Part shown: piece after piece, positions 1-64,000 of the stretch
Numbering within the stretch: the first letter of the stretch is position 1
How the letters are laid out: each line of letters opens with the position of its first letter
From: Oscillospiraceae bacterium
GTDB taxonomy: Bacteria; Bacillota; Clostridia; Oscillospirales; Oscillospiraceae
Direction: 5' to 3'
NCBI GenBank assembly: GCA_009777235.1
Contig: WRMH01000007.1
Coordinates: 1 to 64,000 of the forward strand
Length of the DNA stretch: 64,000 nucleotides
The notes under the pieces: model-generated
Database searches by the model: none
Told to the model about the DNA's origin: nothing
What the model saw: only the letters and a program-made list of their open reading frames with translations
Program-made: the position numbers and the translations under genes

Positions 1-73
1 ACTTCGCGGACAGCCCGCCTTCGGTAACTGCCACCACTACCTGAACTCTTTGTTCATAACTGTATTTTGCCAT
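1..73 (-). CDS. IS3/IS150-family transposase OrfA, N-terminal fragment
   Basis: Only the first 24 codons lie in the window; the gene runs off the left edge. The start ATG at 71-73 (minus) is preceded by a good ribosome site, GGAGGTG, at 81-87. The peptide begins MAKYSYEQRVQVV and continues to GGLSAK, which resembles the helix-turn-helix start of IS3-family OrfA proteins that bind the element ends. A terminal-repeat-like sequence lies just upstream at 103-127, as expected for an IS150-type left end. The family call rests on this short stretch plus the terminus, so the exact IS group is uncertain. Confidence 0.65.
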   Translation of the reverse strand, partial: MAKYSYEQRVQVVVAVTEGGLSAK

Positions 74-188
74 GAAAGTGCACCTCCAAAATTTTAGATT
101 TTTGTCTAACTTTTGGGGTGCATTTCATTTCGCGGACAATATACAGAAACAGCACAAGTGCCAAAATTGCAAAAATCCATTCTATCAT
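54..188 (-). pseudogene. small single-span membrane peptide gene truncated by the IS
   Basis: From ATG 188 (minus) the frame reads MIEWIFAILALVLFLYIVRE, a single hydrophobic span, and then crosses into the IS terminus at 127/128. It continues with about 24 residues of IS-derived sequence to a stop at 54-56. The ribosome site AAAGGAGGTG is near perfect and the gene has its own strong promoter (270-298). The length and hydrophobic profile are like type I toxin or holin-like peptides, but I do not recognise a named family. The native C-terminus is lost, so it is probably inactive or altered. Before insertion it would have been divergent from the mazEF module to its right. Confidence 0.45.
103..127 (-). 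mobile_element. left terminal repeat of an IS3/IS150-like element
   Basis: Read on the minus strand the sequence starts TGAAATGCACCCCAAAAG and ends TTAGACA, which looks like the outer end of IS150-group elements (TG at the tip, then a CCCCAAAA block and GTTAGACA). It sits 30 bases before the OrfA start codon, the expected spacing. The rest of the element and the right end lie outside the window, so target duplication cannot be checked. Confidence 0.6.
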
Positions 189-196
189 GAGCCTCA

Positions 197-210
197 CCTC
201 CTTTCGGAGG
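197..210 (-). promoter_or_regulatory. hairpin covering the Shine-Dalgarno of the small peptide gene
   Basis: On the minus strand the RNA would read CCTCC-GAAA-GGAGG, a 5-bp stem with a GAAA tetraloop in which the GGAGG of the ribosome site forms the 3' arm. Translation of the peptide would need this hairpin to open. A second perfect stem, GTCTCGC-TT-GCGAGAC, lies upstream in the leader at 237-252. Confidence 0.5.
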
Positions 211-269
211 ATTAGCTAACCGCCTACCGTTGAAGCGTCTCGCTTGCGAGACAGGGCAACGCCGTATAC

Positions 270-298
270 ATTCTATCTCCGATTAACGAGGGTGTCAA
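270..298 (-). promoter_or_regulatory. sigma-A-type promoter of the truncated small peptide gene
   Basis: On the minus strand a consensus -35 TTGACA (293-298) is followed after 17 bases by TAGAAT (270-275). Transcription would begin near 263 and give a leader of about 75 bases with two hairpins before the ATG at 188. Confidence 0.65.
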
Positions 299-305
299 GC
301 CAATC

Positions 306-346
306 TTTACCTATCCGCATAGGCTATTTACCTATCAGCATAGGCT
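306..346. repeat. two tandem 20-bp palindrome-bearing repeats (possible operator)
   Basis: TTTACCTATC-GCATAGGCT occurs at 306-325 and again at 327-346 with a 21-bp period. Each contains an inverted repeat CCTAT-N4-ATAGG (310-323 and 331-344). The pair sits between the divergent promoters at 270-298 (minus) and 406-434 (plus), two helical turns apart, which suits a cooperative repressor site. No regulator is identified. Confidence 0.35.
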
Positions 347-405
347 GTGCGGACACAACGCATCCGGGATCGCCGCAAAAATGTCCGCTTGGCTTGAAGT
401 TTGTC

Positions 406-434
406 TTTACGGACGGATTTTTGCATGGTATGAT
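406..434 (+). promoter_or_regulatory. promoter of mazEF module 1
   Basis: TTTACG (406-411), a 17-base spacer and TATGAT (429-434) lie 47 bases before the GTG start of the antitoxin gene. The rest of the 1-480 interval holds the IS end, the small peptide gene and the paired palindromes. Confidence 0.5.
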
Positions 435-480
435 GACGCTATATAAATAATTTTGTAGAAAGAACAGGAGGGCACTCTCA

Positions 481-720
481 GTGACAACACAAATTGCTAA
501 ATGGGGCAATGGTCAAGGCATCAAGATAGAGGCAAGCCTTCTCCATCGCATAGGTCTTTCCGTCGGCGACACGGTTGATGTTGTCAAGCTCAATGAATCA
601 ATTGTGATTAAGCCTCAAAACCGTCGCGACCTCGATTGGTATCTCCAAGATTACGAGCGGCCCGATGGCGATGTGGGGTGGGTAGACGAACACGATCCAA
701 GGGGGCGCGAAATATGGTAA
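481..720 (+). CDS. mazE: MazE-like AbrB-fold antitoxin
   Basis: This 79-residue protein would be the labile antitoxin of a MazEF module: it binds its own promoter through an AbrB/SpoVT swapped-hairpin domain and neutralises the toxin with its acidic tail. The N-terminus (TTQIAKWGNGQGIKI, then VGDTVDVV) is the typical MazE DNA-binding domain. The C-terminal half is acidic with a tryptophan-rich end (DVGWVDEHDPRGREIW), as expected for the toxin-binding tail. The start is GTG at 481, with AGGAGGG centred near 470. Its last codons overlap the mazF start (ATATGGTAA), indicating translational coupling. Confidence 0.85.
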   Translation: MTTQIAKWGNGQGIKIEASLLHRIGLSVGDTVDVVKLNESIVIKPQNRRDLDWYLQDYERPDGDVGWVDEHDPRGREIW

Positions 721-1058
721 AGCAAGGCGAAATATTTTACGTTGACTTCAGTCCCTCTAAAGGGCGGGAACAACAGGGCAACCGTCCCGCAATAGCCATT
801 AGCAGCACAAAATACAATTTTCGCACAGGCTTTGTCCTTGCTTGCCCCATAACAAGCACCCAAAGAGCTATGCGGGTTCGCATCCCTCTTGACGATAGGA
901 CAACCATACAGAGGGATCTTCTTTGCGAGCAAGTTCGAATCATAGACCTAAAATCCCGCCCACACCGCACCGTGGAGCACGCCCCCAGGGACATAGTATT
1001 CAAAATTCACGAAATAATCAATTCCATTTTGCTTCTGGACGAGGCACAATGTGGATAA
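714..1058 (+). CDS. mazF: MazF-like mRNA endoribonuclease toxin
   Basis: MazF toxins are small dimeric ribonucleases that cut single-stranded mRNA at short motifs. This protein is 114 residues, the usual length, if it starts at ATG 714 inside the end of mazE. It opens VKQGEIFYVDFSPSKG and has the family signature EQQGNRPAIAIS, then a strand-rich core containing ACPITS and LCEQVRIID. A longer reading from 636 would sit inside mazE in another frame and is unlikely. Coupling to mazE by a 7-base overlap matches the second module at 17484-18067. Confidence 0.88.
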   Translation: MVKQGEIFYVDFSPSKGREQQGNRPAIAISSTKYNFRTGFVLACPITSTQRAMRVRIPLDDRTTIQRDLLCEQVRIIDLKSRPHRTVEHAPRDIVFKIHEIINSILLLDEAQCG

Positions 1059-1103
1059 GGCGGCGGCTGTCTTGTGTTTTGGCAAAAGAGAAAGTTTATA
1101 AAT

Positions 1104-1754
1104 ATGAGAATGAGAAGAAAGCCAAATCTTGACCTGCGCATTGAAAAATGCTCTCACCTGTTGACAGAGCAGCCTTGCGCCATGCGCGGCAAGTGGCTGC
1201 AAGAACACGGTTCGGACGAGCTGCCATATGAAGAACTGCATATAGAGATCGGATGCGGAAAAGGTCTTTTTACGGTCGAAACCGCTTTAAACTCCGCCGA
1301 CGTGCTGTTTGCCGCGATAGAAAAAGAGCAAAACGCGCTTGTTATTGCTCTGGAGCGAGCCGCGCAGCAGACCGTGAAAAACATTCGCTTTGTTTGCGGT
1401 TTTGCCGAAAATTTATGTGATTATTTCGCGCCCGGAGAGGTGTCTCGCATATATATTAATTTTTGCGACCCTTGGCCCGCAAACAGGCACATTAAACGCC
1501 GCCTCACAAACCAAAGCTACTTGGAATCATACAAGACGATACTTTGCCCGGGCGGTGAAATACACCTTAAAACCGACAGCCTTCCTCTTTTTATGTACTC
1601 CCTCTCGGAGCTTGAAAAGAGCGGCTTTGAGATAATCGAAAAAACCTTTGACCTTCATAAAGACGGTATGGTTGGCGTGTTGACAGATTATGAGATAAAG
1701 TTTAACGAAGAAGAATCTGTGCCTATCTATCGCTGCACGGCGGCAGCCACTTAA
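1104..1754 (+). CDS. trmB: tRNA (guanine-N7-)-methyltransferase TrmB
   Basis: TrmB methylates N7 of G46 in the variable loop of tRNAs using S-adenosylmethionine. The protein has the SAM-binding loop IEIGCGKG at about residues 47-54 and the family motif INFCDPWP (about 118-125) followed by basic residues HIKRR. I chose ATG 1104 (MRMRRKPNLD) because TrmB proteins typically begin MRxRxKP; an upstream in-frame ATG at 1074 would add ten residues. At 216 residues it fits the family. The stop is one base before the next gene, so trmB and the glycosylase are probably one operon. No strong ribosome site is visible. Confidence 0.9.
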   Translation: MRMRRKPNLDLRIEKCSHLLTEQPCAMRGKWLQEHGSDELPYEELHIEIGCGKGLFTVETALNSADVLFAAIEKEQNALVIALERAAQQTVKNIRFVCGFAENLCDYFAPGEVSRIYINFCDPWPANRHIKRRLTNQSYLESYKTILCPGGEIHLKTDSLPLFMYSLSELEKSGFEIIEKTFDLHKDGMVGVLTDYEIKFNEEESVPIYRCTAAAT

Positions 1755-1755
1755 T

Positions 1756-2586
1756 ATGATAATTCAAGAATGTGAAAACAAAATACAGATTTCCGGCATT
1801 TTAGATTTTGACCTTACAAAGACTTTTGAGTGCGGCCAATGCTTTCGGTGGAACGCCGAATCCGCCGATATATATGTTGGCGTGGCTTTTGGCCGCGCCG
1901 TGCGTATATATAAAGAAAATAACGATATTTATATCACCTGTTCACGCACGGAATTTGAGGATATATGGAAAGGCTACTTCGATTTGGCGCGTGACTACGC
2001 AAAAATCCGCAAGCAGCTTGATGTTTCCGATTTCATGAATAAGGCCATACAGTACGGCGACGGCATACGGCTGCTGCGTCAAGAGCCTTGGGAAGCTCTT
2101 TGTTCTTTCATAATCTCGCAAAACAACCACATACCCAGAATAAAGGAAATAATCCGCCTGCTATGCACCGCCTTTGGCGATAAGATAATGTTTGACGGCA
2201 ACACATATTACAGCTTTCCGTGTGCTAAAACGCTTGCCCGGCTGCGCGAGGACGACTTGGCTCCCATAAAGAGCGGATATCGCGCCAAATATCTCATTGC
2301 GGCAGCGCAAGCCGTTTCGGGCGGCGTTCTCGATTTTGAAACCCTCTCGGGGCTTTCGCAAAATGAAGCGCGGCAGGTGCTTTTGAAATTGCCCGGCGTC
2401 GGCAATAAGGTGGCGGATTGCGTATTGCTTTTTGGGCTTCACATGATAGATGCGTTTCCTGTTGACGTTTGGATAAAGCGGGCTTTGTCGAAGTATTTTG
2501 ACCCGTCCTTTGATTTTACCGTTTTCTCTCCCTATGGCGGCATTGCTCAGCAATATCTGTTCTACTACGCTCGAAACAATATTTAG
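1756..2586 (+). CDS. ogg: 8-oxoguanine DNA glycosylase / AP lyase (OGG1 type)
   Basis: This base-excision repair enzyme removes 8-oxoguanine and nicks the abasic site. The 276 residues show the OGG layout: an N-terminal domain with ECGQCFRW (about 25-32), the helical motif QEPWEALCSFIISQNNHI (109-126), and a helix-hairpin-helix LPGVGNKVADC (212-222) with catalytic Lys218. The activating Asp237 is in FPVDVWIKRA. Both key residues are present. It begins one base after the trmB stop, so it is likely co-transcribed. Its 3' side runs into a repeat-rich spacer. Confidence 0.9.
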   Translation: MIIQECENKIQISGILDFDLTKTFECGQCFRWNAESADIYVGVAFGRAVRIYKENNDIYITCSRTEFEDIWKGYFDLARDYAKIRKQLDVSDFMNKAIQYGDGIRLLRQEPWEALCSFIISQNNHIPRIKEIIRLLCTAFGDKIMFDGNTYYSFPCAKTLARLREDDLAPIKSGYRAKYLIAAAQAVSGGVLDFETLSGLSQNEARQVLLKLPGVGNKVADCVLLFGLHMIDAFPVDVWIKRALSKYFDPSFDFTVFSPYGGIAQQYLFYYARNNI

Positions 2587-2684
2587 GGTATCTCGAATGA
2601 CATTGGGCGAAATAACTTCCCGCTTTATAACAAACGATAATGGGAATTGCGTCTGGAAATTCTGAAAGTAACTGGAAATATTTA

Positions 2685-2866
2685 ACAAAATCATAAGTCT
2701 CCCGCTTCTGCAAGCGGTGAGTTGCATTATAGCCGAAATCAGTGGTGAGTACAAGCTCCAACTGATTTTGTTAAAAACATCACGCGCATCTGCGCGAGAT
2801 GCAAACGCGTAGCGTTTGGGAGCCGAGCCGAATTCATTTCGGCGAAGGCGATATATTAAATTGACT
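2685..2866 (-). repeat. structured palindromic repeat, copy 1 (IS200/IS605-end-like)
   Basis: About 180 bp, repeated at 63092-63387 (where another element interrupts it). On the minus strand it starts TCAATTTAATATATCG and holds four successive hairpins: GCCGAA/TTCGGC, AAACGC/GCGTTT, a CATC..GATG stem, and CCGCTT/AAGCGG near the 3' end. A sub-block of about 94 bp is bounded by inverted repeats TTAACAAAATCA and TGATTTTGTTAA (2683-2776). The terminal ACTCACCGCTT..AAGCGGGAGACTT block resembles the right ends and guide-RNA scaffolds of IS200/IS605 elements, so it may be a non-autonomous relative. The remaining part of 2587-2864 shows nothing else. It abuts the stop codon of the next gene. Confidence 0.55.
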
Positions 2867-4076
2867 ATGTATCCATCAATAAGAATTCCCGGATGTTTTG
2901 ATGTTGTATCCCGTCGCGGCTCATATCCAGCTCATCCATAGAAACTACATATTTGGGGAAATTATCTTTGATTTCATAGTAAACGTCGAACTCCCGCTTG
3001 ATAGTTTCATCGGTTGCGAGGAGATAGCAAACCTGAATATATATCCGCTTTTCGTCACGAACTCCCACGAAGTCAATTTCTTTTTCGCCGACGCGTCCGA
3101 CCGTAACATCATATCCTCGCCGCCAAAGCTCCAAGCAAACCATATTCTCCAACACCAGCTCAATATCACGTTCATTATAGCCATAGACCGCTTGACGCAG
3201 ACCGTGGTCAGCGACATAATACTTCTCATTTACCTGAAGCATCTTTTTTCCCGGAATCTCTTGACGCTTGACTCTCCCGAACAAATATGCTTCTTCGCAA
3301 AAATTTAAATAGTTCAAAACGGTTTCAGGGGCTACGATTCTGTTCTCGCTTTTGAAATACGCAGATATGCTGTTCGACGAAAAGGTCTTGCCGATATTTG
3401 CCATTACATAGCCGATGATGCGCTCTAACAAATCCACATCACGGATTTTATTGCGTTTCACAATATCCTTGATAACAACCGAAGTATGGAGATCTTTCAA
3501 ATATTGTTTTGAATCTCGTTCATTCAAATTCGCGTTTATAAGAAGCGGCAGACCACCTTGCTTCAGATATTGTCTAAACAGCTCTGCATCTGATGATTTC
3601 GGCAACTTTTCACGCATTGCGGTGTCAAATTCGCGGAAAGAGAAGGGGTATACCTGAATTTGGATATACCTTCCCGATAGCTTTGTGGAGAACTCTCCTG
3701 CAAGCATCTTTGAGTTAGAGCCGGTGATGTATATATCGGCATCGGAATTTACTCGCAGAGAATTGATGCAGGTCTCCCAGTCTTCTACCTCTTGAAGCTC
3801 GTCTAAAAATAAGTACGACCGACCATGCGCCGCATCCATTTGACTTTTTAAATAATCGTGCAGCACTTTTGCATCTTTTAGATGGTCGAAGCTCATGTCC
3901 TCAAAGTTGATAACAATCATATTGTCCGGGGATACGCCTTTTTCTTTCAGTTCTTCCCGGACTAATTCCAGCATGACCGACTTGCCGCTTCTGCGCAGTC
4001 CGGTCATAATTTTTACAAGCTCAGTCTGATCGATAAACCCTCTGAGTTTTTCCATATACGTTTCACGCCAAATCAT
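2865..4076 (-). CDS. AAA-family ATPase with DUF4143 C-terminal domain
   Basis: This 403-residue protein has a Walker A loop GLRRSGKS (26-33), a Walker B-like strand YLFLDELQEV (88-97, with Asp92 and Glu93) and a sensor-like TGSNSKML. These are typical of the large family of 'ATP-binding protein, DUF4143' proteins common in gut anaerobes. The C-terminal half (about 200-403) carries the DUF4143 region, ending with a possible nuclease-like GEKEIDFVGVRD stretch. The family's function is not established; roles in defence or mobile-element maintenance have been suggested. The start at 4076 has GGAGGTG at the right distance. It is an isolated gene, flanked by a structured repeat at its stop codon and repeat-rich DNA upstream. 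Confidence 0.85.
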   Translation of the reverse strand: MIWRETYMEKLRGFIDQTELVKIMTGLRRSGKSVMLELVREELKEKGVSPDNMIVINFEDMSFDHLKDAKVLHDYLKSQMDAAHGRSYLFLDELQEVEDWETCINSLRVNSDADIYITGSNSKMLAGEFSTKLSGRYIQIQVYPFSFREFDTAMREKLPKSSDAELFRQYLKQGGLPLLINANLNERDSKQYLKDLHTSVVIKDIVKRNKIRDVDLLERIIGYVMANIGKTFSSNSISAYFKSENRIVAPETVLNYLNFCEEAYLFGRVKRQEIPGKKMLQVNEKYYVADHGLRQAVYGYNERDIELVLENMVCLELWRRGYDVTVGRVGEKEIDFVGVRDEKRIYIQVCYLLATDETIKREFDVYYEIKDNFPKYVVSMDELDMSRDGIQHQNIREFLLMDT

Positions 4077-4270
4077 TTTTCAAACACCTCCATTTTGATA
4101 TTATGCTTATTATAACTGATTTGATTTGAAATTTCAACTATTGTTTCAGATATAACCTTAACAACATCATTTTTGGCGAGCGGGTTAAGTTATATTTTGT
4201 ATAATAAGCATTTTTCCGCGTATGCTTTGATATATATGCTGCGGTCATAGCGACGCTCATAGCGGCAGTC

Positions 4271-4379
4271 AAAAAGGTCATAAAACCATTCCTCCCCGAT
4301 CAATTGCGTCATCCCTGCGCAAACGATCGGACGCTCCGCGTCCATGCTCCGCTCTCGGAATGATTTTTATGACCTTTTT
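4271..4379. repeat. 100-bp palindromic element (family P), copy A
   Basis: The core 4276-4374 begins GGTCATAAAACCATTCC and ends GGAATGATTTTTATGACC, an inverted terminal repeat of about 17 bp. The interior contains CTCCCCGAT, GCGCAAACGATCGGACGCTCC and GCTCTCGG blocks. Flanking A5 and T6-7 extend the palindrome. Other copies are at 11179-11278, 32047-32146, 55968-56066 and 63128-63225. The rest of the 4077-4482 gap contains the terminator at 4406-4427 and nothing else I can identify. Confidence 0.8.
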
Positions 4380-4405
4380 TTACAATCATCACGCACACCA
4401 AACGG

Positions 4406-4427
4406 GAGGCTGCCTTGCGGCAGCCTC
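4406..4427. terminator. hairpin after surface protein 1
   Basis: GAGGCTGCC-TTGC-GGCAGCCTC is a perfect 9-bp stem located just past the stop of the minus-strand surface gene. An identical hairpin follows the second surface gene at 11593-11614. The T-rich tract is stronger on the plus-strand side here, so it may act in both directions. Confidence 0.6.
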
Positions 4428-4482
4428 GTTGATTTATTTTGCATATATTTATTTCCTTTCCTCTTTTTAATATCCCTTTCCT

Positions 4483-7400
4483 TTATTTGCTAAGTCCTTT
4501 TTCTTTGCGGCGGATAATTATAACCGCTGCTTCGAGGGCGAGGATCGCGGCGTGTGCAATCGTCCAAACATCCGTCATAATGATTTGGCCGTTCATGTCT
4601 TGGGTCAGCCAGAAGAGGATCACACTGGCAGCGGAGAGGATTATCGCGCTCAGCAGGTTTGCCTTTTTTCCTTTTTTTCCGCGCTTGCCGATGAGGGCTT
4701 GAAGAGCGACGATTGAGACAAGCAGCACTCCCAGCAAAGAGAGGATCAGGTTCGCGATTGCCAGAGTTCCCGTTCCTGTGCCGAATCTCGCGCCTATGTT
4801 GGCAAGCGGTGTTGACTGTCTGTTTGCGCCCGCGTATTCGTCGTCGTCAGCGTCGCCGACAAAACCGTCATCAGACAAGGGTCTCTCGGGGGTGGGTTCG
4901 GGTGTCCGCTCCGGGGTCGCTTCAGGCGTCGGTTCCGGGGTCGGCTCTGGTGTCGGTGCGGGGGTTGTTCCCTGTGTGCCCGCTGTGGTATCTTCTGTGC
5001 CCGGCTGTGCGGTCATCTGTGAGCCATTGCCGTCATCTGCTTCTGTCGCAAAGCTATCCATGTCGTCTTGACTTTGACCTTGATCATCATTGTCTACCGT
5101 GTTTTTGCCGTCGTCGTCGCCTTTGTCTTTGTCCCCGTCGCCGCCATCGGCGGCGGTATTATCGGCGGCGGTGCTGTTGTCGGGGTTGCAATCATCACAG
5201 TCACAATCGTCATCATGCTCATCGGCGTCGGGGTTGCAGTCATCGCAGTCACAATCATCGTCATGCTCATCGGCGACGATGCAGTCGTCACAGTCACAAT
5301 CGTCATCATGCGCACCGTCGCCTACGGCGCCGGGGTTGCAGTCATCACAGTCACAATCGTCGTCATGCTCATCGGCGTCGGGGTTGCAATCATCGCAGTC
5401 GCATCCGTCGTCATGCTCATCACCGTCGTCCTTGTCCTCTATAATATCGGCTGTGCCGTTTTCATCGGTTGCCCAAACAGCGTAGACATTCTCGTCTTTG
5501 TTTGTTATGGTGACATTTTCCAGCAGATTTACGGTGACAGAGGAATCTTTCGTCAAAAGGGGCAGCGGCTCGGCCGACCATCCGGCAAAGATAACGTCTA
5601 TTCCGTTTATCGGTGTGTGGGTCGCTTTTTTGCCGCTCACCGTGATCGTGGTATCTGTCAACAGTCCTACGGCGGGGGCGGGGATGTTTTCCACGTCGCC
5701 GCCCTGTGCGTTGGCATGGTAGGTCAGGGTGTATTGGTGCTCGCCATAGTCCGGCTCGCCGTTTTTGTTCATGTCGAAAGCCCAGATAGCATAGACGTTT
5801 TTGCTTTCATTCGTTATCACAATTTCTTCCAGCGGCTTCGGGGCTTTTGAGCCAACCGCTAAAATGGTGAGCGGGCTTTCCGACCAGTCGACAAAGATGA
5901 CGTCCGCTCCGCCTATCGGCGTATGGGTCAATTGCGCGGAGCTTAGCGTTATCGCGGTATCTTTCATCAGTCCGCCGACGGGAGTCGGGAGTCCGTATAC
6001 GTCGCCGCCCTGCTGTGCGTTTGCGAAGTAGGTCAGCGTGTATTTTGATTCTTGATAGTCCGGGATTCCGTCGCCATCGGTGTCTATCGCCCAGAGCGCA
6101 TAGACTGTCTCGTTTTTGTCCGTTATAGAAATCTCTTTGTGAAGAGCTTCCTCTACGGTGGCAGAGGCAGCGTCTTTATCAAAAGGTGAGTGCGCGGTGG
6201 CAGACCAGCCGACGAGAACCGTGCCGCTCCGCTCCGGCTTATGGCCTTCCGCCAACTCGGCCAGTATGTATGTACCGGGGAGCAGTCCGTCTACCGCTTT
6301 GTCCGGGCTGCCGCCGTTGGCGTCGAAGGTCACGGTGAATCTTTCGATCAAGCTGTCGGGGTCTGCCCAGTTTGCGGTGGCTGTCGCCTCGCCGGCGGGC
6401 ATTACGAACATTATGCTCTTGCCGCCCGGGAAAGTATACAGCGGGGCTATCTCTTCACTGCCTGCATCTGTCGTCACTGTCCAATGCGTGAAGATATATT
6501 TCTCCGGGTGTGTGCCCGCTTTGACGGTGACGTTTTCTCCGGCCAGGTAGTTTCCGGCGCCGCTCTCGCTGTCGTCCAAGTAGGAATCTTTCACTGTTAC
6601 CGGGTATTTCGCCATCGCGCCTTCACCCGGCAGATTCCAGAGGACGGTCACTGTCATGTTGTCTGTTACTTGTTCATTGTAAGACCACCAGCTTTGCTTG
6701 ATGTCCTGCTCGCGAGACGTTCCATTTTCGGGGACGATCTGCCAGCCTGTCGCCTCGGCGCCGACTATGCGGGAGGGGGGACCAAAGAAGCTGTTATTAT
6801 ATCTGTCGTCTATTTCGAATACTTCTCTCGCGCTAATCGAGCTCATATATGGTGTACCAAAATACTCATGGTCTTTGAAATTGGGGAACGCCGACCAGTT
6901 TGGGAAACCGGAGTAGTTGTTGATGCTGCCCAGACTCGTTCCTTCCTGCACGCCGGTCACGGTAAATGGCGCGAAGTCCCCAAAGCGACCCGGCATTACT
7001 GTGACGCTGTAGGTGGGTACCCAAATTGCTTTAACTGTGATGTCTTCCTCTGTCATGGTGTAGTAAGCATTTTCGGAGGTGTTCCAAGTGTATTCATATC
7101 CCTCTTCGTAAATCCTTACCCAATGTGAGAATACATAGCCGTCTGTGTGTGTTCCGGCCTTTACGTTTACCGTCTCGCCTTCCTTGAACTGACCCACGAA
7201 TTTGCGCTCAGGGGCAAACGCGTCGTCTACCCAATCGGTATGGTATGAATCCAGAACCGTCAGCGCGAAGGTTTCGTTGGGGTTATAGCTGCTGACGTCG
7301 GCTTTAAGTGCGTCGTCCGCCAGATATAGGTCGAAGCGCAAGCCTGATTCGGGAACTTTTATGCTGTCAGGGAAAAGATTGTTGGCCCATGCGCTGGTAT

Positions 7401-10400
7401 TGCTGTTGTAGGCACTGCTAATCAATATAATGGTGTCTCCGTCGTTCAGTCCGCTCATATCTCCGGTCAGGGTGAAAGGAAGTACCGCGCCGGAGTTGCG
7501 GACGAAGTCAATCCCCCGGCCATTGTTGCTCGCCCCGCCGTTGAGCGAATGATTTAGCGTCAGGACGGTGTCGCCGTCCGTGATGTCGCTCAGGTCGAAT
7601 TCGTAGCCCCCGAAGTTTGTGGCTATGTATCCGTAGGTAGGCCAGGCATCGGTCTCTGTGCCGCGAACCGGGGCGGTGATGATGTCCATTGTATAGTGTT
7701 TGCGCGATATAAGTTTCATGTATTGGAGCGTGATTCTGCCGCCGTTGGTGACGCTGCCTTTTGTCTTTTGGGGCTGGAGATTCATGAGGACGATTTCTTT
7801 CGCGTCGAGGGCTCCGCCGTAACCTTCGAGCGTGACCTGTCCGGCGCCGCCGTTGGAATTGGAGTATATGCCGGTATCTGCTCCCCAAAAGTTTTTGCCC
7901 GTTCCGTCATTGCCGAGCCTACCCATGCCGCCGGCCTCACCGGCAACCATGTAAAGGGAATCAAGTTTCAAGGTTTGGCTGCCAAAATTGACGCTGGCAT
8001 CTCCGCCCCTGCCGCCGGAGCCGCCATTTGTGTTGTCGCCGGAGCCGCCCGGAGAACCGTTTGATCCCTTTTGCGTGCTCCTATTCGAGAGAACGGAGGG
8101 GAAAGAACCGCCACTGGCTGACACCGTCAGGTCCGGGTTGTTCGCCAGGATATGGTTAAAGCCCGAGCCGAAGCCGCCGTCGCGGCCGGTGCCGCTTTGA
8201 AGGTATTCGGCGGGATTCGGATGTTGGTCGCAAGCGACTCCGTCCGCACCGGGATTGCCAAACTGGCAGTAGCCGTTGTTCGCGCAACCATTCCAAAGGA
8301 AGTACATCTCAATATACGCGCTGCTGATGGCATCTGCATCGTCCGCCTCTGTGAAGCCTCTGAAACCGCCCGCGCCGCCTGCCATATTATTGATGCTCGC
8401 GCCGCCGTCGCCGCCTTTGGCCGAGTCGGGCACGAGTCCGAAGCCGCCGCCGCCCGCGCCGCCGCCGCCGGTGATGAATCCGTCGCCGCCGCGTCCGCCG
8501 CTCATAGGCATGGACGGGGTCTGCACGCGTCCCGCGCCGCCGACGCCCGCGCCGCCGTATTGCCACGCCACTATAGCATTGTTTTCCTGATATTCGATGT
8601 AGCCGCCGCCACCGCCGCCGCCGCCGCCGGGTCCTGCGCTGTAGAAGTGATCAAGCGGAGAAACTTTATCGTCAGACAGGCCGGAGCCGCCGCCGGAGCC
8701 GCCTGTGCCGCCGCCTATGATCAGCAGGTTTTTGCCCGCGCCCATGTTAAAAGGATCAACAGGGGAGAATTTCTGCACTTCTTTCTGCCAGGCTTGCTGC
8801 ACTGTCGTTGTGGCTGTCATGCCTCCACTGACAGGTCCGATTCCCACGGCGTTTATCGCCTCGGCAAAGAATGTGTAGGCCGTGTCGGGCTCAAGGCCGG
8901 AGACTGTGTAGTTTGTCACTCCGGAAGCCACGCCGTTTACTTGTGTCGGGATGGGGGTGTTATAGGCAGGATATGCAATATACTCTATGATATGTCCCGG
9001 TTCCACATATGTCTTGACGCCGCTTTCATCTGTGTAGCTGAGCCGGTAGCCGAGTACGGGCATGTCTCCGTCAAAGTATGGTTTTTCCCATGAGAAGCTG
9101 ACCGAGTCCGCTGTCACGGCGCCCGTGCCTATAGTCCTGGCATAGGGGGCGTCCGGTACGGAAATCAGCGCCCATCTTTCGGCATCTCCGTCATAAATCA
9201 TCCGGGTGTTTGGGCTGTTGTCGGGTACAAATAGGCGGGAATACTCGGGATTATTAACTGTTCCCGCGCCGAATACATAACTGTCTTCGTCAATCCTGTT
9301 GCTAAGGGTGTATGAGATGATTTCTTTCGTAACGCCATACGCGCCGGTCAACGGATTGCCCGTCGGGCTGGATGCGCCGTTTGTTCCGTCGCCGATGGTG
9401 ATGGTTGCAGACTTTCTGCTCGTTGTGTTGCTTTCCAAAACGATATTGCGGGGATTTCCTGAGGTATAGTTACCCTGAATTGTCCCGCTGCCGCCGATGA
9501 TGAAAGAACCGACAAAGCCGGACCCGGCGCCGACTGTGACGCCGCTGCCATTGTTGCCGCTGATTTGACCGCCGCTCATGACAAACTCGCCGCCAACATA
9601 AACGCCTCCGTTTTTAGCGGCGGGATTGTTGATGATTTTGCCGCCGGTCATGTTAAACTTCGCGTCGGAAGGCTTTATCGCATTTGTGCCGTTGCCTGTA
9701 AAAATCGTCCTGACAAAAACGCTGCCGCTTTCTATTACATTTGCAGAAGAGTAACCGCCGGAACTTGAGTAGTTTCCGCTGATTACAGCATTTCCGCTCA
9801 TATTAAACTCGGAAGACGTGATGTTGTTAGTTTGGTAGCCGCCTTGATTCATTACCGCCACGGCATAACCCGCCGCCGCACCGTTGCCGCTGATAACTGC
9901 GTCGCCGCTCATGTTGAAAGTGGAGCCAAGAACCAAAACCGCGCCGCCGTAAGGTACGTTCTTAAAATAGTTGTCATAGCCTGAATAAGCATAATCATTC
10001 GGAAACTCGAGAGGAATCGCCACGTTATTTATTATCGCGCCGCCTGTCATATTGAAAACTGCCTCTCCTACATAGCCAACTATCATATTTTGTTTTATTA
10101 CCTTCACTCCGCCGCCCGGACCGTTATAATCCGCAGCGCGGGTGAGTGTAATGCCTGATCCCATGGTGAACGTGTTCACGCCTGATGGTCCGGATAAAAC
10201 CGCAAAGTGGCGATATGGGCCGTTTACCGTCAACGTGACGCCGACCGACGATGTGAGCGTATCTCCACTTGTGGGATAGATGGTATATGTGAGCAAAATC
10301 GTCGTAGGTCCGTTTCCCTCCTCGGCTGCCGCAATCGCCGTTTTTAATTCCGCGTAAGTTTCAACAGATGCAAAGTCGGCTTCTTCACATTCGCAATCCG

Positions 10401-10866
10401 CCTGAGGCTCACCGCAGTCCGCGCAAATATCACATTCGCAGTCCGCTTCAATCTCGCCGCAATCTGCGCAAAACTCAAACGACGATGGCGCGAACAGCAT
10501 AAAGCCGTTTTCGTCCGCGCCGCCATCGGCGGCGGTGCACTCACATTCGTCTTCGCGTTCGCCGCAGTCCGAGCAAATGTCAGGTTGCGCTATCGGGTCA
10601 ACGCCTCCTGCGGAGGCGCAGTCGCAGTCGTCTTCAAGCTCGCCGCAGTCTGCGCAAATATCCGCCTGCGCTATCGGCTCAACGCCTCCTGCGGAGGCGC
10701 AGACGCAGATGTCTTCAAGCTCGCCGCATACGTCGCATGGTTCGCCGCCCCCGCTGGGGGCGGTGGAGTCTGCAATCGTGACTGTGAACGAGCTCATCAT
10801 TACAATTGCCAGTATTATTGCCATAATTCTTTTTAGTGCGTTTACTTTCTTTGTTGTCCTTTTCAT
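4483..10866 (-). CDS. large secreted surface protein 1: beta-helix, FN3, Gly-rich, InlB repeats, Cys/Asp-rich repeats
   Basis: A 2127-residue protein with a signal peptide (MKRTTKKVNALKRIMAII, then a hydrophobic stretch to about residue 33). In order: five Cys-rich units of the form CxxCGE(x)4CxC (about 40-165); a right-handed beta-helix region built on FNMTGGxI repeats (about 200-520); a fibronectin type III domain (about 580-690); a very Gly-rich segment (about 700-1000); InlB/Listeria-Bacteroides-like repeats (about 1170-1790); five DDCDCDDC units separated by acidic linkers (about 1810-1890); a Pro-Thr-Glu stalk; STPLANIG; and a C-terminal block with several membrane spans. It is probably anchored through those spans rather than by sortase, since no LPxTG is seen. 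A role in adhesion or metal binding is inference. It shares both ends with the 11720-16252 gene. Confidence 0.85.
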   Translation of the reverse strand: MKRTTKKVNALKRIMAIILAIVMMSSFTVTIADSTAPSGGGEPCDVCGELEDICVCASAGGVEPIAQADICADCGELEDDCDCASAGGVDPIAQPDICSDCGEREDECECTAADGGADENGFMLFAPSSFEFCADCGEIEADCECDICADCGEPQADCECEEADFASVETYAELKTAIAAAEEGNGPTTILLTYTIYPTSGDTLTSSVGVTLTVNGPYRHFAVLSGPSGVNTFTMGSGITLTRAADYNGPGGGVKVIKQNMIVGYVGEAVFNMTGGAIINNVAIPLEFPNDYAYSGYDNYFKNVPYGGAVLVLGSTFNMSGDAVISGNGAAAGYAVAVMNQGGYQTNNITSSEFNMSGNAVISGNYSSSGGYSSANVIESGSVFVRTIFTGNGTNAIKPSDAKFNMTGGKIINNPAAKNGGVYVGGEFVMSGGQISGNNGSGVTVGAGSGFVGSFIIGGSGTIQGNYTSGNPRNIVLESNTTSRKSATITIGDGTNGASSPTGNPLTGAYGVTKEIISYTLSNRIDEDSYVFGAGTVNNPEYSRLFVPDNSPNTRMIYDGDAERWALISVPDAPYARTIGTGAVTADSVSFSWEKPYFDGDMPVLGYRLSYTDESGVKTYVEPGHIIEYIAYPAYNTPIPTQVNGVASGVTNYTVSGLEPDTAYTFFAEAINAVGIGPVSGGMTATTTVQQAWQKEVQKFSPVDPFNMGAGKNLLIIGGGTGGSGGGSGLSDDKVSPLDHFYSAGPGGGGGGGGGYIEYQENNAIVAWQYGGAGVGGAGRVQTPSMPMSGGRGGDGFITGGGGAGGGGFGLVPDSAKGGDGGASINNMAGGAGGFRGFTEADDADAISSAYIEMYFLWNGCANNGYCQFGNPGADGVACDQHPNPAEYLQSGTGRDGGFGSGFNHILANNPDLTVSASGGSFPSVLSNRSTQKGSNGSPGGSGDNTNGGSGGRGGDASVNFGSQTLKLDSLYMVAGEAGGMGRLGNDGTGKNFWGADTGIYSNSNGGAGQVTLEGYGGALDAKEIVLMNLQPQKTKGSVTNGGRITLQYMKLISRKHYTMDIITAPVRGTETDAWPTYGYIATNFGGYEFDLSDITDGDTVLTLNHSLNGGASNNGRGIDFVRNSGAVLPFTLTGDMSGLNDGDTIILISSAYNSNTSAWANNLFPDSIKVPESGLRFDLYLADDALKADVSSYNPNETFALTVLDSYHTDWVDDAFAPERKFVGQFKEGETVNVKAGTHTDGYVFSHWVRIYEEGYEYTWNTSENAYYTMTEEDITVKAIWVPTYSVTVMPGRFGDFAPFTVTGVQEGTSLGSINNYSGFPNWSAFPNFKDHEYFGTPYMSSISAREVFEIDDRYNNSFFGPPSRIVGAEATGWQIVPENGTSREQDIKQSWWSYNEQVTDNMTVTVLWNLPGEGAMAKYPVTVKDSYLDDSESGAGNYLAGENVTVKAGTHPEKYIFTHWTVTTDAGSEEIAPLYTFPGGKSIMFVMPAGEATATANWADPDSLIERFTVTFDANGGSPDKAVDGLLPGTYILAELAEGHKPERSGTVLVGWSATAHSPFDKDAASATVEEALHKEISITDKNETVYALWAIDTDGDGIPDYQESKYTLTYFANAQQGGDVYGLPTPVGGLMKDTAITLSSAQLTHTPIGGADVIFVDWSESPLTILAVGSKAPKPLEEIVITNESKNVYAIWAFDMNKNGEPDYGEHQYTLTYHANAQGGDVENIPAPAVGLLTDTTITVSGKKATHTPINGIDVIFAGWSAEPLPLLTKDSSVTVNLLENVTITNKDENVYAVWATDENGTADIIEDKDDGDEHDDGCDCDDCNPDADEHDDDCDCDDCNPGAVGDGAHDDDCDCDDCIVADEHDDDCDCDDCNPDADEHDDDCDCDDCNPDNSTAADNTAADGGDGDKDKGDDDGKNTVDNDDQGQSQDDMDSFATEADDGNGSQMTAQPGTEDTTAGTQGTTPAPTPEPTPEPTPEATPERTPEPTPERPLSDDGFVGDADDDEYAGANRQSTPLANIGARFGTGTGTLAIANLILSLLGVLLVSIVALQALIGKRGKKGKKANLLSAIILSAASVILFWLTQDMNGQIIMTDVWTIAHAAILALEAAVIIIRRKEKGLSK
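5187..5440 (-). repeat. tandem coding repeats for DDCDCDDC units
   Basis: About five imperfect units of roughly 50 bp within surface protein 1 encode HDDDCDCDDCNPDADE-like peptides. At DNA level they share the block TCATCACAGTCACAATCGTC with small variations, and could expand or contract by slippage without a frameshift when units are multiples of three. Confidence 0.75.
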
Positions 10867-10929
10867 TTTTTTGCTCTCCCTTTATTTTTATTGGTTTTTT
10901 ATTTGTTTTGCGGCTTTGTTTGCCGTCTG

Positions 10930-10958
10930 ATGATACTGTAGCACATCTCTTTTCAAAA
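10930..10958 (-). promoter_or_regulatory. candidate promoter of surface protein 1
   Basis: On the minus strand TTTTGA (10953-10958), 17 bases and TATCAT (10930-10935) lie about 65 bases upstream of the start codon. The block 10922-10994 is nearly identical to 16308-16381 upstream of surface protein 2, so both genes probably share one regulatory input. Confidence 0.4.
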
Positions 10959-10968
10959 TGTGTGAAAG

Positions 10969-10984
10969 TTGGCAGAATTGCCAA
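10969..10984. promoter_or_regulatory. inverted repeat TTGGCA-N4-TGCCAA upstream of surface protein 1
   Basis: A perfect 6-bp dyad with a 4-base spacer lies just upstream of the candidate -35. The same sequence occurs at 16355-16370 in front of surface protein 2. This is the expected form of a dimeric regulator site; the regulator is unknown. Confidence 0.45.
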
Positions 10985-11062
10985 ACATTTTTTTTAGGGA
11001 GTTTGCGATAAGGGCGGTTTTTTGCGTTTTTTATGAGAGAAACGCAGCATTTGCAGTCGTTT

Positions 11063-11097
11063 GAGGAACTCTTTAATTTTAAAAGAGTTCCTCTTTT
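11063..11097 (+). terminator. orphan Rho-independent-type terminator
   Basis: GAGGAACTCTT and AAGAGTTCCTC form a perfect 11-bp stem with a short AT loop, followed on the plus strand by CTTTTG. There is no plus-strand gene before it, so it may end an unrecognised short transcript or be a relic. Confidence 0.4.
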
Positions 11098-11178
11098 GAA
11101 TTGCCGTAAAAAACGAGTTTTGAGGGGGCGGTTGGCGGTTTGGGGATGCGCTGTGGGGAGGTTTGATATATAAGGGGC

Positions 11179-11278
11179 GGTCATAAAAATTATTCCGAGA
11201 GCGGAGCATGGATGCGGAGCGTCCGAACCGTCTGCGCATGGATGACGCAGTGGTTCGGGGAGGAATGATTTTATGACC
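11179..11278. repeat. 100-bp palindromic element (family P), copy B
   Basis: The same element as at 4276-4374, in the opposite orientation: GGTCATAAAAATTATTCC at the left end, GGAATGATTTTATGACC at the right, with the internal GAGCGGAGCATGGATGCGGAG and GGTTCGGGGAG blocks. The flanking bases are again complementary (AAGGGGC on the left against GCCGCTT on the right, one mismatch). Confidence 0.8.
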
Positions 11279-11314
11279 GCCGCTTTGACGATGCCAAAGA
11301 GATGCAGGGATTAT

Positions 11315-11565
11315 ATATCCAAAGTATACGCTGTGGGGCGCTTCAGACCTACGTAAAAAGTGACTGTATGGCTCATAGCGGGGTCTTCGCAAACTCGCAG
11401 AGCGAATTTCATTCTCCACCCCGAACTTCGTTCGCAAAGCGACCTTTAGTCGCTGTGTCAATGAAATTCGCTCTGCTCAAACAGTGCTCGACCTTGTCCG
11501 CTATTTCGCCTACAGTCTCTAATTTACTCCGCTACGAAGCTCCCCGCAGCGTATACTTTGGATAT
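11315..11565. repeat. 251-bp element with 24-bp terminal inverted repeats
   Basis: ATATCCAAAGTATACGCTGT (then GGGG) at 11315-11338 is inverted at 11542-11565 with one mismatch in 24. Inside is a second palindrome: AGAGCGAATTTCATT (about 11400) against AATGAAATTCGCTCT (about 11460). No coding capacity is evident. The shape is that of a miniature inverted-repeat element. Together with copy B and the terminators it fills the 10867-11719 gap. Confidence 0.6.
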
Positions 11566-11592
11566 TTGGCAAATACTCATCACACAAAAAGG

Positions 11593-11614
11593 GAGGCTGC
11601 CTTGCGGCAGCCTC
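11593..11614. terminator. terminator after surface protein 2
   Basis: GAGGCTGCC-TTGC-GGCAGCCTC followed on the minus strand by CCTTTTTG gives a good Rho-independent terminator for the 11720-16252 gene. Hairpin and surroundings duplicate the site at 4406-4427. Confidence 0.75.
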
Positions 11615-11719
11615 GTTGATTTATTTATCATATATTTCTTTCCTTTCTTATTTTTCTATTTTCCTCTTTTTCATATTTTTTGATTATATTTCTTTGACGC
11701 TTCTACTGCCTTTTTTATC

Positions 11720-14700
11720 TTAATTTTCTTCCCCCTTTGTTATTTCGACTATTTCTTCTTCTTCCTCTTCTTCGTCGCGGCGTTTCCATACGACAAACAG
11801 GAAGAGCAGTGCGAGAAGTACAAGCAGTGCAGCCATGTTTGCCATTGCGAGGAGTGACATTGAGCTAAGTCCGTTGTTGTTTGCTTGTCTCTCTCCTATA
11901 TTGGCAAGCGGTGTGTCAGAATTGTTCGCGCTTAAGTATTCGTCGCCGCCGCCGACAAAACCGTCATCAGGCTGAGGTCTTTCCGGGGTGGGTTCGGGTG
12001 TCCGCTCCGGTGTCGGTTCAGGGGTCGGTTCTGGCGTCGGCTCTGTGCTCGGCTCGGATGTTGTTCCTGTGCCCGCTGTGGCCGCTTCTGTACCCGGCTG
12101 GGCGGTCGTCTGTGAGCCGTTGCCGTCCTCTGCGTCTGTCACTAAGCTGTCGCCGTCGTCTTGACTTTGAGCTTTATTTTGGTCTTGACCGTCGCTGTTT
12201 GCCGCGTCGTTTCCATTGTTTTTACCGTCGTCATTGCTGTTGTCTTTGTTGACTTCGCCGTTGTTTCCATTGTTGCTGTCATTGTTTTTGCTGTCATCGG
12301 CGGCTTCGCAATCATCGCAGTCGCAGTCACAATCTCCGGCGCAGTCAGCATCACAGTCACAATCTTTGCAGTCACAATCTCCGGCGCAGTCAGCGTCACA
12401 GTCACAATCTTTGCAGTCGTCGCAGTCGCAATCGTCTTCGCAAGGCGGGTTGCAGTCGTCGCAATCGCAGTCATCAGCATGTTTGCAATCGTCACAGTCG
12501 CAGTCGGCCGCATGCTGTACGGGGGCTACTGTCGTAGCGTTGCTGATGTATGAGTTATTGCTCGGGCCGACTTCGTTGACCGCACGGTATTGCACCTTGT
12601 ACTGCACTCCGTCTTCAAGCCCATCTATTACATAGGTTTGCACTATGCCGTTTCCTGTCGCGAGAAGCTCTGCGGGAATATCATATGTTATCCAGTCTCC
12701 GTATGCGCCGTCGGCGCGGCTGTATCTAATTTGAAATCCCGTTGTCACTCCGCCTCGAATATCAATGTTGGGGGAATATGTTTTAAGCTCGAGTGTGATT
12801 TCTCTGTATCCGCCGGTGACTGTGCCTCTGTTCGTATTTGGAATACCATACGCCCATGCGGTTTTCATTTCCGACGGCTCGCTAAATCCTGCCGCGTTGA
12901 CCGCCCGCACCTGATAGTCGGTGGAAATCGCTGTAAGGAATGTCGCGCTTGTGCTATCCACGTCGCTGTATGACAGCGCGTCGCCGACGTCATACCAAGA
13001 ACCCCAATTTGCGCTGTCGCTTGCCTTTTGTCTAATCTGATAATGCGTGATCGCGCTGCCGCCATCGTTTTCGGGGGCTTCCCAAGTTAATTCTGCCCGT
13101 TTCGGTCCGATTGCCGCCATGAAGTTTTGCGGCGCGGTGGGGGCTGTTTTCGCGTCGCCATCGGCGGCGATGCAGTCGTCGCAATCGCAATCATTTGCGT
13201 GCGGTAACTCTTCCCAACGGGCGTAGAGGGTCGTATCTTCCGTGAGGCTCAGTTTCGCGCCGGGGGCAAAGTCCGTGCCGCTGCCGTCGGCTTTTGTATT
13301 CCAAGCGGCGAACTCATAATCTTCGGGGGCGGTGAAGCTGCTGTCCGCCAAAGTCGCGGAGCTTAGTACCGTGACGCTGTAGGCCGTGCCGCTGCCGCCG
13401 TTCGGGTCGTAGCTCAGGTCGCGGAAGTCATCGACCGTCACATTAATTGTATACTGTTCCGTGCCTTGGAATGTCACTATGAAGCTGTATGTGCCGTTTT
13501 CGCTGACTGTCATCCGCGCTGTGGACCAGTTCGTGCCGACAGGAGCAAGATAGACATTCGTCAAGGCGGGCATACCGGGAGCGGCGGTGATGGCTCCGAC
13601 GTTCAGTCCGAGGTTGATTCTGGTTTTCAGCTCTATCGTCACTGTACCCGTAGCCGCGCTTTGCACTTTTTCGATTTCATAGAGCGGGCGGGGGTCGTCC
13701 ATGAAGTAGACGGGCGTCCCGGCGGGTGCTCCCCAGGGCATATTATTTATGATGGAGGCCACGGCTTTTCTATAATCGGTGTCGCCGGCTTTGGTGCGGT
13801 ACTGGTGGATGGTGATCACGTCGATGTCGGGATTGTTTGCAAAGACATTGTTTGTCATGCTGGTCACGGCGCCGGGGATGATGATTTCACCGCTCAGGGC
13901 GCCATTTCTAAACGCCTGCGTACCGATAGTGGTGAGTCCGGCGGGCAAGGTCAGTGAGGTGAAGCGACCGCCGTGAAATGCGGTGTCTCCAATTTTTGTG
14001 ATTGCGGAACCTAAGTTCAGCTCGCCGATGGCGACGTTATAGAAAGCTCTTGCATTGATGGCTGTTATCCCGTCCGATATGGTCAGGCTGCGCAGCTCGC
14101 TGTTTGTCGGCACGACGTTTGCGCCGCTTACGCTGCTCACACCGACAGTCGTGATGGGGTAGCTTATTCCCTCGTGGCTGAGGGAGGCGGGGACGACGAG
14201 GTCGATGTCCGCCCCGGTGCTGCCCACGTATGTCATGATGGTAGCGTTCAACGTATTAAATGTCCACTCTCCGCTCTCGTCGGTGACGACGGCGGGGGTG
14301 TCCGTGATATCCTGCCAATGGATATTGGCGGCGGTCGCGCCCCAGGGGCGGCCGCTAATGCTGTCTTTTTCTTTTCCCAGCAGATAGATGTCCGTGACAC
14401 CCACAGGGAAGGGAGGCGACGAAACGCTGATGTCGATGCTGCTTATGACGCTGCCCGCAAAGGTGACGGTCCTTAGGGTGCTTATGCCGGCAAAGGCATT
14501 GCTTGAGACGGTATGCACCCCGGCCGGAATTGTCACCGCCGCCAATCTGGTGTTTTGAAAGACCGCTCCTCCGATACTGGTCAGGCTCTCCGACAAAGTC
14601 ACGTCGGTCAGTGCCGTGCAACCGTAAAATGCGAAATTTCCGACAGAGGTGACGCCCTCCGGCAGGATGATCTCCTTTAGTCGGATGTTGCCACGGAATG

Positions 14701-16252
14701 CTTCGCTGGCGATGCTCTCCAGGCTCTCGGGCAAGGCGATGGCATTAAAACGAGTATTATAAAAGGCCCTGATGCCGATGGAGGTCAGACCCTCGGGCAA
14801 GGTAATACTCGTGAGGTTGGTGTTGTCGCGGAAAGTGTCCGCCGCGATCGCGGTGATCTTGCTGTCCGGCGCAAATGTGACGCTGCGGATGGCCGTCTTG
14901 GCGTTGAAAGCCCCATTGGCGAAGCCTTTCACCTCCACGCCGTCGATCTCGGCGGGGATTACGATATTGCCGTCTCCCGTATAGGCAGGGCTGAGGCCGA
15001 GGATCAGGCCGCTCGCGGCGTCAAAGATGAAATCGCCGGCGCTGGCGCCGTCTTTCCAAAGGATGCTGACGGTACTTGGCGCGCCCCAAGGGGAGCCGGC
15101 GACGCCATACATGTCGTGGTCGCCGAGGTCGATGGCGCCGCCCGCCTTGATACCGGAAAATGCGTTGCTGCTGATCGTGGTGACGGAGGCGGGGATTTTG
15201 ATATAGTCGAGGGCGCTGCAGGCACTAAAGGCACTGCCGCCAATCGTCAGCAACCCGTCGGGCAGGGCGACAGAGGTCAGGGCGCTGCAGCCGTAGAACA
15301 TACTGCCCTGGAGGGTCGTGAGCTTCGTTTGGGACAGGTCGGCGGATTCGAGCCCCCGACAACTATAGAAGGCTTGGGTGCCCAGGCTAGTGAGGCCGGA
15401 CGGCAAGGTGATGGTCCGAAGCTCCCGGCAAGCATAAAAGGCGCTGCTGCCGATGCTGCTGAGGCCGGATGGCAGATCAATGGAGGCAAGCTCCAGGCAA
15501 CCATAGAAAGCGTTGTTGCCTATGCTGGTTAGGCCGGACGGCAAAGTGATGGAGCGAAGCTCCCGGCAACCATAGAAAGTATCAGCGGCGATGTCGGTAA
15601 TGCCGGAGGGCAAAGTGATTTCCGTGATGTTGGTCTCCCTAAAGGCGGCATTCGAGATCGTCGTCAGCGTGTCCGGGAGATTGGTGATGGCGGTGATGGG
15701 GTTGTTGCGGAAAGCACTGTTGCCGATAGTCTTGATCTGGCTGCCGTCTTCGAAGCTGACACTGGTCAGCCCCATGCCCGTGAATACATTAGCGTTTATG
15801 CTGCTGATGGTGATGCCATTCACTTGGACGGGGATAAGGATGTCGCTGGGGGCGCCGGCGGGGGGATGGTAGCCGGTGATGACGCCGGAGGCGTTCACGA
15901 TTAGGTAGTCGGCGATGTCGAAATAGGTGGGCTCAACGCTTGTGGGGTCGCAGTCGGAGCAGACGTCGTTTACGAGGGCGACACCGCAGATGGGGCAGTT
16001 TTCCGCTTGTGTTGTCAGGTCGCAGTCGCCGTCGCAGTCAAACTCGCCGCAATCGGCGCAGATGTCCACTTGCGCTATCGGCTCAACGCCTCCTGCGTCC
16101 TCGCAGATACAGGAGTCTTCAAGCTCGCCGCAAAGGTCACAGGGGTCGCTATAGTCCGCAAGCGTGACTGTGAACGAGCTCATCATTACCACTGCCAGTA
16201 TTATTGCCATGATTCTTTTTAGTGTGTTTGCTTTCTTTGTTGTCCTTTTCAT
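11720..16252 (-). CDS. large secreted surface protein 2: BspA-type leucine-rich repeats, FN3, Cys/Asp-rich repeats
   Basis: A 1510-residue protein whose signal peptide (MKRTTKKANTLKRIMAIILA) is nearly that of surface protein 1. It continues with N-terminal CxxCGE units (about 38-100), then a long run of BspA/TpLRR leucine-rich repeats (LRR_5; about 110-860) of about 23 residues with the pattern ITLPSGLTSIGNNAFYGC. Next come an InlB-like repeat (about 945-1015, ending LYARWEE), two fibronectin type III domains (about 1030-1230), a dense Cys/Asp segment (DCDCDDC, CDADCAGDCDC; about 1235-1325), a Pro-Thr-Glu stalk, DTPLANIG and one membrane span with a basic then acidic tail. BspA-type repeats often mediate binding to host or microbial surfaces; that role is inference. 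There is no LPxTG. Confidence 0.87.
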   Translation of the reverse strand: MKRTTKKANTLKRIMAIILAVVMMSSFTVTLADYSDPCDLCGELEDSCICEDAGGVEPIAQVDICADCGEFDCDGDCDLTTQAENCPICGVALVNDVCSDCDPTSVEPTYFDIADYLIVNASGVITGYHPPAGAPSDILIPVQVNGITISSINANVFTGMGLTSVSFEDGSQIKTIGNSAFRNNPITAITNLPDTLTTISNAAFRETNITEITLPSGITDIAADTFYGCRELRSITLPSGLTSIGNNAFYGCLELASIDLPSGLSSIGSSAFYACRELRTITLPSGLTSLGTQAFYSCRGLESADLSQTKLTTLQGSMFYGCSALTSVALPDGLLTIGGSAFSACSALDYIKIPASVTTISSNAFSGIKAGGAIDLGDHDMYGVAGSPWGAPSTVSILWKDGASAGDFIFDAASGLILGLSPAYTGDGNIVIPAEIDGVEVKGFANGAFNAKTAIRSVTFAPDSKITAIAADTFRDNTNLTSITLPEGLTSIGIRAFYNTRFNAIALPESLESIASEAFRGNIRLKEIILPEGVTSVGNFAFYGCTALTDVTLSESLTSIGGAVFQNTRLAAVTIPAGVHTVSSNAFAGISTLRTVTFAGSVISSIDISVSSPPFPVGVTDIYLLGKEKDSISGRPWGATAANIHWQDITDTPAVVTDESGEWTFNTLNATIMTYVGSTGADIDLVVPASLSHEGISYPITTVGVSSVSGANVVPTNSELRSLTISDGITAINARAFYNVAIGELNLGSAITKIGDTAFHGGRFTSLTLPAGLTTIGTQAFRNGALSGEIIIPGAVTSMTNNVFANNPDIDVITIHQYRTKAGDTDYRKAVASIINNMPWGAPAGTPVYFMDDPRPLYEIEKVQSAATGTVTIELKTRINLGLNVGAITAAPGMPALTNVYLAPVGTNWSTARMTVSENGTYSFIVTFQGTEQYTINVTVDDFRDLSYDPNGGSGTAYSVTVLSSATLADSSFTAPEDYEFAAWNTKADGSGTDFAPGAKLSLTEDTTLYARWEELPHANDCDCDDCIAADGDAKTAPTAPQNFMAAIGPKRAELTWEAPENDGGSAITHYQIRQKASDSANWGSWYDVGDALSYSDVDSTSATFLTAISTDYQVRAVNAAGFSEPSEMKTAWAYGIPNTNRGTVTGGYREITLELKTYSPNIDIRGGVTTGFQIRYSRADGAYGDWITYDIPAELLATGNGIVQTYVIDGLEDGVQYKVQYRAVNEVGPSNNSYISNATTVAPVQHAADCDCDDCKHADDCDCDDCNPPCEDDCDCDDCKDCDCDADCAGDCDCKDCDCDADCAGDCDCDCDDCEAADDSKNNDSNNGNNGEVNKDNSNDDGKNNGNDAANSDGQDQNKAQSQDDGDSLVTDAEDGNGSQTTAQPGTEAATAGTGTTSEPSTEPTPEPTPEPTPERTPEPTPERPQPDDGFVGGGDEYLSANNSDTPLANIGERQANNNGLSSMSLLAMANMAALLVLLALLFLFVVWKRRDEEEEEEEIVEITKGEEN

Positions 16253-16315
16253 TTTTTTGTTCTCCCTTTATTTTTATTGTTTTTTATTTGTTTTTGCGGC
16301 TTTATTTGCCGTCTG

Positions 16316-16344
16316 ACGATACTGTAGCACATCTCTTTTCAAAA
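16316..16344 (-). promoter_or_regulatory. candidate promoter of surface protein 2
   Basis: On the minus strand TTTTGA (16339-16344), a 17-base spacer and TATCGT (16316-16321). The -10 differs by one base from the paralogous promoter at 10930-10958. Confidence 0.38.
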
Positions 16345-16354
16345 TGTGTGAAAG

Positions 16355-16395
16355 TTGGCAGAATTGCCAAACATTTTTTTTTGCCAAAATTGGCG
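16355..16395. promoter_or_regulatory. TTGGCA-N4-TGCCAA dyad plus a second half-site dyad
   Basis: The dyad at 16355-16370 repeats the one upstream of surface protein 1. A further dyad TGCCAA-AA-TTGGCG lies at 16382-16395, present only here. Both lie between the surface protein 2 promoter and the divergent MNT/HEPN promoter. Confidence 0.4.
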
Positions 16396-16433
16396 GGCGG
16401 TTCAGAGGCGGGCGGGAATTTTGAAATTATTGC

Positions 16434-16462
16434 TTGTCAAATCAGCGCTTTTAAGGCATAAT
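16434..16462 (+). promoter_or_regulatory. promoter of the MNT/HEPN pair
   Basis: TTGTCA (16434-16439), 17 bases and CATAAT (16457-16462) lie 36 bases before the nucleotidyltransferase start. Confidence 0.5.
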
Positions 16463-16498
16463 GATATATATAAGATGTATCAAGGGGAGCGCTTGCCT

Positions 16499-16825
16499 AT
16501 GATGGAATATTTTCAAAACGAATTGAACACCATTGTAAAGACGATAGCAGACACGGGAATTGTATCTAAAATTATTCTGTTTGGCTCTATGGCTCGCGGT
16601 GAGATGACGCCCGACAGTGATATTGATTTGTGTGTTTTAACGTCAGTAAAAGACCGCAGACCTTTAGATATATCCATTGATTTGCGTCGTAAACTTTTCA
16701 ATGTGAAGAATGTTCCCCTTGATTTACTAACGTATAATCATGACAGGTTTGAAGAGCACGCCGCTTCACCGACTTCGTTTGCACATTTAATCAATACAGA
16801 GGGGGTCGTTGTTTATGAGCGATAG
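16499..16825 (+). CDS. MNT-type nucleotidyltransferase antitoxin
   Basis: A 108-residue minimal nucleotidyltransferase with the signature GSMARGEMTPDSDIDL (GSx(n)DxD), the active-site core of the pol-beta fold. In MNT/HEPN modules such proteins act as antitoxins, in characterised cases by transferring AMP onto the HEPN toxin. I chose ATG 16499 because AGGGGAG lies at 16483-16489; an adjacent ATG at 16502 and an upstream ATG at 16474 are possible. Its stop overlaps the start of the HEPN gene, so the pair is coupled. Confidence 0.85.
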   Translation: MMEYFQNELNTIVKTIADTGIVSKIILFGSMARGEMTPDSDIDLCVLTSVKDRRPLDISIDLRRKLFNVKNVPLDLLTYNHDRFEEHAASPTSFAHLINTEGVVVYER

Positions 16826-17216
16826 TTTGCAGATAACAAGGTGGGTTACGTTCGCGCAAAGAGATTATGACACAGCAATCAATATGTCTATATTGCACCA
16901 CCCTGTGCCGCTTGATATTGTTTGCTATTTATGTCAGCAAAGCGCGGAAAAAATATTGAAAGCATACTTAATCGCGCAAGGTGAGCCATTTAGAAAAACG
17001 CATGATTTAGAAACTATCCTTAAACTTTGTATAAAACACGATAACTGTTTTTCTGCGTTTGAGGATATCTGTCCTGTGTTGACTGAATATTCTACCGTGA
17101 CACGCTATCCTGCCGATGAGGATTTTATTACCGAACACGATATGAGAACTTCCCTTGAAAGCGCTCATGAGATTTTAGAATTTACAAAGGCGCGGATTGC
17201 TGATATAACGCCATAA
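16815..17216 (+). CDS. HEPN-domain protein, probable RNase toxin
   Basis: A 133-residue all-helical HEPN protein. The family features are CYLCQQSAEKILKAYLIAQ in the middle of the domain and FRKTHDLETIL shortly after, where Arg and His fit the usual RxxxxH-type active site in relaxed form. HEPN proteins of this group are commonly RNA-cleaving toxins held in check by a neighbouring MNT protein. The start ATG 16815 overlaps the MNT stop (TTTATGAGCGATAG); a TTG two codons earlier is less likely. The exact toxin mechanism is inference. Confidence 0.82.
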   Translation: MSDSLQITRWVTFAQRDYDTAINMSILHHPVPLDIVCYLCQQSAEKILKAYLIAQGEPFRKTHDLETILKLCIKHDNCFSAFEDICPVLTEYSTVTRYPADEDFITEHDMRTSLESAHEILEFTKARIADITP

Positions 17217-17413
17217 AACGAAAAATAGTGGCCACTTCTCCGCGCCTATTCTCGCTGGCCTTTCTGCCAATTGGGCTATCCAAAAATATTTCATAGCCTC
17301 ATTTTGCACTCCGCAAAGTTTTGTCGGGGGAGATTGACGCGCAGTTTTCCGCCAATCTCCACTCCCTCCAATCTTCACGCGGGCGTGAGCCGGGCGGGGC
17401 GGGAAAGAAAAGC

Positions 17414-17459
17414 TTGGCAAACAAAGCGCGTTATGTTATTATTGTGTTATGATAATAAC
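17414..17459 (+). promoter_or_regulatory. promoter and autoregulatory operator of mazEF module 2
   Basis: TTGGCA (17414-17419), a 17-base spacer and TATTAT (17437-17442). An inverted repeat GTTATTAT (17435-17442) / ATAATAAC (17452-17459) overlaps the -10 element, the expected position for MazE/MazF autorepression. Upstream, 17329-17360 holds GGAGATTG..CAATCTCC; the interval 17217-17413 shows nothing else. Confidence 0.6.
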
Positions 17460-17483
17460 TAATTATTAAAAGGAGTAAACTTT

Positions 17484-17741
17484 ATGATAACAACGGCTAA
17501 TCGGTGGGGGTCAAGCGGTATAGGGATACGCCTTGCAAAAAATATTTTAGACAAATTTCCTATTGAAGAAAAAACGCCGCTAAATGTCGAAGTAGACAAC
17601 GAAAATGACAGGATAATCATAACAAGGGTTAAGCAACCAAAAAAATACCCGACAATCGAAGAGCTTTTTGCCGACTTTCGGGGCGAATATGAGCCTGTAG
17701 ATGTTGACTGGGGCAGCCCGGTTGGGGGGGAAGTATGGTAA
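17484..17741 (+). CDS. mazE: MazE-like AbrB-fold antitoxin, module 2
   Basis: An 85-residue antitoxin with an N-terminal AbrB-type domain (ANRWGSSGIGIRLAKNIL, then LNVEVDNENDRIIITRV) and an acidic C-terminal tail ending VDWGSPVGGEVW. The ribosome site AAAAGGAG is well placed before ATG 17484. The tail shares the final tryptophan and overlap architecture of module 1, but the sequences differ enough to suggest different cognate toxins. It lies downstream of an operator-like dyad. Confidence 0.85.
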   Translation: MITTANRWGSSGIGIRLAKNILDKFPIEEKTPLNVEVDNENDRIIITRVKQPKKYPTIEELFADFRGEYEPVDVDWGSPVGGEVW

Positions 17742-18067
17742 AACAAGGTCAAATAATAAAACTCAGCTTTACTCCCAGTGTAGGGCACGAGCAAAGCGGA
17801 TATCGCCCCGCCGTGGTGGTAAGCAACAATTTTGGGTTGGCGCGTCATAATGTCGTCTACATTTGTCCGATAACCAACACAAGCAAACCATATCCCACAC
17901 ACATACCGCTTGACTCAAGAACAAAGACAACGGGCGTTGTTTTGTGCGAACACATGAAATCAGCCGATCTGTCTGTCAGAAATTTTACGTACGTTGAAGA
18001 TATGCCTCCTGATATTTTCGAAAAAGTGGTTTTTGCCGTGAGCAGCCTTATTCGATTGCCTGAATAG
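17735..18067 (+). CDS. mazF: MazF-like mRNA endoribonuclease toxin, module 2
   Basis: A 110-residue toxin starting VKQGQIIKLSFTPSVGHEQ and continuing GYRPAVVVSNN, the family's N-terminal signature. The core shows CPITNTSKPYPTHIPL and VVLCEHMKSADL; the latter contains the conserved strand near the active site. The ATG lies inside the end of mazE (GTATGGTAA), the same coupling as module 1. The proteins of the two modules are related but clearly diverged. Confidence 0.88.
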   Translation: MVKQGQIIKLSFTPSVGHEQSGYRPAVVVSNNFGLARHNVVYICPITNTSKPYPTHIPLDSRTKTTGVVLCEHMKSADLSVRNFTYVEDMPPDIFEKVVFAVSSLIRLPE

Positions 18068-18163
18068 CAAAACTTTGTCGGTGGTGTTTGACACCACTCG
18101 CGCTCACCAATCTCACCATCTCCGCACTTATCCCTCCCCATCTCATCAATCTTCAAAAAAAAC

Positions 18164-18192
18164 TTGCAATTAGTAATATCAAGTGGTATATT
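18164..18192 (+). promoter_or_regulatory. promoter of rpsT
   Basis: TTGCAA (18164-18169), 17 bases and TATATT (18187-18192), giving a leader of about 60 bases before the rpsT start. Confidence 0.6.
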
Positions 18193-18260
18193 TACTTTTA
18201 CCCCTGTTTTGACCGCAGACACAGAGTCTGACAACATATACATTTATAAGGAAGGACATC

Positions 18261-18527
18261 ATGGCAAACATTAAATCATCCGCAAAAAGAGCTCTGCTGA
18301 TAAAAAAAGCATCCGCGAGAAACAGAGCCGCAAAGTCTCTTATGAAAACCAACATAAAGAAGTTTTCTTTTGCCGTTTCTGAGGGCGACCGCGACTTGGC
18401 CAACGCCGCTTATAAAGTCGCCGTTAGAACCGTAGACCGCGCCGCGACAAAAAACCTTATCCACAAAAATAACGCCGCACGCAAAAAACGCTCTATGACT
18501 CTTGCTCTCAACAAAATGGGAGAGTAA
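18261..18527 (+). CDS. rpsT: 30S ribosomal protein S20
   Basis: S20 binds 16S rRNA early in 30S assembly. The 88-residue, strongly basic protein begins MANIKSSAKRALLIKKAS and has the expected helical repeats with ARNRAAKS and KNNAARKKRS. AAGGAAGG precedes the start. The next gene follows after 74 bases without a visible terminator, so read-through into the importer genes is possible. Confidence 0.97.
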   Translation: MANIKSSAKRALLIKKASARNRAAKSLMKTNIKKFSFAVSEGDRDLANAAYKVAVRTVDRAATKNLIHKNNAARKKRSMTLALNKMGE

Positions 18528-18601
18528 GCGGCCGCTTGCCTCTTCCCCACACCCTCGCCAAAGACCAACCCCAAAACTCAAAAGAAAAGGAGATTTGTCA
18601 G

Positions 18602-20692
18602 ATGCGTCCGATTGCTCGCAAAGTGATGCTTCCCTTTTTAGTGTTTGCCTTGCTTCTAACTGCTTGCGGCAATAAGGGTTCCGGCAATACGGGTTCGGGC
18701 GGCGATACCCCGTCTGCGGGCGCTTATGACGTTTCGCCGCTTGCCGCCGACAGCCCCTTTTCCTATGATGAAATAGATGGATTTATGGGGATTGCCGTTG
18801 ATGAAAACGGGATACTCTACACCGGCGCGGGAAATCCTGACAATAAAATCATTGACCACTCTGAAAAGGCGGATTGGCGGCCGTCTCGCTATGCCACCGC
18901 GTATGACTTGGATGGAAACATACTGGCAAGATATGATCTTAACCCTAAAATGGAGGAGGGCTTTCTTGCCCCGTATATGGCGGCGGGAGGCGGCAAGCTG
19001 TATTATTCTGCCGTGTATTCTATGCCCCTGCCCGATTTTTATTATATTACAAAATCTGACGTTATCTACGCGCTTGACTTGACGACGGGCGGCATTATTG
19101 AGCACATTTTGCCCGTTGCCTTTGACGCTTTACATAAGCTCGCGTATTTCGGCGGCAAACTTTATATGCTTGCCGAACATCCCGACTATGAAGATTTTTA
19201 CATTTTAGCGTCTTTTGACATTGTTTCAGGCGATTTTGAAATCATATACGAGAACCTTGACAGCTTCGCGCTTACCCCGGACGGGAACATCCTCATAGCC
19301 GGCAGGGATACCGCCGGCGGTTTTTTTGCCGAGATTGATTCGGACACGTGGACAATGAACAATATTAAGTCCATAGAGGTTGGCACAGTCTCCGACATGG
19401 CGGCGGATGAGCGCGGCGTGTTTTTTACCGCTCTGCCGCAGGGTAATGGAGATCATTTCCGTTCATTTTGCCTCGGCTACACATTTCTTGACAGCGACAG
19501 CAGCGCTATAATTGTCCGCCCGGATAGACTGTTTTTGGGTATATATCCAGCCCTCGTGTATACCCGGGGGCTGTGCTGGTTTGTCTCTCACGATAACAAC
19601 TTCTCGCAAAAAACGCTCGAGCGAATAAAAGTATCAGATTATGTAAGAGAGCCTTTGCCAATAAAGATGCTCAGCTCATTTGCGGGTGCGCATAATGACA
19701 CGTTCGGCGGCGGTTTTGCTTTAGACTGGAAAAGAGCTTCCAACGAGGAGCTGGCGCTGTCCATGCTTTCTCAAGATAGAACCTATGATGTTTTCCTTGC
19801 AACAACACACGAAATAATAGCCCACAATATCAAAGAAAAAGGCGCGTTTTATCCGCTGGGCGACGTACCTTTCGTGCAAGAATATATGGATGCGTGTTTC
19901 CCCTTTATTAAAGACGCGGCGACCGATGACGCGGGCGAAATATGGATGATTCCCATAACTGTAACTGTTTCTTTCTTTCTTTTCCTCCCGGAAAACGCCG
20001 CCGAGGCGGGTCTTGATATTCCGGGCGCCAAGACGCCCTCGGACGTCTTGCGTTTTTTAACGGATGCGTATAATGCCGGGGGCAGCTATTATTTTTACAG
20101 TACAGCCTTTAGAGACCAGCTGCTATATAAGTATCTGCGGGAAGACGGCACCTTTGACACCCCGCAGTTTCGCTCGTCCGCTGAGGCTTTTCGGGAGACG
20201 GTAAACCTCAAAATTCCCGAAGGCACGGCACACGAGTCAGATAGTCTATACAATACGGAATTTTTGTTTTCCCACTATATAAGCCCTTTTGGCTCTGTGA
20301 ACGGGGTTCTTTACCGTTTCGACACTGACGCGGCTGACAAATTTGACGTAATACCCATTCTCGGCACATCAGGAAACCCATCCGCCTATACTGAGTTTTT
20401 GTGCGTCAATCCATATTCAGACAATTTGGACGCCGCCCTTGAGTTTATATCCTCCGTTTGTCAGTATAGGCTCGGCATCAAAAATTCTTTTTACTTGACG
20501 GATATGGACACATATTCCGATTCGCAATTGACACGAAAGCTATACGCACTGTACGAGTCCGCCGTGATTGATTTTAGTATGCCTCATGAGATTTACCTTG
20601 ATAATTTCTTGTACTATCTTGTTGGGAGAATGTCGCTTGACGAAATGATTGCCGAATCGGATCGCGCCCTGAATATGTACCTCGGCGAGTGA
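18602..20692 (+). CDS. ABC importer substrate-binding lipoprotein with extra N-terminal domain
   Basis: A 696-residue lipoprotein: lipobox LLTAC at residues 18-22, then a Gly/Ser linker. The first roughly 330 residues show beta-propeller-like repeats (GIAVDENGILY, LTPDGNILIAGRD, DMAADERGVFF). The C-terminal half resembles family 1 extracellular solute-binding proteins, with MLSQDRTYDVFLATTHEI and EIWMIPITVT. I chose ATG 18602 with AAAAGGAG upstream, because the longer reading has no signal sequence at its end. The two permease genes follow immediately, so this is the ligand-capture subunit of an importer, probably of a carbohydrate; the substrate cannot be read from sequence. Confidence 0.8.
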   Translation: MRPIARKVMLPFLVFALLLTACGNKGSGNTGSGGDTPSAGAYDVSPLAADSPFSYDEIDGFMGIAVDENGILYTGAGNPDNKIIDHSEKADWRPSRYATAYDLDGNILARYDLNPKMEEGFLAPYMAAGGGKLYYSAVYSMPLPDFYYITKSDVIYALDLTTGGIIEHILPVAFDALHKLAYFGGKLYMLAEHPDYEDFYILASFDIVSGDFEIIYENLDSFALTPDGNILIAGRDTAGGFFAEIDSDTWTMNNIKSIEVGTVSDMAADERGVFFTALPQGNGDHFRSFCLGYTFLDSDSSAIIVRPDRLFLGIYPALVYTRGLCWFVSHDNNFSQKTLERIKVSDYVREPLPIKMLSSFAGAHNDTFGGGFALDWKRASNEELALSMLSQDRTYDVFLATTHEIIAHNIKEKGAFYPLGDVPFVQEYMDACFPFIKDAATDDAGEIWMIPITVTVSFFLFLPENAAEAGLDIPGAKTPSDVLRFLTDAYNAGGSYYFYSTAFRDQLLYKYLREDGTFDTPQFRSSAEAFRETVNLKIPEGTAHESDSLYNTEFLFSHYISPFGSVNGVLYRFDTDAADKFDVIPILGTSGNPSAYTEFLCVNPYSDNLDAALEFISSVCQYRLGIKNSFYLTDMDTYSDSQLTRKLYALYESAVIDFSMPHEIYLDNFLYYLVGRMSLDEMIAESDRALNMYLGE

Positions 20693-20718
20693 GGCGGTGA
20701 GCATTGGAGGGCATTTTG

Positions 20719-21519
20719 TTGAAACACCCGCGCTTATCGTGGAATCTAAAATGCAAGCTGTGCCTCGCCCCCAGCCTCGCGGGGATAGCCGTTTTTTTCG
20801 TTATCCCGTACTTTCGCGTACTGTATTACTCTCTCATAGACAACCAATTTAGCCGCAGCTTTGTGTGGCTTGATAATTATGTCAGAGTGTTCCACAACGA
20901 ATATTTTCAGCTCGCGCTTAAAAACAGTTTGCTGCTCATCGTAACGGCTGTACCCGTGCTGATTGCCCTCGCGCTGCTAATTTCGCTCGCGCTGACATTT
21001 GGAATACGGAAGCTGAAAGCGTTTCGGGCTGCTTTCGTGCTGCCGATGGTCATACCGACAGCCAGCGCGGCGCTCATATGGTCGGCCTTCTTTTCGTGGT
21101 GGGACAGCCCCGCGCCTCTTTACTTGCTGTTTATTTGGAAAAACATCGGCATATGCGTCGTGCTTATGACGGCGGCATTTTCCGGCATTGATGATTCTCT
21201 CTTCGAGGCGGCGGCCATTGACGGCGCGGCAGGGCTTCAAATGCACGCGAAAATAACTGTACCTTTGATTATGCCAACGATAGTTTTCGGGACGCTTTTG
21301 TCCATAGTAAACAGTTTTCGGATTTTCAAAGAAATCTTCCTATACCACGGCGGCACAAATTATCCGCCGGACTATGACTACACTCTCCAATATTACATGA
21401 ACAACAACTTCCTGAAGCTCGACTACCAGAGCCTCGCCGCGGGCGCGGTAATGACCTCTATTCTCGTGCTTCTCATCGTCATCGGCGGCCTCTCTCTGCA
21501 AAGGAGGTACAGCCAATGA
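20719..21519 (+). CDS. ABC sugar-type importer permease 1
   Basis: An inner-membrane permease of the MalF/UgpA class with about six spans. The cytoplasmic coupling loop EAAAIDGAAGLQMHAKITVP, near the C-terminal third, is the EAA motif that contacts the ATPase. No ATG start exists; I chose TTG 20719, seven bases after GGAGGG (20706-20711). TTG 20716 and TTG 20704 are alternatives. It overlaps the next permease by four bases. No ATPase gene is nearby, so a shared MsmX-type ATPase encoded elsewhere is likely. Confidence 0.85.
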   Translation: MKHPRLSWNLKCKLCLAPSLAGIAVFFVIPYFRVLYYSLIDNQFSRSFVWLDNYVRVFHNEYFQLALKNSLLLIVTAVPVLIALALLISLALTFGIRKLKAFRAAFVLPMVIPTASAALIWSAFFSWWDSPAPLYLLFIWKNIGICVVLMTAAFSGIDDSLFEAAAIDGAAGLQMHAKITVPLIMPTIVFGTLLSIVNSFRIFKEIFLYHGGTNYPPDYDYTLQYYMNNNFLKLDYQSLAAGAVMTSILVLLIVIGGLSLQRRYSQ

Positions 21520-22283
21520 AAAAGAAAGTTTTGAGCGCTGTCGCTTTATCGCTTGCGGCCGGCTTGTTTTTAACACCCTTGGCCGCCGTGATGGGCGCGT
21601 CGTTTTGGGCCGGCGGCAAAGCGACGCTGCAAAACTACGACGATCTGCTTTTTGACTGTTTTAACTTTTACCCCATGTTCTGGAACTCTCTTTCGTATGC
21701 CGCGGTCATTTTGGCCGTTCAGCTTGTCGTCGTTGTTCCGTGCGCATTCGGCTTTTCGCACGCCAAGTTTCGGGGCAAAAGCCTTTTGTTCGTTTTTTAC
21801 ATAGTTCTTATGATGATGCCCTTACAGGTGACGATACTGCCCAATTACATAGGATTGCGGGAGATGGGGCTTCTTGACACGCGCTGGGCGATAATCATAC
21901 CCGCCGTCTTTTCGCCTTTTGGCGTGGTGGTCATGCGCCAATATATGCGCGGCTCGGACGGTTTGGCGGTGGAGGCCATGCGGCTTGAAACTAATTCAAT
22001 AATATTGATTATGATCCATGCCGTCATACCGCAGATAAAGATTTGCATATTTGCCGTGGCTCTTTTCGTGTTCGCGGATAACTGGAATATGATGGAGCAG
22101 CCGCTCTTGTTCTTAGAGAGCGAACATCTAAAGACTTTGCCCGTGTTTATGGCGACCGCGGGAGATAATATAAGCAGCGCCCTCTTTCCGGCTGCGGTTA
22201 TCTATATGATTCCGGCACTGCTGCTTTACGGCTTTTTTAGCGGCAGCTTGGAGAAAGGGCTTACCTTTGGTGATTTGAAATGA
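21516..22283 (+). CDS. ABC sugar-type importer permease 2
   Basis: A 255-residue permease of the MalG/UgpE class. It starts inside the end of permease 1 (CAATGAAAAAG) with AAAGGAGG upstream. The coupling loop is divergent (GLAVEAMRLETNSI, then HAVIPQIK) but keeps the E-A and the C-terminal Pro. Together with permease 1 it would form the heterodimeric channel. It overlaps the following small gene by four bases, so three or four genes are one operon with the lipoprotein. Confidence 0.83.
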   Translation: MKKKVLSAVALSLAAGLFLTPLAAVMGASFWAGGKATLQNYDDLLFDCFNFYPMFWNSLSYAAVILAVQLVVVVPCAFGFSHAKFRGKSLLFVFYIVLMMMPLQVTILPNYIGLREMGLLDTRWAIIIPAVFSPFGVVVMRQYMRGSDGLAVEAMRLETNSIILIMIHAVIPQIKICIFAVALFVFADNWNMMEQPLLFLESEHLKTLPVFMATAGDNISSALFPAAVIYMIPALLLYGFFSGSLEKGLTFGDLK

Positions 22284-22657
22284 AAAGAGCAGTACTGATG
22301 TCCGTGACTATATTGTTTTTTGCATCAATGGCGGCGCTGACCTTTTCGGCGCGTGATGTGCATAACGCAAGATTGCCGCAGGTTACCGTAAGAGAGCTTA
22401 CCCGTGAGCGTATCACAACAGATCGGCGCGTGCTTGCTATTCCCGTTGACGCCTACGATCAAAACGGGGTTTTTATAATAACGACGCTATACAAAAACGG
22501 CGAAGTGCGTGATGCGGCAATACGCAGGCACGTACAAGTGGGCGCTGACAACGGCGAATTTTACGAGGTAGTTGACGGCCTGTTTGGAAACGAACTAATA
22601 ATTATCGAAAGCGATACGCCCCTTGCGGACGGCGCCGAAGTATTTATTGTCCGATAA
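22280..22657 (+). CDS. small secreted or membrane-tethered protein of unknown function
   Basis: A 125-residue protein with an N-terminal hydrophobic segment (MKRAVLMSVTILFFASMAAL) and no lipobox. The rest is strand-rich, with VFIITTLYKNGEVRDAAIRR and GLFGNELIIIESDTPLADG, faintly recalling the terminal barrel of membrane-fusion (HlyD-like) adaptors. I do not recognise a family with confidence. It overlaps permease 2 by four bases, suggesting an accessory role for the importer. Confidence 0.5.
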   Translation: MKRAVLMSVTILFFASMAALTFSARDVHNARLPQVTVRELTRERITTDRRVLAIPVDAYDQNGVFIITTLYKNGEVRDAAIRRHVQVGADNGEFYEVVDGLFGNELIIIESDTPLADGAEVFIVR

Positions 22658-22748
22658 GAGTTTTTCATGTGTTTTTGCTTGCTTTTTTGGTGTGAAAATA
22701 GTAAAATAGAAAAGTAAATATCTGGCTGTGAAAGGTTCGGTTTCTTCT

Positions 22749-24077
22749 ATGAATTCTGCCGCGGATATATGGGACAAAACACTTACTTTGATGCGCAAAG
22801 ATTTGACGGAGGTCGCTATCAAAACATGGTTTGAAGATTGCTCTGCGGTGGGCTTTTCCGCAAACCGTCTGTATCTGCACACATCCTCCGCCTATAACAA
22901 AGAAATTGTCGAGGAACGCTTTCTCGGCACTATCAAAAGCGCGCTCGGCGAGCTCTTTTCCTCATCAAATATAGACGTCGTCATATTGGACGACGTTGGG
23001 CTAAAAGCTATGAACGAATCTGCCGAAGACCCTGACAATCTTGGCATAAACGAATATACCTTTGAACATTTTGTCGTTGGCAGCTCTAATAAATTCGCGC
23101 ACGCCGCCGCGCTTGCCGTTGCGGACGGTCATCAAAAAAGAGGCTATAACCCCCTGTTCATATATGGGGATTCCGGACTGGGTAAAACGCATTTGCTCTA
23201 TGCCATCCGCTATGCTGTGGAAACAAAATTCCCGCACTATAACATTGTCTATGTCAAGGGCGAGGATTTTACAAATGACATGATTTTGGCGATACGGCAG
23301 GGCAAAAATGAAGAGTTTCGCGACAAATACCGCGGCGCCGACTTTTTTCTTATAGACGATATTCAGTTCATAGCGGGCAAAGAGGCTACCCAAGAAGAAT
23401 ACTTCAACACATTTGATTCGCTCTTTTTGCTCGGCAAACAAATTGTCCTCACATCAGATCGGCCGCCAAAAGATATGCTCTTGCTTGCGGACAGACTGCG
23501 ATCCCGTTTTGAGTCCGGTCTTTTGGTAGATATTCAGCCCCCCGACGATGCTCTGCGAATTGCCATAATCAAAAACAAGGCGGAGCAGCTTGGCGTCTTT
23601 TTGCCCGACGATGTTACAAACTATATTGCCGAAAACTTAGACAGAAGCGTCAGGCAATTAGAGGGCGCGGTCAAAATGGTTGTTGCGTACCGTGACATAA
23701 TGAATGACGACATTACGGTCGAGACAATAAAAGCGCGCTTGAAAGATGCCTTTATCGTGGGAGGAAACTTTATTCCTTCCGCCGACGATATTATCAACGA
23801 GACGGCAAAATACTACTCTCAAAGCGCGGAAGATATAAAAAGGCAAAGCAGAGCCGCCGAGCTTGTCTTGTCAAGGCAAATAGCAATGTACCTCATACGC
23901 AAAATGACAAATCTCTCTCTTCAAGATATTGGCACGATTTTTGACAAGCGCGACCATACAACCGTTCGCACATCCGTAATAAAAATAGATAATAAAATAA
24001 GAGAAGACAGCACTTTTTCAAACCTCATCAAAGACATTACCTCAAACATCAATTCCCGAAATATCGCCGCCCAGTAA
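22749..24077 (+). CDS. dnaA: chromosomal replication initiator DnaA
   Basis: DnaA binds origin boxes and melts oriC. From ATG 22749 the protein has 442 residues: the N-terminal helicase-interaction domain (ADIWDKTLTLMRKDLTEVAI), the AAA+ core with Walker A GDSGLGKT (about 140-147) and Walker B FFLIDDIQF (about 199-207), and a C-terminal helix-turn-helix with the DnaA signature DHTTVRTSVIKI. A GTG start at 22728 would add seven residues; neither start has a strong ribosome site. The gene is followed directly by an AT-rich origin and dnaN. Confidence 0.97.
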   Translation: MNSAADIWDKTLTLMRKDLTEVAIKTWFEDCSAVGFSANRLYLHTSSAYNKEIVEERFLGTIKSALGELFSSSNIDVVILDDVGLKAMNESAEDPDNLGINEYTFEHFVVGSSNKFAHAAALAVADGHQKRGYNPLFIYGDSGLGKTHLLYAIRYAVETKFPHYNIVYVKGEDFTNDMILAIRQGKNEEFRDKYRGADFFLIDDIQFIAGKEATQEEYFNTFDSLFLLGKQIVLTSDRPPKDMLLLADRLRSRFESGLLVDIQPPDDALRIAIIKNKAEQLGVFLPDDVTNYIAENLDRSVRQLEGAVKMVVAYRDIMNDDITVETIKARLKDAFIVGGNFIPSADDIINETAKYYSQSAEDIKRQSRAAELVLSRQIAMYLIRKMTNLSLQDIGTIFDKRDHTTVRTSVIKIDNKIREDSTFSNLIKDITSNINSRNIAAQ

Positions 24078-24390
24078 AAAAAAGCACTATACTTACAAAA
24101 TGGGAAAGCCATATCGTACAACAAACTGCCCTCCGGCTTCTTAGCTTTTTTAAATAGTTATTAACACTCTCTTGTTATCTTTTGTTAATTTTTGTGGATA
24201 ATTATATCCTTTTTACATATTTCTTTTTATACTCCCTATTTTTCCACATTTCTTTTTTATTATTATCTATGCAAAATATATTTGCCTGCAACGCTTTTTT
24301 GACCTCAAAAATACTTTTCCACATTTTTATCTACTACTATTACTGCTACTAAAAAATATTATTTATATAAATAAAGAAAGAGAAAAAAAT
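24078..24390. other. replication origin oriC between dnaA and dnaN
   Basis: A 313-bp AT-rich spacer. It holds a perfect DnaA box TTATCCACA on the minus strand (24193-24201), two TTTTCCACA boxes on the plus strand (24240-24248 and 24315-24323), and a run of CTA-CTA-CTA-TTA-CTG-CTA-CTA (24331-24351). The run is followed by AAAAAATATTATTTATATAA (24351-24370). The order DnaA box, DnaA-trio, AT-rich unwinding region is that described for the Bacillus subtilis basal unwinding system. Confidence 0.85.
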
Positions 24391-25506
24391 ATGAAATTCA
24401 CTTGTTCAAAAATACCTTTGCAAAACGCGGTTACGATTTCGTCCCGTGCCACAGCTTCAAAAAGCCCCATACCTTTACTTGAAGGTATATTATTAGAGGC
24501 AAAAGATGGCAATGTAAAAATAACGGGATATGATCTCAAAACGGGCATTATCACAAATGTTGAAGCGGAAGTTGAAAAAGAAGGAGGCATAGTTATAAAT
24601 TCACGGCTTCTTTGCGAAATTATCAGAAAAATGCCGGGCTCTGAAATTTCATTTTCTGTAAGCTCTGAATATATAGCTCAAATAAGCAGTGAGCGAAGCG
24701 TGATAGATATATTGGGTTCGCCCACGGCGGATTATCCCGAAATGCCTTATATTGACGAGCAAGATAAAATTGTAATAGAAGAAGCGAAGCTAAAGAAAAT
24801 GATTGCGCAAACAAATTTTGCGGTCAGCGATAATGAATCTCGCCCAATCCACACGGGAGCTCTCTTTGAGACAAGCGGGGGTCAGCTCACAATTGTGGCT
24901 GTTGACGGCTATAGGCTTGCTTTGCGCCGTGAGGTTTTAGACAAAAAAGATATACCACAGCTTAGTTTTGTCGTGCCGGGCAACGCGCTCGGCGAGGTGG
25001 AGCGCATATTATCCGATGGCGAAGGAGAGGTATATGTTACGCTCGGTTCTAAAAACATTGTTTTCAAGATTGATGAAATTACCCTTATTTCACGCAGGCT
25101 TGAGGGTGAGTTTTTAAATTATAAAAATTCTATACCGGGTCAGCCAAAATATTGTCTGAATGTCAAAAAAGAAGAGCTTATATCATCTATTGAGCGTGTT
25201 TCTCTCATAATCAGCGAAAAAATGAAAAGCCCGGTCAGATGTACATTTGAAGACAAGGTAGTCAAGCTCTATACGGCGTCGGCTCTCGGAAAAGCAAGCG
25301 ATGAATGTACTACCGACGGAGACGGAGAGGGTCTCGAAATAGGCTTTAACGACAAATTCTTTATTGAGGCTCTTAAAGCGGCTCCGGCGGAAGATGTCAC
25401 ACTTGAGCTAAACTCGGGCGTTTCCCCATGCGTTATTACGCCAAGCGATGATTCAAACAACTTCTTATATATGATACTCCCCGTCAGGCTCAAAGCGGAA
25501 AACTGA
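24391..25506 (+). CDS. dnaN: DNA polymerase III beta sliding clamp
   Basis: The beta clamp tethers polymerase III to DNA. The 371-residue length, three-domain organisation and sequences such as GAGGxxTIVAVDGYRLALR (here QLTIVAVDGYRLALR) are typical, and the C-terminus MILPVRLKAEN matches the conserved M-L-P-V-R end. It starts right after the oriC unwinding region. The ribosome site is weak (AAAGAAAGAG). Confidence 0.97.
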   Translation: MKFTCSKIPLQNAVTISSRATASKSPIPLLEGILLEAKDGNVKITGYDLKTGIITNVEAEVEKEGGIVINSRLLCEIIRKMPGSEISFSVSSEYIAQISSERSVIDILGSPTADYPEMPYIDEQDKIVIEEAKLKKMIAQTNFAVSDNESRPIHTGALFETSGGQLTIVAVDGYRLALRREVLDKKDIPQLSFVVPGNALGEVERILSDGEGEVYVTLGSKNIVFKIDEITLISRRLEGEFLNYKNSIPGQPKYCLNVKKEELISSIERVSLIISEKMKSPVRCTFEDKVVKLYTASALGKASDECTTDGDGEGLEIGFNDKFFIEALKAAPAEDVTLELNSGVSPCVITPSDDSNNFLYMILPVRLKAEN

Positions 25507-25577
25507 CAGCTTATGCGCAAAGAGGCTTGGCGGCGGGTAGTTACTTTTCCGGGCGCGGGAGTCTCAAAAGGAGTATC

Positions 25578-26681
25578 ATGACAATCAGCAGCTTGACTTT
25601 AGAGAGATTTCGCAATTTTCAAACAGCTTCGGTGACATTTAGCGACGGCGTCAATGTCATCACAGGACGCAACGGGCAAGGAAAAACAAACCTGTTGGAG
25701 GCAATCTACTACTTGGCGTCCGGGCGCGCATTTCGGACATCAACAGATAAAGAGCTGATCAATTTTGACGCCGAGAGCGCTCTCATTCGGACGGAAATTA
25801 TGTCCGCCGAACGCAAACAATCACTTGAAGCCCGGTTTTTTAATGGGCGGCGAAGAGAAATCTATGCAAACGAGGTTAAGCTAAAAAAAGTAACAGAGCT
25901 TGTCGGACGGCTTACCGCAGTGTTGTTTTGCCCGGACAATTTGAGCCTTATCAAAGACGGAGCCGCAGTGAGGCGCAGGCTTATGGACAACACCATTTCT
26001 CAGTTGCGCCCGCGTTATCTGGCGGCCCTCATAGAGTTTACCAGACTATACGAAAACAAAACACGCATTTTGCGCGATCATTATGAAAATCCGTCGCTGA
26101 TAGAGCTGCTTGATGATTTTAACATACGCCTTGCCGAGCAAAGCGCACAGCTCATATACTACAGGTCGGGATTTGTGGAAAACTTGGCAAAAAAAGCGGC
26201 GAAGATACACAAGGAGTTTTCGGGCGGCGCGGAGGAGATGGATATATCTTATCAAACAGTTGGAGGGATAGACCCAAAAGGCAAAAAGCCGGAGGAGATA
26301 CTGCCGCACATAATAGAGCATCAAAGGGAGCATTACACAGCGGAGCTGCGCAGCGGGCTGTGCCTTACGGGGGCGCACAAGGATGATATGGACGTGCAGA
26401 TAAACAAAAAGGCCGCGCGAAAATATGCCTCGCAAGGTCAGGCGCGAACGGCGGCCGTTTCGATAAAACTTGCAGAGCGCGACATTCATTTTGACGACCG
26501 CGGCGAATATCCGGTTTTACTGCTCGACGACGTGCTCTCAGAGCTTGACAACAACAGGCAAGAGTTCATTCTTGGTAAAATTGAGCAAGGTCAAGTGCTG
26601 GTTTCATGCTGTGAGGATGTCTCATCTTCAATCTCTCTGCCGGGAAAAGTGATTTTTGTTGAAGACGGAGCAATAAAATAA
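25578..26681 (+). CDS. recF: DNA replication and repair protein RecF
   Basis: RecF, an SMC-like ATPase, helps load RecA at gaps. The 367 residues include Walker A GRNGQGKTN (30-38), the signature region YASQGQARTAAVSIKLAE and Walker B PVLLLDDVLSEL. I chose ATG 25578 (MTISSLTLERFRNF) with AAAAGGAG upstream, because RecF proteins begin close to this motif; the reading from 25527 has no ribosome site. No S4-domain yaaA gene lies between dnaN and recF, unlike many Firmicutes. Confidence 0.95.
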   Translation: MTISSLTLERFRNFQTASVTFSDGVNVITGRNGQGKTNLLEAIYYLASGRAFRTSTDKELINFDAESALIRTEIMSAERKQSLEARFFNGRRREIYANEVKLKKVTELVGRLTAVLFCPDNLSLIKDGAAVRRRLMDNTISQLRPRYLAALIEFTRLYENKTRILRDHYENPSLIELLDDFNIRLAEQSAQLIYYRSGFVENLAKKAAKIHKEFSGGAEEMDISYQTVGGIDPKGKKPEEILPHIIEHQREHYTAELRSGLCLTGAHKDDMDVQINKKAARKYASQGQARTAAVSIKLAERDIHFDDRGEYPVLLLDDVLSELDNNRQEFILGKIEQGQVLVSCCEDVSSSISLPGKVIFVEDGAIK

Positions 26682-26714
26682 CGGAGCAATACCGGAAAGG
26701 GTTTCAATAAACTA

Positions 26715-28921
<2,207 letters not shown>

Positions 28922-29027
28922 AGAGCGCTTTTCAAGAGCTCTGGAAAAACGCTTTAGTATTTTAGGAAGGGTTTTAATGGGTAGGGGTATTATTTGCAAG
29001 TTTTTGCCCCTGCGGAAGGAGATATAA

Positions 29028-31547
29028 ATGGCGAAAAAAGAGAAAACAGGAGACATTAGCTTTCCTGAGCAGGCGATTGTTTCAACACCGATAGAGCAGG
29101 AGATGGAAACGTCATTTCTTACTTACGCAATGTCGGTCATTATTGACCGTGCGTTGCCGGACGTGCGCGACGGGCTAAAACCGATCCATCGCCGCATACT
29201 GTATACGATGCACGAAAGCGGGCTCACCTTCGACAAACCGTTTCGCAAATCGGCAACCGCCGTCGGTGACATTATGGGTCGCTATCACCCGCACGGGGAC
29301 GCATCCATATATGACGCGCTTGTGCGCATGGCGCAAGAATTTTCCATGCGCTATCTGCTTGTTTCGGGACACGGTAATTTCGGCTCTGTGGACGGAGACC
29401 CTCCGGCGGCCATGCGCTATACCGAAGCAAAACTGTCCAAGATTTCTGACGAAATGCTCCGCGACATAGATAAAGACACCGTAAACTGGGACTCAAACTA
29501 TGACGAAACACGCAAGCAGCCCCGCGTTTTACCCAGCCGCTACCCCAACTTGCTCGTCAACGGTTCCGGCGGTATAGCCGTAGGCATGACGACTAACATT
29601 CCCCCGCATAATTTGACGGAGGTCATAAACGCCGTTATTTGCGTCATGGAAAAACCCGACGCGGATTTGGACGACATAATGGAACATATAAACGGCCCGG
29701 ATTTTCCGACGCGGGGCATAATCATGGGAAGAGTCGGCATACGCGCCGCATATGCGACGGGACGCGGCAGAATCAGGGTACGCGCGCGCACGGAAATGGA
29801 AGAATTTTCTGCCGGGCGCACGAGAATAATAGTCACCGAGCTGCCGTATCAGGTAAACAAGGCGCGCCTCTTGGAATCTATCGCGGAATGTGTCAAAAGC
29901 AAGCGCATTGAGGGTTTGTCGGCAATGCGCGACGAATCCGACAGAGACGGTATGCGCATCGTTATTGAACTAAAGCGCGACGCGAACGCGCAGGTTGTGC
30001 TAAACCGCCTTTTTGCGCAAACGCAAATGCAAACCACATTCGCGATTGTTTTACTGGCACTCGTGGACGATCAAACACAGCCGCGCATACTGTCACTAAA
30101 GCAAATCCTTGATGAATACATAGCGCACCAGCGGGAGATCGTGCGCCGCCGCATCCAATACGATCTTAAAAAAGCGCGTGAGCGCGCACATATTCTCGAA
30201 GGTTTGCGCATAGCTTGCAACAATATTGACGAGGTCATAAGGATAATCCGCACGAGCTATGACGACGCGAAAGAGCGTTTGATGGAGCGTTTTGAGCTCT
30301 CGGAGCTTCAAGCTCAAGCGATACTCGATATGCGGCTTCGCAGTCTGCAAGGATTGGAGATCGAAAAGATAGAAAAAGAGTACGCAGAGCTTCTAAAGAT
30401 GATAGAGCATTATATGATGCTGCTAAACAGCCAAGAAAAGCGCGATGAAGTCTTGGTAAAAGAGCTTATCGAAATCAGGGATAAATATGGAGATGAGCGG
30501 CGCACGGAGATTGCCGTAGTAGAAGATGAGATTGATATAGAAGATTTGATTGACGAAGAGGAATGTGTGTATACCCTCACTCACGCGGGGTATATAAAAC
30601 GTTTGCCCGCAAACACCTATCGGGCGCAAAAGCGCGGCGGGCGCGGCATTACCGCGATGACGACAAAAGCGGAAGATTATGTAGAAACGCTCTTTACGGC
30701 ATCTTCGCACGACTTTATTTTGTTTTTTACAAATCAAGGCAGGGTATATCGCAAAAAGGGATACATGATACCCGAAGCCGGACGGCAGGCGCGAGGCACA
30801 AACTTAGTAAATATTTTACCGCTTCAACCCGACGAAAAGGTATCGGCAATGATTCGCGTGCGCGAGTTTGGACAAGACGAATATCTTGTGATGGTTACGA
30901 AAAACGGAACGGCAAAACGCATGAAAATGACGGAGCTTCGCAACATTAAAAACATGGGAATCCGCGCCATCACGCTTGCCGCCGACGACGAGCTTATATC
31001 TGTCCGCGACACGGACGGCAAACAAAAGATACTGATTGCAACCAAAAACGGCATTGCGATCTGTTTTAAGGAAACCGATATAAGGCCGACGGGACGCACG
31101 GCGGCGGGAGTGCGGGGCATACGGCTGCGCGGCGGCGACCATTGCGTGGGCGCGGCAAGGGCGCGCGAGGGCGGCTCGCTGCTCACCGTCACCGAAAAAG
31201 GGTACGGAAAAAGAACTAAGATTAGCGAATATCTGCGCGGCGAAGCGGGAGACGTGCAAAGCCGGGGAGGTATAGGCAAAAAGAATCAGATTATTACGGA
31301 CAAAACCGGGACGGTGGCGGACATTAAGGTTGTTGACGACAATGACGACGTCATGATTATTTCCGATGACGGCACGATTATCCGTATGTCCGCCGCGGAC
31401 ATCAGCACGATTGGCCGAATTACACAAGGCGTGCGCCTAATGCGCATTAGCGGCGACGCGAAAGTTATCTCGATAGCTCGGACTGAAAAGGAGGACGAGG
31501 AAGAGAGCGCGGAAGCGGGTGCGGAAGAACAAGGCGTGCAAGAATAG
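29028..31547 (+). CDS. gyrA: DNA gyrase subunit A
   Basis: The breakage-reunion subunit, 839 residues. Catalytic Tyr131 is in [11 protein letters not shown], and the GyrA box is AQKRGGRGI. The Tyr loop region reads [11 protein letters not shown], so the position equivalent to Escherichia coli Ser83 is Ala92, as in mycobacteria; the Asp87 equivalent is kept. The C-terminal tail is acidic ([12 protein letters not shown]). The ribosome site AAGGAG lies just upstream. The 106-base gap after gyrB holds no other gene. Confidence 0.97.
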
Positions 31548-31559
31548 GGCTGTATAAAA

Positions 31560-32000
31560 ATGAAAAAGGTGGAAATATATACTGACGGGGCGTGCAGCGG
31601 AAACCCGGGCCCGGGAGGCTGGGGTGCGATACTGCTCTATGGTAAGCATAAAAAAGAACTAAGCGGATCGGAGCCATGCACGACAAACAACCGCATGGAG
31701 CTGTTTTCGGTGATAGCGGCCCTTGAAATGCTAAAAGAGCCGTGCGAAGCTGAAATCTTCACGGACTCTAAGTATGTTTCCGGCGCGATAAATCAAGGCT
31801 GGCTCGAGTCGTGGCAAAGAAGAGGCTGGAAGCGCAAAGGCGGCGAGGTAAAAAACCCGGACTTATGGATGAGGCTCTCTGAGCTTTTGAAGCAACACAA
31901 AGTGACCTTTACATGGGTAAAAGGTCACGCAGATAATGAATATAACAACCGCTGTGACGAACTTGCCGTAAACGCAAGAATGAAAATCGGAAAAAAATAA
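31560..32000 (+). CDS. rnhA: ribonuclease HI
   Basis: Degrades RNA in RNA-DNA hybrids. The 146 residues carry all catalytic positions: Asp9 (YTDGACSGNPG), Glu47 (NNRMELFS), Asp69 (FTDSKYV) and Asp133 (NNRCDELA), plus His123 in VKGHADNEYN. It is 12 bases after gyrA and probably the last gene of the gyrase operon. A family P palindrome follows at 32047 and could end transcription. Confidence 0.95.
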   Translation: MKKVEIYTDGACSGNPGPGGWGAILLYGKHKKELSGSEPCTTNNRMELFSVIAALEMLKEPCEAEIFTDSKYVSGAINQGWLESWQRRGWKRKGGEVKNPDLWMRLSELLKQHKVTFTWVKGHADNEYNNRCDELAVNARMKIGKK

Positions 32001-32046
32001 AAGCACCCACAAGGCGCGGCTGGCTTTAACAAAAGCAGTTTACGGA

Positions 32047-32146
32047 GGTCATAAAATCATTCCTCCCCGATCAGTTGCGTCCATCCGTGCGCAAACGATC
32101 GGACGCTCCGCATCCATGCTCCGCTCTCGGAATAATTTTTATGACC
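32047..32146. repeat. 100-bp palindromic element (family P), copy C
   Basis: GGTCATAAAATCATTCC to GGAATAATTTTTATGACC with the standard interior. It lies between the convergent rnhA and EAL/HDOD genes, where a hairpin could serve as a two-way terminator. Flanks GA/TC are complementary. Confidence 0.8.
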
Positions 32147-32152
32147 TCAGTC

Positions 32153-33397
32153 TCAGCGGCCTTCGTCGTCGGCAATGGCATCAAGCAAAGACTTATACCA
32201 CTCAAGGGCATCTACAAACGCGGTCGTGACGTCCTCGAGTTTGAGGTTGAATTTCACCGTATAGATTGCGATTTCGTCCCAATTTGCGTGCTCATACGCG
32301 TTTATGAACGCAAGAACATTGTATAGATTGCCGGACTTGTCCACGAGCGCAGCTCTGACACTTTCGTCGAGAGCGACCTCGTTTACGGCCGCGTCCATCG
32401 GCACTTCAAGGATTACATCAAGGAGAGAAAACAGGCCAAGCATAAAGAGGCTTTGCGAGAACACGCCCATTTCAAACGCTTTTGCTAAGTTTTCGGCAAA
32501 CCGGGCGCGAATCAAGGACAGTTTTGCTATCTCGTTGGGCTTGTCGTCCGCAAGCTGAAGAGATATAGCCGTCGTCGCCCAACGCTTGACTTCTTTTTGA
32601 CCGAGAATGGCCACAGCGTTTCTTATGGATTCGATTTTTCTCGGCATGATCGTATTGATGAAGCGGAGCAGGGAAATAGAAAGAGAGGGGTCTTGGCCTA
32701 TCGTATCGGCTATATCGCCAAGATCAAAGTCCTCTTCGTTCATTCGGCGAAGAAGCGTCAGCGCGTTTATTTTGAGCGGAGCGATTTTCGCGGCGCCTTT
32801 TGTAATCGGCTGGTTGAAAAATCTGCCGCAAAATTGCGTGTTTGGCAGCTCCGACAGAATGTCGAAGGTCTCCATCGTGCTGATATTGTCAAGGACGATC
32901 TTCTTTAGCGAGGACAACGCCTTTATGGTGGCGATGAATTTTTCTCCAATCTCGAAAGCGGAAACGTCGGCGATAATGTAGGTTATAAGCTCAAAAAGCG
33001 GGTTTTTTGTGTGGCCGTCAAGAAATCCGTCAACAGCAAGCTCAAAACCAAGCTCGCGCAGCTCTCTGCAACGCTCGAGCAAAGTGTCGTCCGTTTTGAT
33101 ATTGGCGGGCAGTACGCAGACAAGCTGACTGGGCGGAATGTCGAGCGAAACGGGGACTCTCATCAGCACATGGTATTCGTTTACGTCAATAAACAAGGGG
33201 CAGCCGCCCGTGAGCGGCTCAACGCCCAAGGTTTTGACAAGGTCAAGACCCGGAGATGAAACCGCATCGGATAGACTCATCTCTTCGGCCATCATTGCCC
33301 GCAGTTTTTGACCGCTGCGGGATTTGAGCCGATAAGCGCCGACCGACAAGTTAGAATCAAAGAAAGGAATAGCAACTATATATGTATGTGTATTCAT
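32153..33397 (-). CDS. EAL/HDOD two-domain signalling protein
   Basis: A 414-residue protein like YuxH-type EAL-HDOD regulators. The N-terminal half aligns with an EAL domain, but the EAL catalytic motif and metal residues are not seen (LAVDGFLDGHTKN in the region of the usual acidic motif), so it is probably a degenerate binding domain. The HDOD half (about 215-400) contains LKINALTLLRRMNEED and DIADTIGQDPSLSISLLRFI. The start was set at ATG 33397 (MNTHTYIVAIPFF) with GGGGGTGA upstream. The function is unknown; relatives affect motility or stress signalling. Confidence 0.8.
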   Translation of the reverse strand: MNTHTYIVAIPFFDSNLSVGAYRLKSRSGQKLRAMMAEEMSLSDAVSSPGLDLVKTLGVEPLTGGCPLFIDVNEYHVLMRVPVSLDIPPSQLVCVLPANIKTDDTLLERCRELRELGFELAVDGFLDGHTKNPLFELITYIIADVSAFEIGEKFIATIKALSSLKKIVLDNISTMETFDILSELPNTQFCGRFFNQPITKGAAKIAPLKINALTLLRRMNEEDFDLGDIADTIGQDPSLSISLLRFINTIMPRKIESIRNAVAILGQKEVKRWATTAISLQLADDKPNEIAKLSLIRARFAENLAKAFEMGVFSQSLFMLGLFSLLDVILEVPMDAAVNEVALDESVRAALVDKSGNLYNVLAFINAYEHANWDEIAIYTVKFNLKLEDVTTAFVDALEWYKSLLDAIADDEGR

Positions 33398-33426
33398 ATC
33401 GTCACCCCCGTAGTGTCCTTGGTGTG

Positions 33427-34791
33427 TCAATTATACACCGGCGGCGGGTCAATGTCAAACCGCGGCGATTCTTGCAGAGCTTTGAGGAGTTTTTCTTTGT
33501 CGTTTTCGATTTTCTCATCAACAACCATCTCGAGCAGCGCGTTTAGCGTTTTGCCGATTTGAGCGCCGTCCGTTATCCCGGCAGCTATGAGGTCTTTGCC
33601 GTTTACGGCCAAATCTTTTAAAGAAAAGCACTGCTGCTGCTCGATAATTATATCAATGAGGGTTGAAATAATGGCGGTGTTGTCGGGGAATTTTTCGCGA
33701 AAATGCTCTGACTTGGCGGCGTTGTCGGCCTTTTTTACGAGAAGCAGACGGCGAAGCTGAGTCTCGCCCAGCTTGCCAAGCCATCTTTTTACGCTCCTGT
33801 GATTTGGGTCAAGGTCAATCCCGTGGCACAAAACAAGCCCGGTCACGATTTTTGAGGTCTCCTTATCATACCGCAGACGGTTTAGTATCTCACGCGACAT
33901 ATCGGCGCTCACGCCCTCATGCCCGCGAAAACTTGAGGCGCCTTTTTCGCTCAATTTATAGCAGCCGGGCTTTGCGATGTCATGAAAAAGCATTGCCAAA
34001 CGAATAGTCAGGTCTTTTGGCGCGGCCTCGACAGAGCGCAAGGTATGCTCCATCACATCAAAGGCGTGATAGACGCTGTTTTGCTCAAAACCTATGAGCG
34101 GCTCAAGCTCGGGGAGTATCTCGGTCAGCACGGGAAGATGCGCCGCAAGAAGCCGTCTTATATTGTCGGCCAAAAGCAACTTGTTAAGCTCCGCCGATAT
34201 GCGCTCGGAGGCAATGTTTTTCAAAAGCCCCCGATTTTTTATCATGGTGTTTGCCGTGTTTTCCTCAATGTCATACCCCAAAACGGCGGCAAACCGAAGT
34301 GCGCGCATTATGCGCAGAGCATCCTCTTTAAAGCGCTTGTCGGGGTTGCCGACGCATTTTATCCGCTTTTCGGCTATGTCCAGCGCCCCGCCATAGTAGT
34401 CCACGATCCCGGTTTTAGGGTTATATGCCATAGCGTTGACCGTAAAATCCCTGCGAGCCAAGTCTCTTTTCAAAACATCAACAAACCTGACAGTTTCCGG
34501 GCGTCTGTTGTCCTTATATTTGCCGTCAACGCGGTAGGTCGTTATCTCAAACGGCTTATGGCGGAGCATGAGCGTTATAGTGCCGTGCTTTAATCCGGTC
34601 TCGATGATATGGTGTTTTTTGAAGATTTGCGCCGTTTGACCGGGAAGCGCGGACGTGCAGACGTCCCAATCGTCCGGTATTTCTTTTCGCAGGCTGTCGC
34701 GGACACAGCCGCCAACGGCATACGCCTCAAACCCGTTTTTTTCGAGGGTGTCAATAATATACGTAACGTCAAAAGGCAGGTTAATGACCAT
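33427..34791 (-). CDS. cca: CCA tRNA nucleotidyltransferase (HD-domain type)
   Basis: Adds or repairs the 3' CCA of tRNAs. The class II nucleotidyltransferase head has YAVGGCVRDSL and DDWDVCTSA (metal-binding DxD), then RDFTVNAMAYNP and the ERISAELNKLL helix, followed by an HD domain (LAMLFHDIAKPGCY). From ATG 34791 it has 454 residues. An alternative ATG at 34809 overlaps the stop of the giant surface gene (TAATG) and would add six residues; no clear ribosome site favours it. Confidence 0.92.
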   Translation of the reverse strand: MVINLPFDVTYIIDTLEKNGFEAYAVGGCVRDSLRKEIPDDWDVCTSALPGQTAQIFKKHHIIETGLKHGTITLMLRHKPFEITTYRVDGKYKDNRRPETVRFVDVLKRDLARRDFTVNAMAYNPKTGIVDYYGGALDIAEKRIKCVGNPDKRFKEDALRIMRALRFAAVLGYDIEENTANTMIKNRGLLKNIASERISAELNKLLLADNIRRLLAAHLPVLTEILPELEPLIGFEQNSVYHAFDVMEHTLRSVEAAPKDLTIRLAMLFHDIAKPGCYKLSEKGASSFRGHEGVSADMSREILNRLRYDKETSKIVTGLVLCHGIDLDPNHRSVKRWLGKLGETQLRRLLLVKKADNAAKSEHFREKFPDNTAIISTLIDIIIEQQQCFSLKDLAVNGKDLIAAGITDGAQIGKTLNALLEMVVDEKIENDKEKLLKALQESPRFDIDPPPVYN

Positions 34792-34808
34792 AGCGGCAGA
34801 CACTCCCA

Positions 34809-37800
34809 TTACTCGGGGCTCGGCGGGATGCTGTCATCGGGAGGCTCCGGCACGCGCTCGCGCTCTCTTGCGGTCTGCTTAAAGGCAAGCCTCGCGGAAA
34901 CAACGCAGAAAACGAAGAGCAAAAGATTTGACAAAGTCCAGAAGTCAACGAGAATCATCGGGTTTCGCATATTCTCGGTAAACAGGAAGAGGATAATGCC
35001 AAGCATGGCGGCCGCGATGGTGGCGAGCAGCCAGTCTTTGATATAGCGGCGGCGAAATATGAGAAAAGCGGCGCTCAGAGCGTAGAACCCGCCCGCTATG
35101 CAAAGGAGCAGGTTTATAAGAGCCCATGCCGCGGGGGCAACTCCCGAATCTTTGTTGGGCCACGCGGCCAAAGGTATCTCAAAGTCGCCGATAGCCAAAA
35201 CAAGAAGATCGTCGTCCGTGATGCCGAGCGTTATGACGCCGCCCAAGACGGAAATGAATACGCGGGCAAAACGCGGCGGGTGGATGTCATCTCCGGCGCC
35301 GTCCGAGCCGTCGCCGGGCGGGACAGTCACATCAGGGGCGGCGGGGTCGCCCGAGGGGTCTAAAACAGGCGGGTCAATAACAGAAATCCGCTCACCATCA
35401 CCGGGAAGTTCGCCGCCCGGCTCGTCGCCGGAACCGTCGCCGGGATCATCGCCCGGAGAAAGATCGGAGGTGGGCGCGGGGGTAGGCTCTCTCGGCGGCG
35501 CGGGGGTGGTGGATTCCGGCGTGGGTGCGGGAGTCGGCGAGAGGTCGCTGCCGTCGCCCGGAAGTATTTCGTCGTCTTCGTCATCGCCAAGCTCGCCGGG
35601 GTCTGCCTCGTCGCCGGACTCTGTGTCGCCGCCGGGTTCTGTGCCGCCGCCGGGAGGCGGGGTCACAGATTGCGCGACGGGAATGACGAAGGCAAATTCG
35701 CTAAAGCGTCCGACGTGAAGATGAATGGTCTGAGTTGAGGCGTTGTAATCAAAATACTCACCAAAGGCGTTTTGGTTGCCCGCGCCCTTGGGTAATTGCT
35801 CGACAGAGCCGTTGTGCAGGCGGAAGACCACTACCTTATCGCCGTGTTCGGCAAGAGCGGAGTCGGCGAGCGGCACATAGATGTCAACATTTCGTGCCAG
35901 CTCGGAAAGCAGCTCTGTTACGTCCGCTCCCGCACCGTCACGGGAGAAGTTTCTCACATCATTCCAGATGTATTTTCTCATCACAAAGTCTAAGAAGAGC
36001 TTTGCTTCCCATTTTACCGTCTTGTCCTCCGAGCTGGAATTTAACGCGCTGTCCACGGCAGAAACCAAGGTCTGCGCGGCAGTTTCAAGCGCCTTTATCG
36101 GCGAGTTTTCGCAAAAGCCCCGGCTATAGAGGTTTAGCAAAATTGCCCCGTTGTTGTAGATGACAGAATTTATCTCGTCTTGGGAGACTCCTTGCAGGCC
36201 GCTGCGCCCGCCGGACGAGACCCGGGCTATGGCGGCAGGGTCGTCCATCAAAGCGTTTAGTCCGCCGACGACTATGTTTGAGGAAATCGTCTCCACATCA
36301 TCTTTTATGGTTGCGGGCTCGCGTATGATGAGCTGGGTGTTTTTGCGCCCGCCGCCTCCGGTATAGATAATGAGGTTGCCAAGGTCATAGCCTTTTGAGG
36401 GATCGCCCTCATCAAAAGTCACTTCGATATAAAATGTCCGCACGATCTGCTCCGTATAGTCAAGCTCTTCGCGCTCAATGTCCACAACGACCGTCCGCTC
36501 AAAGATGACGACGATGTTGTAAAGGCCGGGGTGAACGTCGCCAAAGCAGAATTTGCCGCTCTCGTCGGTCGGCCCGACTTGGCTGATCAAGGTGTCGCCC
36601 TGCCATAGCTGCACGGTCACTTTTTCCAGCTCATTGAGGTTTTCGTCAAGGATAGTGCCAAAAACATCATGACCGTCATCGTCTATCTTGTCCCAGACGG
36701 CGATAAACTCAGCCGCCCCGGCGACGGGCGTGTTGAGCGGGTAAGAATCGCCCGCGTAGTCAGAGCCCTTGATGAACCAACCGCGAAAACGGTAGCCGTC
36801 GCGGGTGACGACGGGGACGGCGGGATAGCCGCCATAGGCGACGGTTTGCGTCAAAGCTCCGCTGCCGGACTCGTGGTCATAATCGCCCGCGCTCGCGCCG
36901 GGGTCAAAGGTCACGGTATAGGTGTGCGCGGTCCATGCCGCCACGAGGCGATAACCCGCGAGAGTGTCATAGGTGGGATAGCCGGCGCCGGTCGGCAACT
37001 CGGGCAGTTTGTAATCCCAAGCTCCGGGTGCGGTTTCATCTGCCGGGCGAGCCTGTGTTTCTATCGGCATGACAGCACCGAATGTGCTGACGGAAGTGAC
37101 TGTCCAGCCGTCAAAATCGTGATTATCGCGGGTGGGCGTTATGACGACAATGCCGGAGCCGTCAGTAAGCTCTGATAATTTGAAGTTTGCGGTCGGGGTC
37201 GCGGGGTCGTTTGTGCCCCTGCGCAGCCAATAGGTGATAGAATAATCGCGCTCTTTCCAGACGGCGGTGAGGGTCAAATCGTCATCAATCATGCCCGCGG
37301 CAATGCCCTCCCTGTCGGAATATGTCACGGTGTCGCTGCCGTCTGTGCTCCAACCGGCAAAGATATAGCCGGGGCGTGTGAAGCCGGCTCTGGGGAGCAA
37401 GATGCCGTCACCATAGGTTACGGAAACATCAGCCATAGTGCCGCTTGCGTAGCCCGCGTCACCCTCAGAAAGCCCGTCGTTAGAGACGCCGTGAGAAAAG
37501 CTCACGGTGAACTTATCAGGTGTCCACAGGGCGGCAAAGTGCAGATCGCCGTCGCGGTTTTGCAGGGTGTAAATGTCGCCGCCAATGCCGTCTGTAACCG
37601 TAAAGCGGTCAATGATAGTGCCGTCAACGCCGCCCTGCCGGATAGTCCAGCCGGAGAACACAAAGCCTTTGCGGGTCGGCGGGTTTATCGAAGTCTCGGT
37701 CAGCGCCGGGCTATCTTCGCTGCCGATTTCATAGAGGCTGTACTTCTCAGGATTTCCCCCTGCGGGCGCGGAGCCTTCGTCATAGTTATAAGCTATGGCA

Positions 37801-40800
37801 TACTCGGCGATTTCCCACTGTGCATAGACGACGATCTCAATGCTTTTAATAGTAAGGTCAATAATTTTTCCATCTACAGTTACTTCCCCCTCTATGCCTA
37901 AGGGATCAGTTACGCCCATGTCAGAGTTTTCAAAGTCAATGCGCCCGTCGAGCAGAGCGCCGAAAGTGCCGGGATCGCTGCCTTCCCTCGCCCAGCCGAT
38001 GAACGAGAAGCCGCGCTTTATCAGCGGCGGAGAGGTCTCCGCGATGGTGGGCAAAACGGCAAAAGTGGGATGCTCTTCATCAAGAGCCTCCACCCAGCCC
38101 GCGCTCATGTAGCCGTCGGAGGGAAGCGGAAGCCTGCCGCTGCCGCCGTTTGCGTCATAGGTCAAAATGATGCGGGGCTCAACATAATGCCAGATGGCAT
38201 ATAAAGTCACCTCAAAGTCGGTCTCGCTATTCTCTTTAAATATGCCGAGAATAGACGAGTCTAAGGTAAAGGCTTTGCCGTTAAAGAGATATTTCTCCGC
38301 GTCCGGGTCATAGTTTTCGTCCAAGTGATTGTAGACATACTCCGGGTCGGGGTGAAAACCGATGAGAATGTGACCGGGGTTGGATAAGTCTTTTGGCAAG
38401 GGCAAATCGAGAGACTCACCAAGCGTACCCTCCTGCTCATAAGAACCCATATCTTCCATTTCGCCCGCAACATTGTAGTCAAAGTTTACCGTGTAAGTGA
38501 TCGGCGTCCATTTTGCATAGACGGTGGAGGACGTGAGTTTGTCGTCGTCTCCCGCGATAACGGAATATGCCGTAAGGGATGTGATTTCGTCGCCCTTGCC
38601 GTCCGGCTCTGAAAACCATCCGGCAAAGACATAGCCGGAGCGGGACGGACTTGAGACGCCCGAGAGCAGGCCGGCCTGCGTCCACGCAAGGTCGGTCTTT
38701 TGCGTATGTGTGTTGAACAAATCAAGGTTGAAGTTTAGCGTATAGCCGCCAAGCTCGACCCAAAAGGCATAAAGAGTCACGGTATATAGGGTGTCGTCGC
38801 CTTCGGCAAGGTCGGCATAAGATGTCAGCTCCGTGACGCGGTCGCCATCGCCGTCGGGACGGGTATACCAGCCGCCAAAGGTAAAGCCGGGCAAGTAGGT
38901 CGGGTCAAGAGCAGGGGTAAGGCCGGCCTCCTGCCACAGCACGGATTCTTTGGGATCAACAACGCTGCCGTCCGCGCCCGTGTCGTAAATCACCGTATAG
39001 TCGGATTTTTCGATCCATGTGGCATAGATACTGACGGATTTTTGTCCGTCGTCGCCGTCAGCGAGCTCGCCATAGCTGTTTAGGTCGCCCGGCGAGATAC
39101 CCGCGCCGCCGGGATCAGTGTTCCATCCGGCAAAAAGATAACCGACGCGGGCGGGATAAGACACTTCCGCCAAAAGACCTGTCTGCGTCCAGCGCACCCC
39201 GGTTTTGCGCGCGATTTCCAAAGAGCTGTCGCTATAGAAGACCACGGTAAAATCGTCCATTTCCAGCCACTCGGCGTTTACAGTGACAGAAGATGTGGTA
39301 TCAAAGACCGCAAGATCGCTGTATGCGGTATCTTCTGTAAGATAGAGCAAGTCGCCATTTATGGGGTCGTAAGTATACCAGCCGTTAAAATAATAACCTT
39401 TATACTTTGAGAGCGGAGCCGGGACGCCGGAGTCAAGGCCGTCTTGCGTCCATTTAAGGCCGCTGACAGTCCATGTTGAAAGATTTTCTTCATCGGATGT
39501 GTTTTTTGGGTCGTCGGGATCAAAGATTCCGTCCTCGCCTGTGTCAAAGGTCAGCGAGAAGGAGCTTTTTTCCGTCCACATGGCATAGAGCGTGAGGCGG
39601 CGGCAGCTATCGTCGTCAAAGAGCGCGTAGTCGTCCGCGTCTGTCGGGTCTAAGGTAAAAGACGCTTTATCCGCAAAAGGTTCTCCCGTGCCGTCGCAGT
39701 GGGTGTTCCATCCGGAGAAAGTGTAGCCGGTGCGGGAAAATTCGTTTTCCGTAAGCTCCGCCGGATAATCATAGTCGTGGACGTATACGTTTTCCATTGT
39801 GCCTGTGCCCCCGTTCGGGTCAAAAACGATGGTGTAGGCCGCCTCTTTCCAGATGGCGTAAAGGGTGGTGTCGCCCGCGATAGCGTAGACGTCGCCGTTT
39901 GCGAGAGTTTGTCCGCCTATGCCGGAGTTGTTTGTATACCAAAAGTGAAATGATATGGCGGGGTTGTAGCTTAAGAAGGCGTTTGGCGGGATAGTTATTT
40001 TCTCGCCAAAGGTTATGAAAATGTCGTCCATAGCGCCCGTGCCGCCCTCGGCGTCAAAGTTTGGGTCAAAGCTGACGGTATAGGTGTTAGCATCCCACAG
40101 GGCGGTGACGGTGATATCGCCGATAAAGCCGTCCTCGCCGCCAAAGCGATACTCGCCGTCGCCGCCGGAGAGCGCGATAATATTGTCGTCGGCATCAGAG
40201 ACGACCCAACCCTTGAAAGTATAGCCGTCCCGGGTCGGGGGTTTGAAGATAATGCCGCCCGTGATATTGCCCTCGCCGTCGTCGGTGATAATTGTATCGG
40301 AAATATTATATTCTTCGGGATTGCCGTCGCCGTTTGTTCCCTCGCCGCCCGGAGCCGCCGGGTCGCCGAGATCGTAGGTTATGGTAAATTCGTCAGCTTC
40401 CCAAACGGCATAGACAGTGACGCCGTCTTCGGTGTCGTCGTCCTCGGTGAAAGTAATCGAAGAGTCGCCCGCCGTTGCGGCTTTATCTCTCGACCAGCCC
40501 TGCCAAGTATAGCCGTGCCTTGAAAGAGGGGGAGAACCGGTGTTGTCCGCCAAAGTGAGAGTTTCCTCTGCCGTATAGCCGCCTCGGGGCGCGGGCACAG
40601 ACCCGTCGCCGCCGTTGGCGTCATAATAAAGGGCGATGTTCGGATAGCCCTCTATCCAGATGGCATAGAGCTTTACGGCTCTGTCTGCAGAGTTTCCGGA
40701 AGCGCGGGAGGGGAAAAGATAATCTAACATATCAGGGTCGTTGAGGATAAATGAGTCGCCAAAGAAGAGCCACGCCCCGGCGGTATCATCGCCTGTATAC

Positions 40801-43800
40801 CCCGCTGTGCCAAAATCGGAATCTTTATGGAAGCCGCCGACGTAAGTGGGTGTGCCGGAGGGAGTTTCCGGCGCAAAGTCGTCCCGGCGGGGCAAAGCGA
40901 CGGGGTCAGAGACGGCGTCAAAACAGGAGACTGTCACGGTCAATTCTCCGTCCGCTTCGCCGTCTTTGTAGAGAGCATCTGCGTTATTCACGTCAAATGT
41001 AATCTCATATTCAATAATCTTATAACCGGCGTTATAGGGAACAGCCGCGTCAGACAGGCCGCCGACCGTGAAAACGGGGCTGTAACCGTCTGCATCAACA
41101 TGAGAGGTGTTTAAGGCAAAAGCCGCGTCCGGCGGCAGAAGCTCCACCCAGTCGTTCCAGTTTATATCGGGATTGTCATTTAGAACATACCTCACCTTAT
41201 AATAGCCGGACAGATGATCGCTAAAGGACCAAGTTCCGTCGTAATTCGCGCCACTCTGCGCAATGGGTTTATCTCCGGTGGGTGTTCCGCCGGCATCTGT
41301 TTGCCAAAGCTCTACAGTCATGATGTCACTGCCGATTTTTACATCATTTGTTTCGGATGCGGCATAGGAACCGTTTCCGCTGCCGTCTAAAAAGGCATAG
41401 CCCGAAGTCGCGCCGGAGCTGGCGATACGGTATGCGTCATAGCGGAAGACGGCGGGGTTTGTGAGTGTGTACGGATTGTCAAGAAGCACCCTTCCTCGGT
41501 GGGTGACACGGGCGGTCAGCATGGATAGGGTATGGGAAGCCGGCGCCGTGCCGCTGGCGGTGAGGTCGGATGGATCATCGTCACAGCTCAAAGAGAAGTA
41601 GGCGGCATAGACAGAGCCTGCCGGAAAAGTGGGAATTGTCAGCCGAACATTTGTGATGTCGTCCCAGCCGTATGCGCTGTCTTCGACATCATCGGCGGTG
41701 AGCCATCCGTCGGACTCATCTTCTCCGGCGGGCAGGTACTCGAGAGTATACTCTTCGCCGTCTGACCAGCCCTCCGGGACACCGGACAGGCGGACGGCTC
41801 TGCGCAGAGAAAGTCCATAGTCGGGCGTTGAGCTTGTCTGACCGGCAACGCCTTTGACGGTGGCGGCGGTGTGGCTGACGGCTTTGTCTTTTGTCGGCAA
41901 GGTAAAGATGGTTTCAAAATCAGAAAGCTCGCTTACGCCCATGTTGCCGATTGTGGCATAGGCGGAAAGACGCTCTTTGTAGTCGTCTCGCCAATCGCGG
42001 GTGGAGGTATAGTGAAGATAGGACGCGTCAAGGCCGGGATAGAGGATTACTCCGTCCATTGCCGCAAGGCGGATGCTTGTTTCGATGGGATTCCAACTGT
42101 AGACGACGACCTCGTCATCTTTCGGTTCGCCGGTGAAGGATGCCACGTTAGAACCCTTGTTGTAATCGGTGATCGAGATGCCGCCGATAACGCCAGAGTT
42201 GGCGTTGTTTAGCTCTTCGGGCACGGCGCTCCACCCGGAGGGAAGATATGCTGCGCTGGGCGTCATGGAGTTGAAGCGGTAGTTGTTATAGGTGTTATTG
42301 AGGCCATAGTCGCGGCTGTGGACGTTGCCGGGGTCGGAAGTGTCGCCGCCCCAGTCAAAGGTGCGGTAAAGCTCGTCAATTACTTTTGAATTGCCGGGCG
42401 GGGCTGCGGGCATTGTCATAAGCCGGATGGTGTAGGCTGTTGTGACGGTCCTTCGGAGCAGGCCGTCAGTGTTTGCGGGTTTACCGTCCGCGGGGATTGT
42501 CGGGGATTCTTTGATGACGAGCCATGTCTCCTCCGCGCCGTCTTCTCCTATGACGGTAAAGCGGCGCACCAGATCGCTCGTGCTGCTGACATAGCTAAAG
42601 TTTTCATTGATTTTCAGCCATAGGTAGGAATTGCGGTAGTTTGCCCAAAAGTTGGTACTTCCGGTTCGTCCGGCAGGGCTGTTTATGGTGACGTTAAACT
42701 CTCCGCCTTGGGAAACGCCGCTGGCAGCGGCGGGGATGCCGGAGACGGTGGGGAAGGGATTATAGACGGCGACGGATGTTGTTTTGCGAAAGATGATGGG
42801 AAGCGCGCCGTTTACCGTCTGGAGTGCAGACCTGCCGTCTTCGGCGTTTGCGCCTTCAACTGTTTTTCCGGTATTAAGGTCTATTTCTTTAAGGGCAGGG
42901 ATGCCGTCAATATTGCCGGTGGCGGTGGCGGTGAGCTTGAAAATATTAAGGGCGTTATCACCGGGGTCATACTTTGCTTCGCCGAGCAATTCGTCATAAA
43001 AGCTCATGTCGTAGAAATCACGCACGGCATCGGGGATGGGCTTGCCGTCGGAGCGGAAATTCTGGTCGCGGTGCGAGTGAAAGGCGATGTGCGCGCCCGC
43101 TGTCGTGCCGGTTGTGTTGTAGGCATCCCAGGTGCCTTTTAGCCACCGGATGCCGGTGGCGGCTGCGGGGGCCGCGGGGAATCTACTACTGGCTGACGCG
43201 GTAAAGTTTACATCACCGACCTTGAAGAGCTCGGCCTCAAAGACAAAGGATGTGAGGTATTCGCCGGGTGCTAACTCTAAGTCTATGATGGCGGAGCTTG
43301 TGCTGCGAGCCTGTGTCCGGTCGTCAGAGCCCGGCTCGGGCAATATGGCGGTATCTTCGAGCAGGACGGTTCTCTCTTCGTCCATAAACGGGTCTGTGTT
43401 GCTTTTGACGTTATAAGTGATGACGGCTCCTTTATAGAATGTGCCAAAGAGCCTAAAGGCGGCAATGGTCTCTAAGTAACGCTGCTCCGCCTCGGATTCA
43501 TTGCCCAGCTCCAATCTGAAATTATCATAAACGGGCCATGTGGCGGGGCGGGGGACTTGGTCTACGGTGGGCGCCGCGGGATCATGGTAGCCAAATGCTA
43601 TGGCAGCCGAGCGAGAGGATGTGTAAGGCAAGAGCGCAGAGCCGCTAAAAAAGTCAGAGTCGGAAGGCCCGATTCCGTCCAGCAAGGGAACTGTGCCGTT
43701 GGCGTTAGCTCTGGGGTTTTCAATATTGGGGAGGATTCCGACGGTGCCTTCCGCAGTTCCGAGAATGATTTCATTTGCGACCGTATCGTAAGCTAAAATC

Positions 43801-46800
43801 CAAGGCCCGCCTTGAGCCTGCATGACCAAGGTGTCAACAGGGCTTTGGATATAAAAGTTTTGAACGCGATAGCGGCCTGTGGGAAAAATATTAGAAGTAT
43901 CGCCCTTTTTGTTCAAGGCTATGCCAATGCCGGTATAATAGTCGCCGCCGGGGTTTATGGGGACGTTTTTAAAAGAGAGCGTATCGCTGTCAAAGACCTC
44001 TAAATCAAAGCCGAAAGTATACTGTTGACCCGTGAGGACATTAAGGCCGTCGGTGAGGGTAAAAACGACCTCAGAGACGGGATTATCCCACGAGGCTTCG
44101 GGAAAATAGACGTGGGTAATACGCCCGCCGGTGCGGTTTAGGGTCTCGGTGACAAAGTCGCCCGGGATAAGTGTATAGTCCTGATCAACAGTGATGGCGG
44201 GGACGGCAGTGAGTATTTGCATCTCTTCGTCATCATCCCAGACCATAAGCTCTACTGTGTCGGAGCGGGTGAGCTCATACTCTGTGCCGTCTTTTAGTGT
44301 GTAGGAAATTTTTGTCGAGGCGGGCAGTCCGTGAGGAACAGAGGTGAGCGAGCCGGAGGATGAGTTATGATGGGTGATGCCGCCGTGCTCAAAGCGTCGT
44401 ATTGCGGATGTGCCGGAGGCTTCGATATAGATTCCCGTGAGGGAATAGGCGGAGGGAGCTTTGCCAATACCGGAGACGGCGGTGGTTTCTATCTGCGGGT
44501 AGTTTGTGGCGTGGTAGCCGGGCGAGTTTGTTGTGTTTACTGTAAAGAGGTCGGGTGTGAATACGATGCTGCCGCCGATATGCTGATCGTTTACGTTAAA
44601 GCCGTTGTTTGCGGTGGCGGCGGCTGCGTATGTTGTCTCGGTGTTGGCGGTTGCGCGGCCGTTGGAGAGGGAGATGTTTGTTGTGCTGGTGTCGAGGCGG
44701 GTGTTGCCGCGCCAGCCCGCGTTGGCGCTAAAGAAAGTGGATGTCGCGCTGGCGGCAGTGAACGCATAGGTGTCAATTTCGACAAAGTCGGCGGTCTCGA
44801 CCCGGGGCGGGTTAAGCTGCAAAGTGACAAGCTCGGCCTGTCCGTCTTTATCGTAAGTCCAGTATGTGACTTCGGTTTGGCGGGGGGCGGTATAGACGCG
44901 GCCGGGATCATATTTGCCGTCCGGATGAGCCAAAGGATCGGCGATAAGGCCGAGCCGGATACCAAACGGCGAGCCGGAGGTCAGGGTGGAGACCACTCCG
45001 GCAGCTGACACTTTCTTATAATCGCTGTTATAAGGTTCTCCGGAGGTATTGACGGAATAGTGGTTAAAGTGCATGAAGCCTTGGATGGGGCTTTGGAACT
45101 TGGCTATGTTGTGGGCGTTATCCGGGTCAAGGTCAACGTCGGTAAAGAGGATATAGCGGCCAAATTCGTCGTTTTGGATGCGCGGTATGTAGTCACGGTT
45201 GGTGACGAGCATCCCCTCGGGGATGTAGACCTTTACGGAAAGATTCCAATAAGGGTTGCGCTGGTATGAGGATTTAGAGTTTTCGGTATCTTCGCCGTTG
45301 TTTTTGAGATATTGGTCTAACTTATGGGTGAAGGTGGTGTCTAAAAGATACCATGCGACAAGCTGCCCGTTGTAGCGGTCGCCCGTATAAACGGCATGGT
45401 CGGTGTCCCAGAGCTGGTTTGTGCTGTGCCAGATGGGGTTTTCGATCCCTGAGCTATTTTCGAGGTCGAGCAGACGGTGAGGCAAAACTATGCGCCCATA
45501 GCCTGTCATGTATAGGGTTTTGCTGTAGGTAAACCAAGGGTCGGGGTTGGTGTTGCCCGTGGCGGTAGAGGAAGCTGCCCCGAGCGCGTAAAGACCGTTA
45601 AAACGCTCTGTCTCATAGACCTTGTAGTTCATCTCGAGAGACATGGCCTCTTGATCTTCGTCATCGGGGAGGTTCTGCTCGCTGGTCTCCGCGACGCCGC
45701 TCCATCCGCCCGACCAGTAGGCCAAATTCGCACGGTTGGTGACAGCAGTGTTTCCCGAGCCGTAGATTATGGGGTCAGCAGCATCCTGACTCTGATAGAC
45801 GCCTCGAGAGGTGTTAAACCATAGCTTGGTTTGGCTTGTGATAGCTTCCATCGTATAGCCGGGGTCAGCTTTTTGTTTCGCGACCTCCTCTATGCCACGC
45901 TCATAGATCGAGCGCCCGACGGAGAGGGCGGTGGCGGTTTGAGACGCCGTGGTGCTGGTCGCGTTGATGGTGGGAATGTCAAAGCTCGGAGTGCCGACGA
46001 CGTCGTCGGCAAGGAGTATTTCAAGGCGGCCGCCCATGTTGACGCCGCTGGCGTAGCTTACAGAGCCGTCCAAGGCGGCGCTATAGGCGGGATAACGGTT
46101 GGTGACGCCGGCGATCCCGGTCTGGCCTGTGCCGCCGCTGTCAAGGCGCACAAACCTCATTCCCTCCGGGGCTTCTAAGGTGATGACGCGGTTTTTGCCG
46201 GGACCTTGCGTGTCTATGGTGACTCGCGTAAAATAAGTAAAATCTATGACATAGTCCCACTGCCCGTAGATAAGGCCGAGTTCGCTAGAGACGGTAGTTC
46301 CGAGCTTATCAACTTCGGGACCGCCGAAAGAGACGTTATTTTTTACAGCCTCAATGATGACAGAGGGGGGCGTGGACGCTTCGGAAAACGGGGCAAAAAG
46401 GACGCGGACAAGGCGCGGGGCGGAGGTTTCCGTCTCGCCGCTTTCGGGGTTTTGCACCGAGTATGTGACGTGGGTTTCAAAGTCGTAGCTTATGCCGCCG
46501 TCAGAGCCGCCTGTGTTGCTGTCTGTGCCGTCTGTGCCGCCGTCAAAACTGCCGCCGTCAGAGCCGCCGATAGAACCACTCGCGCCCGAAATACCGACAA
46601 AGCCGCCGTCTCCGAAGCCGCCGACAGAGCCACTCGTGCCCGAGATGCCGACAAAGCCGCCGCCAGAGTCGCCGCCAGAGCTGCCGCCGTCAGTGTCCGC
46701 GCCCGAGCCAAGCGAGTCGTCGCCGCCCACACCCGAGCCGTCGCCGGAGGTTACAGCCTGCGTCAGTTTGTTTATATAGTCGGAGAAACCGCCGTCGTCG

Positions 46801-47708
46801 CTGATACTGATGAGGGCGGTCAAGTCTTGAGTGTCTGTGTTTGTGCTGCCGCCTGTACCGGTGTCAGTGCCGTCACCCGAGCCAGTGCCCGAGCCGTCGC
46901 CTGTACCGGTGTCAGTACCGTTGCCGCTGCCGCCCGTGACGTCAGTGCCAGAGCTGCCTGTACCGGTGTCAGTACCGTCGCCCGAGCCAGTGCCCGAGCC
47001 ATCGCCTGTACCGGTGTCAGTACCGCTGCCGCTGCCGCCGCTCTCCGTGCTCGAGCTGTCGCCCGTGCCATTGACGGAGCTGTCGCCCGAGTCGCCGCCG
47101 AGAGAACCGCCCGTGCCGGGCGGGGTTTCGTCGGGGATTTCACCGCGAGAGCTTGAAATACCGCTGTCGCCAGTGCCCGAGCCGTCGCCAGAGCCAATGC
47201 CGGAGCCGTCTATGCCGCCGTCGCCGGTGCCGGAGCTGTCGCTACCGTCAGTACCGCTACCGCCAGAGCCAATGCCGGAGCCATCATCAAGCGAGCCGCC
47301 ACCAGTGCCGTCGTCAGAGCCGTCACCTCCGCCGGTGTCCGAGCCGTCGCCGCCGCCGGCTGTATAAAAAGCCCAAACGCCCTCGAGAAGGAGCTTTTCT
47401 GTATCAACTCCGCCAAGCAGGACTTTTTCGTTTATATAAACGATTAGCCCATCTTCGTCCTCAAAGACAAAGATGACCTCGCGAGAGGTTTCGCCGCCGC
47501 CCGAGCCGTCGCCTTGCTCGCCCGAGCCCGAACCTTCGCCCGAACCCTCGCCCGAGCCGTCGCCGGAGATTTCACCGCCGGGTCCGTCGCCCTCTGTGTC
47601 CGAAAAATCTAAACCGCTGGCAAGCACCGCCAGAATGTCGGACGAAAAGAACATAAAGACGACCAACACAAGTGCCATAATCCTTTTGGCCACACGAAAT
47701 CTACCCAT
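34809..47708 (-). CDS. giant multi-repeat surface protein (InlB B repeats, CnaB-like domain, C-terminal membrane anchor)
   Basis: 4299 residues from one 12.9-kb frame, with AAGGAGG before ATG 47708. A signal peptide (MGRFRVAKRIMALVLVVFMF) is followed by a Gly/Ser/Asp/Thr low-complexity stalk (about 35-420), a long region of unknown beta-rich domains (about 420-2330), and about 14 consecutive InlB/Listeria-Bacteroides repeats (about 2340-3670), each closing with a YAxW-type end. Next are a CnaB/carboxypeptidase-like domain (about 3675-3770; TVQLWQGDTLISQVGPTDES), an alpha/beta segment, a Pro-rich stalk, and a four-span C-terminal block with FTENMRNPMILVDFWTL. That block resembles the end of surface protein 1, so both are probably anchored this way. 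It is likely an adhesin or matrix protein by inference. It is transcribed towards oriC. Confidence 0.85.
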   Translation of the reverse strand: MGRFRVAKRIMALVLVVFMFFSSDILAVLASGLDFSDTEGDGPGGEISGDGSGEGSGEGSGSGEQGDGSGGGETSREVIFVFEDEDGLIVYINEKVLLGGVDTEKLLLEGVWAFYTAGGGDGSDTGGGDGSDDGTGGGSLDDGSGIGSGGSGTDGSDSSGTGDGGIDGSGIGSGDGSGTGDSGISSSRGEIPDETPPGTGGSLGGDSGDSSVNGTGDSSSTESGGSGSGTDTGTGDGSGTGSGDGTDTGTGSSGTDVTGGSGNGTDTGTGDGSGTGSGDGTDTGTGGSTNTDTQDLTALISISDDGGFSDYINKLTQAVTSGDGSGVGGDDSLGSGADTDGGSSGGDSGGGFVGISGTSGSVGGFGDGGFVGISGASGSIGGSDGGSFDGGTDGTDSNTGGSDGGISYDFETHVTYSVQNPESGETETSAPRLVRVLFAPFSEASTPPSVIIEAVKNNVSFGGPEVDKLGTTVSSELGLIYGQWDYVIDFTYFTRVTIDTQGPGKNRVITLEAPEGMRFVRLDSGGTGQTGIAGVTNRYPAYSAALDGSVSYASGVNMGGRLEILLADDVVGTPSFDIPTINATSTTASQTATALSVGRSIYERGIEEVAKQKADPGYTMEAITSQTKLWFNTSRGVYQSQDAADPIIYGSGNTAVTNRANLAYWSGGWSGVAETSEQNLPDDEDQEAMSLEMNYKVYETERFNGLYALGAASSTATGNTNPDPWFTYSKTLYMTGYGRIVLPHRLLDLENSSGIENPIWHSTNQLWDTDHAVYTGDRYNGQLVAWYLLDTTFTHKLDQYLKNNGEDTENSKSSYQRNPYWNLSVKVYIPEGMLVTNRDYIPRIQNDEFGRYILFTDVDLDPDNAHNIAKFQSPIQGFMHFNHYSVNTSGEPYNSDYKKVSAAGVVSTLTSGSPFGIRLGLIADPLAHPDGKYDPGRVYTAPRQTEVTYWTYDKDGQAELVTLQLNPPRVETADFVEIDTYAFTAASATSTFFSANAGWRGNTRLDTSTTNISLSNGRATANTETTYAAAATANNGFNVNDQHIGGSIVFTPDLFTVNTTNSPGYHATNYPQIETTAVSGIGKAPSAYSLTGIYIEASGTSAIRRFEHGGITHHNSSSGSLTSVPHGLPASTKISYTLKDGTEYELTRSDTVELMVWDDDEEMQILTAVPAITVDQDYTLIPGDFVTETLNRTGGRITHVYFPEASWDNPVSEVVFTLTDGLNVLTGQQYTFGFDLEVFDSDTLSFKNVPINPGGDYYTGIGIALNKKGDTSNIFPTGRYRVQNFYIQSPVDTLVMQAQGGPWILAYDTVANEIILGTAEGTVGILPNIENPRANANGTVPLLDGIGPSDSDFFSGSALLPYTSSRSAAIAFGYHDPAAPTVDQVPRPATWPVYDNFRLELGNESEAEQRYLETIAAFRLFGTFYKGAVITYNVKSNTDPFMDEERTVLLEDTAILPEPGSDDRTQARSTSSAIIDLELAPGEYLTSFVFEAELFKVGDVNFTASASSRFPAAPAAATGIRWLKGTWDAYNTTGTTAGAHIAFHSHRDQNFRSDGKPIPDAVRDFYDMSFYDELLGEAKYDPGDNALNIFKLTATATGNIDGIPALKEIDLNTGKTVEGANAEDGRSALQTVNGALPIIFRKTTSVAVYNPFPTVSGIPAAASGVSQGGEFNVTINSPAGRTGSTNFWANYRNSYLWLKINENFSYVSSTSDLVRRFTVIGEDGAEETWLVIKESPTIPADGKPANTDGLLRRTVTTAYTIRLMTMPAAPPGNSKVIDELYRTFDWGGDTSDPGNVHSRDYGLNNTYNNYRFNSMTPSAAYLPSGWSAVPEELNNANSGVIGGISITDYNKGSNVASFTGEPKDDEVVVYSWNPIETSIRLAAMDGVILYPGLDASYLHYTSTRDWRDDYKERLSAYATIGNMGVSELSDFETIFTLPTKDKAVSHTAATVKGVAGQTSSTPDYGLSLRRAVRLSGVPEGWSDGEEYTLEYLPAGEDESDGWLTADDVEDSAYGWDDITNVRLTIPTFPAGSVYAAYFSLSCDDDPSDLTASGTAPASHTLSMLTARVTHRGRVLLDNPYTLTNPAVFRYDAYRIASSGATSGYAFLDGSGNGSYAASETNDVKIGSDIMTVELWQTDAGGTPTGDKPIAQSGANYDGTWSFSDHLSGYYKVRYVLNDNPDINWNDWVELLPPDAAFALNTSHVDADGYSPVFTVGGLSDAAVPYNAGYKIIEYEITFDVNNADALYKDGEADGELTVTVSCFDAVSDPVALPRRDDFAPETPSGTPTYVGGFHKDSDFGTAGYTGDDTAGAWLFFGDSFILNDPDMLDYLFPSRASGNSADRAVKLYAIWIEGYPNIALYYDANGGDGSVPAPRGGYTAEETLTLADNTGSPPLSRHGYTWQGWSRDKAATAGDSSITFTEDDDTEDGVTVYAVWEADEFTITYDLGDPAAPGGEGTNGDGNPEEYNISDTIITDDGEGNITGGIIFKPPTRDGYTFKGWVVSDADDNIIALSGGDGEYRFGGEDGFIGDITVTALWDANTYTVSFDPNFDAEGGTGAMDDIFITFGEKITIPPNAFLSYNPAISFHFWYTNNSGIGGQTLANGDVYAIAGDTTLYAIWKEAAYTIVFDPNGGTGTMENVYVHDYDYPAELTENEFSRTGYTFSGWNTHCDGTGEPFADKASFTLDPTDADDYALFDDDSCRRLTLYAMWTEKSSFSLTFDTGEDGIFDPDDPKNTSDEENLSTWTVSGLKWTQDGLDSGVPAPLSKYKGYYFNGWYTYDPINGDLLYLTEDTAYSDLAVFDTTSSVTVNAEWLEMDDFTVVFYSDSSLEIARKTGVRWTQTGLLAEVSYPARVGYLFAGWNTDPGGAGISPGDLNSYGELADGDDGQKSVSIYATWIEKSDYTVIYDTGADGSVVDPKESVLWQEAGLTPALDPTYLPGFTFGGWYTRPDGDGDRVTELTSYADLAEGDDTLYTVTLYAFWVELGGYTLNFNLDLFNTHTQKTDLAWTQAGLLSGVSSPSRSGYVFAGWFSEPDGKGDEITSLTAYSVIAGDDDKLTSSTVYAKWTPITYTVNFDYNVAGEMEDMGSYEQEGTLGESLDLPLPKDLSNPGHILIGFHPDPEYVYNHLDENYDPDAEKYLFNGKAFTLDSSILGIFKENSETDFEVTLYAIWHYVEPRIILTYDANGGSGRLPLPSDGYMSAGWVEALDEEHPTFAVLPTIAETSPPLIKRGFSFIGWAREGSDPGTFGALLDGRIDFENSDMGVTDPLGIEGEVTVDGKIIDLTIKSIEIVVYAQWEIAEYAIAYNYDEGSAPAGGNPEKYSLYEIGSEDSPALTETSINPPTRKGFVFSGWTIRQGGVDGTIIDRFTVTDGIGGDIYTLQNRDGDLHFAALWTPDKFTVSFSHGVSNDGLSEGDAGYASGTMADVSVTYGDGILLPRAGFTRPGYIFAGWSTDGSDTVTYSDREGIAAGMIDDDLTLTAVWKERDYSITYWLRRGTNDPATPTANFKLSELTDGSGIVVITPTRDNHDFDGWTVTSVSTFGAVMPIETQARPADETAPGAWDYKLPELPTGAGYPTYDTLAGYRLVAAWTAHTYTVTFDPGASAGDYDHESGSGALTQTVAYGGYPAVPVVTRDGYRFRGWFIKGSDYAGDSYPLNTPVAGAAEFIAVWDKIDDDGHDVFGTILDENLNELEKVTVQLWQGDTLISQVGPTDESGKFCFGDVHPGLYNIVVIFERTVVVDIEREELDYTEQIVRTFYIEVTFDEGDPSKGYDLGNLIIYTGGGGRKNTQLIIREPATIKDDVETISSNIVVGGLNALMDDPAAIARVSSGGRSGLQGVSQDEINSVIYNNGAILLNLYSRGFCENSPIKALETAAQTLVSAVDSALNSSSEDKTVKWEAKLFLDFVMRKYIWNDVRNFSRDGAGADVTELLSELARNVDIYVPLADSALAEHGDKVVVFRLHNGSVEQLPKGAGNQNAFGEYFDYNASTQTIHLHVGRFSEFAFVIPVAQSVTPPPGGGTEPGGDTESGDEADPGELGDDEDDEILPGDGSDLSPTPAPTPESTTPAPPREPTPAPTSDLSPGDDPGDGSGDEPGGELPGDGERISVIDPPVLDPSGDPAAPDVTVPPGDGSDGAGDDIHPPRFARVFISVLGGVITLGITDDDLLVLAIGDFEIPLAAWPNKDSGVAPAAWALINLLLCIAGGFYALSAAFLIFRRRYIKDWLLATIAAAMLGIILFLFTENMRNPMILVDFWTLSNLLLFVFCVVSARLAFKQTARERERVPEPPDDSIPPSPE
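46852..47061 (-). repeat. two tandem 105-bp units in the low-complexity stalk
   Basis: The block CCTGTACCGGTGTCAGT recurs at 46852, 46900, 46957 and 47005, showing two tandem copies of a 105-bp (35-codon) unit encoding GTDTGTGDGSGTGSGDG-like sequence. Unequal crossing-over would change stalk length in frame. Confidence 0.65.
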
Positions 47709-47738
47709 AACGAAACCTCCTTATTTGACCGCGCAGTA

Positions 47739-47752
47739 CCGATAAATATCGG
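47739..47752. promoter_or_regulatory. dyad upstream of the giant surface gene
   Basis: CCGATA-AA-TATCGG, flanked by two copies of GGTCAAA on the minus strand, lies 31-44 bases before the start codon. It could be an operator or a leader hairpin; no clear promoter was found. Confidence 0.3.
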
Positions 47753-47813
47753 CGTTTGACCACCTAAAACTTCGCAAGTGAAAAATCTAAAACTGAGGAC
47801 AGTTTGATTTACT

Positions 47814-47850
47814 GCGGTTCGGGCAATATATTACTGCCCGGTTATTTTTT
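47814..47850 (+). terminator. orphan plus-strand terminator-like hairpin
   Basis: CGGGCA (47820-47825) and TGCCCG (47835-47840) flank a loop of nine bases, followed by GTTATTTTTT. No plus-strand gene lies before it. On the minus strand it lies between tRNA-Leu and the giant gene and lacks a T tract. Confidence 0.4.
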
Positions 47851-47953
47851 AAATGGAGCACTGACCCTTAAGGAGGTCTGAAGGCTGCGACGGAGAGGGT
47901 GTCGCCGCCTGAAAAAACGTGAAAAATGTTGCAATCACAGGGGTTGTTGCTGT

Positions 47954-48041
47954 TGGTGCGCGGAGCGGGACTTGAACCCGCACGTCCATATCGGACACTA
48001 GAACCTGAATCTAGCGAGTCTGCCAATTCCACCACCCGCGC
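47954..48041 (-). tRNA. tRNA-Leu (anticodon CAG)
   Basis: The minus strand folds as a class II tRNA: acceptor GCGCGGG / CCCGCGC-like pairing with GCTCCGCGC at the 3' end, anticodon arm CTAGA-TTCAGGT-TCTAG with anticodon CAG, a long variable arm GTCCGATATGGAC, and T arm GCGGGTTCAAGTCCCGC. The 3' ACCA is encoded. The long variable arm and CAG anticodon identify leucine. Confidence 0.93.
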
Positions 48042-48052
48042 AAAACCGCCTA

Positions 48053-48082
48053 AGTATAGCACAAAACCCCGCCCTTTGTCAA
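48053..48082 (-). promoter_or_regulatory. promoter of tRNA-Leu
   Basis: On the minus strand consensus TTGACA (48077-48082), an 18-base spacer and TATACT (48053-48058), just upstream of the mature 5' end at 48041. Confidence 0.7.
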
Positions 48083-48141
48083 GCAGAAATCCGGGCGGTG
48101 GGAGTAAAACGGGAGGGTGTGGGAGGAAGAGTAATTGAGGC

Positions 48142-48170
48142 TTTCACTAAACCGCAAAATCTGATATACT
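48142..48170 (+). promoter_or_regulatory. promoter of a tiny peptide gene
   Basis: TTTCAC (48142-48147), 17 bases and TATACT (48165-48170), followed by a leader of about 40 bases, the hairpin at 48186-48207, the small frame 48217-48312 and a terminator. Confidence 0.5.
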
Positions 48171-48185
48171 TTCGGCGTTGTCGTT

Positions 48186-48207
48186 CCCGTTCTGGAAACA
48201 GAAAGGG
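48186..48207 (+). promoter_or_regulatory. hairpin overlapping the Shine-Dalgarno of the tiny peptide
   Basis: CCC-G-TTCTG-GAAA-CAGAA-A-GGG: a five-bp stem with GAAA tetraloop extended by CCC/GGG, where the GGG is part of the GGGGGG ribosome-site tract (48205-48211). The arrangement matches the one at 197-210 in front of the other small membrane peptide. Confidence 0.45.
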
Positions 48208-48216
48208 GGGGTTCAT

Positions 48217-48312
48217 ATCGGTATCTGCACGTTTCTTTTTTCCGTCATGGCAAGCGTGGTTGCCTACTACGTTTGCAAGTGGTTAGACGGAAACGACCGT
48301 AGCGACGACTAA
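48217..48312 (+). CDS. tiny hydrophobic peptide, type I toxin-like
   Basis: The frame reads GICTFLFSVMASVVAYYVCKWLDG followed by NDRSDD and a stop at 48310-48312 (shown here as two pieces). This is a single hydrophobic span with a Cys-Lys-Trp-Leu-Asp junction and a charged tail, like very short peptides that I believe are widespread but mostly unannotated in Clostridia. It has a promoter, a GGGGGG ribosome site and a strong terminator of its own. The start is uncertain: at the right spacing only ATC (48217) is available, while the first in-frame ATG (48247) would cut the span to 21 residues. A mutated start codon is possible. Function not established. Confidence 0.45.
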   Translation: MGICTFLFSVMASVVAYYVCKWLDGNDRSDD

Positions 48313-48313
48313 C

Positions 48314-48358
48314 CCAAAGAAAGACCCGGGAGCCTAACCCCGGGTCTTTCGCCTTTGG
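48314..48358 (+). terminator. strong hairpin terminator of the tiny peptide gene
   Basis: GAAAGACCCGGG (48319-48330) pairs perfectly with CCCGGGTCTTTC (48339-48350), with CCAAAG/CTTTGG extending the stem across a short bulge. It lies directly after the stop at 48312. The stretch 48359-48516 shows nothing further. Confidence 0.7.
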
Positions 48359-48516
48359 ATTCAAGTATCAATCTGCACATTTCATGATGACATGACTATA
48401 CTACAGATGAAAAAACTTGTCAAGCACTTTATTTATCTTTTGTGTCAGCATATCAAAGAGCCGTTGAGCAAAAGGGTCTGTCGTATAACAATTGCGGGAA
48501 ATCGGCGGGGGTCGTA

Positions 48517-48545
48517 TTGACAACGGGGCCAGGTTCATTTAGAAT
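48517..48545 (+). promoter_or_regulatory. promoter of the DUF1846 gene
   Basis: TTGACA (48517-48522), 17 bases, TAGAAT (48540-48545). Since transcription starts downstream of 48550, the ATG at 48546 cannot be the start, which supports the GTG at 48579. Confidence 0.7.
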
Positions 48546-48578
48546 ATGCACAGATTAAAGAAGCGTAGGAGTGATTTT

Positions 48579-50069
48579 GTGTATTCTATCGGGTTTGATA
48601 TAGACAAATATTTAGAGAGTCAATCAAAAAAGATACTGGAACGTATAGAAATGTTTGAAAACAAACTCTATCTTGAGTTTGGCGGAAAGCTCCTAAACGA
48701 TTACCACGCGGCCCGCATACTGCCGGGATATATGCCGGACATTAAGGTGAAACTGCTAAAAACGCTCGCCGACAATGCGGAAATAGTCATAGTTATCAAT
48801 GCCTCAAACATTGACTCAAACAAGGAAATCGGCGATACAGGCATATTTTATGACGGAGACGTGCTGCGCCTCATTGACGAGCTTAGAAAAGAAAACTTAT
48901 ATGTCGGCAGTGTTGTCATAAGCCACTATTTGGGACAACCTGCCGCCGTCACTTTTAAGGAATATCTCGAGGGGCTTGGCATAAAGGTTTACATAATACA
49001 CTATATCCCCAATGCCGATTACCCGGCAAACGTACAGCTCATACTCAGCGACAAAGGCTACGGAAACAACGATTATGTTGTGACGTCAAGGCCGCTCGTT
49101 GTTGTAACGGCGCCGGGTCCGGGCAGCGGAAAGATGGCAACCTGCCTTTCGCAGCTCTATCATGAGAACAAACGGGGCGTCAAGGCCGGGTATGCCAAAT
49201 TTGAAACATTCCCGGTATGGAATCTCCCGATAAAACACATGGTAAACCTTGCCTATGAAGCGGCAACGGCGGATTTGAACGACGTCAACATGATTGACCC
49301 GTTCCATTTAGAGGCTTACAATGTTTCGGCGGTAAACTACAACAGGGATATTGAGGTTTTCCCGATACTGAACGCAATGTTTACGCGAATATGGGGCGAC
49401 AGCCCATACAGCTCCCCGACGGATATGGGCGTCAACATGGTGGGTTTTTGCATTGACGACGAAATATGCGCAAGAGCCTCGCGCCAAGAGATAATCAGAC
49501 GCTATTTTAACACGCAACTTGATTATGCCAGAGGAAAAGTGCAAAAATCGGCACTGTCTAAGATTGAGCTTCTAATGAACAATACGGGCATTTCGCCCAA
49601 CGAAAGACCCCCCGTGCTTGCCGCGCTAAAAAAAGCCGCGCTCACGGACAGCCCTTGTGTGGCAATAGAGCTGCCCGACGGCACGTTCATAACGGGAAAA
49701 ACGTCATCGCTGCTCGGCGCGTCGTCGGCGGCGCTCCTCAACGCGCTAAAGCATTTGGCAAACGTCAGCGACGATACCTTGCTCATCTCGCCAAAAGAGA
49801 TCGAGCCTATAGGCAAGCTGAAAGTCGGCTATCTCGGCAATGAGAACCCGCGCCTGCAAACGGACGAAGTGCTTTTGGCTCTTGCGATCAACGCGGCGGC
49901 CAACAAAACAGCCGAGCTTGTTTTGCAGCAGCTTCCCAAGCTCAGAAAATCTGAGGCACATTCGAGCGTGATTTTATCGCATATAGATATAGCCGTGTTC
50001 CGGCAGCTTGGCGTAAACGTGACATGCGAGCCAGTATTTCAAAACAAGCGGCTGTTTCAAAAAAATTAG
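48579..50069 (+). CDS. DUF1846 domain-containing protein
   Basis: A 496-residue member of the DUF1846 family, about the family's usual length. The N-terminus (IGFDIDKYLESQSKKILERI, then LYLEFGGKLLNDYHAARILPG) is strongly conserved; a P-loop-like PGPGSGKMATCLSQLYH lies near residue 180. The function is not established. The start GTG 48579 has AGGAG at 48567-48571 and lies after the promoter's transcription start. The gene ends five bases before a family G repeat. Confidence 0.85.
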   Translation: MYSIGFDIDKYLESQSKKILERIEMFENKLYLEFGGKLLNDYHAARILPGYMPDIKVKLLKTLADNAEIVIVINASNIDSNKEIGDTGIFYDGDVLRLIDELRKENLYVGSVVISHYLGQPAAVTFKEYLEGLGIKVYIIHYIPNADYPANVQLILSDKGYGNNDYVVTSRPLVVVTAPGPGSGKMATCLSQLYHENKRGVKAGYAKFETFPVWNLPIKHMVNLAYEAATADLNDVNMIDPFHLEAYNVSAVNYNRDIEVFPILNAMFTRIWGDSPYSSPTDMGVNMVGFCIDDEICARASRQEIIRRYFNTQLDYARGKVQKSALSKIELLMNNTGISPNERPPVLAALKKAALTDSPCVAIELPDGTFITGKTSSLLGASSAALLNALKHLANVSDDTLLISPKEIEPIGKLKVGYLGNENPRLQTDEVLLALAINAAANKTAELVLQQLPKLRKSEAHSSVILSHIDIAVFRQLGVNVTCEPVFQNKRLFQKN

Positions 50070-50073
50070 CATA

Positions 50074-50235
50074 AGGCAACCTCCAAAAACCCTATCGCGG
50101 CAATCTACCTGTGCTTTTTTCGCCATACTTCGTTAAATTTCCTTGAAATAAAGCAATTATTCCTGCGAAAATTTGCCTCGTATGGCAAAAAAATCACTTG
50201 GTATCTTGCTCGCTCAGGGTTTCCGGAGGTTGCCT
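50074..50235. repeat. 162-bp element with GGCAACCTCC ends (family G), copy 1
   Basis: AGGCAACCTCCAAAAACCCT at the left and AGGGTTTCCGGAGGTTGCCT at the right are inverted repeats. The interior (GTGCTTTTTTCGCCATACTT, CGTTAAATTTCCTTGAAA, AATCACTTGGTATCTTGCTC) is about 80 percent identical by eye to 58342-58520. No coding capacity is seen. It lies between the DUF1846 gene and the convergent PpiC gene. Confidence 0.75.
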
Positions 50236-50257
50236 GTTGACCGCGGCGGCGCGAACC

Positions 50258-51436
50258 CTACTGCTCGCGCCAAGCGAAGATTTCAGAAAAATCAATCGAC
50301 TCAAACTGTGAAGAAAACTCAAAAGTGACGGCGTTTCGCCACTCATAGGCCAATTCGTCAAAGTCTACGAGAGCGACGTATTCGCGCAGCGTGTAATATT
50401 CGCCCATCGAGGCGAGGCCGGCCGGTATGCTGTCATAATTTATAGGCAGCCTGAGTATTATATGAAATCCGTACGAGGTCTCAACAATGCCGCTGATTTC
50501 ACCGGCGTTCAGATTTGAGCACGCTTCGGAAAACTCGGGAACCATATCTTCAAACACGAACAAATAACCGTCAGGAAAGCTAAAGCTGCCGGGGTCTTCG
50601 CTATATTCCGCAACAAGCTCCGAAAAATAATCAACAAAATCATCATCGTTTTCGCGGTCTTTGAGAAGAGCCAAAATAGCTTCGCTATCTTCCAAAGCGT
50701 GTTCGTTTTCCACGCCGTCGGATATATGGCTGACCAATATGTGTTTGGCCTGCATGAAGCCTTCCCGCTCGGCAAATTCCGCTATAGAATCATCAGACAA
50801 GCCCATGAGGTCTTCCCCATAAAGATGCGTCAGCAGCAAATCGGGGAGCATGGCCAATTTTGCGAATTCAATATATGCTTCGACGCTCATAAAACCGTTG
50901 TCGTGCAGCACCTGCTCAAAAACTTCCACACCTCCGTAATCCGCGATCATCTCGTCAATTTCCGCGAGAAAATCGTCAAGCGACTGGGAGTTTTGGTCAA
51001 GGCCCAGCAACTTTGCGCCATATGCGTAAGACAGCAGCGACAAAGCCGGCTCAACGGCGGCCTCCAAGATTAAATCCGCAAATGTAGTTTCGGGAAGATA
51101 TTCTTCCGACCAATCTACACCATCGGGGAAATAATACAGCACACCGGAGATTTCGCGAAACAAAAACAGATATAGCTCAGACCAAGTAACGAAAACGCCG
51201 TCGGCGGAGATCATCACCGTATCGGGCGCAAAGAAGCTGCGGGCAAAATCAAAGTCTATGCCGCCTGTATTTGAGGGGTCTAAATCACCGCCCGCGCCGG
51301 GGCTGTTTTCGCCGCCCGGCGATTCGCTCTCTAACGGGTCGCCGTTCGGGTCGGTATCTGCGCCGGAACAACCGGAAACTATGGCAAAAAGGAGCAAAAA
51401 GCATAGGGGTAAAGCAAGCAATTTCTTAATATTCAT
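50258..51436 (-). CDS. PpiC/PrsA-like peptidyl-prolyl isomerase lipoprotein
   Basis: A 392-residue exported foldase. The lipobox IVSGC places the lipid-bearing Cys at 23, followed by a Gly/Ser/Pro linker. The N-terminal helical chaperone part precedes a rotamase (PpiC) domain at about 225-335 with MQAKHILVSHI, a Phe-rich strand and YGFHIILRL. Such proteins assist folding of secreted proteins, fitting the surface proteins encoded nearby. It lies 22 bases downstream of mfd on the same strand. Confidence 0.88.
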   Translation of the reverse strand: MNIKKLLALPLCFLLLFAIVSGCSGADTDPNGDPLESESPGGENSPGAGGDLDPSNTGGIDFDFARSFFAPDTVMISADGVFVTWSELYLFLFREISGVLYYFPDGVDWSEEYLPETTFADLILEAAVEPALSLLSYAYGAKLLGLDQNSQSLDDFLAEIDEMIADYGGVEVFEQVLHDNGFMSVEAYIEFAKLAMLPDLLLTHLYGEDLMGLSDDSIAEFAEREGFMQAKHILVSHISDGVENEHALEDSEAILALLKDRENDDDFVDYFSELVAEYSEDPGSFSFPDGYLFVFEDMVPEFSEACSNLNAGEISGIVETSYGFHIILRLPINYDSIPAGLASMGEYYTLREYVALVDFDELAYEWRNAVTFEFSSQFESIDFSEIFAWREQ

Positions 51437-51458
51437 TTGGGAATCCTTTCTTTTACGG

Positions 51459-54400
51459 CTATGCGGAGACTGTGGCGGCGTCGGATTTTTTTACGCTGCC
51501 GGTAGCATACGCATAGCCTCTGACGAACTTTAGTGCCTCATCTACAACGCCGACTCCGCCTTTTAGCCTAAGAGCGACCGCAGGGTCTGTGCCGGCGAGA
51601 ACTTTAACGCGCCCGGTATAATCGGGGAGAGAATACAGCGCGGAAACGCTTTCCATGTTAAACTCCGCGAGCTTGAAGTTGAGCCAGTTTTCTTTTTGGC
51701 ATATCTCCGTAATGCCAAGCGCGGATGCTTCGCTGCGAAGCATGGCGACAGAAGTCAAAACAAGAACTTGAGGGGGCGGGTCACCGTATCTGTCAACAAG
51801 CTCCGATATGATGTCTTCGGAGTCTTCAAGGGTGCGTATCAAGGCAATGCGCCGATAGAAATCCATCCTTTGCTGAGCTGACGGTATATATGTGTCGGGT
51901 ATACCGGCGGACACGCTCAAATCTGCCGTGCAGTCCACGCGGCTTGTCGGGGTTTCGCCTTTTTCTTCCAAAACGGCCTCTTCCAAAAGCCGAAGATACA
52001 TATCGTACCCGACGCTTATCATATGCCCGGACTGTTCGGCGCCGAGCAAGGTTCCGGCTCCGCGTATCTCCAAGTCGCGCATGGCAATTTTGAAGCCCGA
52101 ATTAAATTCGGCAAATTCGCTGATTGCAGACAAACGCTTTTCCGCAATTTCAGTGAGAGATTTGCCGCGCCTAAAAGTCAGATAGGCATATGCCCTGCGG
52201 GGAGAACGCCCAACCCGTCCGCGTATTTGATGAAGCTGCGCAAGCCCGAGCCTGTCGGCGTCCTCAACTATCAGCGTGTTGACGTTTGGTATATCAATGC
52301 CCGATTCAATGATCGTTGTGCAGACCAAGACATCAACCTCTCCGGCGACCATCTGCTGCATCACCTCGCTAAGGTTGTCCTCGTCCATTCTGCCGTGAGC
52401 GACGGCAAAACGGAGGCCGGGAAGCATTTCGGAAAGATACCCGGCAACCATGTCAATATTTTCAATGCGATTGTGCAGATAATATACTTGCCCGCCGCGT
52501 GAGATTTCCCTGCGGATAGCGTCGCAGATAACGTCGTTGTCATGCTCCATCACATATGTCTGAACGGGGCGGCGGCTTTGCGGAGGCTCTTCAATGGTGG
52601 ACATATCGCGAATCCCGGACAAAGCCATGTTTAACGTGCGGGGGATTGGGGTTGCAGAAAGGGTGAGCACGTCAACTTGTTTGGCGAGCGATTTAAGAAG
52701 CTCTTTGTGGGCGACGCCAAATCGCTGTTCTTCGTCAACGACGAGCAGTCCGAGCTTTTTAAATTTGATGTCTTTTTGAAGAAGCCTGTGCGTGCCGATA
52801 ACAAAATCAACGCTGCCGGCCTCTATATCGCGAAGCGCTCTTTTTATCTGAGCGGGGCTCTTAAAGCGGCTGAGCACCTCTATATTGACGGGGTAGCCCG
52901 CAAAACGCCGCGAGGACGTGACATAATGCTGCTCGGCAAGAACGGTTGTCGGCACGAGTATTGCCGCTTGATGTCCGTCCAACACGCATTTCATGACGGC
53001 GCGAAGAGCAACCTCCGTTTTGCCATAGCCGACGTCGCCGCACAGCAAACGATCCATCGGCATAGGTTTTTCCATGTCGGCCTTTATTTCGGCGGTGCTG
53101 ACGAGTTGGTCATCTGTCTCTTGATAGCCAAACTTATCCTCAAACTCCGTTTGCCACGCCGCATCTTGAGAAAAGGCGTGACCGGGGGTGCGCTGGCGGG
53201 CGGCATAGAGTTTGATTAGCTCGCGGGCCATCTCTCTGGCTGCTTTTTTTGCGCGGGACTTCGTTTTTGCCCATTCTGTTCCGCCAAGTTTGGATAGCTT
53301 CATGGGGGCGGCCTCATGCCCGACCCCTATATATTTTGCGACCATGTCAAGCTGGGTGGACGGCACATATAATGTGTCTGTGCCGGCGTATGCTATTTTA
53401 ATGTAGTCTTTATGGACGTCGCCGACGCGCATTTTGGTAAAACCGACAAAACGCCCAATCCCGTGTTGGTCGTGAACGACGATATCTCCCGGCGAAAGAT
53501 CGGAAAAGCTCTGCAACCGTTCACGGTTTGAAGATTCTCTTGATTTTTTAACGCGGCGCGGCGCGGACTGCAACACAATTTGCCCCTCGGTCACCACGGC
53601 AAGACGAAGCGAGGGATACTCCATGCCCGCGGAAAGCTCTCCGACGGCTATGGTGCACCCCTTTTTCTCCGGCATTGTTTGAAGCGTGCTGTCTAAAGCG
53701 GAAGCTATGCCGCGTTCCGCAAGGTATTCGCGAAGGCGCGTACATCTGCGCTTGTCCTGGCAAAGAATGACGACCCTATATCCTGAGGAAAGATAGTGAG
53801 AAACCTCCGACGCGGCGGTTTCCAGACTTCCGCCGTAAGACGGGAGGCGTTTTGAGTCTATGTTTAGCGTCCGGCGCGGGGTGATGGGATAGCGGTTGCT
53901 CGCAAAGCTGTCGGTCATTATCACGGGGTATTTGTCCATTTGGAGCAAAAAGCCTTCCCAGTCTTCGGAAAATCGCACAAACCCGCTTTCGATGACGCCC
54001 GCCTCAAGCATGGAGAGGGCGTCCATTGCGAGTGCTTTCAGATAGCCGTCGGCGCGTTCTTTCACGCGCAAAGGATCGCTGATCACGACAACGGCGTCTG
54101 ACGGAAGATAATCCAAAGCCGTTGACATTGGGGAGATAAGCTCAAAATATTTGTCGGCGGCAGGAAATCCACGCCTTTCGCTCAGTCTGTCTATATCGGT
54201 GCTCAAATTGCTGAGGAGAGCGGGGTTTATTGAGCGGCGCTTTTCCAACTTTTCAAAATAGTTCTTTAACGTGTTTACAAGCCCGTCAACGCCCTTGCCG
54301 TCCGGGCTGTTGTAGAGAGAGGGCAAGGCTTCGGCGACGGGGGCTATGCGAGCCTGATTTAGGGTATCAACTCTGCGTTGGGTGCCGACGTCAAACAAAC

Positions 54401-55010
54401 TTATGGAATCGAGCACATCTCCAAAAAACTCACACCGGACGGGTTCTTCGTAAACAGGGGAGAAGAAGTCGAGAATACCGCCGCGAAGGGCAAATTGCCC
54501 GCGCCCCTCGACCTGCTCCGTGCGGCTGTAACCGCAAAGGATTAGCCGGGAAGCAAGACGGTCAAGGCTATATTCGCTGCCGGTTTTTAAGGTGAGTGAA
54601 GCGCTCGACAGCTGCTCGGGAGACAAGGTGCGCTGCAAAGCCCCACTTACGGACATTACGACAATCGGAGCCTGCTTTTCGCACATGGCAGAGAGCGTGG
54701 CGATTCTGGCTTGCTCGCCCTGCCGGGAAACAACCTCCGCGTTATGGAAGGTAAACTCTCTGACGGTCAGAGTCAGAGCCTGCTCCATGGCAAAGGCGGC
54801 AATGTCGCGGGAGAGGCGTTCGGCTTCGTCTTCCGCCGAACAAATAACGACGACCGGCCGCATTGAGGCGGCGCGAATACCCGCGATTACGTGGGCGCGG
54901 TGAATGTCGGACAGCCCTGACATTACGGCAGGGCAAGCTCCGGCCTCAATACTTGAAACAAGTTTCCTAAAGCCGGGGTCTTCTGTGAGTGACTTAGTTA
55001 ACGATAGCAT
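51459..55010 (-). CDS. mfd: transcription-repair coupling factor Mfd
   Basis: Mfd displaces stalled RNA polymerase and recruits UvrA. The 1183 residues show the N-terminal UvrB-like module, the RNAP-interaction domain (DIVVHDQHGIGRF), the RecG-like helicase core with Walker A CGDVGYGKTEVALRA (about 650-665) and DEEQRFG (about 758), and a C-terminal domain ending SDAATVSA. Length is normal. The start at 55010 has AGGAGG upstream (AGGAGGTTTAAATG). A parS site lies just upstream, between mfd and rsmG. Confidence 0.96.
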   Translation of the reverse strand: MLSLTKSLTEDPGFRKLVSSIEAGACPAVMSGLSDIHRAHVIAGIRAASMRPVVVICSAEDEAERLSRDIAAFAMEQALTLTVREFTFHNAEVVSRQGEQARIATLSAMCEKQAPIVVMSVSGALQRTLSPEQLSSASLTLKTGSEYSLDRLASRLILCGYSRTEQVEGRGQFALRGGILDFFSPVYEEPVRCEFFGDVLDSISLFDVGTQRRVDTLNQARIAPVAEALPSLYNSPDGKGVDGLVNTLKNYFEKLEKRRSINPALLSNLSTDIDRLSERRGFPAADKYFELISPMSTALDYLPSDAVVVISDPLRVKERADGYLKALAMDALSMLEAGVIESGFVRFSEDWEGFLLQMDKYPVIMTDSFASNRYPITPRRTLNIDSKRLPSYGGSLETAASEVSHYLSSGYRVVILCQDKRRCTRLREYLAERGIASALDSTLQTMPEKKGCTIAVGELSAGMEYPSLRLAVVTEGQIVLQSAPRRVKKSRESSNRERLQSFSDLSPGDIVVHDQHGIGRFVGFTKMRVGDVHKDYIKIAYAGTDTLYVPSTQLDMVAKYIGVGHEAAPMKLSKLGGTEWAKTKSRAKKAAREMARELIKLYAARQRTPGHAFSQDAAWQTEFEDKFGYQETDDQLVSTAEIKADMEKPMPMDRLLCGDVGYGKTEVALRAVMKCVLDGHQAAILVPTTVLAEQHYVTSSRRFAGYPVNIEVLSRFKSPAQIKRALRDIEAGSVDFVIGTHRLLQKDIKFKKLGLLVVDEEQRFGVAHKELLKSLAKQVDVLTLSATPIPRTLNMALSGIRDMSTIEEPPQSRRPVQTYVMEHDNDVICDAIRREISRGGQVYYLHNRIENIDMVAGYLSEMLPGLRFAVAHGRMDEDNLSEVMQQMVAGEVDVLVCTTIIESGIDIPNVNTLIVEDADRLGLAQLHQIRGRVGRSPRRAYAYLTFRRGKSLTEIAEKRLSAISEFAEFNSGFKIAMRDLEIRGAGTLLGAEQSGHMISVGYDMYLRLLEEAVLEEKGETPTSRVDCTADLSVSAGIPDTYIPSAQQRMDFYRRIALIRTLEDSEDIISELVDRYGDPPPQVLVLTSVAMLRSEASALGITEICQKENWLNFKLAEFNMESVSALYSLPDYTGRVKVLAGTDPAVALRLKGGVGVVDEALKFVRGYAYATGSVKKSDAATVSA

Positions 55011-55050
55011 TTAAACCTCCTGGCGGAGTTTTGCAAAAAATACAACAGAA

Positions 55051-55066
55051 TGTTTCACGTGAAACA
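55051..55066. other. parS centromere site
   Basis: TGTTTCACGTGAAACA is the exact 16-bp palindromic ParB-binding consensus of Bacillus. It lies in the gap between mfd and rsmG, about 5 kb from parB and 31 kb from oriC. It is the only perfect copy I found in the window. Confidence 0.93.
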
Positions 55067-55092
55067 ATTAGACGCTATATGTTGTGAGAAAC

Positions 55093-55824
55093 TTATAAGG
55101 GAGCCTTTCGCAATTTCGCAAATTTGCGAGGATAACCATCTGGCGTTGCCGTCTTTTTGCGGACAAGGACGGCGCGGTGGGTTATATCCGTACCCGGGAT
55201 CAAATAATCAAAGATTTTATAAAGCTCTCCGCCCAACAGATTAATAGCGTTTTGCGCCGCTTCGATCTCGCCGTCAGACCGGACGCTCTTCATCGCTACA
55301 AACAGCCCTCCGACTTGCACAAAAGGGAGACACAGTTCGCACAAAATGTTTAGCTTTGCGACGGCGCGGGAAACGCATATATCAAAACTGTCGCGCATAC
55401 TTAAGTCGTGTGAGGCGATTTCGGCTCTGGCGTGAACGCAGGTCGCGCTGATTTTCAACCGGGCGCAAAGCTCCGACAGAAAATCCGTTTTCTTTCGCGC
55501 CGCGTCAAGGACGGTCAGAGAAATGGTGGGAAGTGCGAGCTTTAGCGGTATTCCGGGAAAGCCCGCGCCGCTGCCTATGTCTATGACCGTTGCGTTGTCA
55601 AAAAGGGTCTCGCCCTCGCCGCCGATGCAAAGCAATGCCAAAGAGTCTAAAAAATGCAGGCGCGCAATTTCCTCCGCGTCGGATATTGCGGTAAGGTTTG
55701 TGTGACGGCCGTGCAGGGAAAGAAAGTCGGCATACGCTTCAAACGCCGCCCCGACTGCGGGCGGCAGCTCGATATTCAGCTCTTTTGCGCCTTGCTCTAT
55801 GATTTGAAGTATCACGTCGCTCAT
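55093..55824 (-). CDS. rsmG: 16S rRNA (guanine-N7)-methyltransferase RsmG
   Basis: Methylates G527 of 16S rRNA with SAM. The 243-residue protein has the SAM loop IDIGSGAGFPGIPLKLA (about 90-106), LHFLDSLALL before it and ICVSRAVAKLNILCEL after it, all family-typical. In Firmicutes it often sits next to parA/parB; here serS, mscL and accessory genes lie between. The next 540 bases up to 56364 contain one family P palindrome and a promoter, and otherwise nothing. Confidence 0.95.
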   Translation of the reverse strand: MSDVILQIIEQGAKELNIELPPAVGAAFEAYADFLSLHGRHTNLTAISDAEEIARLHFLDSLALLCIGGEGETLFDNATVIDIGSGAGFPGIPLKLALPTISLTVLDAARKKTDFLSELCARLKISATCVHARAEIASHDLSMRDSFDICVSRAVAKLNILCELCLPFVQVGGLFVAMKSVRSDGEIEAAQNAINLLGGELYKIFDYLIPGTDITHRAVLVRKKTATPDGYPRKFAKLRKAPL

Positions 55825-55967
55825 TACGGGTGCTATTATTGCACACTCTTAACAAAAAAGCAAGCAAAAATTAAAAAAGTTGTGAAAGCGGGGTGACGGG
55901 GGCGGGAAAGAGGGGTTTTATTATGTTATTTTTATGTCAAATATAAACCTGACTCTTATTTCTAGCA

Positions 55968-56066
55968 GGTCATAAAATCATTCCTCCCCGATCAGCCCAG
56001 TCATCCGTGCGCAAACGATCGGACGCTCCGCGTCCATGCTCCGCTCTCGGAATGATTTTTATGACC
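55968..56066. repeat. 100-bp palindromic element (family P), copy D
   Basis: GGTCATAAAATCATTCC to GGAATGATTTTTATGACC with the standard interior. Flanks GCA and TGC are complementary, extending the palindrome by three bases. It lies alone in the 55825-56364 gap. Confidence 0.8.
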
Positions 56067-56270
56067 TGCCTATAGAGGCTATTGGTTTTTTCGATGGCGG
56101 CAGACGGGTTTCTCGCGAAAAAACGCGCAGATATTCGAAGTTTCGCAAAATCCGGTGATGCTAAAAATTGCGGCAACCTTAGAGCAGCTCGAAGGATTTT
56201 ATGGGTTTTTCATATGCTCAAAAACAGAAAACCGTTGCGCCGCAAGGCAAAAATTTTATAAAAAGAGCCC

Positions 56271-56301
56271 TTGACATTAAAGCCGCTATAAGGTGTATGC
56301 T
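56271..56301 (+). promoter_or_regulatory. candidate promoter of the 56365 lipoprotein gene
   Basis: TTGACA (56271-56276) with a 19-base spacer to TATGCT (56296-56301). The spacing is long, so moderate confidence. Confidence 0.4.
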
Positions 56302-56364
56302 AAACGGACGTTACTAAAGGCAACCGCCCAAAACACCAAGACGGAGAAAGGATTGTATAAAACT

Positions 56365-56985
56365 ATGCTTAGAAAGACAATTTCGCTAATACTTATTGCG
56401 GCAACGACATTTGTTGCCGCGGCTTGCCGAGAGGAAACAAACATTGCAGAGGATGCTGCCAAAAGCGTTGCCCTTGAAGAAGAAATGAAAAGCCTGAGCG
56501 ATTTTTACAGCAATGTACTCGGGCTTGAGTTTCCGACATATGTCGCCGCGACATACGGAAAAGCGGACGAAAAGACACACGAGTACATAATCAAGCCGGG
56601 ATATGAACTTATCGAGTTGGAAGCCATACAGGAAAACAACATCGGCAGCAATATCTATACAGGGAAACGCTATCATGCAGCAGGCTTTTTCGGGGAAGGA
56701 ATGTCTACGCTGGAAACATTAGAAAACGGGCAAACGATTGACACTATCGAGTTTCGTATATTCGATGTAGGTTTTACTGACGTGTATATAGATATTACGC
56801 TTGTTGGAGTTGGGCTTTTGGACCTCCTGTACGATAGTTTTGCGAGAGACGGCGTGTACTATAGCGACCATTTCACTTACGTGAGGGTCTACTTTGAGTA
56901 TATTGGGTATTTTGACGACCTAACAGGATGGGGGAGAGGAAGAAGCGCGTACGTAAAGCTTGAGTCTTTTGAGATATTACCTTAG
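56365..56985 (+). CDS. small lipoprotein of unknown function
   Basis: A 206-residue protein with a clear lipoprotein signal: MLRKTISLILIAATTFVAAA then Cys21. The mature part is acidic and strand-rich, with YEYIIKPGYELIELEAIQE-like and VYFEYIGYFDDLTG stretches; no known domain recognised. The start ATG 56365 was chosen because the longer reading from 56293 would put about 24 residues before the signal. A TTG at 56353 close to AAAGGA is an alternative. It stands alone. Confidence 0.6.
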   Translation: MLRKTISLILIAATTFVAAACREETNIAEDAAKSVALEEEMKSLSDFYSNVLGLEFPTYVAATYGKADEKTHEYIIKPGYELIELEAIQENNIGSNIYTGKRYHAAGFFGEGMSTLETLENGQTIDTIEFRIFDVGFTDVYIDITLVGVGLLDLLYDSFARDGVYYSDHFTYVRVYFEYIGYFDDLTGWGRGRSAYVKLESFEILP

Positions 56986-57099
56986 TTGCAAACAGGGATT
57001 GTGATCGCATTTCTTTTTGTCCTATTCACAACGCCAACCGCAATCAAGAGCAAAAATAACTCTGGTCGCGAGTTGCCAAGCCCCCGCCCCTAAAAGTTC

Positions 57100-57220
57100 T
57101 TGAGTTTTCTAAATAGATGTAGTAATATAATAATTGAAGAGACCGCAAAACCCAGCAGGGTTGCGAAAGGAGTGCTTCATTTACCGGGACAGGGTTCATA
57201 TCGAACCTTGTCTCGTTTTA
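57100..57220 (+). ncRNA. putative small RNA with its own promoter and terminator
   Basis: TTGAGT (57100-57105), 17 bases and TAATAT (57123-57128), then about 80 bases with a first hairpin (CGCAA..CCC / GGG..TTGCG, about 57144-57165). It ends at a Rho-independent terminator: GACAGGGTTC (57188-57197) paired with GAACCTTGTC (57203-57212) before TCGTTTTA. A GAAAGGAG between the hairpins could serve a short frame instead. No known RNA family recognised. Confidence 0.35.
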
Positions 57221-57323
57221 ATTAAAACCCAATTATGCTATAATAAAAAAAGGGTCATGTCCCCGGAGGTTTGAAAAAGACCTGCGGGAGCGATGCCTTG
57301 AAGAGGTAGGAGGATAATTCAAA

Positions 57324-57774
57324 ATGGAAATAGCAAAAAAACTGCTCATACTTGCCGCGGCCTAAGTATACGCAATCGGAACACGAATGGGAAGTGCTTT
57401 GGTATCACGGGGAGGACGGCTATGTGCTGCGCTTTCTCAGGTATAGCTTTGAAAACCCTGCCCCGGACGGCAAAGTCTACAGCGAATGGCTTAGCTATCA
57501 TTTCAGATGGTTTGATCATGACGGCAATGAAATAGACATGGAGCATTTTCGCCGATATAGTTATTTCTATTATGATGACAGCAGGGAACGCGGGTATTAC
57601 AGCCGGACGCATGATGAGACAAGATATTGGGGACACGGTTTTAGAGGGGGTTCTTCCGATACAAATCTTCTCATAAATTTTGACGACGAGACCTTTGAGT
57701 GGGCGGATATATTCGTCGAGGACGGTTCATATAACAAATATACCATTGACTCTAATATCTACACCGTATATTAA
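57324..57774 (+). pseudogene. frameshifted or internally deleted exported-protein gene
   Basis: An excellent ribosome site (TAGGAGG) precedes ATG 57324, but the frame MEIAKKLLILAAA stops at 57363-57365. Shifting by one base at about 57350, the downstream frame continues as PKYTQSEHEWEVLWYHGEDG and so on to 57774 (about 138 residues, Tyr- and Asp-rich). The start looks like the beginning of a signal peptide cut short, so a small deletion has probably fused and shifted the gene. A TTG start at 57352 would express the tail without export. No family recognised. Confidence 0.5.
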
Positions 57775-57829
57775 ACAGTATACGGGCGATGCTAACAGGA
57801 AGCGATTAGCCATACCGGCGATATTAGAC

Positions 57830-57886
57830 GTGGCGCGAGACGCGCCACAAGGCACAGTGCAATATACCATGTAAACATGGCATATT
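57830..57886. terminator. two hairpins between the pseudogene and mscL
   Basis: GTGGCGCG-AGA-CGCGCCAC (57830-57848) is a perfect 8-bp stem. It is followed by CAATATACCATGT/ACATGGCATATTG (57859-57886, one mismatch). Neither has a long T tract, but both lie between convergent genes and may end transcription from either side. Confidence 0.35.
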
Positions 57887-57907
57887 GATTTCGGTGAGGC
57901 AGCCGCG

Positions 57908-58339
57908 TCAAGGAAGCCTATTCTTTAATAAACTTAAAATTTCGGCGAGAAGCTCTTCTTCTTTTGTCGGCTTTGGCGGCTCGGGAGGCTTCTCGTCCGC
58001 CTTACTGCGCAGCGTGTTGAGAGCTTTTACGAACAAAAACACGACGAAAGCAACAATGACAAAGCTGATCAGACTGTTGAGAAACGAGCCAATAGCAAGG
58101 GTTCCGGGGTCGGCATTGCCATATAGTTTAGGCAAAGTGACCGTCCAATACGAAAAATCAACGCCTATCAATATGCCAATCAACGGCGTCGCCAAGTTTG
58201 AAACGATTGAGCTTACAAGGGCGGTAAACGCTCCGCCGACAATCATGCCGACAGCCATGTCGAGCATATTGCCTTTCATGGCAAATGCTTTAAACTCGCC
58301 AAAAAAAGATCGGAGCTTACTGTCTTTTTGCTTTTTCAT
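57908..58339 (-). CDS. mscL: large-conductance mechanosensitive channel
   Basis: A pentameric channel that opens on hypo-osmotic shock. The 143 residues from ATG 58339 include the first span MLDMAVGMIVGGAFTALVSS, the periplasmic loop, the second span FVIVAFVVFLFVKALN and a C-terminal bundle rich in Pro/Glu. The chosen start has GGGAGGT eight bases upstream; that ribosome site is the end of a family G repeat. A longer start at 58354 lies inside the repeat and is unlikely. Confidence 0.93.
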   Translation of the reverse strand: MKKQKDSKLRSFFGEFKAFAMKGNMLDMAVGMIVGGAFTALVSSIVSNLATPLIGILIGVDFSYWTVTLPKLYGNADPGTLAIGSFLNSLISFVIVAFVVFLFVKALNTLRSKADEKPPEPPKPTKEEELLAEILSLLKNRLP

Positions 58340-58341
58340 AT

Positions 58342-58520
58342 GGCAACCTCCCAAAACCCTATCACGCCAAACTACCGGTGCTTTTTTCGCTAAACTTCGT
58401 TAAATTTCCTTGAAAGAAAGCAATTATTCCTGCGTAAAGTTGCTTTATCAAACCTGCCTGCCGGCAGGTAGGCAAAAAATCACTTGGCATCTTGCTCATT
58501 TTGAGTTTTCGGAGGTTGCC
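58342..58520. repeat. 179-bp element with GGCAACCTCC ends (family G), copy 2
   Basis: GGCAACCTCC at the left and GGAGGTTGCC at the right, interior matching 50074-50235, with an extra inverted CCTGCCTG-CCGGCAGG block. On the minus strand its right end supplies the last seven codons (ATSENSK) and the TGA of serS, and its left end supplies the GGGAGGT ribosome site of mscL. Confidence 0.75.
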
Positions 58521-59803
58521 TTATGAATTATCTCCAAACCGCCAAGATATTTTCGCAAAACCTCCGGCACGGCGATACTGCCGTCTTTTTGCTGGTTTTG
58601 CTCCACAAGAGCGGGAAGTATGCGGCTCGTAGCAAGCCCCGAGCCGTTTAGCGTGTGGACAAAATCCACTTTTCCGGTAGATTCGCGTCTAAAACGAACA
58701 GAGCCGCGCCTTGCTTGATAGCAACGGGCGTTTGAAACGGAAGAAACCTCTTTGTAGCCGCCCATTGACGGGATATAAATTTCTATGTCATAGGTCCGGG
58801 CCATTGCCGAGGAGCAATCTTCGGCGGCCAATTTGACCGTTTGGAAATGAAACCCGAGCTCTTTTACCAAAGCCTCCGCTTTAGCGACAAGCTCATCAAA
58901 CGCGGCATCAGAGCTTTCGGGGGTTGTAAATTGAAACATTTCTACTTTGTTGAATTGATGACCCCGCACCATGCCGCGCTCGTCCGAGCCGTATGTTCCG
59001 GCTTCGCGGCGAAAACAGGGGGTATATGAAAAATATTTCTTAGGGAGCTCGGCCTGCGACAGTATCTCGCCGCGATGAAAAGATGCCAGAGCCGCCTCCG
59101 CCGTCGGGAGCAAGTAGTGAACCCTGTCGTCTGTCGGGTTTGCTATTTTATATACTTCGTCGGAAAACTTCGGAAACTGCCCGGCTGTCAGGCCGCACTC
59201 ATACTCTAAGATGTAAGGGACCATAATAAACTTATAGCCGTCGCTGATGTGGGTATCTATAAAGTAGTTGAGCAGCGCCCATTCGAGACTCGCACCAATT
59301 CCGACATACGTCCAAAACCCGCTGCCCGCAAGTTTTACCCCGCGCTCATAGTCTATAAGGCCGAGCTCGGCGCAAAGTTCCATATGGGTTTTCGGCTCAA
59401 AGTCAAACTTATGAGGCTCGCCAAAAACTCTGAGAGTTTCGTTGTTTTCCTTGCCGCCGGGAGAAAGGTCGTCGTCGGGCGGGTTGGGAAGCCTTAGCAT
59501 AAGGTCGTTTTGCTCGGACTCCACTTCGCGAAGCACGGCTTCGGACACGCGAATCTTTTCTTTCAGCTCGTTTAGAGCTTTAAACACGGTGGATGTGTCT
59601 GCGCCGTCTTTTTTCATCTGCGGGATTTGCTTAGAAACCTTGTTTTGCTCGGCCTTATCCGCTTCGCTCGCGGCAATAAGCGCCCGCCGCCGGGTATCAA
59701 GCTCGATAATACGGTCAATCTCGGCAGATGAGTCCGCTCCTTTTTTGATATAACGCCGTTTTAAGTCGTCGGGAGTTTCGCGTATAAGTTTTATGTCAAC
59801 CAT
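58496..59803 (-). CDS. serS: seryl-tRNA synthetase
   Basis: Charges tRNA-Ser. The 435 residues from ATG 59803 (MVDIKLIRETPDDL) have the N-terminal coiled-coil arm, class II motif 2 FRREAGTYGSDERGMVRGHQ and motif 3 LNGSGLATSRILPALVEQNQ. The C-terminus GGLEIIHK is followed by ATSENSK, encoded by a family G repeat that also provides the stop, so the original end was replaced. The core enzyme is intact. GAGGT lies eight bases before the start; the upstream ATG at 59830 is less likely. Confidence 0.94.
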   Translation of the reverse strand: MVDIKLIRETPDDLKRRYIKKGADSSAEIDRIIELDTRRRALIAASEADKAEQNKVSKQIPQMKKDGADTSTVFKALNELKEKIRVSEAVLREVESEQNDLMLRLPNPPDDDLSPGGKENNETLRVFGEPHKFDFEPKTHMELCAELGLIDYERGVKLAGSGFWTYVGIGASLEWALLNYFIDTHISDGYKFIMVPYILEYECGLTAGQFPKFSDEVYKIANPTDDRVHYLLPTAEAALASFHRGEILSQAELPKKYFSYTPCFRREAGTYGSDERGMVRGHQFNKVEMFQFTTPESSDAAFDELVAKAEALVKELGFHFQTVKLAAEDCSSAMARTYDIEIYIPSMGGYKEVSSVSNARCYQARRGSVRFRRESTGKVDFVHTLNGSGLATSRILPALVEQNQQKDGSIAVPEVLRKYLGGLEIIHKATSENSK

Positions 59804-59937
59804 TTTACAATACCTCACTGATAATTTCACAAATTGAACTTTTTTGCTATGCCGTTTGCTATATTGCCGGCTCGGCTATGTGCCGTGCACTCTCCGTACT
59901 GCGCTGACGGAGTGACAAAAGCCTGCAACCGCCGCGC

Positions 59938-60810
59938 TTACGGTTTGCTATCCGGTGATTTTGCGGAGAGCATATCAAAGAGCACGTCAAAATCTTCCGA
60001 GTCATAATATTCGATTTCGATTTTGCCCTTGCCTTTGCCTTGCTTAATAGTTACCTTTCGCCCAAAAACTCCGGTAAGCTGGTTTTGCGCGTGGAGCAAA
60101 TAGTCAACTTCACCGCCGTGCTGTGACTTGGGATTTATAGACTTCTCGCGGCAAAGTTTTTTGACGAGAGACTCTACATCGCGAACATTTAAATCTTTTT
60201 CCACCACTATCCGCGCGGCTTTTCTCATATCTTCTTCGCCTCGGAGGGCGAGCAAGGCTCTGGCGCTTCCGGCGGAAAGCTCGCCTCGCAAGATGAGTTC
60301 TTTTAGCTCGTCGGGCAAAGAGAGCAACCGCAGAGAGTTTGCGACAGACGGGCGTGACCGGCTTACGCGCTTTGCGACTTCTTCTTGCGTCATGTTAAAC
60401 TCGTCCATAAGAGCCTTGTAGCCGCGAGCTTCCTCCAAGGGGCTCAAGTCCTCGCGTTGGAGATTTTCGACCATTGCAAGCTCAAGGGCTTTTTGATCAT
60501 CGGCGACAACGACCCTGACGGGAAGCTCGGAAAGCCCTGCGCCCCGAGCGGCGCGCCAACGGCGTTCCCCGGCGATAATCTGATAATATCCGCCCTCAAT
60601 AGAGCGCACCATAATAGGTGAGAGAATACCGTGTTCGCGAATAGAGTCGGTCAGCTCCGACAATTTTTCCTGCTCAAACACGCTTCGGGGCTGATCTTCC
60701 TTTGGCTCTATGCGCGATAAAGGGATATACTCAAAATCACGCGCGGAAGTGTCGTTTGCGGCATCTCCAAGCAGAGCTCCAAGCCCTGCGCCTAAACCTT
60801 TTTTTGCCAT
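59938..60810 (-). CDS. parB: chromosome partition protein ParB (Spo0J)
   Basis: ParB binds parS and spreads along DNA to help segregation, as a CTP-dependent clamp in characterised cases. The 290 residues show the N-terminal ParB/Srx motif region with GERRWRAARGAGL, the helix-turn-helix MTQEEVAKRVSRSRPSVANS and a C-terminal dimerisation part. It lies 84 bases downstream of parA, in one operon, with a perfect parS at 55051-55066 as target. Confidence 0.95.
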   Translation of the reverse strand: MAKKGLGAGLGALLGDAANDTSARDFEYIPLSRIEPKEDQPRSVFEQEKLSELTDSIREHGILSPIMVRSIEGGYYQIIAGERRWRAARGAGLSELPVRVVVADDQKALELAMVENLQREDLSPLEEARGYKALMDEFNMTQEEVAKRVSRSRPSVANSLRLLSLPDELKELILRGELSAGSARALLALRGEEDMRKAARIVVEKDLNVRDVESLVKKLCREKSINPKSQHGGEVDYLLHAQNQLTGVFGRKVTIKQGKGKGKIEIEYYDSEDFDVLFDMLSAKSPDSKP

Positions 60811-60894
60811 TTTACCGTGACCTCCTATCTATAGCCGGATAACCGTACAGCATACTGCATATATCGCGCCTGTCGGCGAACAAGTTTGCGTTTT

Positions 60895-61656
60895 TCATTT
60901 GCCGTTTCTTTTGAGAAATTCTTTGGCAAGCTCTTGATACGCGAGAGAACCGCGAGAAGCTCTGTCATAAAACATAACAGGCTTTCCGTGACTTGGGGCT
61001 TCCGCAATCCTAACGCTTCGCGGAATTGCGACGCCGTATGTCTTTTCTTTGAAATATTTTTTGATTTCTACCGTGATTTGCGAAGATAGATTTGTGCGGG
61101 AATCATACATTGTGAGTAGTACACCTTCGACTTCGAGCGACGGGTTGAGATTTTTTTTGATCATGCGGAGGGTTGACATAAGGTCTGAGAGCCCTTCGAG
61201 CGCAAAGTATTCGCATTGCACGGGTATAAGCACCGTTTCGGCGGCGCACAGCGAGTTTAAGGTCAGCATTTCGAGCGACGGGGGGCAGTCTATGAAAATA
61301 AAATCATACTTATCTTTTACGTTATGCAGCACGTTTTTCAAAATATACTCGCGCCCGGCCATCATGACCAGCTCAACGCCTGCGCCGGACATGATTTTTG
61401 ATGACGGCAGGATGTCGCCGTATGGCGTGGTTTTTATCGCCCCGAAAGCGTCTGCGCCCTCTATTAGCACATTATAGATACTGTTTATGTTTTTGTCCTT
61501 GCTTACGCCCATGCCGGACGTGGCGTTGCTCTGTGGGTCCATGTCGCACAGGAGAGTCTTTACGCCAAGCTCTGTCAGTGCGGCGCACAGGCTAATGCAG
61601 GTTGTCGTCTTTCCGACGCCGCCCTTTTGATTGGAAACAGAAATAACTTTGCCCAT
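60895..61656 (-). CDS. parA: chromosome partition ATPase ParA (Soj)
   Basis: A 253-residue deviant Walker ATPase: SNQKGGVGKTTTCISL at 8-23, FIFIDCPPSLEMLTLNSL around 120-137, and the family end AYQELAKEFLKRNGK. It works with ParB in origin segregation and regulates DnaA in Bacillus. Its promoter and a leader dyad lie at 61681-61742. Confidence 0.96.
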   Translation of the reverse strand: MGKVISVSNQKGGVGKTTTCISLCAALTELGVKTLLCDMDPQSNATSGMGVSKDKNINSIYNVLIEGADAFGAIKTTPYGDILPSSKIMSGAGVELVMMAGREYILKNVLHNVKDKYDFIFIDCPPSLEMLTLNSLCAAETVLIPVQCEYFALEGLSDLMSTLRMIKKNLNPSLEVEGVLLTMYDSRTNLSSQITVEIKKYFKEKTYGVAIPRSVRIAEAPSHGKPVMFYDRASRGSLAYQELAKEFLKRNGK

Positions 61657-61680
61657 TTATATACCTCAATACAAGTAAAA

Positions 61681-61742
61681 TGCCCAATGTGAAAATGTCT
61701 CACATCAGGGCATATTATACTATGAAAGAATGTATTGTGCAA
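61681..61742 (-). promoter_or_regulatory. promoter and leader dyad of parAB
   Basis: On the minus strand TTGCAC (61737-61742), 17 bases, TATAAT (61714-61719). Directly after it the leader holds TGCCC-TGATGTGA..TCACATT-GGGCA (61681-61712), an inverted repeat in two blocks separated by a short mismatch. It could be an operator or a leader hairpin. Confidence 0.6.
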
Positions 61743-61780
61743 AGATTTTCTTGCGACGGGTGTTGCGACGGGGGCTTTGT

Positions 61781-61810
61781 AAAAAACCAGAGCGGCGTTT
61801 AGCCGCTCTG
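61781..61810 (-). terminator. terminator of the DUF6273 lipoprotein gene
   Basis: CAGAGCGGC-TAAAC-GCCGCTCTG followed by GTTTTTT on the minus strand, 18 bases past the stop codon. Confidence 0.8.
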
Positions 61811-61828
61811 CTCACTGTGTTGCTCTTA

Positions 61829-63070
61829 CTATGAAAGCTTCACCCACATAGCGGGACGGACGCCGTAACTATAGTCGTCAGAAGACATGCCGAAGTCGCT
61901 GATGCTGCCGTATTCGTAATCGACGTATGCGACATAATTAGCATCGATGCCGGGCGAGCGAAGCCACCACCAGCGAGCTCTGCCGTCCGATTCATACGCT
62001 ACCCTCGCCGAATCGTTTGCGAAATATTGCTGCGCTTCGTCTATGCTAAGCAGAAAAATTTTGTCTACTGTATTGTTGCCGCCGGGCGTATCGTGAGTTG
62101 GATTATTATTGTTGATTAGCGTAGTTTCGATAATCCTCGCTTGGTCGGCTTGGCTGAAGCTGCTCAAAAATTCGCCGTTTAAATAATCGCGGATGCTGCT
62201 ATGTTCCCACGTTATCTCACCGTAGGGCGAGTGATATTCGCGGCGTTCTAATATGTACCCGCTGATGACCAGCGCCCTACCGTCCTGCACGTCCAACACA
62301 CGCCAGTAATATCCGCCGAATGTAATAACATCGCCGATATTTGTTAAGCCGGATAGGTCGCCTACGCCGGGGTTATTATTGCCCTCGCCCTCGGGGATAA
62401 AACAAAGCATCCCCTCCGTGTCCCTTGCCAAGCTGATTATTTCCGATTTCCTTTGCGTTGTGGATATGAGAAGAGACTCCGCCCAAACGTAAGGCAACCC
62501 ATAAACGACGTTATCCACGACCGTCAAATACCCACTCCCGCCATACATATTGACCACCTCGTTGGCCTCTTCATTGCTTGGGAATACTGTTTTATACCGA
62601 TCGTGGCGGACGGTTTCTTCACCGAAAGCCCCGGTGAAAGTGAAGAGGCTGTAAATTGTCACATCACTGAGAGTAAGGTCTACGAAACCCTCCTCCATAG
62701 TAACGATATAGTTTTCACCCCAATCATATATAAGCATATCGTCCCACTCGACCGTATAAAAATACTGCGGGTCGCCCCGGTGGTTTTCCAACGGCCACAC
62801 AACTGACGGCACCGGGCCAAGGTCAGAAACGACACTTCCGTCATTAAATATGACCCCATTGCCGGGATCAGGGACACCTGTGCCCGGGTCATTATCGCCG
62901 TTACCCTGCGCCCCGTTCGGTGACGGCGCGGACGGCGTTTCCGATGGCGGCGGTGTGTTGGTACTGCCGCCCGAATTGTTGTTGCCGCTATCGGAGCAAG
63001 CCGTGAGCGAAAATAGCATTATCAGCGCAAGTATGAGCGCGAAGATTTTTGTTGTGGTTGATGTTTTCAT
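61829..63070 (-). CDS. DUF6273-domain lipoprotein
   Basis: A 413-residue lipoprotein: signal with lipobox SLTAC (Cys25), then an Asn/Gly/Pro linker (about 26-70). The C-terminal half fits DUF6273: YYWRVLDVQDGRALVIS, WEHSSIRDYLNGEFLSSFS, DKIFLLSIDEAQQYF and WWLRSPG near the end with GVRPAMWVKL. The fold resembles sulfatase-modifying/C-type-lectin-like domains; function unknown. ATG 63070 was chosen with GGAGAG upstream; the ATG at 63088 is part of that site. Confidence 0.78.
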   Translation of the reverse strand: MKTSTTTKIFALILALIMLFSLTACSDSGNNNSGGSTNTPPPSETPSAPSPNGAQGNGDNDPGTGVPDPGNGVIFNDGSVVSDLGPVPSVVWPLENHRGDPQYFYTVEWDDMLIYDWGENYIVTMEEGFVDLTLSDVTIYSLFTFTGAFGEETVRHDRYKTVFPSNEEANEVVNMYGGSGYLTVVDNVVYGLPYVWAESLLISTTQRKSEIISLARDTEGMLCFIPEGEGNNNPGVGDLSGLTNIGDVITFGGYYWRVLDVQDGRALVISGYILERREYHSPYGEITWEHSSIRDYLNGEFLSSFSQADQARIIETTLINNNNPTHDTPGGNNTVDKIFLLSIDEAQQYFANDSARVAYESDGRARWWWLRSPGIDANYVAYVDYEYGSISDFGMSSDDYSYGVRPAMWVKLS

Positions 63071-63091
63071 GGTTGATGTACTCTCCATTTG

Positions 63092-63387
63092 ACAAAATCA
63101 TAAGTCTCCCGCTTCTATTCCTTCGCTGTCATAAAATCATTCCTCCCCGAACCACTGCGTCATCCATGCGCAGACGGTTCGGACGCTCCGCATCCATGCT
63201 ACGCTCTCGGAATGGATTTTATGACCGCTTTGTTGTGAGTTACATTATAGCCGAAATCAGTGGTGAGTACAAGCTCCAACTGATTTTGTTAAAAACATCA
63301 CGCGCTTTGTGCGTGATGCAAACGCGTAGCGCTTGTGAGTCTTCGCCGAATTCATTTCGGCGAAGGCGATATATTAAATTGACTAAT
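63092..63387 (-). repeat. structured palindromic repeat, copy 2, interrupted by family P copy E
   Basis: The left part (ACAAAATCATAAGTCTCCCG) and the right part (from about 63234, TGTGAGTTACATTATAGCCG to TATATTAAATTGACTA) match 2685-2866. The hairpin CATCACGC/GCGTGATG here is changed on both arms relative to copy 1 while pairing is kept, which suggests selection for structure. The 98-bp family P element sits where copy 1 has the CCGCTT/AAGCGG hairpin. Confidence 0.6.
63128..63225. repeat. 100-bp palindromic element (family P), copy E
   Basis: GTCATAAAATCATTCC to GGAATGGATTTTATGAC, with interior GAACCACTGCGTCATCCATG and GCGCAGACGGTTCGG. It is inserted in the structured repeat, so it is the younger of the two. 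Confidence 0.8.
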
Positions 63388-63486
63388 TTCGATTTTGATT
63401 ATCCCTGCGCCGTTTATGCAAGGATATACTTTTTCTACATAAATATCTGCGAGCTGCTCCGCTTCATCAAATGTTACTCCGGTTTG
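63352..63486 (-). pseudogene. possible remnant of a HEPN-like partner gene
   Basis: An open stretch of 44 codons without a start reads QTGVTFDEAEQLADIYVEKV and on, then enters the structured repeat. It follows the MNT gene in the place where a HEPN partner would be. The helical, acidic sequence is compatible with the end of a HEPN protein but too short to be sure. Confidence 0.2.
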
Positions 63487-63506
63487 TCAATATTTTTTTG
63501 TTTTCA

Positions 63507-63848
63507 CTAAGCACTTAGCAATATACCCTCCGTATTGATGTTTATGTAAAAAGGCAAATCATTTATAAACCTATAATACGTAACACAATCTGCGACATGA
63601 ACAGAAACAATCACATCATATTCTAAGTCCATATCTCCGGTAACAGACCAAATCATATCATATACTTTATGTCTATCTTCAAGTCTAACATCAGCAATTA
63701 CCATAATATCTATATCAGATTCATCGGTAAAATCACCGCGAGCATAAGAGCCATAGAGAATGACCTTATCAAGCTTATCTCCAAGACTCTCTTTTGCTGC
63801 CTTAACTACTTTATCGGTAATTTCATTTAGAACAGATTTGCTGCACAC
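63507..63848 (-). CDS. MNT-type nucleotidyltransferase, without partner
   Basis: A 113-residue minimal nucleotidyltransferase with GSYARGDFTDESDIDI (GSx(n)DxD) near residue 34. In pairs with HEPN proteins these act as antitoxins. I chose GTG 63848 with GAGGG upstream. The longer reading to ATG 63893 starts before a -10-like TATAAT at 63871-63876 (minus) and is unlikely. No intact HEPN gene follows; a 44-codon remnant and a repeat are found instead. The final 100 bases of the window show no supportable gene. Confidence 0.75.
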   Translation of the reverse strand: MCSKSVLNEITDKVVKAAKESLGDKLDKVILYGSYARGDFTDESDIDIMVIADVRLEDRHKVYDMIWSVTGDMDLEYDVIVSVHVADCVTYYRFINDLPFYININTEGILLSA

Positions 63849-64000
63849 GGTATCCCTCGTTTCTATGCGTATTATAACTCGGCTATATCGCACATTTCGG
63901 CTTCTACTCCATCACGTCCGCGACCTCTAAAAATAACGTTTGATACTCTGAAATAAACATTCTCCCCACATTAAATCAATAAAGCGTAAATGTATAAAGT

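Follow-up and report, generated by a model that had tools for sequence, protein, structure and literature searches.

Two adjacent genes on the minus strand of an Oscillospiraceae draft genome encode putative surface proteins with closely similar ends and unlike middles. This arrangement raises the question of how two neighboring genes came to share their ends and whether parts of them have been exchanged. The genes, here called A and B, are located in the window, i.e., the whole stretch of 64,000 nucleotides from contig WRMH01000007.1 that was analyzed. An initial annotation had described them as a display cassette in which the exposed middle is exchanged and the ends are kept. Comparison of A and B revealed the following layout and shared blocks.

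4483..10866, minus strand: gene A (2127 aa), with signal peptide, five CxxCGE units, FNMTGG repeats, fn3, Gly-rich stretch, InlB-type repeats, CDCDDC array, PEPT stalk, and FILTED tail, in this order
11720..16252, minus strand: gene B (1510 aa), with signal peptide, Cys units, BspA-type LRR, InlB-type repeat, two fn3, CDCDDC array, PEPT stalk, and a tail with one hydrophobic stretch, in this order
10617..10995, minus strand: shared 5' block of A, 85% identical to 16021-16381 (blastn, E 5.9e-125)
16021..16381, minus strand: shared 5' block of B, 85% identical to 10617-10995 (blastn)
4786..5130, minus strand: shared stalk of A, ending at TPLANIG, 78% identical to B (blastn, E 2.2e-73)
11888..12223, minus strand: shared stalk of B, ending at TPLANIG, 78% identical to A (blastn)
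4394..4468, minus strand: shared 3' block of A with the hairpin 4406-4427, 91% identical to B (blastn, E 1.6e-24)
11581..11655, minus strand: shared 3' block of B with the hairpin 11593-11614, 91% identical to A (blastn)

The 5' block of A contains the upstream region, the RBS-like sequence AGGGAGA, the signal peptide, and the first Cys units. The near-identical upstream blocks that had been annotated at 10922-10994 and 16308-16381 are correctly placed, but the homology is longer than noted and continues through the signal peptide. The two 3' hairpins are identical 22-mers, and the common stalk with its TPLANIG motif was recovered at 78% DNA identity (5130-4786 versus 12223-11888). The remaining eight DNA matches between A and B are short and, by their position, lie in Cys-coding repeats. 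Between the common ends, blastn found no DNA similarity, and the middles are made up of domains from different families, as had been annotated. The alignment of the two genes thus has sharp identity boundaries. The parts that differ, and those that border on them, are located as follows.

5422..10371 (approximate), minus strand: middle of A, unrelated to B in DNA
13199..15943 (approximate), minus strand: middle of B, with BspA-type LRR and InlB-type repeat (Pfam)
12521..13147, minus strand: two-fn3 module of B, near-identical to that of paralog C26 and absent from paralog C2b
5188..5403, minus strand: C-terminal CDCDDC array of A
12308..12502, minus strand: C-terminal CDCDDC array of B
4498..4761, minus strand: FILTED anchor domain of A (NF052597, 43.0 bits, cut-off 40)
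11723..11893, minus strand: tail of B (type I), with a single hydrophobic stretch and then KRRDEEEEEE

Pfam analysis of the B protein identified LRR_5 far above the cut-off (E 7.5e-112; 368.9 bits versus 27.7) together with an InlB-type repeat and fn3. In A, fn3 was detected (E 1.5e-14), the InlB-type repeats remained just below the cut-offs, and LRR_5 did not pass its cut-off; the Gly-rich and FNMTGG-type stretches were recognized from the sequence only. The beta-helix annotated in A was not confirmed. The BspA-type repeats assigned to B were. Contrary to the annotation, fn3 occurs in both proteins.

Searches of the 2.63-Mb draft genome (58 contigs) placed A and B in a ten-member gene family with scattered loci. 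The N-terminal 79 residues of B matched ten genes, and the 129-bp upstream block matched ten genomic places at E <= 1.7e-51, the next match being at 0.045. The C-terminal end was found in nine genes at E <= 1.1e-41 (next match, 0.0018). Labeled by contig, the copies are C1, C2a and C2b (both on C2), A, B, and a contig-end copy (all on C7), C23, C26, C32, and C33. Complete reading frames are present in eight copies, each with its own upstream block. The C7-end copy runs on into contig C48 through an exact 127-bp end common to both contigs; C48 contains a gap of N. In the C23 copy, the signal-peptide frame stops right after a run of eight G (L023, 574-581), where it diverges from a long frame in another phase; this break may come either from phase switching or from faulty assembly. 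The two-gene observation is therefore confirmed and was understated: eight more genes of this genome have these ends around middles of varying kind, and none was found in the other species searched.

The restriction to one genome was seen with both ends. The N-terminal end of the family was found in none of 59 other genomes. The C-terminal end had matches at E <= 1e-3 in 12 of 118 other genomes; 18 of the 21 matches were examined, none had PLANIG/TPLANIG or CDCDDC, and nearly all were generic Pro-Thr or similar stalks, so they were rejected as family members. A scan of genome contigs with an eight-protein alignment gave no confirmed member, and viral contigs and plasmids yielded none, in collections from which records of or near this genome may be missing. 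Literature searches brought up nothing on the ten-gene family in the titles or abstract openings of the papers listed.

LRR middles of the general kind are widespread (35 of 60 genomes, this one included), with at most 53% identity outside this genome among the matches listed. The LRR genes of relatives were checked for shared ends in 20 regions from six relatives, covering long frames with LRR-like motifs. LRR genes of the relative G019 (L083 and L085) share similar signal peptides and C-terminal ends, which we take to be dockerin-like, and may be a parallel case. They were rejected as family members, since they do not have the A/B frame. A non-family LRR gene of the own genome was likewise without the family ends. 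GyrA encoded in the window is 87% identical, in its best segment, to that of the metagenome-assembled genome (MAG) Oscillospiraceae bacterium Emb289P3bin58; Emb289 is an Embiratermes neotenicus sample (PMC7024585). Judged by sequence, Oscillospiraceae MAGs from termite guts are relatives of the host.

Comparison of the ten upstream regions revealed 92 to 98% identity between pairs of copies in the 128 bp that precede the start codon (median, 95.3%). Over the next 81 bp, the median was 70% and the minimum 39%. In B and C2a, the upstream homology ends at an A-run adjoining a palindrome.

10969..10984: palindrome TTGGCA-N4-TGCCAA upstream of A
16355..16370: the same palindrome upstream of B, with the outer homology edge 11 bp beyond it
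11063..11093: long hairpin farther upstream of A

The palindrome TTGGCAATTCTGCCAA is present at all ten family genes (nine exact, one with one mismatch) and, allowing up to one mismatch, nowhere else in the genome. It was absent from 15 same-genus genomes and occurred, with one mismatch, in 1 of 24 other genomes overall. The upstream block is a putative promoter with an operator for co-regulation, for which the palindrome would be the candidate. A scan for sigma-70-like promoters gave no match in the upstream blocks of A or B, and at both sites the palindrome, together with the T-run after it, was rated terminator-like on the plus strand and could end an opposite-strand transcript. Because of these two results, an operator role is only a guess. 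Terminator-like sites were not enriched in the region (12 versus 17.1 in shuffles), and the 3' hairpin on the gene strand was called a terminator for B and not for A. In view of these scans, the promoter, operator, and terminator functions are given here as candidate roles. Long near-perfect hairpins similar to 11063-11093 are located upstream of five other copies and differ by paired changes.

The mature N-terminal end carries one to five CxxCG...CxC units per copy, as counted with the pattern applied. CxxCGE(x)4CxC units had been annotated in both proteins; A indeed has five, but B has just one exact unit, plus variants. The C-terminal Cys/Asp units described for both were found as the CDCDDC arrays given above, and arrays of this type are present in eight of the nine copies with a readable C-terminal end, C33 being the exception. 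In Pfam, no cut-off was passed by any of three Cys-rich end pieces; the Cys units may represent zinc- or disulfide-stabilized spacers. TPLANIG or a close variant of it (TPYANIG or IPLANIG) closes the stalk and is followed by one of two tails. The type I tail, with one hydrophobic stretch and then KRR and acidic residues, is present in B, C2a, C2b, C26, C1, C33, and C23. The FILTED tail scored above the NCBIfam cut-off of 40 in A (43.0 bits) and C32 (40.8 bits), and no match was obtained in the six remaining complete copies that were scanned (B, C26, C2b, C2a, C1, and C33). A pattern search detected no LPxTG-like motif in the C-terminal 250 residues of any of the eight copies with complete frames and no LPxTG in the long frame of C23.

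The genome contains five sortase-domain places over the cut-off. At one locus (L051 on contig C20), pilin-like genes are accompanied by two genes for sortases and one resembling signal peptidase genes, labels that are partly our assumption. Elsewhere in the window, a 4299-aa surface protein (34809-47708) has many InlB-type repeats, a FILTED tail over the cut-off, and a different N-terminal end. MazF-like genes and a nucleotidyltransferase-HEPN pair surround A and B (636-1058, 16355-17216, and 17735-18067). An origin-type gene order, dnaA, dnaN, recF, gyrB, and gyrA (recF and gyrA named from domains), is located nearby at 22728-31547.

Among the middles, LRR_5 (PF13306) was detected in three copies, B, C2b, and the C7-C48 copy; A, C2a, C26, C32, C1, and C33 had no Pfam match to it, the scan having covered the copies other than C23. 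The middles are putative binding parts for substrate, host, or partner cells. Like co-regulation through the palindrome and stabilization of the Cys units by zinc or disulfides, this is a proposal drawn from domain names and motif shapes.

Comparison of individual parts across the family gave evidence of exchange. Residues 1036 to 1244 of B, comprising the two fn3 domains, are 93 to 100% identical to those of C26, which is located on another contig, in seven 90-nt windows (at least 97% in six). Outside this module, the identity of the two genes is 38% at a point two windows before it and 53 to 79% in the windows after it. C2b is 76 to 88% identical to B just before the module and yet is without it; the corresponding region of the C7-C48 copy is unreadable. 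In the seven genes with a type I tail, the 5' and 3' trees reject each other, with AU p values of 0.016 for the 5' data, whose alignment has just 30 variable gap-free columns, and 1.5e-4 for the 3' data; without gapped columns, the values are 0.014 and 1.5e-6, respectively.

Synonymous differences also vary along the genes. In the signal peptides, the median is 0.11 and the maximum 0.28 (36 pairs of nine genes), although over these 33 codons constraint close to the translation start may account for part of the low value. The LRR middles differ by 0.50 to 0.53 (three pairs) and the FNMTGG-type middles by 0.48 to 0.60 (three pairs). For the type I tail, the median is 0.27; the two FILTED tails (A and C32) differ by 0.31, and the two-fn3 module of B and C26 differs by 0.062.

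The anchors show a further break. In pairs with unlike anchors, identity falls across TPLANIG from 72 to 38% (A/B), 69 to 32% (A/C1), 76 to 38% (C32/B), and 74 to 38% (C32/C1). Pairs with the same anchor show no such drop (69% before and 76% after for A/C32; 88% and 93% for B/C1). The 3' hairpin block shared by A and B resumes past their unlike anchors (blastn). These results support a swap of the anchor just after TPLANIG, so that the anchor is an exchanged part as well.

The shared fn3 module, the discordant trees, the low synonymous difference of the signal peptides relative to the middles, and the anchor swap together support exchange between paralogs in the history of the family. The comparison covered one genome per species, and no other carrier was found among the species searched; exchange may also be ongoing. 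The cassette reading of the initial annotation is thus supported as historical exchange, with the anchor as a further exchanged part. We consider it probable that A and B come from a dispersed family of ten genes for membrane-anchored surface proteins, all constructed on a single frame, whose middles were recombined between copies. The frame would consist of the common 128-bp upstream block with its palindrome, the common signal peptide, and the Cys-rich N-terminal units. On the C-terminal side, it would comprise, in most copies, a CDCDDC array, and in addition the Pro-Thr stalk ending in TPLANIG, one of the two membrane anchors, and the 3' hairpin. Likely binding domains (LRR, FNMTGG-type repeats, fn3, and InlB-type) would occupy the middle and would have been recombined between copies by homologous recombination or gene conversion.

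Plain duplication followed by divergence, in which selection for export and expression holds the ends and the middles change fast, would need no exchange at all. It would suit the plausible functions of the ends and the homology of the three LRR members along the middle (57 to 68% among the matches listed). Such a course would hardly leave a mosaic of sharp-edged modules, discordant 5' and 3' trees, middles from different domain families, and anchors swapped at one point, and we consider it unlikely. Another explanation involves a mobile element or site-specific system that spreads or reloads the genes, with a hairpin repeat of about 104 nt as its ends. This repeat has the inverted ends GGTCATAAAA...TTTTATGACC and 60 exact cores in the genome. 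It had no Rfam match at the gathering score in the sources scanned; at gathering scores, Rfam returned three tRNAs only. Its copies in the window are located as follows.

4271..4379: repeat copy just beyond the hairpin of A
11172..11285: repeat copy between A and B
32043..32146, 55968..56066, and 63125..63228: further repeat copies

The repeat is near family genes more often than expected by chance: 12 of the 60 exact cores lie within 600 bp, compared with 0.25 expected for a uniform distribution. Four genes (C1, C2b, A, and C23) are each flanked by two copies, one per side and always in inverted orientation. The enrichment is weaker if the repeats are limited to intergenic DNA (2.1 expected, with such DNA assumed to make up 12% of the genome), the distances to the genes vary from 33 to 517 bp, and 48 cores lie elsewhere. 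Scanning of 30 proteins near the loci, of which five had no Pfam match, yielded no recombinase or transposase; the scan covered the flanks of the copies other than C32 and the C7-end copy. The 5' homology ends are scattered from +72 to +209 in stringent alignments, which partly reflects the alignment settings. Scattered ends and the lack of a recombinase among these proteins speak for homologous recombination or gene conversion rather than for an enzyme acting at fixed sites, and we infer the former to be the likeliest mechanism. An element bounded by the repeats is improbable; the repeat itself may simply accompany the genes, supply additional homology, or drive their movement.

Antigenic or phase variation, with members switched on and off, would draw on the C23 signal-peptide frame ending just past its eight G, on the in-frame C runs of C2a (eight) and C1 (seven), and on the upstream block common to all ten genes. 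The C23 break could also come from assembly, and the other copies contain no G or C run of seven or more. The arrangement also differs from silent-cassette antigenic variation with one expression site and silent partial copies: the upstream block stands at 10 of 10 genes, and the eight complete copies, each with an intact frame and its own block, leave no silent archive. We consider this explanation unlikely. An artifact of assembly or binning is very improbable. The genome is a draft, the C23 and C26 copies begin less than 0.5 kb from a contig end, and the C7-end copy continues on C48 through their shared end, but other copies lie within long contigs with chromosomal neighbors (C1, 253 kb; C2, 209 kb; C7 with A and B, 97 kb), and the dnaA-to-gyrA group starts 6.5 kb from B.

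A more far-reaching form of the recombining family would be a species-private display platform. One regulator acting on the private palindrome would control the ten loci, and the DNA repeats encoding the Cys units and the stalk would also serve as recombination hinges. Through these, new binding domains would be loaded, with the reading frame kept, between export and anchor parts that stay fixed. Its odds are lowered by the missing promoter match in the block and the alternative terminator reading of the palindrome, and we offer it as a tentative idea, more doubtful than convincing.

The family resembles several known systems in part. BspA-type LRR surface proteins share the PF13306 repeat with B, C2b, and the C7-C48 copy, but the match is limited to the middle and the six other scanned copies are without LRR_5. 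FILTED domain surface proteins (NF052597) match the tails of A, C32, and the 4299-aa protein of the window, whereas the seven type I copies show another tail. Sortase-anchored LPxTG adhesins are likewise multidomain, stalked Gram-positive surface proteins, and sortase domains are encoded in this genome; the family tails, in contrast, have TPLANIG or a near form and then a membrane anchor in place of LPxTG. In Helicobacter bab/hop, Anaplasma msp2, and similar families, conserved ends are combined with recombining middles and exchange between paralogs. The present family is like these in its conserved ends, different middles, and paralog exchange, but its middles come from different domain families, each complete copy has its own upstream block, the ends are Cys-rich, and the palindrome is private. 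Paralogs with common ends and differing middles, and exchange between them in the past, were found here; the family is of the mosaic surface-gene kind already known, set apart by Cys-rich ends private to it and by middles that differ to an unusual degree. Most known examples of mosaic surface families come from pathogens. Ten copies with private ends in a bacterium whose closest named relatives are MAGs from termite guts would show that this mosaic surface trick also operates outside disease. The family would give a natural experiment on the rate of surface-domain turnover and would offer a ready frame for the display of different binding domains.
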